Both the position numbers and the translations under genes were made by a program. Below are positions 1 to 49,245 of a DNA stretch of 49,245 nt, one piece after another. The stretch's first letter is position 1, and the number at the start of each line of letters is the position of its first letter. The DNA comes from a virus, in the IMG/VR virus record IMGVR_UViG_3300024346_000108, positions 1-49,245 of that record; one strand, given 5' to 3'. Under the pieces are notes generated by a model that was given only the letters and a program-made list of their open reading frames with translations, was not told where the DNA came from and did no database searches.

Positions 1-26
1 CCGTCCCCCAAATTTGTTAAGCAGAA

Positions 27-1166
27 TTACTTAACTAGTGTAACCTTAGCCTTTGGATTCTTTGCATTCCACTTCTTAGCGAGTGCATTGAATGATGCTT
101 TGATCTTTGCAAGCTCTGCTGCTGTATCTGCCTTAAGCTTTGCGATTTCTGCATCCTTAAGCGCAAGTGCATCTGCAAGTGCTTTATCTGATGCAAGCTT
201 TGCTGAAACTGCTTCTGCCTTAAGCTTTGCAATCTCTGCTTCTGCTGCCAACTTAGCAGTTGCTGCTGCTGCCTTCTCTGCTGCAAGAGCTGAGGCTGCG
301 GCTGTTGCATCTGCTGCACGTCCTGCCTTCTCTGCTGCTAGCGCTGCTGCTGATGCTGCAAGTTCTCCTGCTAGATCACGAACTGCAATTGACTTTACAA
401 CGCTTGATACTGGAGTATTAAATCCAGCAACTGTTGCTGCAATGTCTCCTGTTGCTGCTGAAACAACCAATGTAGTTGTACCAGTAGTAGGAAGTGTTAC
501 CTTGAATTCTGCTGAACCAAAGTTTGTTAGTGTTGCACCTGTTGTAGCAGTTGTTGTATCAACAGTACCATTTACAATAAGTGATGTAAGTGTCTTTCCA
601 GAAATCTTATTTCCGAATACGTCTGTAGCAGTTGCTGTAACTGTTACTACGCTTGATGTTGATCCAGAATCATTACCAGTAAGTGCTACTGTATTGATCT
701 TTCCTGCTGTACCCTGTACATAGTATGTAAGGGTTGTGCCCTGGTTTGTAATTACAACTGTACCAACTGCTGTTGTCTTTGTGTAGACATAGAATGTTAC
801 TGTTGTGCCTGTACCTGTTGCAATTGTAGTTGAAGCAGATCCTGATGCTGCAGTAACTGGTGCTGCTGCAGTAGCGGTTGCTAGAACAATTGTTGCATTT
901 GTAGCAGTTGCTGATACGCTTGTACCAGTATCAACTGTTGCAACAAATCTTACGACATCGCCATCTTCGATAGAGTTATCTTCTGGGACTGGACGTGTAA
1001 TTGCTGTTGTTGCTGATGTGCCAGTAGTAACAGTTGTCCATGTTGTTGAGCCACCTGATACTGCACCTGTTGATGTTGCAACTGTCATTGGAGCCGCTGA
1101 TGCTGGAGCCACAGCAAGAACTGTTGCACCAAGTACAGAAGCGACTAGAATTGATAGTTTCTTCAT
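27..1166 (-). CDS. Secreted Ala-rich coiled-coil surface-type protein
   Basis: The 379-residue protein begins with a classical Sec signal peptide: two lysines at 2-3, a hydrophobic core to about 20, and an ASA cleavage site at 22-24. The mature part is Thr/Ser/Val/Gly-rich to about 255 and reads like Ig-like beta domains (for example the stretch starting VVTVTATATDVFGNK). Residues about 265-355 are an Ala/Lys/Glu coiled coil, and the end is basic (KKWNAKNPKAK). The start is ATG with GAGGAAAT upstream. It is the last gene of the window, alone behind its own promoter (1232-1260). It resembles host cell-surface proteins more than a virion part. A role in coating the host envelope, superinfection exclusion or virion decoration is inference; no enzyme motif is seen. 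Confidence 0.8.
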   Translation of the reverse strand: MKKLSILVASVLGATVLAVAPASAAPMTVATSTGAVSGGSTTWTTVTTGTSATTAITRPVPEDNSIEDGDVVRFVATVDTGTSVSATATNATIVLATATAAAPVTAASGSASTTIATGTGTTVTFYVYTKTTAVGTVVITNQGTTLTYYVQGTAGKINTVALTGNDSGSTSSVVTVTATATDVFGNKISGKTLTSLIVNGTVDTTTATTGATLTNFGSAEFKVTLPTTGTTTLVVSAATGDIAATVAGFNTPVSSVVKSIAVRDLAGELAASAAALAAEKAGRAADATAAASALAAEKAAAATAKLAAEAEIAKLKAEAVSAKLASDKALADALALKDAEIAKLKADTAAELAKIKASFNALAKKWNAKNPKAKVTLVK

Positions 1167-1231
1167 ATTTGTTTTATTTCCTCTTCAATTGATTTGGTTT
1201 ATATGTGAGCTTATTTCCCACACAAGTCTTA

Positions 1232-1260
1232 ATCATACCAAAAGTACGGATTTGAGTCAA
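1232..1260 (-). promoter_or_regulatory. Sigma-70-type promoter of the secreted-protein gene
   Basis: TTGACT (1255-1260) and TATGAT (1232-1237) are separated by 17 bases. The predicted start near 1225 gives a leader of about 60 bases before the ATG at 1166. Confidence 0.7.
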
Positions 1261-1263
1261 ATC

Positions 1264-1554
1264 CTACTCTGGCCATTTTCCGTCAATTACCATCATGGCA
1301 ATTGCGCTATAGTTCAGATCATCAATAAATGACTCTCTGAGCGTTTCAAACTGCGGCTTATCGTTTTTTCTGACAAAGAAAAGGTTTTTAATTCTTTCAA
1401 ACTTGTCGTGCTTTCTTACGATTAAGCCATTCAGAGCCCCTCCTGGAGCTGATGAAATATTTTTTGGGCCGTAATCCCGATGCTTTCTAATCAGCAGGGT
1501 ATAGGCTTCATCAAAAATCTTCTTTACTTCTTTCTCGAATTCTACCTCAGTCAT
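1264..1554 (-). CDS. Nmad1/DUF1599-like protein
   Basis: This 96-residue protein carries the family-like motif KHRDYGPKNI (about 24-33), followed by GLIVRKHDKFERIKNL and a C-terminal acidic helix with DDLNY. These match what I know of DUF1599, also called nucleotide modification associated domain 1, an all-helical fold related to MazG-type proteins. Phages often carry it near DNA-modification genes. Its start overlaps the end of the upstream gene by eight bases, so it is the last gene of an operon. Its exact reaction is not established; a role in nucleotide metabolism or base modification is inference. Confidence 0.65.
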   Translation of the reverse strand: MTEVEFEKEVKKIFDEAYTLLIRKHRDYGPKNISSAPGGALNGLIVRKHDKFERIKNLFFVRKNDKPQFETLRESFIDDLNYSAIAMMVIDGKWPE

Positions 1555-1753
1555 TTGATTCTGTCAACATTTCTGCTACGCTATTGAAATGAGTCATGAA
1601 TCTATTTATAGTAAAACTCACATACTTCTCAGCACGATTTAAGTTTTCTAACATAACTTCTTGGTCTTCTGGGTCGCTAGAATTCTCAAAAAACTCTGCT
1701 CCAAACTCCGCTACCACTTTCTTAACAATTACTTCTAAGTCGTCGTAATTCAT
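1547..1753 (-). CDS. Small helical protein of unknown function
   Basis: The 68-residue product is acidic and helical with no motif I recognise. I chose the ATG at 1753 because it overlaps the stop of the protease gene upstream as ATGA, and a GGAGG lies about a dozen bases before it. A longer reading from 1795 would add a basic segment that is just the out-of-frame end of the upstream gene. It sits between the HslV-like protease and the Nmad1-like gene, so it may work with either, but nothing in the sequence shows which. Confidence 0.6.
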   Translation of the reverse strand: MNYDDLEVIVKKVVAEFGAEFFENSSDPEDQEVMLENLNRAEKYVSFTINRFMTHFNSVAEMLTESND

Positions 1754-2289
1754 TTTGTGTGTAATACCTCCACTACGTCTATAGGCCCCATACATGAGGT
1801 TGAATATTTAGTTGCTGCATCAACAGCTATTCTTACTCTTTTCTTACCATCTGACCAAGCCTCTGTAGAATGCAAAGAACCATATGCATACTCTGAACCG
1901 CTTCCAACCGATAGATGGTTTGTTGCAAATCTTGTCATAGACATTACACCCGCATCATGTTCATACATTAATCCATTTACGACAATGATCATGCCAAAAT
2001 CTGCTTCTTTATCCTGCGTACTGAACACAAAATGTTCGTCGTAGAATTCTTTAAGTGCTTTAGTAAATTCATTTAACATAAACTTATCTGTATCTTTTTT
2101 TGGTGCTGGAGGAACAAAGTTATACATAACCTTTTCGCCATCCATGCTTCCGTAGTATCCAAAAAGATACTGTCCAGTCTTCCAAACTTTTGGGTGAGCT
2201 AATGGCAATATGATGTTGCTATCAGATGCACCTCTGTCACCTGCAATATATGAACCTTTTGAATTTACTACCGCAACTATGCAGGTCAT
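1750..2289 (-). CDS. HslV/proteasome-beta-like Ntn-hydrolase protease
   Basis: The 179-residue protein starts Met-Thr. Removal of Met would expose Thr as residue 1, exactly as in HslV. In that numbering Asp17 (in IAGDRGAS) and Lys33 (in AHPKVW) fall at the canonical catalytic positions of proteasome beta subunits and HslV. A GSGSEYAYG segment (129-137 with Met counted) matches the conserved Gly-Ser-Gly turn beside the active site. The length is that of a bare HslV fold, without a propeptide. No HslU or proteasomal ATPase is encoded in the window, so it would have to act alone, use a host ATPase, or cleave peptides. The start overlaps the preceding membrane-protein gene (ATGA). Related Ntn hydrolases occur in other actinophages; the substrate is unknown. 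Confidence 0.75.
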   Translation of the reverse strand: MTCIVAVVNSKGSYIAGDRGASDSNIILPLAHPKVWKTGQYLFGYYGSMDGEKVMYNFVPPAPKKDTDKFMLNEFTKALKEFYDEHFVFSTQDKEADFGMIIVVNGLMYEHDAGVMSMTRFATNHLSVGSGSEYAYGSLHSTEAWSDGKKRVRIAVDAATKYSTSCMGPIDVVEVLHTK

Positions 2290-2510
2290 TTATTAATCCA
2301 TTCCACAATTTTTCTAAAATTGCTGTTAATTGTTGTCAACCTACCCATTATACTAATAATAAAAAGAGTTGTCAATACTGGGAATGGATCGCCTGTATCA
2401 TTAATAATCCTATTAAATAGCTCAATGGCTGACCATATAATTAATCCTAGCCATGAAAATACTGCTATTAATAATCCTATTACATACCCTAACTTCTCAA
2501 ACTTATTCAT
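2286..2510 (-). CDS. Small two-helix membrane protein
   Basis: The 74-residue product has two hydrophobic segments, about 8-30 and about 44-57, joined by a polar loop (NRIINDTGDPFP), and a basic C-terminus. This suggests an inner-membrane protein with both ends on one side. It overlaps the protease gene downstream by ATGA and the zinc protein upstream. It could be a lysis accessory, an exclusion protein or a membrane anchor for the adjacent protease; the sequence does not decide. Confidence 0.6.
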   Translation of the reverse strand: MNKFEKLGYVIGLLIAVFSWLGLIIWSAIELFNRIINDTGDPFPVLTTLFIISIMGRLTTINSNFRKIVEWINK

Positions 2511-2746
2511 ATAAGTAATTCACTCGCCACTATTTCTTCGCCTATGTATTTCTTATTTAATACATAATCTTTTACCAATTCCGACCCACTCTGCCTTCCA
2601 GCAATAACTATTGCCCATCTAGGCTCATATCCAGAGGCCAAGCATGTCTCACAAAGCATCAGATTAATGCTTGGTATTAAGTTTGATTTAACTGCGTTAA
2701 TTTTGTTTCTTGCTATACTGCAACTATAGCAAAGGATCTTGTCCAT
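2507..2746 (-). CDS. Small CxxC...CxxC zinc-binding protein
   Basis: The 79-residue protein has paired cysteines CYSC near residue 6 and CETC near residue 32, a probable zinc ribbon, followed by a conserved-looking segment (EPRWAIVIAGRQSG) and a YIGEEI motif near the end. I recall similar small proteins in actinophages but know no function. It overlaps both neighbours by a few bases, as expected for a translationally coupled operon. DNA, RNA or protein binding are all possible. Confidence 0.6.
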   Translation of the reverse strand: MDKILCYSCSIARNKINAVKSNLIPSINLMLCETCLASGYEPRWAIVIAGRQSGSELVKDYVLNKKYIGEEIVASELLI

Positions 2747-2945
2747 CTAGATCTTCCTCAATATGTAGGAAACCTATCTCATCAAGTATTGTAAAATCAT
2801 CACTATCAAAGTAGGTTTGGTATTCTATTCCGTCTTTATTATATTTAATAAGCGAACCATAAGCTCCAAACTGCATAATCACCCCATGAACTTGCTCTTC
2901 ATGAAGCCATACAATTTGATACCGTTCGTTACTTTCGTTTACCAT
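2724..2945 (-). CDS. Small acidic protein of unknown function
   Basis: The 73-residue protein looks like a compact beta-rich domain (YQIVWLHEEQVHGVIMQFGAYGSLIKY quoted only in part: YQIVWLHEEQVHG, then GAYGSLIKY) with an acidic end. Gene overlap on both sides, and an upstream GGAG, support that it is translated. No motif is recognised. Confidence 0.55.
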   Translation of the reverse strand: MVNESNERYQIVWLHEEQVHGVIMQFGAYGSLIKYNKDGIEYQTYFDSDDFTILDEIGFLHIEEDLDGQDPLL

Positions 2946-3192
2946 CTCCAGGAACTCCTTCGAACTCGCATCTTACACCAAAAGATTCTATTACTTTTCT
3001 AACTAATGTTATGTAATCGGTTATAACTACCCTCTGATTAATATCATAGGACATTATATTATCTTCATACATTCTTATAGTTAAAAATTCTGGGTATTCA
3101 ACAATATCAATTAAGATTCCAGGAAAGGGCTTTTTTACTTGCCTTACCGCACCAGCCATTTGTTTGGTATAAAATACCTTACTTCCAGCCAT
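2929..3192 (-). CDS. Small protein of unknown function
   Basis: The 87-residue product begins MAGSKVFYTKQMAGAVRQVKK and continues with a beta-rich core and a basic C-terminus (GDGKRK). It overlaps the WhiB gene upstream by 14 bases and the next gene downstream by 17, so it belongs to the WhiB operon that begins at 3692. I do not recognise the family. Confidence 0.55.
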   Translation of the reverse strand: MAGSKVFYTKQMAGAVRQVKKPFPGILIDIVEYPEFLTIRMYEDNIMSYDINQRVVITDYITLVRKVIESFGVRCEFEGVPGDGKRK

Positions 3193-3493
3193 GTCTTGCT
3201 TTCCACTTTTTCCAAAACTCTTGTGTCTTGTGTGCGTTTCTAGTCTTGTCTATCTTACCTAAAGATAAATAAACTCCGCCCCACACACCGTACTCGCTAT
3301 TTTCAACACCTGCAAGTAGGCAGTCCTTAGCAACTGGACATATCATGCACATCTCATCTATATTCTTAGCCAAGATTGCATCGTTTTCATAATCATCAAA
3401 GAAATAATTTGTTTCGATTCCACTGCATGTAGCAATGTCTGTCCAGTTAATATCTTCTTTGTCTACACCTAAAATATCAAGTATTTCTGACAT
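3179..3493 (-). CDS. whiB: WhiB-like iron-sulfur regulator
   Basis: The 104-residue protein has the four WhiB cysteines: Cys23, then Cys49-x2-Cys52-x5-Cys58, and the signature turn GVWGG (69-73) followed by a basic tail (KTRNAHKTQEFWKKWKARH). WhiB proteins are found only in actinobacteria and their phages, bind a [4Fe-4S] cluster and act with the primary sigma factor. A phage copy is expected to redirect host transcription or mimic a host WhiB during infection, as described for mycobacteriophage WhiB proteins. It is the second gene behind the 3722-3750 promoter and overlaps both neighbours. Confidence 0.9.
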   Translation of the reverse strand: MSEILDILGVDKEDINWTDIATCSGIETNYFFDDYENDAILAKNIDEMCMICPVAKDCLLAGVENSEYGVWGGVYLSLGKIDKTRNAHKTQEFWKKWKARHGWK

Positions 3494-3692
3494 AACGATC
3501 TGGTATCTCCCACTTCCCGTCAGATCTTACTTCAAATCTTTCGTGTATGCACCACTGGCCTTTGATTCTAATTCCATTTTTCTTATACATTCCGCCACTA
3601 TCTTTTCTCCATGAAACGATAGTCCAACCATCCCAATAAAGATTATAATTTTTCTTTACAACCTTATGGGCATAGTCATAATCAAGTATCAT
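3477..3692 (-). CDS. Small protein of unknown function heading the WhiB operon
   Basis: The 71-residue product is rich in Trp, Tyr, Lys and Arg (DGWTIVSWRKDSGG, GQWCIHERFEVRSDGKWEIP) and looks like a small beta-sheet domain. It is the first gene behind the 3722-3750 promoter, with GAGAAAGAAA before its ATG, and overlaps the WhiB gene by 17 bases. No family is recognised. Confidence 0.6.
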   Translation of the reverse strand: MILDYDYAHKVVKKNYNLYWDGWTIVSWRKDSGGMYKKNGIRIKGQWCIHERFEVRSDGKWEIPDRYVRNT

Positions 3693-3721
3693 TAAATTTC
3701 TTTCTCTAGATTCTATTTACT

Positions 3722-3750
3722 ATTATACTAGTTAGAAGAGGTTTCGTCAA
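3722..3750 (-). promoter_or_regulatory. Sigma-70-type promoter of the WhiB operon
   Basis: TTGACG (3745-3750) and TATAAT (3722-3727) are separated by 17 bases. The -35 box lies inside the last codons of the preceding gene (3728-4135). Confidence 0.75.
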
Positions 3751-4135
3751 GATCTTTGTCAAACCAAACTGTATCTTCATTTAGATTTTCTTCCACGAAG
3801 ACTCCAGCCCATATATTCTTATTCATTTCTACAATTTTACGAGACCATGTAAAGCCTGCATCTCCACCCCAAGCATCCCACATAATTCTTCCATTAGAAG
3901 GATTACTTGTATTATTAAAGTCTTCGCCCTTCTTGTCCACCTCATGGCGTGAGAAGAATGAGTACATTCTTTTTACTACAGACAGAGACATGGATCTACC
4001 TGCAACAATATCTGAAGCTCTTCCCCAACCTACTGCTGTACCAGCACCAGTTGCTTTACCTTCTTCTTTCCACTTTAGGGCTCTACGTGCTGCAATCTTC
4101 ATGCCCTCTGTGGGTGCGTATGTTTTCTCTGCCAT
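3728..4135 (-). CDS. Conserved phage protein with W-GG-W motif
   Basis: The 135-residue protein has the order: EGMKIAARRALKWKEE near the start, GGTAVG-like AGTAVGWGRASDI, a helix ending in MYSFFSRHEVDKKGEDF, then GRIMWDAWGGDAGFTWSRKIV (about 83-103). I know this combination as a conserved domain in many phage proteins, often near head genes or inside larger polyproteins, without an assigned function. Here it is a single-domain copy with an acidic tail. It lies between the SNase gene and the WhiB operon. Confidence 0.65.
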   Translation of the reverse strand: MAEKTYAPTEGMKIAARRALKWKEEGKATGAGTAVGWGRASDIVAGRSMSLSVVKRMYSFFSRHEVDKKGEDFNNTSNPSNGRIMWDAWGGDAGFTWSRKIVEMNKNIWAGVFVEENLNEDTVWFDKDLDETSSN

Positions 4136-4145
4136 GTTTATTCCT

Positions 4146-4532
4146 TTATGATAACTTTACGTCTATAGTAGACTTTGACAACTCTTGCTCAGTCCAAAGT
4201 CCTACCTTTGAATCTCCGCCGTAAGGCTTAGCTAAACCTAATCTGATCATTTGATCATTAATACTTTCTTCTGAATCAAGATAGACTACTCCCAGGTATC
4301 TTCCGTACTTGTCTGGCTTTGATACTTCAAGCTTTACAAGCTTTCCTTCCAACAACCCAATCATATAAGTCTTAAGGGCTTTTCCAAAAGCTGTATTCTT
4401 CTCTGCTGTATCAATACCAGCAAGTCTGATTCTCTCTTTATGCCAAACGCTAAATCCTAGATCAATAAACACATCTACTGTGTCTCCATCTATAACCTTG
4501 TCTATCTTTGTAAAGTATGTATACATAGCCAT
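4146..4532 (-). CDS. Staphylococcal-nuclease-like endonuclease
   Basis: The 128-residue protein follows the thermonuclease fold in order. DGDTVD (15-20) supplies the calcium ligands equivalent to Asp19/Asp21. RLAGIDTAE (36-44) supplies Arg36, Asp41 and Glu44, matching Arg35, Asp40 and Glu43 of the staphylococcal enzyme. YGRYLG (76-81) supplies Arg78, matching Arg87. All catalytic residues are therefore present. There is no signal peptide, so it would act in the cytoplasm on DNA or RNA, perhaps host DNA degradation. AAGGAG precedes the ATG, and a promoter (4555-4583) lies directly upstream, overlapping tRNA-Asp. Confidence 0.88.
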   Translation of the reverse strand: MAMYTYFTKIDKVIDGDTVDVFIDLGFSVWHKERIRLAGIDTAEKNTAFGKALKTYMIGLLEGKLVKLEVSKPDKYGRYLGVVYLDSEESINDQMIRLGLAKPYGGDSKVGLWTEQELSKSTIDVKLS

Positions 4533-4554
4533 TTTTTTTCTCCTTGACTATACA

Positions 4555-4583
4555 ATTATACCCTACAAGGCTTGCGATCCCAA
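4555..4583 (-). promoter_or_regulatory. Promoter of the SNase gene, overlapping tRNA-Asp
   Basis: TATAAT (4555-4560) lies 17 bases from TTGGGA (4578-4583). The -35-like box is inside the 3' end of the tRNA-Asp gene, so tRNA and promoter share bases. Confidence 0.55.
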
Positions 4584-4648
4584 ACGGACTTGAACCGTCG
4601 ACCTCCGCCGTGACAGGGCGGCGCTCTAACCAACTGAGCTATGAGACC
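4575..4648 (-). tRNA. tRNA-Asp (GTC)
   Basis: A full cloverleaf can be drawn. The acceptor stem starts GGTCTCA, the anticodon stem is CCGCC/GGCGG around loop CTGTCAC, and the T loop is TTCAAGT. The discriminator is G73, the Asp identity base. No CCA is encoded. Confidence 0.92.
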
Positions 4649-4652
4649 TTGG

Positions 4653-4723
4653 AGCGAGTGACCAGAATCGAACTGGCACCATCTGCTTGGAAGGCAGAAG
4701 CACTACCATTATGCAACACTCGC
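4653..4723 (-). tRNA. tRNA-Gly (TCC)
   Basis: The acceptor GCGAGTG/CACTCGC, anticodon stem TCTGC/GCAGA with loop CTTCCAA, and T loop TTCGATT fit a cloverleaf. The short D loop is typical of Gly. After discriminator T, bases 4652-4650 read CCA on this strand, so this tRNA alone of the five seems to encode its CCA end. Confidence 0.92.
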
Positions 4724-4727
4724 AATG

Positions 4728-4800
4728 CTGGGGATATAGGACTCGAACCTATGACCTAGAAATTAACAGTTTCCCGCTCTGCCGACTGAGCTAATCCCCA
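4728..4800 (-). tRNA. tRNA-Asn (GTT)
   Basis: The acceptor TGGGGAT/ATCCCCA, anticodon stem GGAAA/TTTCT with loop CTGTTAA, and T loop TTCGAGT are all present. It starts with T and has discriminator G73, both usual for bacterial tRNA-Asn. It is four bases from the gene upstream and four from tRNA-Gly downstream. Confidence 0.92.
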
Positions 4801-4804
4801 CTGT

Positions 4805-4981
4805 TTAACCACCCTTTGAGTACCAACCAGAACCTTTTAGATCGATTCCAAAACTTCTATATACCTTTTTCATTGCGCTATCGCATTTAGGGCAGTCTGG
4901 AATAAGCTCTGGGTCAAGGATAGATCTTTGTATCTCTATGATATCTTCAGAGCAATCACATTTATATTCATATATAGGCAT
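4805..4981 (-). CDS. FmdB-type zinc-ribbon protein
   Basis: The 58-residue protein starts MPIYEYKC, the hallmark of the FmdB/CxxC_CxxC_SSSS family, and has a second pair CPKC at 30-33. The first pair is CDC (8-10) rather than the usual CxxC, a shortened knuckle. It ends in GWYSKGG, also typical of the family. I chose the ATG at 4981 because GGAGTAAAT precedes it; a longer reading from 5029 lacks support. Family members are putative regulators of unknown target. Confidence 0.8.
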   Translation of the reverse strand: MPIYEYKCDCSEDIIEIQRSILDPELIPDCPKCDSAMKKVYRSFGIDLKGSGWYSKGG

Positions 4982-4983
4982 AT

Positions 4984-5457
4984 TTACTCCGTATGTGTTG
5001 GCCAAAAGTATAGGCATGTTTCGCAACAAGGATCGTTCAGAGGATCATCGTATGCTGATTGAAAAATTGCATACTCATAAGAATCTTTTCTATACAAATT
5101 TGCTTGATGCGTAGTATTAATTCTACGCAACATTGTTTGATCTTTCATCCAGAATGGCCTATTGTTATGCTCAACGCCTTGAAAGTATACATCTATGGTT
5201 TGATCAATTGCATCTAAATTCTTCTTAAACTTAATTCCTCGTGTATAGCATTCTTTTGCAATAGCATTAAGATAGTTATACAGGACTAACTCAGAACCAC
5301 GCCACATCTTAGTAGCTGGATGATTTCTCCAGCCAGCCGTTTGACCAGCCAAAGCACTGAGGATTTGTCTACCCTCTAGAAGTTGTTTATTTAGTCTTTT
5401 GGAATCTAAAACCATTGCACATTGATCAAAATCGCTGTATGGTAAAAATGTTTGCAC
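4984..5457 (-). CDS. Pyrimidine-dimer DNA glycosylase-like protein (MSMEG_6728 type)
   Basis: The 157-residue protein begins MQTFLPYSDF and has VLDSKRLNKQLLEGRQIL (16-33), GWRNHPATKMWRG (42-54) and HQANLYRKD further on. This is the pattern of the endonuclease-V/pyrimidine-dimer-glycosylase-like family found widely in actinobacteria. The expected role is repair of UV lesions in phage or host DNA, useful for a virus of sunlit water. The start codon is GTG, with CGGAA upstream. A CCETC pair near the C-terminus is an extra feature. Enzyme activity is inferred from the family. Confidence 0.78.
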   Translation of the reverse strand: MQTFLPYSDFDQCAMVLDSKRLNKQLLEGRQILSALAGQTAGWRNHPATKMWRGSELVLYNYLNAIAKECYTRGIKFKKNLDAIDQTIDVYFQGVEHNNRPFWMKDQTMLRRINTTHQANLYRKDSYEYAIFQSAYDDPLNDPCCETCLYFWPTHTE

Positions 5458-5472
5458 CGCAGTTCCGTTCTA

Positions 5473-5706
5473 TTAGTTGCTTGATTCTGACTTCTTGTTA
5501 ATTGTATCACGTTTATCAATGGTTGTAAAGGACCATGATTTTAATTTTTCTTCATTCTTTGCATAGTGGTGTCCACAGAAATATAATTCTCCAGACAATC
5601 CTTTTACATAAACAAATGCTTGTGCTCCGCATGAGTCACATCGATCTTTAGCAGTAAGCTCAATCTCTTCCTGCTTATTTTCCACCAACTCTTCTGTTAT
5701 TGTCAA
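5473..5706 (-). CDS. DUF7455-like small zinc protein
   Basis: The 77-residue protein has the pattern LTAKDRCDSCGAQAFV (18-33) and LYFCGHHYAK (41-50), giving Cys23, Cys26, Cys44 and His46/His47 as likely zinc ligands. This matches a short actinobacterial family (DUF7455) of unknown role. The start is TTG at 5706, supported by GGAGAGGAG seven to eight bases upstream and by a TTGA overlap with the stop of the gene before it. Confidence 0.72.
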   Translation of the reverse strand: MTITEELVENKQEEIELTAKDRCDSCGAQAFVYVKGLSGELYFCGHHYAKNEEKLKSWSFTTIDKRDTINKKSESSN

Positions 5707-6290
5707 GCAAATGCTCCTCTCCAGAACTCGCTCTTCTTTTTCTTTTTCTTCTTGTCGTGTGATTCGCCATCTTCATCATCTTCATCCATAGACTTCGCTG
5801 TATCTGGATCTGGTCTCATAGATGCTTCTGGCTCTTCCAATCTCATATCTGCTAATGCTTTTTCTGCTTCTTCTCTATTTAAGTAGCATAGTACGGTTGT
5901 TCCATCTTTTTCTACAAGTGCTACACCTTCGCACTTTGGATGCTCTTCGACAATTTCAAATCTATCTCCAGCGGCTTTGGTAGTCTTGTCTTTTGGAACA
6001 CAGTTTGGAACTCTTTTGCCGTCTTTTGTTTTCCAGCCAATCTGCTCATAGCCTTCCCAGCATGGACCTTGAGCTTTTTCAATCTCTGAATCTGGGCAAC
6101 ACTTTAATATTGCTGAATCAACATCGTAGGAGTTATCTTTGTTGGTAGAAGTATATATTGCTGCTTGCTGTGCTCTTGCACCAGCTTTGGTTTTATGGCA
6201 ACCATGAACCTTGCCAGTATCACCAACTACTGGATATCCAGAACAACCGTGTGTTCCTCTAGCACCCACTGTATATCTACCTTTTGGCAT
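5703..6290 (-). CDS. Cys-rich protein with prohead-type motifs and poly-Lys end
   Basis: The 195-residue protein has three parts. Residues 1-45 hold GCSGYPVVGDTG, then CHKTKAGARAQQAAIYTS, a segment seen in phage prohead-associated proteins. The middle has CCPDSE and GPCWEGYEQIGWKTKDGKRVPNCVP, a motif that recurs at the ends of phage capsid-maturation proteins. The C-terminus is acidic and ends with a run of seven lysines before SEFWRGAFA. AAGGAGAG precedes the ATG, and a strong promoter (6313-6341) drives it. A virion or assembly role is plausible, but it lies far from the head genes. Confidence 0.62.
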   Translation of the reverse strand: MPKGRYTVGARGTHGCSGYPVVGDTGKVHGCHKTKAGARAQQAAIYTSTNKDNSYDVDSAILKCCPDSEIEKAQGPCWEGYEQIGWKTKDGKRVPNCVPKDKTTKAAGDRFEIVEEHPKCEGVALVEKDGTTVLCYLNREEAEKALADMRLEEPEASMRPDPDTAKSMDEDDEDGESHDKKKKKKKSEFWRGAFA

Positions 6291-6312
6291 AATCTCTCCT
6301 TTGTATATCTAT

Positions 6313-6341
6313 ATTATACTTTATTAAAATAAAGAAGTCAA
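6313..6341 (-). promoter_or_regulatory. Near-consensus sigma-70-type promoter
   Basis: TTGACT (6336-6341) and TATAAT (6313-6318) are 17 bases apart. It lies between tRNA-Arg and the gene starting at 6290. Confidence 0.8.
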
Positions 6342-6343
6342 TG

Positions 6344-6416
6344 CGCCCTCGGCAGGAATCGAACCTGCGACCTGCGGATTAGAAGTCCGTCGCTCTGTCC
6401 CCTGAGCTACGAAGGC
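6344..6416 (-). tRNA. tRNA-Arg (TCT)
   Basis: The acceptor GCCTTCG/CGAGGGC, D stem GCTC/GAGC, anticodon loop CTTCTAA and T loop TTCGATT fold as a cloverleaf, with one mismatch at the top of the anticodon stem. The anticodon TCT reads AGA, a codon favoured in A+T-rich genes. No CCA is encoded. Confidence 0.9.
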
Positions 6417-6422
6417 ATAAGC

Positions 6423-6674
6423 CTATTCTACAAAAATATCTACCTTTTGTCTAGACCTAAGCCAGTCAAATGTAGCCATTAATTGCTCACGTACATTGCA
6501 GGTTTCACATCCGTCATAAGGATCGTAAGGCTCCCAGCCTTCTTGGACGTCTTCTTCATCATATAAATACATATAGCAGGCATTCATGTGATCTGTAACA
6601 AAATTTTGAAGCTGCTCTGCTTCTTCAGTAGTAAGAGGTAAATTAAACAATTGCTTCCTTTCCATTATAGGCAA
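6423..6674 (-). CDS. Small acidic protein of unknown function
   Basis: The 83-residue product begins MPIMERKQLFNLPLTTEEAEQL and is acidic, with a CETC pair at about 56-59. The start is a TTG with GAGG nine bases upstream; an ATG three codons later lacks a nearby ribosome site. It overlaps the nuclease-like gene upstream by 32 bases. No family is recognised. Confidence 0.55.
   Translation of the reverse strand: MPIMERKQLFNLPLTTEEAEQLQNFVTDHMNACYMYLYDEEDVQEGWEPYDPYDGCETCNVREQLMATFDWLRSRQKVDIFVE
6425..6453 (-). promoter_or_regulatory. Promoter of tRNA-Arg
   Basis: TAGACA (6448-6453) and TAGAAT (6425-6430) are 17 bases apart. The predicted start falls within a few bases of the tRNA 5' end at 6416. 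The boxes lie inside the last codons of the gene at 6423-6674. Confidence 0.6.
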
Positions 6675-7053
6675 GGTATCTTACCTCGTCTACTATCCCA
6701 TGTTTTATTGCTGTTCTAATCATCTTATCAGAGTAGCTACCTTGCTTGGGCTTTGAAGAAAAATATACAACATAATATATATCTGGTCTTTCCGCCTTTA
6801 TAAGTGCTGCGTTAGCTATAGACTTTTTAACATTATCTGTTCTTTTGGCTCCTGGACGCTTATGCTCTCCGTTATATCCGCCCTTACATTCAACATATTC
6901 AATCATGTCTGCAACAAAGTCGACTTCACAACCAGTATTTTCTATTTCTATGTCTGTGTCTAGGTGCATAAATCCACGAGACTCTAGGTCTAATCTTACA
7001 ACTTCTTGATAAGCATCTCCAGATATTTTGCTCATTGATTGAAAATTAATCAT
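6643..7053 (-). CDS. PD-(D/E)XK nuclease-like protein
   Basis: The 136-residue protein has a helix with SGDAYQEVVR (11-20), then the nuclease core: Asp45 in CEVDFVAD and Glu55-x-Lys57 in YVECKGG. That is the Glu...Asp...ExK arrangement of the restriction-endonuclease/RecB fold. I chose the ATG at 7053, which has GGAAGG upstream and overlaps the preceding stop by eight bases; a TTG at 7077 would add eight residues. Resolvase, repair or host-degradation roles are all possible. Confidence 0.68.
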   Translation of the reverse strand: MINFQSMSKISGDAYQEVVRLDLESRGFMHLDTDIEIENTGCEVDFVADMIEYVECKGGYNGEHKRPGAKRTDNVKKSIANAALIKAERPDIYYVVYFSSKPKQGSYSDKMIRTAIKHGIVDEVRYLAYNGKEAIV

Positions 7054-7372
7054 CTTCGTTGCCTTCCATGTCGACAAAACCGTACTCTTCCATTAATTCT
7101 TTTGCTTCTTTACTTAATTTAATCTGTGCATTAAGCTCTTCATCATATTCAACTTCTACTAAGCCTTTTTGATATAGATCTATCATGGCATCATCGATAG
7201 CTTCAGTATGCATTTGCCATAGCTCTGGAGCTAACTCCTGAGCTGAGTCTGTTATCTTGTAAATAAATTGTCCATCTTCAAGGACGCCGCTTACTTCAAC
7301 TGCACCTATCTCAATGTAATAATTCATGAGGTCTTCAAAATCCTCATCACTGAGATCAAAATCTTCGGCCAT
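7046..7372 (-). CDS. Acidic helical protein of unknown function
   Basis: The 108-residue protein is strongly acidic (FDLSDEDFEDLMNYYIEIG at the start, NEDD at the end) and mostly helical. The middle part (IDDAMIDLYQKGLVEVEYDEELNAQI) reads like a winged-helix hairpin, but I cannot assign it. GAGAAAC precedes the ATG, 11 bases after the stop of the small ORF at 7384-7482. Its charge would suit a DNA mimic or a binding partner of a basic protein; that is speculation. Confidence 0.6.
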   Translation of the reverse strand: MAEDFDLSDEDFEDLMNYYIEIGAVEVSGVLEDGQFIYKITDSAQELAPELWQMHTEAIDDAMIDLYQKGLVEVEYDEELNAQIKLSKEAKELMEEYGFVDMEGNEDD

Positions 7373-7383
7373 CGTTTCTCTTT

Positions 7384-7482
7384 CTACTTATACTGCCCAG
7401 CCTTTTCAGGCTGGGCAGCAGTAACTATTTTCCATCCCAAGGTACCTACAAGCACGTTGGCCAGGACCAAGCTGCGGATCAT
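7384..7482 (-). CDS. Possible 32-residue membrane peptide
   Basis: An ATG at 7482 opens a 32-residue frame (MIRSLVLANVLVGTLGWKIV, then TAAQPEKAGQYK) with one hydrophobic helix. It is richer in G+C than its neighbours, and its end coincides with the hairpin at 7393-7418. The ribosome site is weak. It ends 11 bases before the next gene and a TATAAT box (7503-7508) lies upstream, which fits a real short gene, but a structured RNA is an alternative. Confidence 0.4.
   Translation of the reverse strand: MIRSLVLANVLVGTLGWKIVTAAQPEKAGQYK
7393..7418 (-). terminator. Perfect 10-bp hairpin, possible terminator
   Basis: CTGCCCAGCC and GGCTGGGCAG pair perfectly around a six-base loop. No T run follows on the minus strand, so termination is uncertain. 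It overlaps the end of the small ORF 7384-7482. Confidence 0.45.
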
Positions 7483-7502
7483 CCACAAACTATGGTAATA
7501 CA

Positions 7503-7508
7503 ATTATA
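7503..7508 (-). promoter_or_regulatory. TATAAT box, possible promoter
   Basis: A perfect TATAAT lies between two short genes, 21 bases before the ATG at 7482. I see no good -35 box 16-18 bases upstream. Confidence 0.35.
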
Positions 7509-7613
7509 CTACTTCTTGTCTTTCTTCTGCTGCTTTGCTAAACGCTTTTCCTTAAGAGAGAGCTTAGGCTCTTTCTTTTTATTAGCGTTACCTTTTTGTT
7601 CTTTGTTTGCCAT
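7509..7613 (-). CDS. Short basic Lys-rich protein
   Basis: The 34-residue protein is MANKEQKGNANKKKEPKLSL followed by KEKRLAKQQKKDKK. Nearly half of the residues are basic. AAAGGAG lies five bases before the chosen ATG at 7613; another ATG just upstream is too close to that site. Similar tiny Lys-rich proteins are common in actinobacteria and their phages. Nucleic-acid binding is likely from charge alone. Confidence 0.7.
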   Translation of the reverse strand: MANKEQKGNANKKKEPKLSLKEKRLAKQQKKDKK

Positions 7614-7628
7614 CATTACTCCTTTCTG

Positions 7629-7702
7629 TGCGGCAAGTAGGACTTGAACCTACGATTACCGAATTATGAGTTCGGGGCTTTAACCAACTAAGCTATTGCC
7701 GC
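7629..7702 (-). tRNA. tRNA with CAT anticodon (elongator Met or lysidine Ile)
   Basis: The acceptor GCGGCAA/TTGCCGC, anticodon stem CCGAA/TTCGG around CTCATAA, and T loop TTCAAGT form a cloverleaf with discriminator A. A paired G1-C72 and no G-C triplet in the anticodon stem exclude initiator Met. Elongator Met and lysidine-modified Ile (reading ATA) cannot be told apart by eye. Confidence 0.9.
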
Positions 7703-7712
7703 TAGTATGTAT

Positions 7713-7741
7713 ATTCTAAACTAATACGGCTGGCTTGTCAA
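7713..7741 (-). promoter_or_regulatory. Promoter of the CAT tRNA
   Basis: TTGACA (7736-7741) and TAGAAT (7713-7718) are 17 bases apart. The predicted start lies about four bases before the tRNA 5' end. The boxes overlap the end of the gene at 7716-7952. Confidence 0.7.
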
Positions 7742-7952
7742 TACTTAAGCGTACAGTGTCCTGCACAAATTCGCTAAAGTGTTTTCTTATGTTTCCTGGT
7801 GGTTCTGTTCCCAGAACTTCCCACATTTTCTTATATTCCATTATATTTTCATATGTTGTTGGGCATACTGATATACCATTAAACTCAACTAATTTAGTTG
7901 GAAGTGGAACGTGCTTACCCACACATTTACAAGTTATATTTTGTTTCTTCAT
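7716..7952 (-). CDS. Small protein downstream of large terminase
   Basis: The 78-residue protein begins MKKQNITCKCVGKHVPLP and has PTTYENIMEYKKMWEVLG in the middle. It overlaps the terminase stop as ATGA, so it is translated with the terminase. A CKC at 8-10 and a further Cys could bind metal. No family is recognised. Confidence 0.6.
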   Translation of the reverse strand: MKKQNITCKCVGKHVPLPTKLVEFNGISVCPTTYENIMEYKKMWEVLGTEPPGNIRKHFSEFVQDTVRLSIDKPAVLV

Positions 7953-9721
7953 AATATAGACATACCTCTTATCGCATCATATAGTTCTTCTGGCATTCTT
8001 TTTGGAACTCCGTCTTTTGTGGTGTGGACGTGTGTGTTGTCATCGACTGTTTCTGCCCATGTATGCACCTCAATAACCCTATCTCCTTTAGCAGACCTAG
8101 AAATTGCATTGTATATGGATCCACATACAGCGTCTGCCAAGTCTTTTGATCCCTTTCTTGGGTGATCAACTTTGTCTCTCATAATTCTTAACTGCAAAAG
8201 CTCGTCTATTAGTAGCTTGATATCTGGCCCAGTAATTCTTTCTTCCATAATTCCAAGAGCCATGTCTTCGTAATGCCGCTTTGCAACTGAAAGAATCTCA
8301 GTATTAATATTATAGTTTTTAATCTGCTGCATCATATCATGTGAGTTCCATCTATCAAATGTTACAGCACGAACATTAAAACCTCTAGATCTTAATGAAA
8401 TAATATAGTCTTTAACTTCTGTAAAATCTACTGACTTATCTGCTGTTGGTGTCCACCATCTAACCGCATCTACAACTACAACAGGAGCCACCTGCTCGTA
8501 ATCATTAAATGATCTAATCTTTACCCAGTGTGATACGTGGCTCATTGCAACTGCACAATGGTCATGCTTTTGAGCTAAGTCTACGTGCACAAAATAGTCT
8601 ACGTCTTGATTTGGGGTGAAGAATTCTTCAAATCTTCCCATTTCGTCAACGCCATTCTTTCCAACAAACGCTTTCTCGATCTTCTCACGAGACTTAAAAA
8701 ATGCATCTACCGCTTCTGGAGGCATGCATGCAAAACGTGCAAGGGCATCCGTGGGGTTTGTATAAAATGCCACCTTAAAATCCTCTATGCTTCTTGTAGG
8801 GTTTACTTCCCAAGTAGGTCTTCTTAGAGCGTATACCTTTGGATACTTATAGGAAACAATGTTGTCCTCTTCCCAATCAATAGAGAACTCGTTCCCGCTC
8901 TTGCCGTCCTCCAGCTCTTCTACCATCTTAAACTTATGTGATCTTATTATGGTTTCTTTTTCAGCTATGACAGCATTATATCTTTGCTGTATATAGTCAT
9001 TTTTGTAGCGTGGAAAAGAAAGCAATATGACCTTTCCAAAGTCTGGGAAACGAGAGTCAACAGATGCACGATACATGTCATATATTGCTCCAGCAGTTTT
9101 TGCTTGCTCGTGACCAGTTGTATTATCAATACTAAATCCAGAAATCTCATCTAGAATAACAACAAGTGTGTTATATCCCTCGAACGCTTCTCTTTCGGAG
9201 TGACCTGAGTGGCAACTTACACCCTTATCAAACTCAATTACATCCGCTTTTGCAATATATTTTCCAGCAAACCAAGGCGACTTATCGACTCTATTCTTTA
9301 GACCTTTAAAGAAAACATTTTTTGCTTGCTGGGAGTTAATAGCAATATTAATAATATCAATAGAATCTCCAGGAGGTTTTCCAAAATATTTTGCTGGATC
9401 TTTTAAGCATAACAATAAGTAAACAATATACGCAACCGCAATTGTAGAGCAATAATCTTTTCCAGAACCCTTGCCAAGCTGAGCAATTACTTCGTTAACA
9501 GTTTCTTTCCATCTAGCTATTCCAAGGTCTTCGCCGTAAAGCTTTTCAAGTGTTGACTTCTTGTATATCTGAGAAGACGCTCTAATTAAAGTATACTGGT
9601 ATTCTGAGAGTGGTGGTAGTCCCAAATAATCTTCTTTGGTAACAAAGTCACGAACGTCTACTGGACGCTCTTCAAACTCTTCTCCGTCCAGAATATCAAT
9701 TAGATCATCAAAATCAAACAT
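7949..9721 (-). CDS. terL: Terminase large subunit
   Basis: The 590-residue protein is the DNA-packaging motor and headful or site-specific nuclease. The ATPase has a variant Walker A GKGSGKD (83-89) and Walker B VVILDE (187-192, Asp191-Glu192). The RNase-H-like nuclease has Asp381 in HVDLA, Asp456 in TFDRWNS and Asp527/Asp530 in SKDLADA. The length is normal for the family. It overlaps the small subunit by eight bases. Unlike lambda-type order, it lies far from portal and capsid genes, after the replication block. Confidence 0.95.
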   Translation of the reverse strand: MFDFDDLIDILDGEEFEERPVDVRDFVTKEDYLGLPPLSEYQYTLIRASSQIYKKSTLEKLYGEDLGIARWKETVNEVIAQLGKGSGKDYCSTIAVAYIVYLLLCLKDPAKYFGKPPGDSIDIINIAINSQQAKNVFFKGLKNRVDKSPWFAGKYIAKADVIEFDKGVSCHSGHSEREAFEGYNTLVVILDEISGFSIDNTTGHEQAKTAGAIYDMYRASVDSRFPDFGKVILLSFPRYKNDYIQQRYNAVIAEKETIIRSHKFKMVEELEDGKSGNEFSIDWEEDNIVSYKYPKVYALRRPTWEVNPTRSIEDFKVAFYTNPTDALARFACMPPEAVDAFFKSREKIEKAFVGKNGVDEMGRFEEFFTPNQDVDYFVHVDLAQKHDHCAVAMSHVSHWVKIRSFNDYEQVAPVVVVDAVRWWTPTADKSVDFTEVKDYIISLRSRGFNVRAVTFDRWNSHDMMQQIKNYNINTEILSVAKRHYEDMALGIMEERITGPDIKLLIDELLQLRIMRDKVDHPRKGSKDLADAVCGSIYNAISRSAKGDRVIEVHTWAETVDDNTHVHTTKDGVPKRMPEELYDAIRGMSIL

Positions 9722-10253
9722 CTGGTTCGTTTTCTACTATGACTACTTCTTCAACTCTATTTGTAATGCTAGATATTCTTCTTGCAACTTCTACCTTACA
9801 GTGTGAACATTCTGCTGTAACATCACGTAGTATTTTAACAAGAACTTCTTGCTTTCTTTCCGTCTCAGCTAACTGACCAGCAAGCTCTGCGTTATCCAAA
9901 AGCCCTACCTGCTGAAGCATTGCTATTCTTTTAGTTTCAATATCAGCAATTAGCTTAAGAGACTGTGCTTTTACGTTTAGTTGGCCAGCCTGATCTGCAT
10001 CTTCTACAGTCTTCCAAGCTTCTTTGATAAGCATAGCGTAATGCTGGTCCGCTCCAGACACTGCTTCTTTAGCACGTTCTCTGGCACCAGTATCATCTCT
10101 TACTATTTCACGCCAGCTATCAATTAATTCTAGCACGTCTTTGCGTGGAATCGACAAAACCTTGGCGATTTGAGTGGGGTTATTACCCATCAAATGCTGC
10201 TCTACAACAGCATTCATGCGGTCAAACTTTTCTGTTACTTCTAATTCTGACAT
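9714..10253 (-). CDS. terS: Terminase small subunit, probable
   Basis: The 179-residue protein has an N-terminal HTH-like region (GNNPTQIAKVLSIPRKDVLELIDSW split here as GNNPTQIAKVLSIPRKD and VLELIDSW, about 23-47), then a long helical middle for oligomerisation, and a CSHC pair near 150. Position directly upstream of the large subunit, with an eight-base overlap, and the HTH plus helical layout fit the small subunit, which recognises packaging DNA. AGAGGTAAAA precedes the ATG, and a consensus promoter lies just upstream. Confidence 0.75.
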   Translation of the reverse strand: MSELEVTEKFDRMNAVVEQHLMGNNPTQIAKVLSIPRKDVLELIDSWREIVRDDTGARERAKEAVSGADQHYAMLIKEAWKTVEDADQAGQLNVKAQSLKLIADIETKRIAMLQQVGLLDNAELAGQLAETERKQEVLVKILRDVTAECSHCKVEVARRISSITNRVEEVVIVENEPDV

Positions 10254-10270
10254 TTTTACCTCTCGAAATA

Positions 10271-10299
10271 ATTATACTTTTGGTCAACTAAAATGTCAA
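10271..10299 (-). promoter_or_regulatory. Perfect consensus promoter of the terminase operon
   Basis: TTGACA (10294-10299) and TATAAT (10271-10276) are exactly 17 bases apart, the full sigma-70 consensus. The leader before the ATG at 10253 is only about ten bases. Confidence 0.85.
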
Positions 10300-10309
10300 A
10301 TTCAATTGA

Positions 10310-10966
10310 CTAGACTAACTTTCCATACAGGTTTTTAATGCCGTCTATCGTTCCAATATCCATATATTCCCCACCTGGCTTTACTGACTTTACGTCTAGT
10401 CCAGAGTCTATCCAGCTCTGAATTTGAAGTCCAACGTGAGCTAATTCTGGATCTATGGCAGAGGACATGTTTCTCAAGAGCATTGTTCCCCACATAAACT
10501 TATAGTCACAGTCATCAACCTTATCTCTGGATGATATGACCCTATTCCCATCTAGCTGTATCTGACCAACTCTGCCTTTTATCTCATCATGACAATCCCA
10601 CGTTCCAAGAACAACATCGCCGTCCGAATTAATCATCTCCTTATACATATTTTTATCTAATCCAACCATATATGTATCTGGCAAACCTATTATTAAAGTA
10701 TCGCTGTCTGATCCTGCGAGATGCTTGACTGCATCTGACATTGTTGAAGGCTCTTTGATTATTATCTTTACATCCATATTCATGGTGTGGACAAGCTGAG
10801 CCCATGAAGCTCTGGTTGATATTCTTACTTCATCACAAACTTCTAGCATTTGCTCTACATGCCACTGAAGTATTGACTTACTACTGCTAATTGGCAATGC
10901 AAATTTTGGCAGACCAGATATGCGAGATGCACTTCCAGATGCTGGAAGAACTCCTATAATACCCAT
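10310..10966 (-). CDS. Sugar nucleotidyltransferase
   Basis: The 218-residue protein starts with the NTP-transferase signature LPASGSASRISGLPK (7-21), in which the glycine-rich loop, Arg15 and Lys21 bind the nucleotide. IIGLPDTYM (about 92-100) supplies the metal-binding Asp. GEYMDIGTIDGIKNLY near the end is the usual C-terminal sugar-binding segment. The family makes NDP-sugars from sugar phosphates and NTP. It overlaps the glycosyltransferase gene upstream by 13 bases, suggesting that one makes the donor the other uses. The sugar is unknown. The gene is shorter than RmlA-type enzymes. Confidence 0.8.
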   Translation of the reverse strand: MGIIGVLPASGSASRISGLPKFALPISSSKSILQWHVEQMLEVCDEVRISTRASWAQLVHTMNMDVKIIIKEPSTMSDAVKHLAGSDSDTLIIGLPDTYMVGLDKNMYKEMINSDGDVVLGTWDCHDEIKGRVGQIQLDGNRVISSRDKVDDCDYKFMWGTMLLRNMSSAIDPELAHVGLQIQSWIDSGLDVKSVKPGGEYMDIGTIDGIKNLYGKLV

Positions 10967-11604
10967 TCTTGTTCCCTTCTTCTAGATAGAGACCAGCCTT
11001 TTGAAATTTGAAAATTATTATCTTTCTTAAAATTAAAATACTCTTCGTTCTTCACAAATGTCTGATGATTTCTATTTAATAGCTTTTCATTACTATTAAT
11101 AGTTTGACTTCCAACCTCTGGATGTGTCTTTATATAATCACAAATCTTGATTGCTTCCTTGCCAAATTCTAAGGTTACTCTTTCATGGAAATCATTATCC
11201 TCAAAATAGATTGGATAAAAATACTCATCAAACAACCCTACTCTATCGATTAGGTTTTCTCCTACCGAATAGCAACCATAGTTATCACTGGTAAGCATTA
11301 GATAATCTGAACCGCTCTCCTTATCTATCTGCTCTAGAGAGTTTTCTCCCCATACTGTATCCGCCGATGCAAATAGCCAGTACTTGGCTTTTGGGTAACA
11401 CTTTATTGCTAAGTTCCATGATGCTGACATTCCAAAGTTAGATGGCATATTCAGAACCTTAGCGTTATACTTTGGATCAAGCTCTAGCTCTCCGCCGTTA
11501 TCTATAATCAAAATATTATCTATAGGATAATTGATTTTATCTAGCATATTAATAAGCAGATCATATCTATTTAGCACTGGTACGGCTAGTACTGGAATAC
11601 TCAT
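10954..11604 (-). CDS. Family 2-like glycosyltransferase
   Basis: The 216-residue protein shows a GT-A fold: PVLNRYDLLINML (9-21), ILIIDNGG (31-38), NFGMSASWNLAIK (56-68) and WLFASADT (76-83), where the last Asp is the metal/donor position. FDEYFYPIYFEDNDFHERV (about 124-142) is the acceptor-side acidic motif of rhamnosyl- or galactosyl-type GT2 enzymes. There is no membrane segment, so it acts in the cytoplasm. Possible acceptors are phage DNA, a virion protein or a host envelope precursor. Confidence 0.82.
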   Translation of the reverse strand: MSIPVLAVPVLNRYDLLINMLDKINYPIDNILIIDNGGELELDPKYNAKVLNMPSNFGMSASWNLAIKCYPKAKYWLFASADTVWGENSLEQIDKESGSDYLMLTSDNYGCYSVGENLIDRVGLFDEYFYPIYFEDNDFHERVTLEFGKEAIKICDYIKTHPEVGSQTINSNEKLLNRNHQTFVKNEEYFNFKKDNNFQISKGWSLSRRREQEWVL

Positions 11605-11762
11605 TTAGTCCACTTCCTTTGATTTTTAATTAGCCCAAACTGCTCTAAGTATCTTTGTATGGTCATATGAGAAACACCGCACTCATCTGCAATCTCTTTG
11701 ATTGTTTTCTTCTGAAGAACATATCTTCTATGAAGGAATTCTTTGCTTTGATATAATTTCAT
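11601..11762 (-). CDS. Small helix-turn-helix protein
   Basis: The 53-residue protein contains KKTIKEIADECGVSHMTIQR (18-37), a clear helix-turn-helix, followed by YLEQFGLIK. The start ATG at 11762 overlaps the RuvC stop (ATGA) and its own stop overlaps the glycosyltransferase start, so it is translated in a chain. A transcriptional regulator of the operon, or a fragment of an HNH-type protein that keeps its DNA-binding part, are both possible. Confidence 0.75.
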   Translation of the reverse strand: MKLYQSKEFLHRRYVLQKKTIKEIADECGVSHMTIQRYLEQFGLIKNQRKWTK

Positions 11763-12325
11763 CTGTCCGTCAACTTTTCGTATGCATAGTATGATATAGC
11801 AATTGAATCTGCTACATCATAGTCACTTACTACAATGCCCCACTTATTGTTAATAAAATCACAGGTACGCTGCTTTCTAGCCTCACGCAACTGAGTTCTG
11901 TACCAAGAATCTTTACGACCTGGATTTTTAGAATAGAAATCATCTTTTTCCACCTTACTCATATTTTTGTTTCCAATATAATTCTGCCAACTGCTTGGAG
12001 CAACAGTAACAACCTTTGCCCCAAACTCCATCAACTCTGCAATGACAACTCCATAGACATATGATAGCTTAATTACTGCATCTGGAGATCTAACCAATAT
12101 GGCTCCTTCTACGGCAATATAGTCTGCATTTAATTCTTCCTTAAAAGCACGAACTTTATTCTTAGCGTCGTATATCTTCTCGTAGATATCTTGACCGTTT
12201 AACTCTATTTTACCATATCTGACTGGTACACCGTTGTCCATAACACAAAAGGCGACTGAGTTTGTTGAGGCATCTATACCAACAACCCTAGAAGTTTTAG
12301 TTTTTCGAAGTGCCGCTAGCGACAT
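11759..12325 (-). CDS. ruvC: RuvC-like Holliday junction resolvase
   Basis: The 188-residue protein has the four RuvC acidic residues in order: Asp18 in VVGIDAST, Glu73 in AVEGAI, and Asp170 and Asp173 in DYDVADSIAI. The segment TVAPSSWQ before a basic linker is also typical. The enzyme cuts four-way junctions and branched DNA before packaging. GGAGATGCTAA precedes the ATG. It sits in the recombination block with RecA and the Cas4-like nuclease. Confidence 0.85.
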   Translation of the reverse strand: MSLAALRKTKTSRVVGIDASTNSVAFCVMDNGVPVRYGKIELNGQDIYEKIYDAKNKVRAFKEELNADYIAVEGAILVRSPDAVIKLSYVYGVVIAELMEFGAKVVTVAPSSWQNYIGNKNMSKVEKDDFYSKNPGRKDSWYRTQLREARKQRTCDFINNKWGIVVSDYDVADSIAISYYAYEKLTDR

Positions 12326-12590
12326 TTAGCATCTCCAATAGGTTTTTCTTTTTGTCAGACTTAGACTTTGCTTCACACACATTACACATAACTCCGTAGT
12401 TGTATCTGCTTAGCTTCATCTTACATTTATTACAAAACCTGGCTGATCCGCTTTTTATCGCCTTTTTCTCATAGTACTTTTCCATGATTCTTTTATTAGT
12501 TGCAATTCTGCAACACTCATCTGAACAGTACTTTTGATTATGAGTCTTTTGCTCAAACTCAATTCCGCATTCTTCTCTAGCGCATATCAT
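12297..12590 (-). CDS. Double zinc-finger protein
   Basis: The 97-residue protein has one knuckle pair at the start, CAREECGIEF and QKYCSDEC (about 3-26), and a second at CNKCKMKL and CNVC (about 53-74), joined by a basic helix (NKRIMEKYYEKKAIK). The first part resembles the zinc fingers found in HNH-type proteins. It overlaps RuvC by 29 bases and the Cas4-like gene by ATGA. DNA binding is likely. Confidence 0.68.
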   Translation of the reverse strand: MICAREECGIEFEQKTHNQKYCSDECCRIATNKRIMEKYYEKKAIKSGSARFCNKCKMKLSRYNYGVMCNVCEAKSKSDKKKNLLEMLNVASGTSKN

Positions 12591-13360
12591 TTAGGAAGAT
12601 CCAACTTTTCAATCTTATGAACACCAATCTCGCTAGACCAACATTCTTTTCTAACTGGACAGTACTTACATACAGTGCTAGACTTTGTAAAAGGTCTTTC
12701 TGGCAATAGTTCATCTTTCCAATTCTTGTAGACAACTCTCATCCACTCAACTATGCGCTCTATTAGTTCTCTATTTCTTTCATTCATATTAATAGGCATA
12801 ATCAATATCTGATTATCATTTTTGTTTTCGTACATGACAAAGCCTTCGTCTATCTTCTCTACCCACATATACAGGAGAAGCTGAACTAAGTGTGAGATTG
12901 ATGGAGACATCTGAGCCTGTCTTGTATGGAATATTTCATCCTTAACTGTCTTTAGCTCCCCAATAACATCCTTGCCGTTCCAGTCAAGGATTATGTCTGC
13001 GAATCCTCTAACTGGTGGATCGTTACACAAAATTTCTCTTTCAATCTCTTTTAAAACATGGGTAGACTGCAAGAGGGTTTGGATTCTGTCGTGAGCCTGC
13101 TTACCATTTTCCATATTAGCAATTGCCATCGCATCAAAGTTATCTTCAAAGTCTGCACCGCTGAATGCTATAAACCAGTATCTTGGGCATGTTCCATACC
13201 CATAACCGACTGTACTCGGAGAGAATGTGTGCTTCTTTGCCCATCTGTCTGTATTTCTTCCAGCAGTATATGCTTCGTCAATCATTTTTCCAAATACTTC
13301 TGGGTCAAAGCTGCCGCTTATCTTTTTAAACTTTAAATTTGTTACTAAATCTCTTCCCAT
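12587..13360 (-). CDS. Cas4/RecB-like nuclease with Fe-S cysteines
   Basis: The 257-residue protein has the Cas4-type layout: Cys58 (TCPRYW), His90 (GKQAHDRI), Asp122 (GFADIIL), Glu135-x-Lys137 (IGELKT), the QxxxY motif Gln160-Tyr164 (QLLLY), and Cys231, Cys234 and Cys240 (CKYCPVRKEC). This gives a PD-(D/E)XK exonuclease with a four-cysteine iron-sulfur site. Phage members act in recombination or DNA end processing. I chose the ATG at 13360, just after the upstream stop; start codons up to 13396 are possible. It lies between recA and ruvC. There is no CRISPR array or other cas gene, so an immunity role is unlikely. Confidence 0.82.
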   Translation of the reverse strand: MGRDLVTNLKFKKISGSFDPEVFGKMIDEAYTAGRNTDRWAKKHTFSPSTVGYGYGTCPRYWFIAFSGADFEDNFDAMAIANMENGKQAHDRIQTLLQSTHVLKEIEREILCNDPPVRGFADIILDWNGKDVIGELKTVKDEIFHTRQAQMSPSISHLVQLLLYMWVEKIDEGFVMYENKNDNQILIMPINMNERNRELIERIVEWMRVVYKNWKDELLPERPFTKSSTVCKYCPVRKECWSSEIGVHKIEKLDLPK

Positions 13361-13361
13361 T

Positions 13362-13691
13362 TTACATATTTCTCGCTGCATACTTAAGGGCATCAACTAG
13401 TCTATCAATAGCTTCGTTGGCAGTGTAATAAATATTTTTCTTATTATTATTTGGTGTGCCAGTCTTATCTTTAGCAATAGTTGTGTAATAAGATGCTAAT
13501 ACAGCGAATTTAGCACTTAGAGCCTGCAATTCAATAATAATCATTGGAGCTTTTGCAGACGGTACATCTGGATTCATAAGCAGCTTAACTATCATAGCAA
13601 GGGCTTTGTCTAGCTGCTCATCCTGCATATACTCATGCAGGTCGTTAAACTCTGTTACCTTACTAATTAATTCTAATGTACTCTCAGACAT
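13362..13691 (-). CDS. Helical protein of unknown function
   Basis: The 109-residue protein is almost entirely helical (LISKVTEFNDLHEYMQDEQL at the start; AKFAVLASYYTTIAKDKTG later). It sits directly upstream of the Cas4-like nuclease, one base apart, and may be a partner. Similar helical proteins near recombination nucleases are known in actinophages but I cannot name a function. Confidence 0.6.
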   Translation of the reverse strand: MSESTLELISKVTEFNDLHEYMQDEQLDKALAMIVKLLMNPDVPSAKAPMIIIELQALSAKFAVLASYYTTIAKDKTGTPNNNKKNIYYTANEAIDRLVDALKYAARNM

Positions 13692-13788
13692 TTCTTTCTT
13701 TTATCTTTCTATCCCATTTATCTATAAACAATCCAACCCCGTAGCCAAGAACAAATCCAAGCATTAGGCCCATCAAAAAAATTGTCAC
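13684..13788 (-). CDS. 34-residue glycine-rich membrane peptide
   Basis: A GTG at 13788 opens a 34-residue frame: MTIFLMGLMLGFVLGYGVGL then FIDKWDRKIKERNV. It has one transmembrane helix with a GxxxG-type glycine face and a basic tail. The GTG overlaps the stop of the gene upstream as GTGA, and its own stop overlaps the next start by eight bases, which supports coupled translation. A small membrane regulator or lysis accessory is possible. Confidence 0.65.
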   Translation of the reverse strand: MTIFLMGLMLGFVLGYGVGLFIDKWDRKIKERNV

Positions 13789-13925
13789 TTATTAACTTCT
13801 TTCTTCTTATGCTTGACTTCATACGGAGCTACTTTAGACTTAATTCTTCCATCTTTGTATAGTCTTACGATCCATCCGTCTTTAATCTGAATTGGATTAA
13901 ATGCATGTGCTTTTTTCTTAGGCAT
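13785..13925 (-). CDS. 46-residue basic protein
   Basis: The product (MPKKKAHAFNPIQIKDGWIV, then a Lys-rich remainder ending KHKKKEVNK) has a beta-like core, DGWIVRLYKDGRIKS, between basic ends. It overlaps the upstream gene by eight bases and the small membrane-peptide gene by GTGA. Nucleic-acid binding is suggested by charge. No family is recognised. Confidence 0.68.
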   Translation of the reverse strand: MPKKKAHAFNPIQIKDGWIVRLYKDGRIKSKVAPYEVKHKKKEVNK

Positions 13926-14223
13926 TATTTTTCTCCCAAAATTCTATTAACTCTTCTAAAACTGCCCACTCAATGATTCCTAGCCTAACCTTTGAGTCTG
14001 TTCCAATAATAATCTTTAATGCTGGGTGCATATTCCTGCTTACCTTAAAGGTATCTGTACATATCTTTGCCCAGTTATCCTGATTAAGCGTAAATGATTT
14101 AGATGCTTCCTTATAGTCTACAAGGAATTGGTTCCACTTAGCATCGCCTTTTTGATACTGGCCTCTGCCAGAATTCTTTTGAGCTTTGGCTCCGTCTCTT
14201 TTTATTTCACCACGCTCTGACAT
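13918..14223 (-). CDS. Conserved phage protein, possible PD-D/E-XK-like fold
   Basis: The 101-residue protein has GAKAQKNSGRGQYQKGDAKW (11-30) and FLVDYKEASKSFTLNQDNWA (34-53), then a helix ending in FWEKNNA. The VDYKE segment resembles the D-x-(D/E)-x-K strand of small nucleases or resolvases, but this is weak. I chose the ATG at 14223, which overlaps the upstream stop as TAATG; the longer frame from 14268 only adds out-of-frame sequence. It sits next to recA, which fits a recombination role. Confidence 0.6.
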   Translation of the reverse strand: MSERGEIKRDGAKAQKNSGRGQYQKGDAKWNQFLVDYKEASKSFTLNQDNWAKICTDTFKVSRNMHPALKIIIGTDSKVRLGIIEWAVLEELIEFWEKNNA

Positions 14224-14417
14224 TATCCGAGTTCTACTTTCGAAACATGTCCATCTGGGCATACCCAAGTAACATAGTATTCAGCACGATTATATTCTGC
14301 CTCATCAACTATTTTATTGCATGTTTGACAGCTAAATGCGCCACCCATTTCAATCGAATCTTCAGTGACTACTGTCTTTTTTGGCTTCTTGCCAATTAGA
14401 TCTTCAATCTTTGCCAT
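14223..14417 (-). CDS. Small zinc-ribbon protein next to recA
   Basis: The 64-residue protein has a basic start (LIGKKPKKTVV) and a single zinc-ribbon: CQTC near 30-33 and CPDGH near 53-57. It overlaps the end of recA by 14 bases. The Cys2-CysHis pattern suggests a structural zinc. Function is unknown. Confidence 0.6.
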   Translation of the reverse strand: MAKIEDLIGKKPKKTVVTEDSIEMGGAFSCQTCNKIVDEAEYNRAEYYVTWVCPDGHVSKVELG

Positions 14418-15405
14418 AGATCTTATTCTTCAACTTTTCTACCATTTCAGGATTTTCTCTTAGCCAAGCTACAGCCTTAGCTCTACCTTGGAATCTTTCT
14501 CCTTCTATAGTATACCATGCTCCGCCCTTTTCAACTGCTCCGTGTTGCTCTGCAACATCTAGGACTTCACCAACAAAATCTACTCCTACAGTTTCCCCCT
14601 GAAAGTAGAAGTCATATTGTCCTGAAAGATTAGGGGGGCCGAGTTTGTTGTAATCAATAATCCAGTTAACTGGTCTTCCGACTCTTTGTTCGATAATTTT
14701 GTCGCCAACTTTAACACCAGCCTTAATAGCATTTGCCTCAGCCTCAGACGACCAGAGCTTAACGACAGTGGAAGAGAAGAACTTGACAGCCATTCCGCCT
14801 GTGGGGATGTGACTAGCATGCATAGATCCAAACTGATTTCGTTGCTGTGAGATGAGAACAAGTAGTGTCTTTTTGTTTGCGTAGTTGAGCATTTTGACTG
14901 CATGTGTCATATCCTTTGCTTCTGCACCAATCTGCTTGGTGTCTTCTAACTTTTTTAATTCTGTACTATCTTTTTCAAAGTAAATAGCTGGTAGAAGAGC
15001 GGAGATAGAGTCTACAACAATCATATCAACTCCAGCTTCCATAAGTTGCTGTGCAACATCTACCATGTCATTTACTGTTTTTGCTGCTGAATAAATAAGC
15101 TTACTTGAATCAACTCCAAGTCTTTCTGCCCATTCTTGTGAATATGATTGTTCAGCATCAATCCATGCACATACTTTGCCATCCTTTTGCGCTTCTGCAA
15201 TCATCTGCAGGCAGAATGATGACTTTCCAGCTGACTTATTTCCCCAGATTAAGATCTGACGTCCATACCCAAATCCACCCTTCAGGGCCATGTTTAGGCC
15301 AACGCTAGGTGTTCTTTGCTTTAGGGTTTCTACCTCTACGGCTGACTGAACTCTTTGTCGTGTTTTTGGATCTAGCAGTGCTAGAATTTCTGATATTTCT
15401 GTCAT
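14404..15405 (-). CDS. recA: RecA recombinase
   Basis: The 333-residue protein has Walker A GNKSAGKS (55-62), catalytic Glu85 in DAEQSY, Walker B MIVVDS (128-133) and the ISQQRNQFG segment that leads into the DNA-binding L2 region (HASHIPTGGMAVKF). It forms filaments on single-stranded DNA and drives strand exchange. It is slightly shorter than bacterial RecA and lacks the long acidic C-terminus. It is clearly phage-diverged: Walker A is GNKSAGKS rather than GPESSGKT. Its start overlaps the preceding gene by 101 bases. Confidence 0.92.
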   Translation of the reverse strand: MTEISEILALLDPKTRQRVQSAVEVETLKQRTPSVGLNMALKGGFGYGRQILIWGNKSAGKSSFCLQMIAEAQKDGKVCAWIDAEQSYSQEWAERLGVDSSKLIYSAAKTVNDMVDVAQQLMEAGVDMIVVDSISALLPAIYFEKDSTELKKLEDTKQIGAEAKDMTHAVKMLNYANKKTLLVLISQQRNQFGSMHASHIPTGGMAVKFFSSTVVKLWSSEAEANAIKAGVKVGDKIIEQRVGRPVNWIIDYNKLGPPNLSGQYDFYFQGETVGVDFVGEVLDVAEQHGAVEKGGAWYTIEGERFQGRAKAVAWLRENPEMVEKLKNKIYGKD

Positions 15406-15565
15406 AAAAATCTTTCTCTAGTATTTCGCCAATGCGTTTTATATCTTTGTCTCTTGAAGATAATATCTTTTTTATTATCTTTAGTAGGAGCTCATCTTCT
15501 GTGCCTTTTATTACTATAAGGATTTCATTATTAGGCCCAAATAGTAGGTAGGCGTCATCGTTCAT
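15305..15565 (-). CDS. Small protein overlapping recA start
   Basis: The 86-residue protein starts MNDDAYLLFGPNNEILIVIK, a beta-hairpin-like beginning, continues with a helix (LLLKIIKKILSSRDKDIKRIG) and ends in a Ser/Arg/Lys-rich tail. The tail lies inside the first 101 bases of recA in another frame, an unusually long overlap for this genome. The start overlaps the MazG-like stop as TAATG. The N-terminal half looks real; the tail may be free to vary. Confidence 0.55.
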   Translation of the reverse strand: MNDDAYLLFGPNNEILIVIKGTEDELLLKIIKKILSSRDKDIKRIGEILEKDFYDRNIRNSSTARSKNTTKSSVSRRGRNPKAKNT

Positions 15566-15909
15566 TAGAACTTATTGCCATGCAGTCTTGGACGAGATTG
15601 ATTCTTCATAATCTTTTCGTCTAGGATCTCTTCTAGCGAATGTGTAACCATACCATTATTCATCATGGCTGCATATACATCTAGGGTTCTAATAAGGATA
15701 TCAGCAATTTCTTCTACTGTTTCCTTTGAACCTTTGTCTTTTCTTATTGCCTCTAAGACTTCTGTTACTTCTGAATGAACTAAAGCCAGCTTATTACCTA
15801 TCTTATCATAAGTAAATTCGCCATCCCAAAAACCCTTTTCGATTGCCGTTTCATGAAGAACAGCTGATAGGGCATCAATTCCATAATCATTCATTACTTG
15901 TAGTGTCAT
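15565..15909 (-). CDS. mazG: MazG-like nucleotide pyrophosphohydrolase
   Basis: The 114-residue protein has the MazG metal-binding pattern: SEVTEVLEAIRK (about 46-57), then EEIADILIRTLD (66-77), giving the paired acidic helices E-x2-E and E-x2-D. The ending MKNQSRPRLHGNKF is typical of phage MazG proteins. The enzyme hydrolyses nucleoside triphosphates to monophosphates, cleansing the dNTP pool or altering host alarmone levels. It lies between the polymerase and recA. Confidence 0.85.
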   Translation of the reverse strand: MTLQVMNDYGIDALSAVLHETAIEKGFWDGEFTYDKIGNKLALVHSEVTEVLEAIRKDKGSKETVEEIADILIRTLDVYAAMMNNGMVTHSLEEILDEKIMKNQSRPRLHGNKF

Positions 15910-16114
15910 TATTAGTTGTTTCTTTCTCTGCTTCTTGCAACTCTAATTCAAATGTTGCGTTTTCTTCATTATAGTTTAATACTAGCATTTTGTCTACTTG
16001 AATGTTTGCAAATAGCATAGTGGCTGGTATCTCATACTTTCCGCCCATATTATCGATGATAGCTGCAAGGATGTGTGCTGCTTCGATCTTTCCTTCTAGT
16101 TCTTTGTAATCCAT
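15887..16114 (-). CDS. Small protein downstream of DNA polymerase
   Basis: The 75-residue protein is helical then acidic, ending in a Glu/Asn/Thr-rich tail (EKETTNNDTTSNE). AAGGAG precedes its ATG, which overlaps the polymerase stop as TAATG. It could be a polymerase-associated factor by position. No motif is recognised. Confidence 0.55.
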   Translation of the reverse strand: MDYKELEGKIEAAHILAAIIDNMGGKYEIPATMLFANIQVDKMLVLNYNEENATFELELQEAEKETTNNDTTSNE

Positions 16115-19100
16115 TATTTTATACTCCTTAGTGAATATGTTCCATCTTCTGTATTTCCTACTTCTGGTATATATACCATTCCGTCCTTAATTCTTCCCTT
16201 TAGCTTATCATAAACCTGTGGGAAAACAATGGCACGAATTAATTCTTTATTACTGTTAGTCATAATTAAGTGACCCATAGACTTGCCCTGCTTAGTTCTA
16301 TATGGCAACAGACTAACAGTCATTCTCATAGATTCTGGCACATTAACTTTTGTTGAATGTAGATATTGAACAAATGTGTCGTTTATATTATTAGCAACAT
16401 CGTCAATAGTAACATATCTATGAATTCTATTATCTCCGATCAAGAAGAAGTACATGTTTCCTACTTCAATCTGTGTTTGTTCGGTATGGAATACACCAAT
16501 TGTTCCAGTCTCATCGACCATTTCAATTCGTGACCAACCAGTGCCCTTTTTAATTCCCTTGACCATAGCAAGAATAACAAATGTTCCTCGTTCATCAAAA
16601 TCCTCGATGAAGTTAACTTGAGCTTTGATATTAGGAGGGACTCTTCCGAGATCAAACTTAGGTACACTTAAATACTCGTAAAGGTTCTCCATCTCCTTAC
16701 CAGTTCTTGGGTTATCCTCAAAAGCCGCTGCACCGATTGCATTTAGCGCAGTTAGAGCACGAGAGTTAATTCCGCTACCCTTAATTGCCGCTGCCTCTTC
16801 TAGGTGCTTATATGTCTTAAATGGACCAGCAGCAATTATCTTTTTGCCAATATTATCAGATATATATTTAATATTTGATAGGCCAAATCTGATTGAGTCT
16901 TTTTGAATCTTGAAGTCTAGGTCAGATTCATTAACATGTGGCAATAAGATCTTAATACCTAATCTCTTAGCCTCAATTAAATACTCAGTACGTGCATCCT
17001 TATTCTGCTCATTCTTTAAAATAGCAAAAATAAACTCTAGTGGATAGTAATGCTTTAGCCAAGCAGTCCAATAAGAAAGCAAAGAGTAAGCAATAGCATG
17101 AGAACGGTTAAACGAATAGCCAGAGTGCGCTTCAAAGTCATGCCATAAAGCTTCTGCTGTTTCTGTTGGTACGTGTGCAGATGCACCCTGAATAAATTTA
17201 TCTCTAAACTCATCAAACTCTTTAGCATCTTTCTTCTTGCCAATGATCTTTCTAACTTTATCTGCTTCCGACATGGACATACCGCCAAGGTATACGCATG
17301 CTTGCATAACTTGTTCTTGGTAAATAATAACACCATACGTCCTTTCTGTAAATTCTTTTAGTATTGCATGTGGATATACAATTGGCTCTTCGCCCTTTTT
17401 GCGAGCAATGTAAGCATGCCCAACAGTATTCATAGCTCCTGGTCTAACAAGTGCGTTAGATGCAGCTAAATCTTCAAATGTGCTTACGCCCATCTTAATT
17501 AGAAGATTTGTATATGGAGTTGCTTCTGCCTGAAATATACCTTTAGTGTATCCGTTTGATAAATCTTCATAAACAGCAGGATCATCTAGCTCTAACTTAT
17601 TTAAGTTAATCTCTTTTCCATATCTTTCAGAAATCATCTTTAGCGTATCAGAGATAACAGAAAGTGTCTTTAGTCCAAGTGCATCGATCTTGATTAGACC
17701 AATGTCAGCAACTGTATCCATGTCATATGCTACTACTGGAACTCTACCGCTTACCTCATTATCTGCATCAGCTCTAGTTTCAATTGGAGCAAACTTAACT
17801 AGGTCATCTTTTGCTACAACCATACCAGCGGCATGCATACCAACGCTTCTTATCTTTCCACGCAGGTCTCTTGCTAGGCTAGTTACTTCTGGATACTTCT
17901 CTCTAAACCAGAATGAGTTAGGGCTTGTCTCGTACTCTTCAAATGTGTCGATCTGCTTCATTGCCTTATTAACCTCAGATAGTGGAACACCGAACACACG
18001 TGCTGCATCTCTAACTACACCCTTATCTTTAAAGTATGTAAATGTAGAAATAGAAGCAACATTCTTAAACTTCTTACGAAGGTATTCTTTAACTTCTTTT
18101 CTACGACGATCTTCAAAGTCTGTGTCAATGTCTGGAAAGTCATTACGTTCTGGATTAATAAATCGGAAAAACAGTAAGTCAAACTTAATTGGGTCTACGC
18201 TAGTAATATCTAAAGCATAGCAAACTAAAGAACCTGCTGCAGATCCACGACCTGGACCAACCATAACGTCGTTCTTGTTTGCCCAAGTAATCATGTCTGC
18301 TACCACTAGGAAGTAAGATGAGAAGTTCTTACTTTGAATTACAGCAAGTTCCTCATTTACACGATCAATATATCTATGATCATCCATAAGACCCTTCTTC
18401 TCTAGTCCAGCAAAGACTAGTCGTACTAGCTCTGCATGTGCATCCTTCTTTGGAACTGGAAGTAGATCTAAATTCTTTCTAAACTCGTACTCACCAATTT
18501 TCTTTTCAATCTCATATGAGTTTGAATAGATATCTTTTCTTGTGATACCTTGAGAAGACATGTGTTGCTCTAACTCTTCTCTTGATGTTATGTAGACATC
18601 AATATCCTGAAAAGATATTCTTCTATCTGGATACAGGTAATTAAATCTTTCAAAGACGTCTGTCATCTTTCTTGAAGCTTCGAAATCAGCATCTCTATTA
18701 ATCTTTGGAGAGGTGGACAAGATAAGCATAGCCTCTTCTACTGCACGATCTTCTTTACGTGCATAGTGACAGTCTCCAGTTATGACTGGCTTAATCTTAA
18801 ATTCATCAGCTAACTCAAGTAGCTTGTTGTTTAATTCAACTGGATTGTGCGGTTGAATTTCAATATAAAAATCATCTTTAAATCTATTCTTGAACCACTC
18901 AGTAAGCATTCTTGCTTCCTTTAGTTCATCTCTTTCAATTGCTTTAGATATAAGTCCATTCATGCATCCAGATAAAACAATTAGGTCATCTCCATACTGA
19001 GACAAAACCTCACGGTCAATTCTAGGCTTGTGGTAATACCCTTCTGTCCATGCAATCTCTGAAAGGATATTTAGGTTCTTAAGTCCGTTCTCATTCTTTG

Positions 19101-19383
19101 CAAGCAAGATTATGTGGTTGTATGCCTGTACAGTTTTATCTGTTTTAGAGGACTTGTCAAATCTATCTGTTGGGGAGATATATGCTTCTAGACCAAGGAT
19201 AGGCTTTAAGCCTAGTTCCTGCGCCGCAATTTGCATATCTCTGTGAGAAGAAAGAGTTCCGTGATCTGTTATTGCAATACCAGTATGACCCAAATTCTTC
19301 GCAGCCTGCATTAACTCAGCAGGAGAATTAAGCCCATCCATTAATGAGTAGTATGAATGAACGTGTAGGTGTGTAAAACTCAT
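16114..19383 (-). CDS. dnaE: DNA polymerase III alpha subunit (DnaE type)
   Basis: The 1,089-residue protein is a C-family replicative polymerase. The PHP domain starts at once (FTHLHVHSYYSLMDG; ITDHGTLS near 40). The palm has GPGRGSAAGS (about 376-385), PDIDTDFE (about 417-424) with two catalytic Asp, and the third Asp in IGLIKIDALGL. The fingers carry the GIFQAE and YGVIIYQEQVM segments, and an OB-like part lies near the C-terminus. I start at the ATG at 19383, where the conserved sequence begins. It shows the phage makes its own replicase with its own helicase, primase and ssDNA-binding protein. Confidence 0.95.
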   Translation of the reverse strand: MSFTHLHVHSYYSLMDGLNSPAELMQAAKNLGHTGIAITDHGTLSSHRDMQIAAQELGLKPILGLEAYISPTDRFDKSSKTDKTVQAYNHIILLAKNENGLKNLNILSEIAWTEGYYHKPRIDREVLSQYGDDLIVLSGCMNGLISKAIERDELKEARMLTEWFKNRFKDDFYIEIQPHNPVELNNKLLELADEFKIKPVITGDCHYARKEDRAVEEAMLILSTSPKINRDADFEASRKMTDVFERFNYLYPDRRISFQDIDVYITSREELEQHMSSQGITRKDIYSNSYEIEKKIGEYEFRKNLDLLPVPKKDAHAELVRLVFAGLEKKGLMDDHRYIDRVNEELAVIQSKNFSSYFLVVADMITWANKNDVMVGPGRGSAAGSLVCYALDITSVDPIKFDLLFFRFINPERNDFPDIDTDFEDRRRKEVKEYLRKKFKNVASISTFTYFKDKGVVRDAARVFGVPLSEVNKAMKQIDTFEEYETSPNSFWFREKYPEVTSLARDLRGKIRSVGMHAAGMVVAKDDLVKFAPIETRADADNEVSGRVPVVAYDMDTVADIGLIKIDALGLKTLSVISDTLKMISERYGKEINLNKLELDDPAVYEDLSNGYTKGIFQAEATPYTNLLIKMGVSTFEDLAASNALVRPGAMNTVGHAYIARKKGEEPIVYPHAILKEFTERTYGVIIYQEQVMQACVYLGGMSMSEADKVRKIIGKKKDAKEFDEFRDKFIQGASAHVPTETAEALWHDFEAHSGYSFNRSHAIAYSLLSYWTAWLKHYYPLEFIFAILKNEQNKDARTEYLIEAKRLGIKILLPHVNESDLDFKIQKDSIRFGLSNIKYISDNIGKKIIAAGPFKTYKHLEEAAAIKGSGINSRALTALNAIGAAAFEDNPRTGKEMENLYEYLSVPKFDLGRVPPNIKAQVNFIEDFDERGTFVILAMVKGIKKGTGWSRIEMVDETGTIGVFHTEQTQIEVGNMYFFLIGDNRIHRYVTIDDVANNINDTFVQYLHSTKVNVPESMRMTVSLLPYRTKQGKSMGHLIMTNSNKELIRAIVFPQVYDKLKGRIKDGMVYIPEVGNTEDGTYSLRSIK

Positions 19384-19406
19384 TTTCTTCTTTCTATAAT
19401 TGGTGT

Positions 19407-19436
19407 AGGGCAAGGGTCCCGTAGGACCCTCGCCCT
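19407..19436 (-). terminator. Hairpin after ssDNA-binding-protein gene
   Basis: A 13-base-pair stem (19407-19419 with 19424-19436) has a four-base loop. Its single plus-strand A.C mismatch is a G.U pair in the minus-strand RNA, so it is built for transcripts of this strand. No T run follows, so it may terminate weakly or protect the mRNA 3' end. Confidence 0.65.
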
Positions 19437-19443
19437 AATATTT

Positions 19444-20121
19444 TTACCAGGCTACGCTTGAGCTAGTATCTGAAGATGAATCTGCTTCTGACTCTCCGTC
19501 ACCGAATAGGTAGAAAGCTTCTTGCTCTTCGTACTTAACTTCACGAACTGCTGCTTTTTCTAGGTCCAAAAGCTCTAGGCCTGCGGAGTCAAATGTCTCT
19601 TCGTCCTTTGCTAGTGGAATGATTGTGTATCCTGTTTCTGTCTTCAAACCAGAACGCTTGATACGCCATACGAGATTTGTAATTGATCCCATTTCACCAG
19701 CGTACTCAATTAGTGTTGGTGTAATTGACTTGTTGCTAGAACCCTGTGAAAGGATTGCAACATATGGATCTTCCTTGCCATCTTCTACTAGAACATTAAT
19801 GTAGAGTCTTGAACGACCCTTCCATCCAGCCTTATAGTCCTTCTTATGTTGTTCGCATCCCCAGCAACGACCTTGATCTTCGATTGTGCACAATGCTTTA
19901 CGACGATAGTCTTTTGGGTTTGTGTGTTCTACTGCGATGAATCCAAGACCTGCTGTCTCTGAGTAATGAGGGGAGTCTGGATCTAATTCTTGCAAGAAGC
20001 GAATCTTGATACTTTCGCCATCTTCCAACTTTAACCACTTTGCCTTTGGTCCATCAGTTTTATTTACTGAAGGCTTATCCAAGGTCTTATTCATATTCTT
20101 TAGGCCACGTACAATTGCCAT
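19444..20121 (-). CDS. ssb: Single-stranded DNA-binding protein (gp32-like)
   Basis: The 225-residue protein starts with a basic segment (NMNKTLDKPSVNKTDGPKAK), then an OB-fold-like start (WLKLEDGESIKIRFLQELD, about 29-47). A zinc-like site is formed by the Cys in ALCTIEDQGRCWGCEQH (about 76-92). The C-terminus is acidic and ends SSSVAW, like the tails that recruit replication partners. This is the layout of T4 gp32/T7-type proteins. It has its own extended -10 promoter and a 3' hairpin, which suggests high, separate expression. Confidence 0.85.
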   Translation of the reverse strand: MAIVRGLKNMNKTLDKPSVNKTDGPKAKWLKLEDGESIKIRFLQELDPDSPHYSETAGLGFIAVEHTNPKDYRRKALCTIEDQGRCWGCEQHKKDYKAGWKGRSRLYINVLVEDGKEDPYVAILSQGSSNKSITPTLIEYAGEMGSITNLVWRIKRSGLKTETGYTIIPLAKDEETFDSAGLELLDLEKAAVREVKYEEQEAFYLFGDGESEADSSSDTSSSVAW

Positions 20122-20167
20122 TTATTTCTCCTTATATAGTTGAGGCTATAAATGCCCCTGTGTCTTT

Positions 20168-20196
20168 ATTATAGCATATTATTGGAATATTGAAAA
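20168..20196 (-). promoter_or_regulatory. Extended -10 promoter of the ssb gene
   Basis: TGC-TATAAT (TATAAT at 20168-20173) is an extended -10 box; TTTTCA (20191-20196) is a weak -35 box 17 bases away. It overlaps the end of the primase gene. AAGGAG follows before the ATG. Confidence 0.65.
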
Positions 20197-21137
20197 TGTG
20201 GAATAGCATTTGAAATACATTGTTTTATTTCCGCATCATTCATGTCACCAACATCTTTAGCACCATGCGGATAAAGTATTTCATCATCATACATAGCCCA
20301 AAGAACTTCTTTGTTTCTTAATTTGTTTGCGATATTCTTACCCAATGATCTTCCAGCTTCATCGCTGTCTGTCATTATAATTATCTTAGTAAAGTATTTA
20401 TTAAGTAAGTTTATATTATCATTAGATATATGCCCACCTAGAGTAGCAACAACGTTTGGAAATCCAGCCTGATGAACTCTAATGGCATCAAAATTAGACT
20501 CAACCACTATTACTATTCCGCCTAACTTTTTAGCTCTATGCAAATTAAACATAGTCTTATTCTTAGGCAAGCCATTACTATTCTTAAATCTTTTTTCAGA
20601 TATAGATCTTCCGACTAGTCCGACTGGCATTCCATCTGGACTATGAACTGGAGTAATAACCATATTCATTGCTGAAGAATAGCCTAAAGCAAAGTGCTTC
20701 ATAGACTCTTCGTTGATTCCTCTGTACTCAAAGTAATCTCTGGCTTCTTTATTGCCAGCCAAATCAGCATGAAGTCTATCCAGCGTTTCTTGTGAGAACT
20801 CAACAAAGTCTGGCTTATCCTCTAAAACGCTTGAAAGAGTATCTTCAAAATCTACATCATTCTCTATTTCTTTTACCTTTATAAAACGAATTGCCTCAAA
20901 CTCATTTCTTTCGGTAAGCCTTTTAACAATATCAATAATACTTCCAGACTCTCCGCATGATGGATTGAAGCATATAAAAGCACCACGCTCTTTACTTACG
21001 CTAAAGCTTGGAGTGTTTCTGTTTCCATGGAATGGGCACAAGCATAGAAAATCATTTCCAGTCTCCGCAATAATATCAACTCCGATAGACTTTAGAACTG
21101 ACTTTATCTGAGATGCTGAATATACCTGTGAGTCCAT
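20169..21137 (-). CDS. dnaG: DnaG-type primase
   Basis: The protein (322 residues from the chosen ATG) has the CHC2-type zinc site CPFHGNRNTPSFS (34-46) with CFNPSC (56-61), the RNA polymerase-like core, and the TOPRIM motifs VVESNFDA (Glu near 211) and MTDSDEAGR (Asp near 254-256). It lacks the C-terminal helicase-binding domain of bacterial DnaG, so it is a short phage form. The start is uncertain: ATGs at 21179 and 21167 inside the helicase gene would extend it; none has a strong ribosome site. It follows the helicase by four bases. Confidence 0.9.
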   Translation of the reverse strand: MDSQVYSASQIKSVLKSIGVDIIAETGNDFLCLCPFHGNRNTPSFSVSKERGAFICFNPSCGESGSIIDIVKRLTERNEFEAIRFIKVKEIENDVDFEDTLSSVLEDKPDFVEFSQETLDRLHADLAGNKEARDYFEYRGINEESMKHFALGYSSAMNMVITPVHSPDGMPVGLVGRSISEKRFKNSNGLPKNKTMFNLHRAKKLGGIVIVVESNFDAIRVHQAGFPNVVATLGGHISNDNINLLNKYFTKIIIMTDSDEAGRSLGKNIANKLRNKEVLWAMYDDEILYPHGAKDVGDMNDAEIKQCISNAIPHFQYSNNML

Positions 21138-21141
21138 AGTA

Positions 21142-22389
21142 TTACTGAGGCGCAACTGCTTCTCCATCTCCTGGAGCATTATAAACTTCTTCTACAATTC
21201 CACGATCAATATCCCAGTTTAGATAGAAAGCAAAGTTTCTTCCATGTCTATTCTTTCTAGAAACAACCTCTACAATATTTGTATCTGGATGCTTGTGGAT
21301 AGCCATAGCCATATCAGCATCATACTCGATAGCCTTTGACCATGCTACTTGAGAAAGTAGTGGTGGAGCATCTTGATCTGAAATATCATCCATGGTTGCT
21401 GCTGTGATATCAATAATAGGAATATTATTTGATACTGCAAGCATCTTGAACTCACGAGAGATATTACGGTTACGCTCTACTTCAGAGTTAGAACGCTTTG
21501 TATCTGTAAATAGCTGGTGGTAGTCGCAAATAACTAAGTCTGGCTTATGTTGGTCAATCTTAGCCTGAACTGTTGCAGGCGTAACATCAGCCATACCCTC
21601 GTTTGATACTAAGATAAACCCACGCTTATCTTCAAACTTTTTCTTTCCCCAATTGCCAAAATCATCTAGATTAATATCACCACGAGAAAAATCTGATGCT
21701 CTAAATAATCCTGAGCCAAGCATAGTGTAAATACGGTCACGCATATTTTCTGGAGACATTTCAAGGGATACGATCATTGGCTTAAAGCCTTGCTCCCAGG
21801 CTCTACAGGCCAAATAAGACGTGAACCACGTCTTACCCCTACCTGGCCATCCAATAGCCACAATAAGGTGTCCTGGAGCCATTCCAGTAGGGTATGCTAT
21901 ATCCATAGCCTTAAACCCACTAGCAATTCCTGGGCTTCCGCCCATAGCCGCACTTCTTTCACGAAGGGCTAAAATGTGTCTTTCTGCATCTTCAAAATCT
22001 GTTAGGTCTAGGTCACGAACGTTATTTGTGTATCTTCCAAGAGAGGCTATCTCTTTCTGGAGCTCAGAAATAACTCTTGCAGCGGCGTTTTCTTTTAGAG
22101 ACGTTCCAGCTTTTAGCAGAACATTTCTGACACGACCTGACAAGTATTCATTCTTTAATTGATCTAAGTAGTATCCAGTCTCTGCTGTTGTAGCTATTGG
22201 ATCAAAGTCTCTGAATCTATCTTGAAGAACTTCTACTTCAGGCACAGATCTAAACTTCATATAGTATGACTTTAGGCCATCCCACACATCTTTGTAGGCA
22301 ACAAATAGGTCGTCTACATTTTCAGACATTAATGAACTAATGTCTTTATTCTTACAGACCGCACTAATTACCGCTGCTTCTGTGTTCAT
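21142..22389 (-). CDS. dnaB: Replicative DNA helicase (DnaB type)
   Basis: The 415-residue protein has an N-terminal helical domain (1-120) and a RecA-like motor: Walker A GWPGRGKT (180-187), catalytic Glu210 in VSLEMS, Walker B LVICDY (285-290), and the arginine-rich end SRKNRHGRN. It unwinds DNA 5' to 3' ahead of the polymerase. It overlaps the gene upstream by 26 bases. Confidence 0.93.
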   Translation of the reverse strand: MNTEAAVISAVCKNKDISSLMSENVDDLFVAYKDVWDGLKSYYMKFRSVPEVEVLQDRFRDFDPIATTAETGYYLDQLKNEYLSGRVRNVLLKAGTSLKENAAARVISELQKEIASLGRYTNNVRDLDLTDFEDAERHILALRERSAAMGGSPGIASGFKAMDIAYPTGMAPGHLIVAIGWPGRGKTWFTSYLACRAWEQGFKPMIVSLEMSPENMRDRIYTMLGSGLFRASDFSRGDINLDDFGNWGKKKFEDKRGFILVSNEGMADVTPATVQAKIDQHKPDLVICDYHQLFTDTKRSNSEVERNRNISREFKMLAVSNNIPIIDITAATMDDISDQDAPPLLSQVAWSKAIEYDADMAMAIHKHPDTNIVEVVSRKNRHGRNFAFYLNWDIDRGIVEEVYNAPGDGEAVAPQ

Positions 22390-22708
22390 ATTCCTCCACC
22401 ATCTGCTTTGTTTCCGCTAATAATTTATCTCTAGCACTCTTATCTTTGTCTAACTCTACCATAACCTCATTGAGTTTGTCAAAGTTAAATAAGAAGTGCT
22501 GTATTGGGTGACCACTCTTACTTGTTTTAAAATAATATTCTAAGACTGCTTTTGCTCTATCAAAACCTATACTATCTATAACATCCTGCATAGCCCACTT
22601 TTCACGGTATCTATTTATACTAGGAGCCCTATTATATCTTTCTTTATACAAGGACTCGTACATGGATATCAAAATGTACGGTTGTTTGTTAGCAGCCTCT
22701 TTAGCCAT
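22364..22708 (-). CDS. Helical protein preceding the helicase
   Basis: The 114-residue protein (QPYILISMYESLYKERYNRA at its start, then a basic helix and an acidic helix) overlaps the helicase start by 26 bases and ends in polar, charged helices. Genes in this position in related phages are candidates for helicase loaders or replication accessories, but there is no ATPase motif here. The assignment is by position only. Confidence 0.6.
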   Translation of the reverse strand: MAKEAANKQPYILISMYESLYKERYNRAPSINRYREKWAMQDVIDSIGFDRAKAVLEYYFKTSKSGHPIQHFLFNFDKLNEVMVELDKDKSARDKLLAETKQMVEEYEHRSSGN

Positions 22709-22908
22709 TAAGCCTTTAGTTCCTTTTCAATTTCCTGCATCTTTTCAATAAGCTTATCTTCTACGAACTTATACACACGCTCTGTGGCAGTATCTACATT
22801 TTCGCCAGATCTAACTATATCCTCAACACCAATATTTACCTTAATGCTTTCATAGTTACCAAGATTACGTGTGTACTGAAGGTCCACCTTTACTACTGTT
22901 TCACTCAT
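22708..22908 (-). CDS. Small conserved actinophage protein
   Basis: The 66-residue protein starts MSETVVKVDLQYTRNLGNYE and has a beta-strand half and a helical, acidic half (RVYKFVEDKLIEKMQEIEKEL). The RNLGNYES segment recurs in actinophage replication regions. GAGGATGC with a GGAGG lies before the ATG at 22908, which overlaps the upstream stop. A longer reading from 22938 is not needed. A role with the ssDNA-binding or helicase proteins is inferred by position. Confidence 0.62.
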   Translation of the reverse strand: MSETVVKVDLQYTRNLGNYESIKVNIGVEDIVRSGENVDTATERVYKFVEDKLIEKMQEIEKELKA

Positions 22909-23209
22909 CCGCATCCTCCTCATCAGAAATTGTATCATTATCTCCTACGGCTGTAAAGCCCATAGGCAATTTCTTTTTACTAGACTTTGGCTTACGCTTA
23001 CTTAAATCTCTATCAATTTCTAACCAAGCACCTGCGATCTGTAGCAAGGTGTCTGTGTCACCGTTTGCTTCCGCTAGTGCTGCAGCCCTACCTAACATGT
23101 ATGAAGCATTCTTTAAATAAATAGTATTATTTTTATGCATAGCAAACTCTACATGCTCTATCTGCGGTTCTTGCCTAGCTTTTCTTTTCACCAATTGTTT
23201 TCCTTCCAT
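22901..23209 (-). CDS. Protein of unknown function, acidic tail
   Basis: The 102-residue protein has a helical middle (TIYLKNASYMLGRAAALAEA, then NGDTDTLLQIAGAWLEIDRD), a Lys-rich segment (KRKPKSSKKK) and an acidic tail (DEEDADE). It overlaps the HTH gene by 22 bases and the next gene by eight. A nucleic-acid or replication accessory role is possible. Confidence 0.58.
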   Translation of the reverse strand: MEGKQLVKRKARQEPQIEHVEFAMHKNNTIYLKNASYMLGRAAALAEANGDTDTLLQIAGAWLEIDRDLSKRKPKSSKKKLPMGFTAVGDNDTISDEEDADE

Positions 23210-23706
23210 ACTGGAATAAAATTACCATCTTCATCTTTTACATACAAAACCGATGACTGCTTAAGCATAGACCTTACTTCAGATCTGCTCGGGAGGCCAG
23301 AGGTATTGATGAGTCCATCTTTACGTGGCCTACCCTTGCTGATCGTAGAACAATATTCGTGCAGGTCTAAAACATCCTTTTCTGAAAACATATACTTACC
23401 AGCAGAGTCAAACTTGCCGTCAATCTTATATATTCTTTGTGGAGTTTTAATTAGACCTTGACGAATATACTTGTCTATTGTCATTCTGTGGCGATCAAGA
23501 ATCTTGGCAACATCCGTTATAGTGTATGCCTTTTCCATATTCTTTTGTGCATCGCTCCAAGAATACGAGGTTCTTTTTTTATTTGGATAATTCCAAGCCA
23601 CAACGATATCACTAGATCTATTTATATGAATAGTCTTGTGTAGGTCACCATTTAGGAAGAAATACCGAATGCGTTTTGATGCAGTCTTTCCCTGTTGCTT
23701 ACCCAT
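23188..23706 (-). CDS. MerR-like HTH DNA-binding protein
   Basis: The 172-residue protein has an N-terminal beta domain (IRYFFLNGDLHKTIHINRSS, then VVAWNYPNKKRTSYSW) and a MerR/excisionase-like winged HTH at about 60-118: YTITDVAKILDRHRMTIDKY, then KYMFSEKDVLDL. The first domain recurs fused to such HTHs in actinophages. It heads the replication gene block and could control it or mark the origin. It overlaps the zinc-ribbon gene upstream by 55 bases. Confidence 0.75.
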   Translation of the reverse strand: MGKQQGKTASKRIRYFFLNGDLHKTIHINRSSDIVVAWNYPNKKRTSYSWSDAQKNMEKAYTITDVAKILDRHRMTIDKYIRQGLIKTPQRIYKIDGKFDSAGKYMFSEKDVLDLHEYCSTISKGRPRKDGLINTSGLPSRSEVRSMLKQSSVLYVKDEDGNFIPVWKENNW

Positions 23707-23837
23707 CTACCGAATGCGCTCTTTTCTTTATCAATCATCCATCTTTTGCCACATCGAATACAAAAGAGTTCCACATGCATTTTCTGAGAAAATACCCTGT
23801 CAACAAAGACAGTTCCAGAACATCTTTCGCATCTCAT
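23652..23837 (-). CDS. Small zinc-ribbon protein
   Basis: The 61-residue protein has CERC at 3-6 and CIRCGKRW at about 26-33, a two-knuckle zinc ribbon, and a basic C-terminus. The last third overlaps the start of the HTH gene in another frame. The ribosome site is weak, but the clean zinc-ribbon pattern supports a real gene. No function is assigned. Confidence 0.6.
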   Translation of the reverse strand: MRCERCSGTVFVDRVFSQKMHVELFCIRCGKRWMIDKEKSAFGRWVSNRERLHQNAFGISS

Positions 23838-23848
23838 TTGTATTTAGC

Positions 23849-24238
23849 CTATGCCTTTGGCTTTGCTTTCTTAGCAGGAGCCTTCTTGACTGCCTTCCTG
23901 GTTTCTTCAACAGCCTTGGCTACTTCTGCAAATACATCGTTTGCAAGCTTTACTGACTGATTAGTTCCGCCAAATGCAGCAAGCATGATCTTATCTGCTG
24001 GTGTGCCCTTAAGAATAAAGCTATAAATTGCTTGAGATGCACCGAATACTAGCACAGCTGTCTGTGCAAAGTCTCCCGTGTTCAAGTCTCCCTGAATCAA
24101 AGCTGCGAGGAAACCAGCTACTGCTGAAGTTGCAAGTGCAACGCTACCCTTTTGCTTTGAAGTCATTCTAACATTCTTGATTAATGAAGTTGCTACGTTA
24201 ACTACTAGAGCAGCAACTAATACAAGAATACCTTCCAT
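23849..24238 (-). CDS. Holin-like membrane protein
   Basis: The 129-residue protein has three hydrophobic segments (about 3-20, 32-49 and 58-76), a short basic loop (KNVRMTSKQKG) and a Lys/Ala-rich cytoplasmic tail (KAVKKAPAKKAKPKA). This suits a phage holin that opens the membrane at lysis. I start at the ATG at 24238, where AAGGAG gives perfect spacing; the longer frame from 24280 runs into the upstream gene. No endolysin is found next to it, so the holin call is by topology only. Confidence 0.6.
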   Translation of the reverse strand: MEGILVLVAALVVNVATSLIKNVRMTSKQKGSVALATSAVAGFLAALIQGDLNTGDFAQTAVLVFGASQAIYSFILKGTPADKIMLAAFGGTNQSVKLANDVFAEVAKAVEETRKAVKKAPAKKAKPKA

Positions 24239-24248
24239 TTGTTTCTCC

Positions 24249-25016
24249 TTATGCGCTAAATACCTTGCCGTCAACGACACAGGTATAGTCTTTTGTTATT
24301 TGAATTAATTGCATATGTGGATAATCATTAACAACATGTGCAATGGCAAAACCTGCTTGCCAATTCTTTTGAATTGAGTAATCCATCTTGCTTTCATCGC
24401 ACAGATGCCCAATTTCATAGCCACGAAGTTCTTGGCCAGATAAATTATATGTGTGATAGAAAGCACCCATTCTATGAGAGTGACCTCTAACTAAAGAAAC
24501 TCCCCAATTTAGTACATCTTTCTTTACGGATTCTGCAGAGTTCTGAGAGATTGCTTCACCATGATGTCCCCACATATCTCCAAAACGTTGGACTGGTGGT
24601 TCATTATAGTTGTGCCAATTAAATCCGTACTTATCATACTCATATAATGTTTTAGGGGTAATCACGTCAAGAAAAGCTGGAGCCTTCTTAGAAAGATAAT
24701 CTCCGTGTCTTGTCCATCCATGATTACCGTCATGAAAATGACAGTCAGCGTTTGGAACAATCTTACGAATATCATTCATAAATTGCTTTGTTTCATTAAC
24801 GCCACCATCTCCAACTGGAATTGAAAATTCTGTTGGATACTCAGATGCCCATCTACTGGTAGAGTCTGCATCGTCAATATCTCCTAATAGGTCTACTGCA
24901 TGTGGCTTAAACCACTTCATTACCTTAAGAAATAGTTCGACCTTGCGTGGATCATGTCTTGGAAAGTGAACGTCACTAACCATCATCCATTTAAGGTCTG
25001 ATTTTGCTTCTGTCAT
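24249..25016 (-). CDS. Calcineurin-like metallophosphoesterase
   Basis: The 255-residue protein has the full metallophosphoesterase motif set: DVH (15-17), GDIDD (45-49), GNH (about 96-98), a GHHG in the middle and GHSH (about 176-179). Two metals would be bound. Phage members include nucleases, phosphatases and RNA-modifying enzymes; the substrate here is unknown. I start at the ATG at 25016, with AGGAATACA before it; the upstream extension to 25175 has no conserved sequence and contains promoter and hairpins. It has a consensus promoter of its own, so it is likely regulated separately. Confidence 0.85.
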   Translation of the reverse strand: MTEAKSDLKWMMVSDVHFPRHDPRKVELFLKVMKWFKPHAVDLLGDIDDADSTSRWASEYPTEFSIPVGDGGVNETKQFMNDIRKIVPNADCHFHDGNHGWTRHGDYLSKKAPAFLDVITPKTLYEYDKYGFNWHNYNEPPVQRFGDMWGHHGEAISQNSAESVKKDVLNWGVSLVRGHSHRMGAFYHTYNLSGQELRGYEIGHLCDESKMDYSIQKNWQAGFAIAHVVNDYPHMQLIQITKDYTCVVDGKVFSA

Positions 25017-25029
25017 TGTATTCCTAACT

Positions 25030-25057
25030 ACGACGAATAGACGACCATTCGTCGTCT
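25030..25057 (-). promoter_or_regulatory. Leader with two mutually exclusive hairpins
   Basis: In the 5' leader of the phosphoesterase gene, a 9-base-pair stem (25030-25038 with 25047-25055) competes with a 7-base-pair stem (25039-25045 with 25051-25057), as they share 25051-25055. Both are perfect. The start codon and its ribosome site lie 13-25 bases further on. This looks like a switchable leader. Confidence 0.5.
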
Positions 25058-25064
25058 GATATAT

Positions 25065-25093
25065 ATAATAGGTTATTACCTTATTTCTGTCAA
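25065..25093 (-). promoter_or_regulatory. Promoter of the phosphoesterase gene
   Basis: TTGACA (25088-25093) and TATTAT (25065-25070) are 17 bases apart. The -35 box overlaps the end of the HNH gene at 25090. Confidence 0.75.
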
Positions 25094-25365
25094 GCAGCCT
25101 GTCGATGGGCTTTATCGTGTTGCTTTCTATAGCAAACAAACAAATTATAATAGTTATTATTTGTTTTATTTTCATCTATGTGATGAATTGTTTCGCCCTT
25201 ACTTAATATTCTATTGTAGATCTTTTCTACTACTAAAACGTGTTCGTAGTACCAGCCTCCAGAGAAGGCTTTAGGATGTTCTGGCACCCAAACTAATATA
25301 TAGCCATTTTCACTTATACTAGTTTTTCTTTGGTGCCAGCTTTGAATAGGCTGATACCACTTCAT
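25090..25365 (-). CDS. HNH endonuclease (HNH_3 type)
   Basis: The 91-residue protein has the HNH_3 layout: YYEHVLVVEKIYNRIL (39-54) with His42, GETIHHIDENKTNNNYYNL (57-75) with His61/His62, Asp64, Asn69 and Asn74, and a final QHDKAH with His83 and His87. Such small enzymes are usually mobile free-standing homing endonucleases. It sits between the tail genes and the phosphoesterase, a typical insertion place. A weak TATAAT box lies upstream (25374-25379). Confidence 0.85.
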   Translation of the reverse strand: MKWYQPIQSWHQRKTSISENGYILVWVPEHPKAFSGGWYYEHVLVVEKIYNRILSKGETIHHIDENKTNNNYYNLFVCYRKQHDKAHRQAA

Positions 25366-25373
25366 ATAAGTAT

Positions 25374-25403
25374 ATTATATACGAATTTTTATTCTGGTAT
25401 AAA
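25374..25403 (-). promoter_or_regulatory. TATAAT box upstream of HNH gene
   Basis: TATAAT (25374-25379) lies 9 bases before the HNH start codon; TTTATA (25398-25403) is a poor -35 box 18 bases away. The very short leader makes this doubtful. Confidence 0.3.
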
Positions 25404-25958
25404 AGCACCTCTAGGTGCTACATAAGTTGGCCCTGTTGTTGAACCTGAAGTTCCTGCACTTCCATTGGTTCCTGCAGTTGATGCAGGAGCAGATGACTTA
25501 TTAACTGTTCCAATTGCTATATAATCAATTGTTATATCGCCACTTGTTGTTCTTGGAGCCGTCCATCCTGCCTGCACTGTAAATGTTGCAGATCCAACTT
25601 CTTTAAGATTAGCTATTGCAAGCCCCTTACCAGTGCTAGTTTGTCTAGCAGAAACTACAATCTTTGGAGGAGCTGAAAATACTATCTGATTTCCAGAAGC
25701 ATCTTTATAAGTTATAACCTTTGGTGTTCCGCCATCTGCTTTTGATGTAATTGGAACTGCAGAAGTAACTTTATCTGAATTGGCAACAGTAATTGAAGTC
25801 TGTACTGTTCCCCCAGTATTTCCTCCAGGAGCTTGAGGAGTCTCAATAGTAGGCATCTTTGTGCCAATAAGAATAACAGCATCAATAATATCATTTAGCT
25901 GCTGAAAATCCAAGGGATCACTATTACTAAATTTCTTCAGGTTTACTTCAATTCCCAT
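25389..25958 (-). CDS. Probable minor tail or virion protein
   Basis: The 189-residue protein starts with a helical segment (NSDPLDFQQLNDIIDAVILIG), then a Gly/Ser/Thr-rich beta part (about 40-155, VVSARQTSTGKGLAIANLKE) and ends in a flexible Ser/Gly/Thr tail. This resembles small adsorption or fibre-associated proteins. It overlaps the gene upstream by 11 bases and is the last gene of the tail-fibre set. No specific family is recognised. Confidence 0.58.
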   Translation of the reverse strand: MGIEVNLKKFSNSDPLDFQQLNDIIDAVILIGTKMPTIETPQAPGGNTGGTVQTSITVANSDKVTSAVPITSKADGGTPKVITYKDASGNQIVFSAPPKIVVSARQTSTGKGLAIANLKEVGSATFTVQAGWTAPRTTSGDITIDYIAIGTVNKSSAPASTAGTNGSAGTSGSTTGPTYVAPRGAFIPE

Positions 25959-26370
25959 TTATTTCCTGACCATCCTTGTGTAAGTTAGCTTCCTGCTCAT
26001 TGACTGTAATCTTATTCTCCTCGATCCAGCCTTTAGGGAAGGCATCTGGATCCTTTATGTGGAGCCTTTTATTATCAGACACTACATATATTTTACCATC
26101 TCCAAGGTTATGGATTATTGTTCCGTCCCTAAAACCCAATATCCCTGCGTACGGTATATGAGAAATCTGTGCAAAGCTAGCGTCTATAGCCTTTACATTC
26201 CACGAACTAAAGCATCTGTCTGAAAATACTTTATATCTTTTAGAAGACTTTATATAAAATGTGCCTTTTTCTGTAATATAAAATATTCCAGAAATAGGAT
26301 AGGCTTTACCCTCAAGAGTACTAATCGTTGGCTGAAGAGATTTTTTCTTCGATTTCCTTAGAATACTCAT
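25948..26370 (-). CDS. Repeated-beta-motif protein of the tail-fibre region
   Basis: The 140-residue protein begins with a basic segment (ILRKSKKKSL) and then contains two copies of a beta-hairpin pattern: GIFYITEKGTFYIKSSKRYK and GDGKIYVVSDNKRLHIKDPD. The second type, a G-x-IY-V-x-D-x-K-x-H-I pattern, I know from beta-propeller-like virion proteins. I start at the ATG at 26370, with AGAGG before it; a longer frame to 26400 overlaps more of the gene upstream. A receptor-binding or baseplate accessory role fits. Confidence 0.58.
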   Translation of the reverse strand: MSILRKSKKKSLQPTISTLEGKAYPISGIFYITEKGTFYIKSSKRYKVFSDRCFSSWNVKAIDASFAQISHIPYAGILGFRDGTIIHNLGDGKIYVVSDNKRLHIKDPDAFPKGWIEENKITVNEQEANLHKDGQEINGN

Positions 26371-26515
26371 TAGCCTCTTTCTCTCTTTGCTCTTTTTCAT
26401 TTACTAATATAGTTATTTCTGCTCTAAGCATGGCTATCTTGGTCTCGTAGTCCGAGGCCAATTCACCAATACGCTGTTGTAGAGCGGTTATTACTAATTC
26501 CGCTTTATCTTGCAT
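26321..26515 (-). CDS. Short coiled-coil protein
   Basis: The 64-residue protein is one long amphipathic helix (ELVITALQQRIGELASDYET and further heptads, ending EEKISSAND). AGGATAAATA precedes the ATG. It overlaps the next gene by 50 bases. It may be a chaperone or a spacer for the large fibre protein. Confidence 0.6.
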   Translation of the reverse strand: MQDKAELVITALQQRIGELASDYETKIAMLRAEITILVNEKEQREKEANEYSKEIEEKISSAND

Positions 26516-26523
26516 TATTTATC

Positions 26524-26742
26524 CTATTCTGTAGCAGAGCTTACTGATACAATTTCAGCATCTAGTGTAGCCTTCTGAGAATCAATTTCATTAATTTGAT
26601 CCTGTAGGGTATCTACGACTACCTGATTTACTTTTGTACGGGCATTTTCTTCTAGGAGGCTTACCTCTAGATTATATCTTGTATAATCAAGGTTCCTCTT
26701 GTGAGATTCAATTATCTGAATCTTTTCTTCTTTTGTTAGCAT
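26524..26742 (-). CDS. Short coiled-coil protein behind a strong promoter
   Basis: The 72-residue protein is a helical coiled coil (IIESHKRNLDYTRYNLEVSL, later VVDTLQDQINEIDSQKATLD). GGAGG precedes the ATG, and a consensus promoter (26761-26790) drives it and the genes after it. It may help fold the fibre encoded just upstream. Confidence 0.62.
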   Translation of the reverse strand: MLTKEEKIQIIESHKRNLDYTRYNLEVSLLEENARTKVNQVVVDTLQDQINEIDSQKATLDAEIVSVSSATE

Positions 26743-26760
26743 TTTGCCTCCGTTTCTATT

Positions 26761-26790
26761 ATTATATCAAAATGGTTCTGCTACTGTCAA
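26761..26790 (-). promoter_or_regulatory. Consensus promoter inside fibre-gene end
   Basis: TTGACA (26785-26790) and TATAAT (26761-26766) are 18 bases apart. The -35 box contains the stop codon of the large adhesin gene. Confidence 0.75.
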
Positions 26791-29729
26791 ATTGGTCCGC
26801 CGCCTGATCCACATCTACCAAAGGTTCCTACGCATGCGGCTCCAGATCCGCAGTAATCTGTATCGCAACCAGTTGATGTACATGTACCAGTTCTTCTGTC
26901 TGTTGTAGTACATGTTGTTCCATTTGTAGCGGTGAACACAGGTGGTGCGGTGAATACAGGTGGTGCGGTGAATACAGGTGGAGCGGTGAACACAGGTGGA
27001 GCGGTGAACACAGGTGGAGCGGTAAATACAGGTGGAGCGGTGAATACAGGTGGAGCGGTGAACACAGGCGGTGCTGTGAACACAGGTGGTGCTGTGAACA
27101 CAGGTGGTACAGCAGACTGTTGATTTGCTGCAGTTATTCTTTCAGCATATCCTTGATCGGCATTTCCTGAAGTTAAAGCAGCAACGTCCAAAAATGAACC
27201 TTGTGCTATTTCTGTAAATGCAATTCCACTTGTTATTGCACTTCCATCAAATGGAATTCTCATAGTTGTTCCAGCAGTAAGAAGGTTTGCTGCTCTTCCA
27301 GAACCCTGCAACAATCCACCATTATAAAGTCCAGCAGCATTTGTTGCGGATCTTCCATTTGTGTTAATTATTATTTTTGCATCAGCATATGCTTGATTAG
27401 TATAAAATTTTATTTGGAATCTAAGCTGTGTTTGAACATCAACAGATCCAGTTCCAACATAAGAGTATCCTGTATACTGCAAAACAAAGGTGTCGGCATT
27501 AGACCAATATTTTGTAAATCCAGAAATATAAGTTGTATTGCCACCAGTGTTTTGTTGATTGTCGGCATTAAATACAGATATAGCTCTTCCAGAAGTAACT
27601 GTTACGTTATCAGAAGAATACGATGCCTTTGCACTTTCATCTAAGCCAACATATCCATTTGTTGACATGTATAACCTATTGCCAAATGCAAAGGTATAGG
27701 AGCCAGATAAGGTTGTTGAAGTTGCTGTTGCTTGACCCATATCATAGGTAACTCCAGTAGCGTATTGATATCTTGGAGTTGCATATAGGGTATATGTTGT
27801 TCCAGCTGCTAGTCCATCATAGACTAATGTGTTAGAAGACCCTACTGTTGCAGTTACAACCTTTGGGTATCCTGCAGGCCTTGTACTTCCAGTTAATGCA
27901 TCTAAAACTATATGTGTCATAGAAGACCCAGATGGAGTTGTCGTCATGGATATTGAATTTGCTGTTCTTGTGCTTAAAGTTAAAGCACTTAATGACATTG
28001 CGTCTGATCCATTTAGTGTTTTTGTTCCAAAGGGTAGGGAGGTAGGGGTGAGTCCAGTTTTATTTGCTCCGCTATAAGGAATAAGTATTGCTGTATATCC
28101 AGTGTTAGTATAAGAAGCCCCAGTTAAATTTAACAAATATGCCGTGGAGGAAGATGTATTTACATATCCGTTAATATTGTCTGCAATTGGGACTCCGCCA
28201 GAAAACGATTCTAGGTCGTACTCTCCGTATACAGAAGCAGTGTCTGTACCTGTTGTAAAAAATAAAGTACCCTGACCAGAAACAAAAGACTTCATAATTC
28301 TGTTTGTTGGAGTTGTTGGCATTTTTGGGGTTGTGTGTGATACGGCAGAGCTTGCAACACTCTGATACCCATCATCATTGTTTGCCCTTATTTTTATATT
28401 ATATGTTGTATCTGCAGCAACGCCGTAGATTTTTACATTGCTGGACGTAAAGTTTGTAGTGTTTGTCCAACTTGTTCCGTTATTTAATGAGTAGTCAAAA
28501 GATATTATTGCATTGCTTCCAGGGCTTGTTAGAGTGTATGCAACATTTAACTGTAGACCGTTTGCAATGTCTGAAGTTGAAGTTATTCCAGTTATAGTTG
28601 GCACACTAGGACTAGATCCTAGGGCTCCAACATATATAAAACTTGAAGAAGTTCCACCATTTGAATAAGTATATAGACTTCCAGCTTTTGCACGACCTGT
28701 TACACGATAATCATTATATTGATTACTTACTGAAAATGTTTTGGTAGTTTCACTACTTGTTGCAGTATATCCAGTCCATGATGTTCCAAGTGACGTACCA
28801 GCGGTTAAGAATCCGTCTTGACTTCCCTCGAATCTGAACTCGTAGCTAGCTGCTCCTTCTGAAGCTCCCCATGTTACTGTTATATTTCTTGTTGAGACTC
28901 CTGGGTATCCTAACTCTGCAGAAGCTATATTAAAGGCTCCTGGTTGGGTAGATACAGTATCTGAATATGCAGAGTATGCTGGATTACTATCGCCAGCTGA
29001 AGATTTTGCTATAACCTTTGCACGTACCTGCTTTCCAGAATCAGCAGAACTAAATGTATAGGTACTTGAATTGCTTGTGTTGGCAGCTGCTGTGCCATCC
29101 AAATATTCCCAAGAATAGGTATACGTTGCTGCATCTAGTGTTGGATCGTTTGGAAATCCTGGAGCAATGTTATATGTAACTCCACCAACAGTTGTTGTGT
29201 TATTCCAATAGGTAGATCCTTCTGCTGTAACAGTTATGGATCCAGTTGTAGAGGCCGTTCCAGTTAAAAGAAATGCTGTTGCTGTTCTTGTTGGAGCACG
29301 ATATTTTGTCACAAGAATTCTATTTGAATTTACTTGATTGCTACCGCTTGCGTTTGTTGCGGTAACTCTAACAAGAATATATCTGTTATCGTCGGCAGTT
29401 ACTGAAGTGTATGTTAGTCCAGTCGCTCCAGATATTGTGGTTCCACCTGCTGTTAATGATGTTGCCCTTTGCCACACTCTGGTATAAGATGTAGGCGAAT
29501 TAGACCATGTTCCATTATCAACTGTAAATAATGATCCTAAGTATCCATCACCAGTTAATTCTGGATTTGTTATAATGCCTGGTATCTTTAATCCAGAAAA
29601 TACTTTTACCCATGTTCCAGCAACACGTTGCCATACAGTAAGTATTTCTGTCCATGTACCACCAGTTCTTTGATAAACAGATTTAACTTCGGTCCATGTT
29701 CCCTTGACACGCTGATATATCTTAGGCAT
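26787..29729 (-). CDS. Large tail adhesin with FnIII-like domains, PPVFTA repeats and Cys-rich end
   Basis: The 980-residue protein starts with tandem short W-motifs (YQRVKGTWTEVKSVYQRTGG; GTWTEI; VAGTWVKVF) that occur at the start of phage minor tail proteins. It continues through several beta-sandwich and fibronectin-III-like domains (about 50-860). Then come ten exact PPVFTA repeats encoded by an 18-base tandem array (26928-27107), and finally about 45 residues with six Cys and many Thr/Gly. The rigid Pro-rich stalk plus a disulfide- or metal-linked tip suggests an exposed host-binding fibre. It lies after the tail hub genes, where receptor-binding proteins are normally found. Repeat number could vary between strains. 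Confidence 0.78.
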   Translation of the reverse strand: MPKIYQRVKGTWTEVKSVYQRTGGTWTEILTVWQRVAGTWVKVFSGLKIPGIITNPELTGDGYLGSLFTVDNGTWSNSPTSYTRVWQRATSLTAGGTTISGATGLTYTSVTADDNRYILVRVTATNASGSNQVNSNRILVTKYRAPTRTATAFLLTGTASTTGSITVTAEGSTYWNNTTTVGGVTYNIAPGFPNDPTLDAATYTYSWEYLDGTAAANTSNSSTYTFSSADSGKQVRAKVIAKSSAGDSNPAYSAYSDTVSTQPGAFNIASAELGYPGVSTRNITVTWGASEGAASYEFRFEGSQDGFLTAGTSLGTSWTGYTATSSETTKTFSVSNQYNDYRVTGRAKAGSLYTYSNGGTSSSFIYVGALGSSPSVPTITGITSTSDIANGLQLNVAYTLTSPGSNAIISFDYSLNNGTSWTNTTNFTSSNVKIYGVAADTTYNIKIRANNDDGYQSVASSAVSHTTPKMPTTPTNRIMKSFVSGQGTLFFTTGTDTASVYGEYDLESFSGGVPIADNINGYVNTSSSTAYLLNLTGASYTNTGYTAILIPYSGANKTGLTPTSLPFGTKTLNGSDAMSLSALTLSTRTANSISMTTTPSGSSMTHIVLDALTGSTRPAGYPKVVTATVGSSNTLVYDGLAAGTTYTLYATPRYQYATGVTYDMGQATATSTTLSGSYTFAFGNRLYMSTNGYVGLDESAKASYSSDNVTVTSGRAISVFNADNQQNTGGNTTYISGFTKYWSNADTFVLQYTGYSYVGTGSVDVQTQLRFQIKFYTNQAYADAKIIINTNGRSATNAAGLYNGGLLQGSGRAANLLTAGTTMRIPFDGSAITSGIAFTEIAQGSFLDVAALTSGNADQGYAERITAANQQSAVPPVFTAPPVFTAPPVFTAPPVFTAPPVFTAPPVFTAPPVFTAPPVFTAPPVFTAPPVFTATNGTTCTTTDRRTGTCTSTGCDTDYCGSGAACVGTFGRCGSGGGPI
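26928..27107 (-). repeat. Ten tandem 18-base repeats encoding PPVFTA
   Basis: The array is in frame inside the large adhesin gene. Copies differ only in a few silent positions (for example GTG-to-GTA changes), so the protein repeats are identical while the DNA has begun to drift. The plus strand also has an open frame here (NTGGAV repeats), but this is a by-product. Confidence 0.95.
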
Positions 29730-29737
29730 TGTTTTTC

Positions 29738-32179
29738 CTAAACTGTGCTAAAGTAAAAGTCTCCATTTACTGTACCACCTAACGTTCCTGCTGTTTCTGT
29801 TGCTATTGCAGATGCTGTTGCTGCTGAGCCAGAAAAAAACTTAGGCCCTAAAAGCTGTGATCCGTCTGGAAACAAACCTAGCGTTCTGTAACTATTGTAT
29901 TGACCTAAACCAGTAGTAATATCTGCCCCAGTTGGTCCCCAAATTTTAGATGATATATATGATGTCCCACCTTGAACAACATAATAGTTTTTCCAATTTA
30001 CTCCGTTAACTCCAGAAGCTGTAAAATAAATTTGATTTAACTCATTTTGAATACCATAGCTTGATGCTGCTGTAGTATATGTAGAACTTGCATTGGCTTT
30101 AACATATACTGATCCTGGCCACAATTCAGTTTTTAATAAATCTGTTGCAACTGACATATGTGCACTACTAAATGAAAATAAGCTATCACCACTATTTGTA
30201 TATATAGACATCCTGCCATCGTATCCAACAGTTGTAGTGTTTGTAAGACTAAATCCTGGCAAAAACTCTGTCGTGGACGTTGCTTTGAATCCACTATTAT
30301 TAATAGTAATTGTTCCATCTGTACTACTTCTTTGAAATATTGCACCATTAATTACACCAGTAGATCCATCTAGATAAATTTGATTGTTTGCTGAGCCATT
30401 TGCATATGATTCTATTCTTGCTCCATTAATGCTCCAACCATTTACAAGGAGGCCATCTGAGTTTAATGTACCAAAACCACCAACTCCAGCATTTACAGTT
30501 CCGCTGATTACGGCTTGAGTTGCTTTCATCTGTCCGCTAAAGTTAACGCTAAATGGCGCTGTAGCTAATGTTGTTCCACCTATCCACACACCTCTAGTAT
30601 TATTTGTTCCAGCTGAATGAGCTGGTTGAATGTACATAGCGTTTGATCCAGAACCAACTTTAAATACATTTGTTGTTGCTGTTGATCCAAGATCTATTGT
30701 TACGTTTCCACTTAGGTCCGCCGAAAATACTGGGCTTGAAGTTGTTCCAGAAGGATATATTGTTAAGCCAGGAGTTATATTTTTTGTTCCACCACTAGGT
30801 ATAAAACTAGATGTATTAGAGGATAGCTCAATTCTTGCAGAGTTTTCATCTGCACCAGCTCTTAGCCATGAAGTAAACTTACCGTTTCCAGCTACTAAGT
30901 TTTCAATAGATATTATTCCAGACGTTAAATCTATAAAATTTGCTTTAGCTGGATTTCCAGAACCAAGCTTTGTGTATGTTACAAGGTTGCCGACTTTGTA
31001 GAATTCATTGTTAAGATTGAGTGCGACATAATAAAAATATATTGGTGAGGTATAGACAGTATCTGAGCCCAACCCAGTTGCCTGTCTAAGAGCATCTATT
31101 CCAATAGTTACTTTATTAGATGTTTTATTTACAGCCATATTTCCAACTAGCTTAGATGATATGTCTGATGTCGTTGAGGCTCCTAAGTCTGATGCTGAGG
31201 CATAAATATTTATACCAGCAAAGCCGTCAAAGTCTGTTCCACCACTATAGCTTCCGCCCCAAGATACTGTGACTCCAAAAGGTGCTGCCGCAACAGAAAG
31301 TCCTGTTGGTAGTGTCGGTGCCTCTATTTGTGCAGCTGGTTGCTGAAGTACTGTTACCTGATTTGAAGCGCTAGAAGATCTTGATCTAGAAAATTTATCT
31401 CTTGCTATTAAGTATGCTTGAATTATTGTTCCGCCGCTATATCTGATAGACATTTTGTGCCCTGAGAATCCAGCAGGAACTGACCCAGTATAAACTGGAG
31501 TAAATGTACCAACCTTAACAGAGTTTATATATATATCTACAGCCTCAATATTTGGAGAATAGTATGTAGATGGAGTTGCTGAATTTTTTCCGTCCCAAGT
31601 AACTTCTACCGACTCTACTCCTGCTACTAAAGTTGGTGTAGAAGGTGGAATTAAAAGGCCATTGATGTCGCTATCGTCCGACAAAACAACATCTATGAAA
31701 ACCGCTGCTGATTTGTTACCACTATTATCAATTACTTTAACTGAAAACCTAATTGTCGATACAAAAGTATTTGCAAATATTCCAAGAACTTCTGCGTTTG
31801 TTAGAGTATAGCTTGTTGCTTCAGAGGTAAATACTTTTGTTTGAGATTTTGCTCCTGTAGAGTCAGATATTGTAATCTCATGAGTTTTTGCATCTTTTGA
31901 TGTTGATTTTGTCCAAGAAAATATAAAGCTACCCAGGCTTGGCTTTGCAGACAATCCAGTAATTGGATTTGGTGCTGAAGTGTCTAATAGATTATTGAAT
32001 TCAATAAAAGGTGATCTTAAACCATAGTTTATAGAGTCTGCTTCACCCTTTACTATGTATCTAAATGTAAGCTGCTCTTTGGCTCCAGCCGCTCTATTCT
32101 TAACCTTTATTATCTTAAAAGATTGCTGATCTTCGGTATTAGCGACTTTAGAGTCTAGTACAAAGTCGGGGCCTGGCAT
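29738..32179 (-). CDS. Tail fibre-like protein with FnIII-type domains
   Basis: The 813-residue protein has a beta-rich N-terminus (PGPDFVLDSKVANTEDQQSF), several fibronectin-like sandwiches (for example SAPNPITGLSAKPSLGSFIF and PTLPTGLSVAAAPFGVTVSW) and a C-terminal stretch with repeated short beta turns (TGVINGAIFQRSSTDGTITI) typical of tail fibre or trimeric shaft regions. The end is Ala/Thr/Gly-rich (ATASAIATETAGTLGG). It overlaps the gene upstream by one base and precedes the adhesin by eight. Receptor binding or tail tip structure is inferred. Confidence 0.75.
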   Translation of the reverse strand: MPGPDFVLDSKVANTEDQQSFKIIKVKNRAAGAKEQLTFRYIVKGEADSINYGLRSPFIEFNNLLDTSAPNPITGLSAKPSLGSFIFSWTKSTSKDAKTHEITISDSTGAKSQTKVFTSEATSYTLTNAEVLGIFANTFVSTIRFSVKVIDNSGNKSAAVFIDVVLSDDSDINGLLIPPSTPTLVAGVESVEVTWDGKNSATPSTYYSPNIEAVDIYINSVKVGTFTPVYTGSVPAGFSGHKMSIRYSGGTIIQAYLIARDKFSRSRSSSASNQVTVLQQPAAQIEAPTLPTGLSVAAAPFGVTVSWGGSYSGGTDFDGFAGINIYASASDLGASTTSDISSKLVGNMAVNKTSNKVTIGIDALRQATGLGSDTVYTSPIYFYYVALNLNNEFYKVGNLVTYTKLGSGNPAKANFIDLTSGIISIENLVAGNGKFTSWLRAGADENSARIELSSNTSSFIPSGGTKNITPGLTIYPSGTTSSPVFSADLSGNVTIDLGSTATTNVFKVGSGSNAMYIQPAHSAGTNNTRGVWIGGTTLATAPFSVNFSGQMKATQAVISGTVNAGVGGFGTLNSDGLLVNGWSINGARIESYANGSANNQIYLDGSTGVINGAIFQRSSTDGTITINNSGFKATSTTEFLPGFSLTNTTTVGYDGRMSIYTNSGDSLFSFSSAHMSVATDLLKTELWPGSVYVKANASSTYTTAASSYGIQNELNQIYFTASGVNGVNWKNYYVVQGGTSYISSKIWGPTGADITTGLGQYNSYRTLGLFPDGSQLLGPKFFSGSAATASAIATETAGTLGGTVNGDFYFSTV

Positions 32180-33069
32180 TATGAGACCACCAATCTATAC
32201 TCTATATCTAGTATTCTCCCGAATTCTTTTGTAATAGGGGTACCAAGAACTGCACGACTAATAATTCCATGATCCGCAATATTTGTATCATTATCATTTA
32301 TTCTAAGGCCATCAAAATCTACTGTGGTACTTGTTCCAGTATTTGCCTTAACAGCTAAACCAAACTTTGCTATATACTCATTTGGGCTTCCTACAGATCC
32401 AGCAACTATATCAGACATAGGAATGTTTACTATTCTATGTCCTGCAGAGCCACCAGGTATTCTATACTTATAATAATCCGAATCAGTCTTATACATGTAC
32501 AAATCTATATATTGAAGGTTTGTATTATTCTGATAAAACGCTAATGAGAAAGAATCTGCAACAGAGTAACCGCTGAAATCAAATGTTAGGTTGGTTGACT
32601 TTGCTATAACTTCTGCACCATTTGTTGATGCAATTTGAAAGGAAGTGTTATTAATTTTAGAGTTAGCAGAAGATTCAATGTATGACCCAGCAGTCCATAC
32701 AACATCATTATTAAAATATGTTAGAGCTTTGCTATCATACTGAGTTTGTGCTGTTGAGCCAGGAAATAATCCAACTTCTGAAATTGTTGCTGCTAGTTGT
32801 AGTGGAAGTTCTGCTTTCATAATAATAGTACTATTAGTAAAGTCTATAGAGCTACTAAAGACCTTATACTTATTTACCTCAAACTCTAGCTTACTATCTG
32901 CAACATTAGCAGCAGTAGATCCAATTCCTATTGCTATAAATCTACCTCTGTCCGCTATCTTATCTGCTAGATAGTTAAGTATATGTCTCTTACCTATATT
33001 GGTAACAAGGTTAGGTGTTCTGGCAATCTCTTTGTCGCCGTCCTTAATTACGTAGTATCCACTAATCAT
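32179..33069 (-). CDS. Baseplate or fibre-attachment protein
   Basis: The 296-residue protein starts GYYVIKDGDKEIARTPNLVT, then has GRFIAIGIGSTAANVADSKL (about 42-61), a pattern I know from phage tail proteins near the hub, followed by beta-rich sequence that may form a carbohydrate-binding-like domain (VVWTAGSYIESSANSKINNT). The start overlaps the gene upstream by ATGA. A structural tail-tip role is likely. Confidence 0.68.
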   Translation of the reverse strand: MISGYYVIKDGDKEIARTPNLVTNIGKRHILNYLADKIADRGRFIAIGIGSTAANVADSKLEFEVNKYKVFSSSIDFTNSTIIMKAELPLQLAATISEVGLFPGSTAQTQYDSKALTYFNNDVVWTAGSYIESSANSKINNTSFQIASTNGAEVIAKSTNLTFDFSGYSVADSFSLAFYQNNTNLQYIDLYMYKTDSDYYKYRIPGGSAGHRIVNIPMSDIVAGSVGSPNEYIAKFGLAVKANTGTSTTVDFDGLRINDNDTNIADHGIISRAVLGTPITKEFGRILDIEYRLVVS

Positions 33070-33494
33070 GATTCAGCAATCACCTCATTTCCACTAAGAA
33101 CCTGAACTCCAATAACTTGACTTGCTAGTTCGACTGGTATTAATACTTTAAACTCTAATTCTACGGAATCCGTATATCCACCTGATGTATATAGCGTCCC
33201 ATACTTTCTTGCATTTCCATCTGAGTTTGGAGACTCATATGCATTTTGATACTTAATAAATATGTCTGAGAACTCTGGTGCGGGAAAATCTGTTGGCTGC
33301 TCACCGTCTCCGTCCCCATCTCCATCTCCATCTCCACCACCTGTGACTGGGGTAAAGCCTCTTGAAAATGTGCTTGGCATAACATCAATAAACTTTGAGC
33401 TTACTAAGGCTGCGGCAAGGCTGTCCTGATCTACGGGGATCTTGGACTTGTCCTGTACCTCGTGAATTGTTATTTGTTTGTTGTTTGATACCAT
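33066..33494 (-). CDS. Small tail protein with GDGDGD linker
   Basis: The 142-residue protein has a helical-looking N-terminus (VQDKSKIPVDQDSLAAALVS), a hinge of repeated Gly-Asp (about 52-64) and a C-terminal beta domain (YTDSVELEFKVLIPVELASQ). Gly-Asp repeats often bind calcium or act as flexible linkers. It lies between the tail hub gene and the baseplate-like gene. A TATAAT just before the start is too close to be a normal promoter. Confidence 0.62.
   Translation of the reverse strand: MVSNNKQITIHEVQDKSKIPVDQDSLAAALVSSKFIDVMPSTFSRGFTPVTGGGDGDGDGDGDGEQPTDFPAPEFSDIFIKYQNAYESPNSDGNARKYGTLYTSGGYTDSVELEFKVLIPVELASQVIGVQVLSGNEVIAES
33302..33343 (-). repeat. Short tandem repeat encoding GD hinge
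   Basis: A run of six-base units (GGAGAT on the minus strand with small variants) encodes the Gly-Asp stretch of the small tail protein. Such a run could expand or contract without a frameshift. Confidence 0.7.
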
Positions 33495-33514
33495 AGCTTC
33501 TCCATTATACCAAT

Positions 33515-36500
33515 TTAAGCCAAATAAATCGAACGTAGTGCTACTGAGGTTGAAAGACCATTTTCAAACTCATGTTTTACCGCTCTGACTAAATATCTTT
33601 CTGTTCCAGTATATCCTAGGTCTGGGTGCTTAACGGCCACAACATCTCCAACATCAATAATAGGATTACCAAAAACCTTAAGGTTTACCTCGATATTATT
33701 CTTTGACCAAAACTTGGACAGGAAGTCTGCCAGCTTTTGTACAGACTCTTTTGTCTGAAGCCACTGAGTCTCTATATTAATTATTTGATTAGATTCGTTA
33801 TTTGTATCTCTTATCTCAACAAAGTTTTGACCAGCATTTGCTATTGATACTCCATATATTGCCAATGTATCTCCAGATGATGTTGATAAAGGTATTGTTG
33901 CAGAAGATGTATTTAACACAAAGAACTCTCCTCTAAATGCAGAAAGTCTGCTTGCTACTACTTTTGCCAATCTATTTGTTGGCTCAATTAAAACTGGATA
34001 GGCTTGCTTATAATCTGTTTGTCCACGATACAGCTCACGTATTACATCTCCGAATTCTGTATAGTAGAACTGGCTAGATACAGTATCTGAGTAGTTAAAC
34101 TTTTCAAAGAAAGCCTTGGCTATAAGTTGGCCTCTTGACCTTGATGAAATAAAATCTGGCTTAAATTCTGATCTTGCACCAGAATAAAAATAATCATAAT
34201 ATGCTGTAGATTGTCCACCTACAATAACTCCTACCACAGAAGTATTTGGAATTGGATCTACAGTATCATCTAGCTGAATTGTTGCCCCATTAATAAACAA
34301 AAGAACTGTATTCTTTCCAGTCTCTCTTTTTATTAGAACATCTATTCCATAGAATCCAGACTCAAATATATTTGACTCCAGCGCCTGCGTTTTAACAACT
34401 AGTCCCCCAACAACTTTATGAAGAGCAACCTCTGTCTTATCATTTGAATTTTGCACTGATTTGGTTGATGATACGTGGATTAAGTATCCTGTTTGAGTTG
34501 ATGGGTTCCAAGAAACTACCATTCCGCCAGCCTGCTGAACCCCAGTAGATGTTGTATTGTTAAGATCAAATGCTATCGCTGTTCCAACTTGAGCTATTGC
34601 AGCATCTGCGTGAGATAGCTGCTTCGAAACAATATACAGGTCATCTTTTGATGTTGATGCAGAAAGCTTAAGTGCTGATATATTTGAGCTTCTAGCGGCT
34701 GATCCAACCAAATAATTTATTGTTGATGCTGTTGTTCCAGCCTTATTTAAAGATATCTTATTTGCATTCCAAGAGCTCATCTCTGAGGCTATATTATTGT
34801 TTGGAGTAGCGTTTGTTGCAGATGTCCCAAAAAGCTGTCTCTGGAATGTTCCGTCTGTATTCTTTTTAATTCTCAGCTTTCCAGTTTGTTTAACACTGTA
34901 TGAATGCTTTGCGTATATATCTAGATAGTCGCCATATGATGTAACGTCAATCACTCCAGATGGTGTGCTATATTGAATTGCATCATACTCAATTATTTCT
35001 CCGCCCAACAAAACGTATGAGTTATGTCTGGTTGGAGTAGTCATTGAAAACACTCCAGTATTTGCATACTTAATATACTGGTTTGATCCAGAAGTTTCTA
35101 TTCCCATATATGGGCCAGCAAATAAGGTTGAGGGGGCTGGTTCAGTCCATAGTGGCTGTGAGTCTGCCATCTGAGAACTTCTTAGCGGAATATTGTAAGT
35201 AAGCTTTACGTCACTTAGTCCAGGATTTATTTCAGACTCTAGCTCAATAATATCTGGCTGCTTTGTACCATCTTGGTCATAGTTGAATGTCCATGCTGCT
35301 GATGTTTGATTTTGAAAATATGTTCTATCAAAAAACTTTAATACTCCAGATGCATCAAAGTATGCTACCACTTGAGCTTCACGGCAAAGGTCCTGGAGTG
35401 TTTGCCAGACGGTTCTTGTCTTGTCTCCCCACCAATATAGAGAAGTAAATATGTCAGATTGACAACTTGAAAAGTCATAGTTATTAAAGCCAGCAGCATC
35501 TAGCATTCTCCAAACAATGCTCTGGAATGGTGCATCTTTAATGATAATCTCTGGGCAGTTAACTTCCTGTAGGAACTTGGCACCATCAAGGCATGTTAAT
35601 GAGAAATTGTCATAGTTATTTTCTTTTACTGTTGCTATGTAATACACGCCCTGTTGTATTAAGTAGCTAGAATTATCATTGATCAAGAATGAGACTGTGC
35701 ACTTTACGTCTTTTCCAAGCATCACCTTGTCTGATACTATTGCATCGCCTTTTATAAACTTAACCATGTCATTCTTTTGTATCGAAGATAGCTCAAGGCT
35801 TGCTGAATTAGCAGTAAGCATTCCAACTGGCAGAATGCTTTCTTTTGTAGAGTCGTCTTTATCTAGTGAGACTGATATTATTCTATCGCTTATATCTAAT
35901 ACATATCTAGGTGAAACTTCAATTATTCCAGCATATCCGCCTGAAGTTACAGATACTGTAACCGATGATGCTGTATCTGGGGTGCCAGCCGCTGTATGTG
36001 ATGTAGACCATGTTGTTCCGTTATATAAAACTTCAATCAATCCGTTTGCTGGTGGTGTAGAGTTATAAACAGTCTTTCCATTAAACCCAACGTTAATCGT
36101 TGGGCTAGAGTGACCAGTTTCTACCTTGATTACAAACTTATTGGCTATAATGTTTTGAGCAGCGTCAGATTTGTTTTTATAAGAAATAGTTAGGCTGGCA
36201 TTCCCATTTGTAAGAAAATACTTATATATGTTATTTAGATCTGGGATATAGTTTTTAACTGTAGCAACATTCTTGTCGTTATATACTGTTGTTCCTACTT
36301 TATTGTTATATATTGCTTGAGGAGCATTTTCTCCAAGCATGTAGTATTTGATGCCAGCCTTTGATGGTCGATATTGCTTTACTATTGAAGAGGCTGGAAA
36401 TATCTTTTTTGTTATATCTGTTGCTGGCCATGTATTTGGGGTTACCACAACAGAGTAGGCCATGTCATTCATGTTATATTCAAGGACAGCTTTAGGTACA

Positions 36501-36559
36501 GCCTTGACTGAAGTACTTTCAGAAAGGGTTGTTATAAGTGCTGAGTTTGAACTAAGCAT
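33515..36559 (-). CDS. Tail hub / minor tail protein
   Basis: The 1,014-residue protein follows the distal tail gene. Its N-terminal third is beta-rich, then about 365-395 reads WWGDKTRTVWQTLQDLCREA and VVAYFDASGVLKFFDRTYF, the conserved hub segment of tail-tip proteins related to gp27-type or siphophage Tal proteins. The middle holds a jelly-roll-like insertion, and the last part includes LADFLSKFWSKNNIEVNLKV, then VVAVKHPDLGYTGTERYLVR, also a hub feature. It would form the central ring that connects tail tube and fibres. Confidence 0.8.
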   Translation of the reverse strand: MLSSNSALITTLSESTSVKAVPKAVLEYNMNDMAYSVVVTPNTWPATDITKKIFPASSIVKQYRPSKAGIKYYMLGENAPQAIYNNKVGTTVYNDKNVATVKNYIPDLNNIYKYFLTNGNASLTISYKNKSDAAQNIIANKFVIKVETGHSSPTINVGFNGKTVYNSTPPANGLIEVLYNGTTWSTSHTAAGTPDTASSVTVSVTSGGYAGIIEVSPRYVLDISDRIISVSLDKDDSTKESILPVGMLTANSASLELSSIQKNDMVKFIKGDAIVSDKVMLGKDVKCTVSFLINDNSSYLIQQGVYYIATVKENNYDNFSLTCLDGAKFLQEVNCPEIIIKDAPFQSIVWRMLDAAGFNNYDFSSCQSDIFTSLYWWGDKTRTVWQTLQDLCREAQVVAYFDASGVLKFFDRTYFQNQTSAAWTFNYDQDGTKQPDIIELESEINPGLSDVKLTYNIPLRSSQMADSQPLWTEPAPSTLFAGPYMGIETSGSNQYIKYANTGVFSMTTPTRHNSYVLLGGEIIEYDAIQYSTPSGVIDVTSYGDYLDIYAKHSYSVKQTGKLRIKKNTDGTFQRQLFGTSATNATPNNNIASEMSSWNANKISLNKAGTTASTINYLVGSAARSSNISALKLSASTSKDDLYIVSKQLSHADAAIAQVGTAIAFDLNNTTSTGVQQAGGMVVSWNPSTQTGYLIHVSSTKSVQNSNDKTEVALHKVVGGLVVKTQALESNIFESGFYGIDVLIKRETGKNTVLLFINGATIQLDDTVDPIPNTSVVGVIVGGQSTAYYDYFYSGARSEFKPDFISSRSRGQLIAKAFFEKFNYSDTVSSQFYYTEFGDVIRELYRGQTDYKQAYPVLIEPTNRLAKVVASRLSAFRGEFFVLNTSSATIPLSTSSGDTLAIYGVSIANAGQNFVEIRDTNNESNQIINIETQWLQTKESVQKLADFLSKFWSKNNIEVNLKVFGNPIIDVGDVVAVKHPDLGYTGTERYLVRAVKHEFENGLSTSVALRSIYLA

Positions 36560-36990
36560 TATACCTCTGTCATTTCTATTGATAAATTATAAAAAGTATC
36601 TATTCCACGCTTAACTATTGTGGATTCAAATTGAGAGAATATTACTGTGTATGGACCATTATATGTCCCATCTGCTTTTTTAATTCTTATTTTAAACGAC
36701 CCTTTTCCAAGGTCTGACGCAAAGAATGTCTTTAGGTTATCTACTGACCACGCTGTATCAACTAGGTGTGTTTGAGCTCCAGGAACAAACTGCCAAGAAG
36801 TGCTGAATGTCTTCTTGTCTGCAACATAGTACTTTCTTAGTGTTCCATTAGCCATACGCTTAACATCTTCAATTCTCTCGTTAGCTTCTTCAAGAGGCTC
36901 TCTATTATGTTCTGTAACTTTATTCCATGTTCCGACTGGAGACTCAATCTCAAGGATTGATCCCTTTGGAAGAGTTATTTTAATTGGCAT
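36559..36990 (-). CDS. Distal tail protein
   Basis: The 143-residue protein is a beta-rich single domain (YYVADKKTFSTSWQFVPGAQ about 54-73, then FKIRIKKADGTYNGPYTVIF). It directly follows the tape measure gene and precedes the hub, overlapping each by one base, which is the classic place of the distal tail (Dit-like) protein that forms the ring at the end of the tube. Confidence 0.7.
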   Translation of the reverse strand: MPIKITLPKGSILEIESPVGTWNKVTEHNREPLEEANERIEDVKRMANGTLRKYYVADKKTFSTSWQFVPGAQTHLVDTAWSVDNLKTFFASDLGKGSFKIRIKKADGTYNGPYTVIFSQFESTIVKRGIDTFYNLSIEMTEV

Positions 36991-39900
36991 TATGCGTACC
37001 TAGTCTCCCCTACTCTTTGATTCATCAACTTCATCTTAGCCTCAATTGCATTAGCTATCTGGTTAGGATCTGCATTTGTAGCAACATTTACATTAATGTA
37101 GTAGTTGCATTCTTCGCCGTTCATAGATGAACCTGTTGTCATTGATCTTACCGCAGTCATAAGTCTATCTGAAGATACTACGTTTCCATTCATATTTGGA
37201 ATGAATAGCTCTGGACCAACTTCTCCGACTAGATATGGCATCGCTACCTTACCCATTCCTCCATTACCACGAGCCTGTATCTTGTAGTTCTTCTTAACCA
37301 TTCCACCCATTTGTCTTGGCATAACTTCGCTTGCCTTATAACCATTTGAGGTAAGGAATGCTTCAACTCTATCCTTTGTTATCTTTGTGTCTGTTCCATA
37401 GGGGTCAATTCTGTAAACTTTATTATCGCCCTTCTTTGAGAACTCAACATAGTCATAACCGTCTTTGCTCTTAACACTAAATGTTCCAAAGCTTGTGGAA
37501 AGCTTATTCACAGAGTTGCTTATTTGATCTGGATTTACACTTACTCCACCGCCTGGAATTCCAAACATTTCTGCAATAGTTGTTACATCTTTATATCTTG
37601 TTACAGTTCCACGACCCTTAGCTCCAGGAGTTTTGTATGCCTGCTGAATCTTTCCGTTCTGAACTCTATAATCTGGACCAAGTAGCGTTGCAAGGCTGTC
37701 ACCAAATGCTTTTCCAAACGACTCCATTGTCTTAGTCATAAAGGCGCTGAAGCTTGTTCCAAGAACATCGATCTTGTTTCCAGTTTTACCTAGAAGTTCT
37801 TCTAGCTGCTTGTAAGCAGATAAACTTCCGCTTGCTGCTTCTTCAAACAACTTTCTAAATGTTGAAGCTGACTCAGTAGCATCCTGTCTATATTTTGCAA
37901 TTGTCTTATTGTGCTTTTCAATAAGCTTATTATACCGATCTTCAATAGATTTCTTTTGCTCATCTGTAAGATCCTTGATTGCCTTCTTTTCTTCTTCAAG
38001 CATCTTAAGCTTATCTTCATGAAGCTTAATTTCTCTTTCAGCCTTTTGATCAATTGCATCCTCTGCAAGATCGACTGATCTATCACGCATCTTCTTTTCT
38101 ATGTCTAGGCCAACCATGGCTGCTTCAGCTAGGTTTCCAGTCATCAATGCAACATCTTGTTGCAATCTCATCTTATTGAGATCTGCTTCAAAGTCTGCGG
38201 ATTCTTGCTGTGCTCTTAAGGCTTCCTTTCTAGCACTAGCCTGTTCCTTAATAGCATCAATTGTTTCTCTTTCAGCTTCGATCTGCTTATCTAGAGCTTC
38301 TCTTCTTCTGTCAGCCGCTTCTAACTCATTCTTCATTCTCTTACGTAATGCTGAGATTGAATTATTTTCACCCTGAATTAGCTTGTCGTAATACTTCTGC
38401 AATCCGCTTTGCATGTATGCCTGAGATGCAACAACATTCATTGCATTTTGAGCAGCAATATCAAACTGTCCTGCTACTCCAGATAATGAGCTTGTAAGTC
38501 CCATAGAGTTAGCAGCAGCCATCTGAATTGCCGCAGCTAGATTTCCTGCTCTTTCCCATGCATCATATAGTTCTGGATTTGTTGCTTGAATTGAAGCCAA
38601 TAGCTTTTGTCCAGCTGTTGTAGCCTGAAGTGACTCTATAGTAAGACCCTTCATATTTTCTGGCAAATAGTTAATTACGTTATCTAAGTCTTCAAATGTT
38701 TTTATCTGATTAATTGCAGATGCAGAAAGAAGATCTAGTTGAGAACTAAATCTTTCCCCAAGTGCCTGACTGATGGATCCGCCATCTGTAAGCTTCTTTG
38801 AAATTTCATCAAATGTCTTCTGAGCTGCATTCATTAGCTGATCCATTGCCTGATCTTTATTTGTTATTCCTGCAATGTCTAGCAATACTGGAATAGAAAA
38901 TTCTTCTTGTCCAGCCTGCTCAAATATAGATGCTATAACTGTAGAAGCTGCTTTTTGATCTACGCCTTGTGCTACAAGTGTAGACTTTAGATTTCTTGCA
39001 AACTCTAGGGCCTGTTCTTTTGTATCTATACCCTTAGCTCTTGAAATCTGATCTTTAAATAGCTTCTTTACCTGCTCTTCGACTTTAGCTATCTCATCTG
39101 GACTTGGAAGTCCTGGGACTCCTTGAGCCTGCTTTTGATCTATAAGCTGCTTTGCTAAAGCCTTGCTTGTTTCTACATAAGTCTTAAACTTTGATGCTGC
39201 TGTTAATGCTGCTCCGCCAAATTCATTGAGTGCTTCTTCTGAAACAGAAACATCTGCTCTTGCTTTTCTTAATGATTCTGCATACATGTCATTAAGCTTT
39301 TTAATTCCAAATGCCAGTGCTGTAACAACACCTATTGCTATCATTCCAGGACCTGTTCCCAAGAATGAAAGTGCTGCTCCTAATCTTCCAACCATTCCGC
39401 CAGCCTTCATAAGGCTTCCGCCAACACCCTTAAGGCCCATACCTAAACCTTGAATTGCTGGCACTGCAAATCCTAGTGTCATAGCAAAGTTGGCCATATT
39501 GGAAGCCATTTGGTTTGTTGTACCAGTCATTCCCATCAACATATTTGCTGCTAATCCTGCAGAACCAACTGCGGCACCCATTGTTCCAGCAAATTTTGCT
39601 GCAGACTTTGCAGACTGTCTAATATTCTTTTCTGTTTTTGCTACGGACTTCTCTACATTTTTTACTGGCTCTTCTGCTGCAGCAAATGCTGCGGCTGCTT
39701 GAACTTGTGTGCCCACAGCTCCGCCTGCTGTTGGTACAGCTGTAGGAGCAGCTCTTCTAGAGCTTACAACTCTTCTTTCATCAATTAGCTTTTGAATATC
39801 TTTCTTATCTGCTATTGGAATATCTTTTGCTAGAGGAACAGTTTCTTTAGCTTTCTTATATCTAGCAGCACGTTCTCTAAATGACTTCTTCTTTCCGCCT

Positions 39901-42464
39901 GCAGCCTTATAGTCTTCATTTAAGAGGTCTTCGGCAACAACCATTGCCATCATACCTTCTCTTGTCATTAAATAGTCTTGATCTGGTGCTGATCCAATTA
40001 CTTCATTAAACTTTCCTGGCATAGGAACTGGACCAGCAGATGTTTGAGACTTTCTTAATCTTTCTGCTTCTGCTGGAGACTTACCACTTGCAATAGCTCT
40101 ATCATAAAGTTCTTTTTCTAAACGTGCTTTTTCAACAGGATCTATGTGTCCGCCTTGTGCTGTAAATAATGAGAAATTTCCAGCGCCTGTTTCTTCTCTA
40201 TACATTCCAGAAACCATCATGGACTCATCCATCAGTCCAAGTGCAGATAGGCCTGCACCTGCATAAGGCATTAACTCTGCAGATGCTCTGTTTGTTGCAA
40301 GGCCTTTGTCTTGGACATTTCTTTGGAATCCCTTGACTCTTTCTCTAAGGTATGCGTCTGCTTCTTCTGGAGACATTCCAGACAACATAGCCTGAAGCTC
40401 TTCTTTCTTAGTTAGAGCTCTTTGATTTAATGGATCTACATCTGCTCTATAGTCAGCAAATGCTTGAGATGTTGGGATTGCCCCACCTGACATTCCGCCA
40501 CCTGTTGGAACTATACCTCCGCCAGTTGGAATCATTCCTCCACCAGTTGGAGGTGGTGGACCTCCAGCGCCAGCTATTGCAACATCTTGATACGCCATAG
40601 CAAGCTTTTCTAAAGATGCTCGTAAAACATCTGCTGCTTGAGCTTGATTGTATGTAGACTGTGTATATGCATCTGCAACCTGATCTGCAGCAACAGTTGC
40701 TGTTGTGATTAATTCAAATGCTCCAGCGCCAGAACGAAGTTGTCTAAACGCCGCAACACCCTTAATTATGTAACCAATAAAGTTACCCATCAGACCAGTT
40801 AACATAATTAGCGGTCCAAGTATTGCTGTGATTCCAGCCAAACCAGTTAGAAGCATCTTAAATGGCTTTGGCATTTTTTCAAATAAGCTTAAAGCCTTTG
40901 CTCCAACATCCAATATATTTGTAAATATAGCTAAGAATGGCTGACCAAATTCTGCTAATGCAGCCTTAAATGTTTCTAGAGATCTCTTATATCTTCCAGA
41001 AGCTGACTCTGTTAAAAGCTTTAATTCTCGATCAGCAGTTGCAGCTAAATCTTGAGTTGAAGCATTCATTAAGTCTAATACTTGAAGTGACTGACTTCCT
41101 TCACGACCAATGTTATTTAGAAGTGCACCAATACGTGCAAACTGATACTTACCGAATAGTGATTCGATTGCCTGTTGTTTTTGTAGTGGGTCTAACTTAT
41201 CTAAAGCTTTTTGCAAATCCATGACAAGACCCACAAGATCTCCAGCATTTGAATTTACTATTTCACTAACATTAATACCGAAGCCTGCAAGTCTTTCTGT
41301 TGCATTCTTTGAAGGGTTAATCAAAGATCCAAGTCCTGACTTAAGTGCGTTTGCACCTTCTGCTGCGTTAATTCCACCTTCACGCATTGCTGTTAGGAAT
41401 AAAGCAAGTGTCTTTACATCTCCGCCAAGACCCTTGATAACTGGACCAGCTTTAGGAATCGCTTCCACCAGATCTTGAAGTGTTGTTGAAGTTTGGTTTT
41501 CAACTGAGTTAAGGAAGTCAATTGATTGTGTAAGTTCAACAGTATTTAATTTAAATGCTGACTGAAGTGCAAGTGTTGCCTTCATTGCTTCTTGACGATC
41601 AACTTCACCAAGAGTTGCAAGTCTTGTTGTTTCTGCTGTTGCAGCCAAAAGGTCGTTTCCTTCTGCACCAGTTGCAGCAATATCTGCTGCTAAAGCTAGT
41701 GTTTCTTCAAAAGATGATCCATATGTAGATGCCAAAGTTTTTGCCAACTCTGTAACATTCATTCTTACTTTTTCTAGTTCCGCAGTTGATGTTTGGCCTA
41801 TACCGCCATAAACCTTAGCTAGTCTAGTTAATTCTGCGTCTGCTCTTCTGAATGCCTCCGATGCATTCTTTCCAAACAGCATGATTGGCAAAGTAAGACC
41901 TACAGTTAGCTGTCTACCTGCCCATTGAGTATTCTTACCCCAGTTAATTAAAGATGTAGCTCCATCACGCAACACTTTATTGAATATCATTGTTTGCTGT
42001 GCGCCAACTTTTGCTGAATTAGCTAGGTTATCAATTCCTGTAGGAGTAATTACTAATGCCTTTTGAGCACCGCTCATGTCTCTTCCAAGAGACTTTACTA
42101 CAGACTGACTTACTCTTACTTGCTCTTCAGCAAGAGCACGAATTTGACCAGATGCAGATCTTCTAAAATCTGCATATGCTTTGTAATATTCTTTTAACTT
42201 AAGATTTTGTTTTGTAAGAGCTTTACCAAACTGCTCTGTAGAAGAAGTTACATTTACTATCTGAGAAGAAAATTGTCCGCTTGCCGTGACTAGATCACGG
42301 AAATTCATTACAGCAGCATCAAAATCTTTTTTATTTAGATTTAAGTTTCCAAGTAGTTGTGTATTTCTAAACTTAGAAAGCTGTGCCATGGCACGATTAA
42401 CTTCAGCAATAAGAGGACCGAAGTCTCCATCAGCCCTAAAATTGAGATTAACCATATCAGCCAT
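36990..42464 (-). CDS. Tail tape measure protein
   Basis: The 1,824-residue protein is the longest of the window. It has a helical N-terminus, the PhageMin_Tail-type core (about 170-420, including ARVYGG-like LTRLAKVYGGIGQTSTAELE), hydrophobic segments near 540-570 and again near 960-1060, a PTGGGM-type repeated linker near 640-660, and a long charged coiled coil (about 1360-1500). These are the marks of a tape measure protein that sets tail length and helps DNA pass the membrane. By the common rule of about 1.5 angstrom per residue the tail would be roughly 270 nm; that is only an estimate. The start lies four bases after the chaperone stop. Confidence 0.95.
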   Translation of the reverse strand: MADMVNLNFRADGDFGPLIAEVNRAMAQLSKFRNTQLLGNLNLNKKDFDAAVMNFRDLVTASGQFSSQIVNVTSSTEQFGKALTKQNLKLKEYYKAYADFRRSASGQIRALAEEQVRVSQSVVKSLGRDMSGAQKALVITPTGIDNLANSAKVGAQQTMIFNKVLRDGATSLINWGKNTQWAGRQLTVGLTLPIMLFGKNASEAFRRADAELTRLAKVYGGIGQTSTAELEKVRMNVTELAKTLASTYGSSFEETLALAADIAATGAEGNDLLAATAETTRLATLGEVDRQEAMKATLALQSAFKLNTVELTQSIDFLNSVENQTSTTLQDLVEAIPKAGPVIKGLGGDVKTLALFLTAMREGGINAAEGANALKSGLGSLINPSKNATERLAGFGINVSEIVNSNAGDLVGLVMDLQKALDKLDPLQKQQAIESLFGKYQFARIGALLNNIGREGSQSLQVLDLMNASTQDLAATADRELKLLTESASGRYKRSLETFKAALAEFGQPFLAIFTNILDVGAKALSLFEKMPKPFKMLLTGLAGITAILGPLIMLTGLMGNFIGYIIKGVAAFRQLRSGAGAFELITTATVAADQVADAYTQSTYNQAQAADVLRASLEKLAMAYQDVAIAGAGGPPPPTGGGMIPTGGGIVPTGGGMSGGAIPTSQAFADYRADVDPLNQRALTKKEELQAMLSGMSPEEADAYLRERVKGFQRNVQDKGLATNRASAELMPYAGAGLSALGLMDESMMVSGMYREETGAGNFSLFTAQGGHIDPVEKARLEKELYDRAIASGKSPAEAERLRKSQTSAGPVPMPGKFNEVIGSAPDQDYLMTREGMMAMVVAEDLLNEDYKAAGGKKKSFRERAARYKKAKETVPLAKDIPIADKKDIQKLIDERRVVSSRRAAPTAVPTAGGAVGTQVQAAAAFAAAEEPVKNVEKSVAKTEKNIRQSAKSAAKFAGTMGAAVGSAGLAANMLMGMTGTTNQMASNMANFAMTLGFAVPAIQGLGMGLKGVGGSLMKAGGMVGRLGAALSFLGTGPGMIAIGVVTALAFGIKKLNDMYAESLRKARADVSVSEEALNEFGGAALTAASKFKTYVETSKALAKQLIDQKQAQGVPGLPSPDEIAKVEEQVKKLFKDQISRAKGIDTKEQALEFARNLKSTLVAQGVDQKAASTVIASIFEQAGQEEFSIPVLLDIAGITNKDQAMDQLMNAAQKTFDEISKKLTDGGSISQALGERFSSQLDLLSASAINQIKTFEDLDNVINYLPENMKGLTIESLQATTAGQKLLASIQATNPELYDAWERAGNLAAAIQMAAANSMGLTSSLSGVAGQFDIAAQNAMNVVASQAYMQSGLQKYYDKLIQGENNSISALRKRMKNELEAADRRREALDKQIEAERETIDAIKEQASARKEALRAQQESADFEADLNKMRLQQDVALMTGNLAEAAMVGLDIEKKMRDRSVDLAEDAIDQKAEREIKLHEDKLKMLEEEKKAIKDLTDEQKKSIEDRYNKLIEKHNKTIAKYRQDATESASTFRKLFEEAASGSLSAYKQLEELLGKTGNKIDVLGTSFSAFMTKTMESFGKAFGDSLATLLGPDYRVQNGKIQQAYKTPGAKGRGTVTRYKDVTTIAEMFGIPGGGVSVNPDQISNSVNKLSTSFGTFSVKSKDGYDYVEFSKKGDNKVYRIDPYGTDTKITKDRVEAFLTSNGYKASEVMPRQMGGMVKKNYKIQARGNGGMGKVAMPYLVGEVGPELFIPNMNGNVVSSDRLMTAVRSMTTGSSMNGEECNYYINVNVATNADPNQIANAIEAKMKLMNQRVGETRYA

Positions 42465-42467
42465 GTG

Positions 42468-43120
42468 TTATTCTTCCCTGTAACCTAGTCCTTGTCCAAT
42501 ACCAAAGCCTTCTTGTTCAGCAAGAGAACCTGTTACAGATGAAATGTCTCCATCAAGTCCCATGACTCTACGCTTAACATCTTCAAACGATGGTGTATCT
42601 CCGCCCTTACCATCGTCTTTCAGTTTTATTCCTTGCAGTGCTGCTTGGAATTCTTTTTCTTCATTTTTATCTTTTCTAGATGCTTCTAGAATAGATAAAA
42701 GCTCTGGCATTGATATTGACTCCTCAAGTTCTTCAAAGTTCTTCCACAGACCCAATAAAAATGCTTCTGCTTCGATGGCGGCTAGATCGAAGTCTGACCA
42801 GCTAGTAGAGCCGCCGTTAGAAGGTTTGGGTCATCAAGTTTGATTCCCCCACATACCTCAATAATTTTTGTTATTGTTGGCATGTCTAGCGCATCCTCTA
42901 ACTTATCTCTATCCTGTACTAGGTCTGGTGCTGAAGCTTTTAATCCTACTGTTGCTGCATCAATCAAAACATCTACTGCCTGATCTTCAGATAGACTTCC
43001 GTCAAGCTTAGCAATGTGTGTCATAAACTCACGTAGCTTCTTAATTGATAATGGTTTTAGGGTTACTTTTGTTCCGTCTTGTAGTTCAATTTCATATGTT
43101 TCGTATACTGTTGTAGCCAA
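42468..43120 (-). CDS. Tail assembly chaperone, -1 frameshift fusion (gpGT-like)
   Basis: The shorter frame 42782-43120 switches to the -1 frame at the slippery site CCCAAAC (42824-42830). The fused product of about 217 residues continues from NPSNGGSTSWSDFDLAAIEA through LLGLWKNFEELEESISMPEL. The second frame has no start codon of its own with support (only a TTG inside the fused sequence), while the fused stretch is fully open, so the fusion is needed to express it. Such G/GT pairs upstream of the tape measure are a hallmark of long-tailed phages and chaperone tape measure assembly. Confidence 0.88.
42782..43120 (-). CDS. Tail assembly chaperone, short form (gpG-like)
   Basis: The 112-residue protein starts at a TTG (43120) with AAGGAGG six bases upstream, the strongest ribosome site in the region; the apparent start at 43147 is only upstream sequence. 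It is mostly helical (LSIKKLREFMTHIAKLDG; TITKIIEVCGGIKLDDPN) and ends about 14 codons after the slippery site. It is made whenever ribosomes do not shift. Confidence 0.85.
   Translation of the reverse strand: MATTVYETYEIELQDGTKVTLKPLSIKKLREFMTHIAKLDGSLSEDQAVDVLIDAATVGLKASAPDLVQDRDKLEDALDMPTITKIIEVCGGIKLDDPNLLTAALLAGQTSI
42824..42830 (-). other. -1 programmed frameshift site CCCAAAC
   Basis: The heptamer reads C-CCA-AAC in the first frame and allows simultaneous slip to CCC-AAA. The -1 frame is closed by a TGA just before it and open after it, as expected for a functional site. No strong downstream structure was found by eye. Confidence 0.85.
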
Positions 43121-43146
43121 AATTGGCCTCCTTAATCTCTTTACCA

Positions 43147-43175
43147 ATTATACTAAATTAATGGTATAAAGGCAA
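43147..43175 (-). promoter_or_regulatory. Promoter of the chaperone/tape-measure block
   Basis: TATAAT (43147-43152) and TTGCCT (43170-43175) are 17 bases apart, directly after the hairpin at 43174-43207. It restarts transcription after the major tail gene. Confidence 0.6.
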
Positions 43176-43207
43176 CAAGCGACCCCTAATTAAAGGGGCC
43201 GCTTGTT
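43174..43207 (-). terminator. Hairpin after the major tail protein gene
   Basis: A 14-base-pair stem (43174-43187 with 43194-43207) has a six-base loop. Its one plus-strand A.C mismatch is a G.U pair in the minus-strand RNA. It is followed by GCCTTTATACC, not a strong T run. Confidence 0.65.
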
Positions 43208-43228
43208 TTGAGATTAAGAATACTAAGA

Positions 43229-43909
43229 TTAAGCTTCGATAATTCTATCTACGATAATTCCGTATTCAGCACCTGAAAATGCTGGGTCTGGAAGTAGTCG
43301 GAATGATACTGGGAATACTGTTGCTTCGTTTCTGCGGTATGAGTGTGAAGAAGCTTCAACGTTCAATACACGACGAGCATGGTATACACGCTCTCTCTTC
43401 TTACCAGTTGATGCTGCTCTTGGAGCATTACCGATAAATACTAGTGCTCTTTCTACAGGCTCTGATCCGAGTGCTCCAGCTTCCATGCCGAGAGTCTCTC
43501 CACCAGTTCCCTTTGTGTAACCTGCTAGGTTATCTGAACCATGTGCTGCTGCATCCTTGGTTGCTGTTGATTGTGCGAAAGCGAACAATAGGTTCTCTAG
43601 TGTTGCTTCTGCCAATGTTGAGTTTACAGATACGGTCATAGCTTGCTTGAAAAGCTTTGCTGTATCTAGCAACTGGTCAACCTGAATATCGCCGTAATCT
43701 GGTGAGTACTGAACTTCAATACCCTCAGATGTGAATCCTACGTTTCTCCAACCTGTTGTGCCTGTTGCTGCGTTCATGTCAGCACGAGCTGATGCAGCGG
43801 CTGTGAATGCAGGTACTGCATATGTTGGCCATGCTGCTACCTGTGTTGAATCTTGCTTTGAAACCCAAACTTCTGCGGCACCAACGATAATATTATTTAC
43901 ATTTGCCAT
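43229..43909 (-). CDS. Major tail (tube) protein
   Basis: The 226-residue protein follows the pattern of a siphophage tube subunit: MANVNNIIVGAAEVWVSKQD at the start, FTSEGIEVQYSPDYGDIQVD (about 59-78), a variable loop, and VYHARRVLNVEASSHSYRRN near the end. It is coded with its own leader and followed by a strong hairpin, which fits an abundant virion protein. GGAGG lies upstream of the ATG with spacing slightly longer than average. Confidence 0.85.
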   Translation of the reverse strand: MANVNNIIVGAAEVWVSKQDSTQVAAWPTYAVPAFTAAASARADMNAATGTTGWRNVGFTSEGIEVQYSPDYGDIQVDQLLDTAKLFKQAMTVSVNSTLAEATLENLLFAFAQSTATKDAAAHGSDNLAGYTKGTGGETLGMEAGALGSEPVERALVFIGNAPRAASTGKKRERVYHARRVLNVEASSHSYRRNEATVFPVSFRLLPDPAFSGAEYGIIVDRIIEA

Positions 43910-43989
43910 TTTATTTTACACCTCCGTCTTTGCGGTTAAATTAGTTTTTACTGCTTGAGCTGGCTAAGCCCTAAATCCTCGTTAATCAA

Positions 43990-44018
43990 ATAATACTAGG
44001 TTATTGCTTAAAAAGCAA
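43990..44018 (-). promoter_or_regulatory. Possible promoter of the major tail gene
   Basis: TATTAT (43990-43995) and TTGCTT (44013-44018) are 17 bases apart. The -35 box is only a partial match, but it lies in the largest gap of the structural region and before an abundant gene. Confidence 0.4.
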
Positions 44019-44023
44019 CACCG

Positions 44024-44563
44024 TCAAGCAAATCTGCCAGAAGAGTTGATCTGGCGTCCATATTTGTATCTAATGACTACTTGACCAGCAAACCAACCGT
44101 TCTTTTCTCTCTGTGGCTCTGGAGAAAGAAGATCTGCCAAAGAGACTGAGAAGAATATGAAAGGTGACCCTGCTGGTAGAGAGGCATTTATATCTCTTGC
44201 CGATTCATCCATTCTTCTAAATAGGTCTAACATTAGATTCTGAATCTCAGCAATTTTATTAAAGTCTTGAGAGTAGGTGGTAAACATCATTGAATCACGA
44301 CATATCATCCAGTTTTCTTCATAGCCGTCTGCTACATGATCATAAACGATGTGTGTTTTTGTTCCGAGCTCTTGATAGTTTATCATATCCTGTTGAGCTG
44401 GAAATATTGGAATTATATTAAGTACTGGTCCGTTTAATAAATCTGCCTGATAGTCATCTGCTTCTAATATCTTTCCAGCCGTGACATTTGAATTGGTTGT
44501 AGTAAGGTTTGACCAAAGGTAGTCTACTATTGCTTGAGTTGCACTGAGCGCATAATTAGCCAT
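44024..44563 (-). CDS. Tail terminator / tail completion protein
   Basis: The 179-residue protein has an alpha-beta fold pattern: an N-terminal helix (LSATQAIVDYLWSNLTTTNS), strands in the middle (THIVYDHVADGYEENWMICR) and a C-terminal helix plus strand (IQNLMLDLFRRMDE; WFAGQVVIRYKYG). It lies directly before the major tail gene, the usual position of the tail terminator that caps the tube. The family is inferred by position and fold. Confidence 0.68.
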   Translation of the reverse strand: MANYALSATQAIVDYLWSNLTTTNSNVTAGKILEADDYQADLLNGPVLNIIPIFPAQQDMINYQELGTKTHIVYDHVADGYEENWMICRDSMMFTTYSQDFNKIAEIQNLMLDLFRRMDESARDINASLPAGSPFIFFSVSLADLLSPEPQREKNGWFAGQVVIRYKYGRQINSSGRFA

Positions 44564-45357
44564 TATATTTTACCAGCCTCTAATTGAGCCGCAGAAGCAG
44601 CTAATGCTCTTACGGTATTTGGAGAAATCTTATTTACCACTATTCTGCTTGAAATAAGCGAAGGTACATTAGACGCATTCTTAGCAGCACGAGTAAATGA
44701 TTCTTTCACTCCAGATGCCTCAATGCTTTCATTAAGCATACCGCTTCCAGCAAATCTTTCATATGTTCTAGCAAATCCCTGGAAAGCATTTGCTCCTCCT
44801 GGTTTTGTTACACGAACAGATCTGCCTTTAGGAAGAACAATTGTTTTTCCATCTTGATTCTCGAATACAAGTCTTCCTGCCGCAGATCTTGGACGAATTG
44901 TTACTGGAATTCTAAATTCCATAATTCTTGCTTTCTCTTTAAAAACATATTTTTTTAAGCTACGTGTGTTTGGAACATTTGTTCTAGATTGCTTAAATGA
45001 ATAGTTAATTTGCATGTCATAGCCAGCTCCAGGAACCATATTAAGCTTCCAAAGTCTTGATGCTGGATTTCCAACACGCTTCCACTCATATACGTGATGT
45101 AATCTTGAAGTATATGAACGAGCTTGCATATCTACATAATTGCCAAAGTCTTTTGATATCTGGCTATAAATCTTTGTTTTAACTGCCTTTTGAGCTCTTG
45201 CTGAATTTACTAGATACTCAAGTGATGCAGCTTGATAATATATTGAAGCTGCTATCTTTGATATAGATCCCATGTCATCTATGACGCCAGTCTTAATTCT
45301 ACCAGCAGACATAACCTTTTCTGCTGATTTAATCTGAGATACTATCTTAGCCTTCAA
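44563..45357 (-). CDS. Head-tail completion protein (HK97 gp10-like, expanded)
   Basis: The 264-residue protein starts at a TTG with GGAGG nine bases upstream. It has a long N-terminal helical part (SAEKVMSAGRIKTGVIDDMG), a middle with beta strands (YDMQINYSFKQSRTNVPNTR) and a basic Ala-rich C-terminus. The position between neck and tail terminator genes fits the HK97 gp10-like completion protein, but it is longer than usual. Confidence 0.6.
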   Translation of the reverse strand: MKAKIVSQIKSAEKVMSAGRIKTGVIDDMGSISKIAASIYYQAASLEYLVNSARAQKAVKTKIYSQISKDFGNYVDMQARSYTSRLHHVYEWKRVGNPASRLWKLNMVPGAGYDMQINYSFKQSRTNVPNTRSLKKYVFKEKARIMEFRIPVTIRPRSAAGRLVFENQDGKTIVLPKGRSVRVTKPGGANAFQGFARTYERFAGSGMLNESIEASGVKESFTRAAKNASNVPSLISSRIVVNKISPNTVRALAASAAQLEAGKI

Positions 45358-45778
45358 GTGACTGTACCTCCGACTTTTTAACTGTTACGTTATATGAAAG
45401 AATTGAACCAAATGGGTCAAGTACTGGGATTACACCTTGAACTTCATATATTACTGGAGTGTCATAATTATTCTGAATAAGGTCAAACCAGATGACCTCA
45501 TCTTTTTGATTTCTAATATTGGTTATTCTCTGTGACTTAACTAATCGCTCTTCGGTCTCAATAGTAAGATAATCCATATCTTGATATCTCTCACCGACCT
45601 TTTCCCCGCTACCAGAAGTCTTTGAAGTCTCTGAAACGTAGCCTCTTGCAAGGCACTGGGCTGTTTTCTTGTACAGCCACTGTCTCTTTAATGCCTTTGT
45701 GATTTCATCCTGAGTCAGTGTTGACTCATAGATATCCATCTTCATATAAAGAGTAGACGATATCAGAGAATTAAACAT
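45347..45778 (-). CDS. Neck protein (head closure type)
   Basis: The 143-residue protein is a small beta-rich domain (VIYEVQGVIPVLDPFGSILS) after a helix-rich start (LTQDEITKALKRQWLYKKTA). It overlaps the next gene by 11 bases and the connector by one. In position and size it matches the head-closure (stopper) proteins of long-tailed phages. Confidence 0.62.
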   Translation of the reverse strand: MFNSLISSTLYMKMDIYESTLTQDEITKALKRQWLYKKTAQCLARGYVSETSKTSGSGEKVGERYQDMDYLTIETEERLVKSQRITNIRNQKDEVIWFDLIQNNYDTPVIYEVQGVIPVLDPFGSILSYNVTVKKSEVQSLEG

Positions 45779-46710
45779 TAAATTATCACCATGCGATTGA
45801 CTATTAGTGGCTCAAGAATTCTATCTACCATGGAGTTTCCTGTACCAGTAAATGCCTGAGTCGATATTTCTACGTTCCAGTCTCCAGTCTGCATTCTCTT
45901 TACATACTTTTCTTTCCAGACTGAATCCTGATAGAAGAAGTCATTTGATAATCTTATTGCTGAATCGTAGACTTCGGATGGAACATTTAACCATCCAAAC
46001 ATACCTAATACCTTATAGGTATTTCCGCCCTTAAAAAATGCTGGTTCTGGAATAGTTGTATCATAAGGATATGAGGCAAATATGTCCAGGCCTGGATCTT
46101 TTACAAATCTGAGTGCATAATTTGTTGGCGTAATTTCAAATTCGTATTGGTTTCCATCAACAGATGCAGCGTCGTATATTAGTACATCATTCTGCCAGAT
46201 CTTTGATATTGACTCAATTCTTTCAGGAAGCAAGAGGACGTCTGTTCCGTCGCCAATTACTTCTACTTGCTTTGACTTATACTCAAACTTTTGTCCAGTA
46301 TAAGCATTAATCTTAAATCTTGCCCATCTTTCCGCAGCCATTACTTCTTCATAGGACTTGTAGTTTCTATCTGATCTATCAGTGCCGAATCCTGAAGCTT
46401 CTACAATCTCTGCAACATTAGCATATGGCCTTGAAACATTATATGTTTTCCAGTCTACAAAAGAAGTTCCATTTATTGTGTACTCTATCTTAACCTTAAA
46501 GTACTCGTAGTTTGTTGTAGAGTTAACTGGTACAAAGCAGAAGAAGCTTCCTTCATCTACGTCTGTGTTGTTTACTGTTAGTACTGTGCCAGAGGTTTCT
46601 GTGCCTTTATATATGGTTACAACTGGAGTTGACGTAGGGTCAATAGCTACGCCATTGTAATACGTTTTAAAGCTTATTGGTCCATTTGTACCATAATATA
46701 TCTCTGGCAT
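45778..46710 (-). CDS. Head-tail connector with N-terminal Ig-like domain
   Basis: The 310-residue protein has an N-terminal beta-sandwich (PISFKTYYNGVAIDPTSTPV; VNNTDVDEGSFFCFVP; about 1-95), then a helical domain (VAEIVEASGFGTDRSDRNYK; EVMAAERWARFKINAYTGQK) of the HK97 gp6 type that forms the adaptor ring under the portal. The first domain is an unusual addition and could face the outside of the virion. GGAGATAG precedes the ATG. Confidence 0.7.
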   Translation of the reverse strand: MPEIYYGTNGPISFKTYYNGVAIDPTSTPVVTIYKGTETSGTVLTVNNTDVDEGSFFCFVPVNSTTNYEYFKVKIEYTINGTSFVDWKTYNVSRPYANVAEIVEASGFGTDRSDRNYKSYEEVMAAERWARFKINAYTGQKFEYKSKQVEVIGDGTDVLLLPERIESISKIWQNDVLIYDAASVDGNQYEFEITPTNYALRFVKDPGLDIFASYPYDTTIPEPAFFKGGNTYKVLGMFGWLNVPSEVYDSAIRLSNDFFYQDSVWKEKYVKRMQTGDWNVEISTQAFTGTGNSMVDRILEPLIVNRMVII

Positions 46711-46720
46711 GATCTATCTC

Positions 46721-47110
46721 CTATGAGTAAAACTCTTTTACTTCTGATGGTGTTGCTAGTCTAAATCCCTTTTCAGTATCAAGGATCTTCATTGCTGAAG
46801 TCATTGGCATTGATATAAATGGATGCTCTTGAGTAAATTCATACCCATGTGTCTCATAAGACCTATTCATTCTTTCCATCTTTACCAATGTCTTGTCTGA
46901 TACGTCAATCTCTTCCGCCCCTGCAAAAGCTGGTGCTGGGGGCAATTCTTCTTTTTGAACAGTAGCTAGATTATTTAGTAGCTCATCTGTGACGCCTTCT
47001 TCTGCTAATACTGCAAGGATATCCGCCTTATTCTTTGCTTCCGCTATATCTACGCCATATTCTGTTGCTATCTCTTTTAATTCTGATACTTTTAATGCTT
47101 GTAATGACAT
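46721..47110 (-). CDS. Small SAP/Rho-N-like head protein
   Basis: The protein begins MSLQALKVSELKEIATEYGV and continues DIAEAKNKADILAVLAEEGV, a two-helix SAP/Rho-N-type nucleic-acid-binding motif that many phages carry next to the capsid gene. The C-terminal part is beta-rich (YEFTQEHPFISMPMTSAMKI). I chose the second ATG (47110), with GGAG five bases upstream. A promoter lies just upstream, after the capsid hairpin. Confidence 0.72.
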   Translation of the reverse strand: MSLQALKVSELKEIATEYGVDIAEAKNKADILAVLAEEGVTDELLNNLATVQKEELPPAPAFAGAEEIDVSDKTLVKMERMNRSYETHGYEFTQEHPFISMPMTSAMKILDTEKGFRLATPSEVKEFYS

Positions 47111-47133
47111 CATAACTCCGTTCGTTTATAACA

Positions 47134-47139
47134 ATTATA
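47134..47139 (-). promoter_or_regulatory. Extended -10 promoter after the capsid gene
   Basis: TGC-TATAAT, with the TATAAT at 47134-47139, is an extended -10 box. The -35 region is poor. It follows the capsid hairpin and precedes the connector genes. Confidence 0.5.
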
Positions 47140-47159
47140 GCATTTTGCACACTATAAGA

Positions 47160-47195
47160 GGAAAGGGATCCCCTTAAAGAAGGGGACCCCTTTCC
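47160..47195 (-). terminator. Hairpin after the major capsid gene
   Basis: A 16-base-pair stem (47160-47175 with 47180-47195) has a four-base loop. Its one plus-strand A.C mismatch is a G.U pair in the minus-strand RNA. No T run follows. Confidence 0.68.
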
Positions 47196-47216
47196 AAACT
47201 TTGTCCTAAATTTAAA

Positions 47217-48293
47217 TTATGGACGGTTTGCAGGTAGTGCGTTGTAGCTTCCACCTGAGATGTAAGCTGCTGCACGATCTGGATTATCGTATCCTGCTGC
47301 AATCTTGACGTTCTTAACGACAACAAATGCATCTGGATTTTCGATTGCTGTTCCTACACGAAGGAATAGAGTGTACTCAATTGTATCCTTCTTAGGCTTG
47401 AACTCACGGTGCACAACGATGTCACGCTTAACACCCACGATAACGTTATCTGGGAATGTTAGGTGGATATCTCCATGTGAACCTGAAGCTCCTGAGTGTG
47501 TTCCTGTCTGTACTTCATCAAGAAGTGGAACCTCGACAACTGGAATACCGAATGCGTAAGGGATTACGCCTCCTGGTGCTCCGTTGTTAGCAACAACATC
47601 TCCACGGACGATTCCTGAAGCGATATCTTCTGGAGTTCCTGGAATTGTTGTCAAGCTGTATAGGTAATCCTGGATCAAGTTTGAACCTGATAGGAAGCGT
47701 AGCTGGTTACGGCGCTGCTTATAGCGACGTGGCATCTTCTTAAGTGCATCGTTAAATACACCCTTTGAAATTGTTGATCCGCCTGCATCTACAACGTGAC
47801 CTTCGTCCTTTGCGATGTTAACGACACCCTTAAGTGCCTTCAATAGTGGATCAGAGCCTGTTCCAACTCCGTTAAGGACTAGATCCTCAACATCGTTTCC
47901 GACCTGTGTAGCCATCATTCTTGCGATGTGGTCTTCTAGGTCTGCGCCCTCAATGCCGTCTTCTAGAGACTCTGAAGAGAGTTCCCAGTCAAGACGTAGC
48001 TTCTTGGTAGCAAGAGAAATCTTAGCGAATACAACGCTCTGGTTTGCAGCTGTGTCTGTAGCTTCAGTTGCAACCTTGAGAATTCTTTCGCCAACACCGA
48101 TCTTGTCAATTTCTTGAATGTCAGAACGCATGCGAATGGTTCTGGCAAACTTTGTGACAACTGTTGCATCGAACATGTAGTCGATGAAACGGTTAGACTG
48201 TTCTGGCTTTAGCAAACCACCACGAGCTGAGTCAGCTGCGGATGTACCAAGGTCAGTTGTCTGAATTGCCTTTTCTAATAGTTCATTGCTCAT
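47217..48293 (-). CDS. Major capsid protein (HK97 fold)
   Basis: The 358-residue protein has the N-terminal arm (LEKAIQTTDLGTSAADSARG), the E-loop/spine region (FAKISLATKKLRLDWELSSE about 91-110), the long spine helix (EDHIARMMATQVGNDVEDLV), and the P-domain strands near the end (VGVKRDIVVHREFKPKKDTI). I start at the ATG at 48293, with GAGAGAGG upstream; the GTG at 48305 is part of the ribosome site. It lies directly after the protease-scaffold gene, as expected, and is followed by a strong hairpin. Confidence 0.9.
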   Translation of the reverse strand: MSNELLEKAIQTTDLGTSAADSARGGLLKPEQSNRFIDYMFDATVVTKFARTIRMRSDIQEIDKIGVGERILKVATEATDTAANQSVVFAKISLATKKLRLDWELSSESLEDGIEGADLEDHIARMMATQVGNDVEDLVLNGVGTGSDPLLKALKGVVNIAKDEGHVVDAGGSTISKGVFNDALKKMPRRYKQRRNQLRFLSGSNLIQDYLYSLTTIPGTPEDIASGIVRGDVVANNGAPGGVIPYAFGIPVVEVPLLDEVQTGTHSGASGSHGDIHLTFPDNVIVGVKRDIVVHREFKPKKDTIEYTLFLRVGTAIENPDAFVVVKNVKIAAGYDNPDRAAAYISGGSYNALPANRP

Positions 48294-48323
48294 TTTTATT
48301 TTCACCTCTCTCTTTATTTGGTC

Positions 48324-49245
48324 TTAGAGTTCATTGCGTACACCGATGAATGTTCCGCCCCACTTGCTCTTATTAATGGGTTCATCTTTAGACCCGCCGA
48401 GGTCTGCTGACTTCTTGATTGCAGTGTCTGATTCGACTGCATCAATTCTTTTCTCTGTTGCTACAAATCCCTCTTTGAGAGAATTGATAACCTCAGAAAT
48501 CTCGTTGTACTTCTTGTCAAGCTCAGCAATCTTTGCATCTGATGCCTTAACAAGCTCTTCTACGCTTGTGCGTACTGTGTCAAGACCTGCTGCATTATCT
48601 GCTGCAGTCTTTGTGAATGATTCAGTGAAGAATGACTTGAGTTCGTCAATCTTCTTAGAAATGTCAAGCTCTTCAACGGCGACTTCTTGAACGTCTGCTG
48701 CTTTTTCAACAACAGTCTCTTCTTCTTTCGCCTCTGGAGCCTCTGCGACAGCTTCTGCTGCGTCAGCTGCTGGGGTCTCTTCAACCACAGCTTCTACTGA
48801 TTCAACAGCCTCTGCCTGAAGTTCTGTATCTGTCACTTCTGTACCTCCTTCTTTGGCTGCGTTATTTATAACGTCGCCGCTAGATTCACGACGTTCTCCT
48901 GAAAAGTCTTCACCTTCAGAATTCTTTTTTAGATATGAATCAACAATTAACTTAATTGATTCTGCTTTATTAACATCATTGCTTTCTACCCAACCAATTG
49001 TTTCCATTTCGCAACCGCATGTTTCGCATGAGCATGATGATTCAGTTGATGTTAGTGCAATTGAATCTGTCTTGCACCAATAAATATTTTCTGGAACTAC
49101 ATCCGCTGCAATTCCCTTGATTACTGTTTTTCCATTTACTTTTTCAATTGAAAAAACATTTGCTAATTGATTAGCTGGATTATCGACCAAAGAAAGCTCT
49201 ACCAGATCGTAATCCTTAATTACTCTTACTGGTGTTTCTTCTCCA
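48324..49245 (-). CDS. Prohead protease-scaffold fusion, 5' end missing
   Basis: The frame is open to the window edge, so the N-terminal part (with the catalytic His and Ser) lies outside. The visible part starts with the protease motif DYDLVELSLVDNPAN, the usual C-terminal end of the HK97-type protease domain. Then come a Cys-rich stretch (CSCETCGCE), an acidic Ala/Glu-rich region (about 130 residues) and a long coiled coil (DELKSFFTESFTKTAADNAA; FVATEKRIDAVESDTAIKKS). The acidic coiled coil looks like a scaffold delta-domain, so the gene would give both protease and scaffold. A start codon at 49190 inside the frame is not the true start. Confidence 0.8.
   Translation of the reverse strand, partial: GEETPVRVIKDYDLVELSLVDNPANQLANVFSIEKVNGKTVIKGIAADVVPENIYWCKTDSIALTSTESSCSCETCGCEMETIGWVESNDVNKAESIKLIVDSYLKKNSEGEDFSGERRESSGDVINNAAKEGGTEVTDTELQAEAVESVEAVVEETPAADAAEAVAEAPEAKEEETVVEKAADVQEVAVEELDISKKIDELKSFFTESFTKTAADNAAGLDTVRTSVEELVKASDAKIAELDKKYNEISEVINSLKEGFVATEKRIDAVESDTAIKKSADLGGSKDEPINKSKWGGTFIGVRNEL

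Follow-up and report, generated by a model that had tools for sequence, protein, structure and literature searches.

A candidate exchangeable adhesion cassette, a proline-rich stalk with a six-cysteine tip, at the end of a distal tail fibre of an uncultured phage

The distal tail-fibre gene P0001 of the uncultured virus IMGVR_UViG_3300024346_000108 ends in ten PPVFTA units followed by a short tip with six cysteines, and on balance we favor reading this end as an exchangeable adhesion cassette consisting of a stalk and a disulfide knob. The window, i.e., the whole stretch of DNA analyzed here, covers 49,245 nucleotides of that record (positions 1 to 49,245). A preliminary description of the window had proposed an adhesin-like fibre that bears a stalk of repeats and a cysteine tip, and this is borne out by the reading frame, which holds exactly ten units and six tip cysteines, by its place in the tail module and by its anatomy (Table 1). 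In the arrangement proposed here, an N-terminal anchor and beta-rich domains would form the fibre body, the proline-rich stalk would extend from it, and a small disulfide-stabilized knob would cap the stalk, where contact with the host surface is most likely. The two would be exchanged among phages as a cassette, with the knob kept by selection, its cysteine spacing fixed, and the stalk beneath it freely replaced, lengthened and homogenized. In relatives, oxygenases and glycosyltransferases encoded by the phage may also act on the stalk. The knob is presumably exposed at the distal end and its job would be host adhesion, although a knob at the C-terminus might have a role in assembly instead.

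Table 1. Features of the fibre gene P0001 and neighboring tail genes in the window.
Feature	Coordinates	Strand	Basis
Distal tail-fibre gene P0001, 980 aa, with stalk and tip	26787..29729	-	ATG-started open frame; gene order
N-terminal anchor, three GTW-type repeats, aa 1-50	29580..29729	-	Common to syntenic fibres of relatives
Shaft region, aa 47-480	28290..29591	-	Homologous in L016, L027, L060, L037
Pre-stalk conserved domain, aa 676-872, YxFAFGNxLYVSTNGY	27114..27704	-	Alignments A1/A2
Junction ITAANQQSAV	27108..27137	-	L036 counterpart ITAANQQAAV (alignment A1)
Stalk, ten PPVFTA units, aa 875-934	26928..27107	-	TRF array; codon analysis
Six-cysteine tip, aa 935-980, 46 residues	26790..26927	-	Tip family alignment A3
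P0002, adjacent upstream tail protein	29738..32179	-	Gene order; syntenic in relatives
P0006, minor tail/hub protein	33515..36559	-	phrog_10359, E 8.9e-66; Streptomyces phage homologues
P0007, tape measure protein	36990..42464	-	phrog_10030, E 3.1e-121; actinophage homologues

The tail module runs from the tape measure P0007 through the hub protein P0006, two small genes and P0002 to P0001, its last large gene, which places the fibre downstream of phrog_10030 and phrog_10359 proteins in an actinophage tail module. P0006 and P0007 were closest to proteins of large Streptomyces phages, so we regard the phage, whose window has a GC content of 39%, as being of the actinophage type; judging from the similarity of its tail genes to those of Streptomyces and Gordonia phages, its host is probably a water-dwelling actinobacterium. 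A search with P0006 returned 64 loci, 63 of them on contigs other than a twin assembly of the same phage, and many of these carried a fibre with the GTW N-terminus in the gene-order slot that P0001 occupies. The anchor matched such fibres with phmmer E-values down to 9e-10 (L013, L005, L020, L016 and others) and the shaft those listed in Table 1 with E-values of 1.6e-22 to 7e-16; a Pfam search with the shaft gave no match. The pre-stalk domain was found in six relatives at 28–36% identity. Its AlphaFold model is largely beta (block-wise pLDDT about 49–92), and Foldseek returned no match for it in PDB or BFVD at E ≤ 0.001; a nidogen-like (“NIDO-like”) label had been a by-eye impression, with neither a Pfam nor a Foldseek match behind it, and was dropped. 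Most fibres at the P0001 position in relatives end in beta-type domains and have no cysteines there, but L036, L019, L039, L040, L057/L058 and L059 have fibres whose last parts are a low-complexity stalk and a cysteine tip. The syntenic fibre of L039 (18737-21865) has 24 cysteines and Thr-Ala stalks. Elsewhere in the window, on the minus strand, a metallophosphoesterase gene (24249-25175; phrog_221, E 4.7e-59) lies between the tail and replication genes, and five tRNA genes (Asp, Gly, Asn, Arg, Met) lie in the non-structural part (4574-7702).

The stalk is encoded by 18-base units with 92% matches and a TRF score of 276, compared with 73 for the next-best array in the 49 kb. All ten copies are identical at the amino acid level, and the five variable positions of the 18 in the DNA unit are all silent third codon positions, a pattern with p = 7e-4 if all sites were equally variable; for five substitutions placed at random, the chance that none changes the protein is p = 2e-3. 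This supports the earlier suggestion of selection on the protein. Codon usage also sets the stalk apart from the rest of P0001: TTC encodes Phe in 9/10 units vs. 4/28 elsewhere, and ACC encodes Thr in 8/10 units vs. 18/140 elsewhere. Such a pattern is to be expected if a single seed unit was amplified, and it supports the recent expansion of the repeat that had been proposed. Tandem arrays do arise by slippage, and in-frame units need not harm the protein, yet a repeat that is nothing but functionless, neutral slippage at a gene end is very hard to reconcile with ten copies that differ only silently and with a tip behind them that is conserved across phages.

An assembly error in the array, an earlier concern, is unlikely since the second assembly of this phage (IMGVR_UViG_3300008996_000033), which differs at 5 positions in 14,940 bases, with no gaps and no mismatch in stalk or tip, again has ten copies. 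It had also been suggested that copy number could change by slippage and might thereby tune the reach or specificity of the fibre; as to the change itself, the evidence is divided. The window phage has ten units in both assemblies, which may come from one water body, but one-unit shifts were seen in relatives: L118 has exactly one unit (PPGFFG) more than L093, to which it is about 93% identical in DNA, and 24 units in L126 compare with 25 in L141 (about 95% identity), in both cases with flanks that align at unchanged length. Most near-identical pairs of relatives had equal unit numbers. Between L099 and L126, in which the PASTA part is nearly identical, the units were homogenized within each protein (PPPVFTT/PPPVFTP vs. 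PPVFTA). Taken together, the differences between these three pairs show that gain, loss and homogenization of units occur at a modest rate in the relatives.

The six tip cysteines are the only ones in the whole P0001 protein and follow the spacing C-x9-C-x4-C-x4-C-x5-C-x6-C, with the motif GCDxxxCGSGAAC. Comparison of the tip among relatives had been suggested as a check; a scan for PPxF arrays followed by a scan for the tip itself recovered a family of ten distinct sequences, the window and nine more, with one common cysteine spacing (C-x9-C-x4-C-x4-C-x5-C-x6..10-C with GCDxxxC[GA][ST]GAxC). The window tip is 33–69% identical to the other members and aligns with most of them without internal gaps through the sixth cysteine. 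Invariant cysteines occupy alignment columns 9, 19, 24, 29, and 35, and the GCD and GA motifs are kept. All members carry the tip at the extreme C-terminus, which in the window lies directly behind the low-complexity stalk. Between the tips of the window and L126, which are 69% identical, 16 codon changes are silent and 15 replace a residue, so the sharing of the tip is not very recent.

None of the ten members matched Pfam at E ≤ 10, the tip had no match in PDB at E ≤ 10 and none in cultured phages, and it did not fall within known small cysteine-rich domains (EGF, hevein-type chitin binding and the like). Structure prediction gave nothing usable (with AlphaFold, the tip had a pLDDT of 45 and the stalk one of about 50 or lower), nor did Foldseek searches of PDB and BFVD with models of the tip and of the domain, stalk and tip together. 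The tip DNA pattern had 15 matches in 84,980 species (host) genomes, which were rejected as chance: the frames read were short or belonged to an unrelated long cysteine-rich protein (L196), none had a stalk, and the best profile score was 17.5 bits (E 0.004) vs. at least 63 bits for true members.

The preliminary description had considered six cysteines unusual for a phage fibre. This view has to be given up, as a stalk plus an even number of cysteines also forms the end of 20 or more further proteins from uncultured phages. Counted in and outside of the family, 21/21 stalk-borne tips have 4, 6 or 8 cysteines, and family members that gain a cysteine beside the second one also gain one at the C-terminus. 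The even counts and the paired gain favor disulfides, and we infer that the tip cysteines form disulfides rather than bind metal, although an even count would be compatible with metal too. That the six cysteines hold a metal ion or an iron-sulfur cluster would suit a short tip on a fibre made in the reducing cytoplasm, and some of the other tips have just four cysteines; against the paired gain, the range of counts and the lack of a match to any metal-binding family, we consider this improbable.

The same tip was found on three types of stalk: (PPVFTA)n in the window, L099 and L126/L141, (PPSFFA)n in L140 and L185-L187, and Thr/Ala-Pro stalks in L177, L179, L181, and L184. The backbones that carry it are also unrelated, with three PASTA domains in L126 (E 1.1e-19) and none in P0001 according to Pfam. 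Conversely, L036 shares the pre-stalk domain and the junction ITAANQQxAV with the window and then continues into PPFFPPYFV units and another cysteine tip, so the stalk is replaceable at a fixed boundary. As other uncultured phages carry the knob on quite different fibres and stalks, it would seem to be an exchangeable host-gripping tip. Both modular tips of fibres and stalks of low complexity have precedents in kind; in the incomplete library available to us, we found no paper on stalks or tips such as these, on exchange of the tip or on a linkage between stalks and oxygenases.

In all tip carriers other than the window phage and its twin assembly, the next gene after the tip gene encodes a conserved partner of approximately 145 aa. 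Examples are L126:6822-7226, L179:7903-8349, and L185:2564-2998 (sequence MLTDSSILYVRGNDGINGVALVWVIDGECLYDIPTW...); the partner belongs to no known family. Cultured phages gave no match to it, nor to the stalk proteins of L126, L187, and L118. Fibre chaperone genes often directly follow fibre genes, and the tip might thus be an assembly element, a trimerization cap or docking end for a chaperone encoded by the partner gene, with the stalk as a spacer. The constant position of the partner speaks for such a role. However, the window has the tip but no partner gene in its 49 kb, and the partner also stands behind cysteine fibres of other kinds (L159, L039), and we therefore rate an assembly function as unlikely, if less so than metal binding. 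A primase and an HTH protein in the window gave weak partner HMM matches (E 0.001–0.01) and were rejected, as was P0003 as a partner homologue (E about 1). Directly downstream of P0001, two small open frames of 72 and 64 aa (26321-26742, minus strand), coiled-coil-like by eye, bear no likeness to the partner.

The stalks may also be substrates, i.e., hydroxylated, glycosylated or cross-linked together with the tip before assembly, as in collagen or Skp1, by phage-encoded prolyl-hydroxylase-like oxygenases and in part by GlcNAc transferases and radical SAM/SPASM proteins. Among 46 contigs of P0006 relatives, PF13640 2OG-Fe(II) oxygenases were present in 13/13 contigs with a PPxF array (5–14 each) vs. 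7/33 without one (Fisher p = 8e-7), and PF11397 glycosyltransferases, the family to which we take the Skp1 GlcNAc transferase to belong, were present in 12/21 contigs with a cysteine tip vs. 2/21 controls (p = 0.0025); both p-values overstate independence because the contigs are related to one another. Two of the seven array-less oxygenase contigs have aromatic-proline stalks of other spacing. Where coordinates were listed for stalk contigs, the nearest oxygenase gene lay 0.4–2.1 kb downstream of the stalk on the same strand. The PPxF array in the P0006 relatives is mostly in a separate gene and not in the fibre. The highest number of oxygenase matches in a single phage contig was 14, in L062.

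Among 68 genes downstream of cysteine-tip fibres there were 11 PF13640 and 9 PF11397 matches, compared with 3 and 2 among 68 genes downstream of control fibres. Behind the partner, L126 encodes 2OG-Fe(II) oxygenases and DUF6065 proteins, L179 and L177 encode radical SAM/SPASM proteins and PF11397 GlcNAc transferases, and L039 has a radical SAM/SPASM gene; the radical SAM/SPASM proteins of these last three are distantly like peptide maturases. Enzyme genes beside stalks lie at L126:7444-10109, L150:1056-2679, L179:8612-10521, and L039:22625-23632. The L126 oxygenase belongs to phrog_61 (PF13640) and is weakly like a prolyl 4-hydroxylase in PDB (E 0.002), and a survey reported that PHROG 61-type phage oxygenases resemble the human prolyl hydroxylase EGLN3 (PMC12774648).

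Several observations weigh against the stalk as a substrate. PF13640 was not significantly more common in cysteine-tip contigs than in fibre controls (14/21 vs. 10/21, p = 0.35), and stalks and oxygenase arrays may merely share a cargo region. The window has the hexapeptide PPxFxx array in ten units, but no oxygenase gene just downstream, and neither PF13640 and PF11397 nor radical SAM proteins were matched in its contig, a fragment of 49 kb where several relatives exceed 100 kb. For the relatives, the substrate reading extends the cassette reading rather than opposing it, and we hold it as a tentative alternative with a clearly better chance than an assembly role. From the gene content at hand, enzymatic modification of the stalk is a serious possibility in the relatives and just possible in the window phage. 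A broader proposal, that aquatic phages use enzymes of their own to hydroxylate and partly glycosylate or cross-link adhesion stalks of proline/aromatic hexapeptides, as a phage counterpart to the maturation of collagen or Skp1, with some of these stalks capped by exchangeable disulfide knobs, and that the window fibre carries such a cassette, is slightly more speculative still.

A further type of stalk end was observed apart from the cysteine tips. In many cases a PPxFF stalk runs straight into a cysteine that opens an apparent Hint/intein-type domain (CIPADTEVLTTDGYKKAKDI...), which would point to self-cleavage where the stalk stops. These include L118:6701-8383 (plus strand), L093, L097, L103, L108, L113, L122, L135, L143, L151, L156, L157, L165, and L062:17442-20570. 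The Hint-like domain had no Pfam match in L118 or L135, and the L062 fibre weakly matched Hom_end_hint (E 1.2e-5).

Very little is known of how phages of abundant freshwater actinobacteria recognize their hosts, and a small conserved knob that moves between phages on interchangeable stalks offers a concrete candidate for receptor binding. Similarly, the linkage of PPxF stalks with oxygenases suggests a function that could be tested for the numerous 2OG-Fe(II) oxygenases of aquatic phages, most of which have no known substrate. Among known systems, the tail module most resembles that of large Streptomyces siphophages (Coruscant, Faust, Karp, Blueeyedbeauty, and relatives), with about 24% identity over the full length of P0006 and 31–35% identity in the N-terminal third of the tape measure P0007. 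Unlike these genes, P0001 has no real match in cultured phages, actinophages included, and the tip is absent from them. Phage collagen-like fibres share with the window fibre a proline-rich, low-complexity tail-fibre stalk and, as far as the window’s relatives are concerned, possible prolyl hydroxylation, but PPVFTA lacks the Gly at every third residue of Gly-X-Y repeats and P0001 has no collagen match in Pfam. In the maturation of Skp1 in Dictyostelium and Toxoplasma, a prolyl hydroxylase acts first and a GlcNAc transferase then acts on the hydroxyproline (PMC9485057, PMC11570480). The pairing of PF13640-type oxygenases with PF11397 transferases near stalk and cysteine-tip genes is reminiscent of this sequence, although here the evidence is one of gene neighborhood in the relatives, neither enzyme type having been found in the 49-kb window. 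Lastly, PASTA-domain or Fn3-type surface proteins on aquatic viral contigs (L126, L140, L185) share the tip with P0001, on a PPVFTA or PPSFFA stalk, but differ from it in their backbone and in the partner and enzyme genes that adjoin them.
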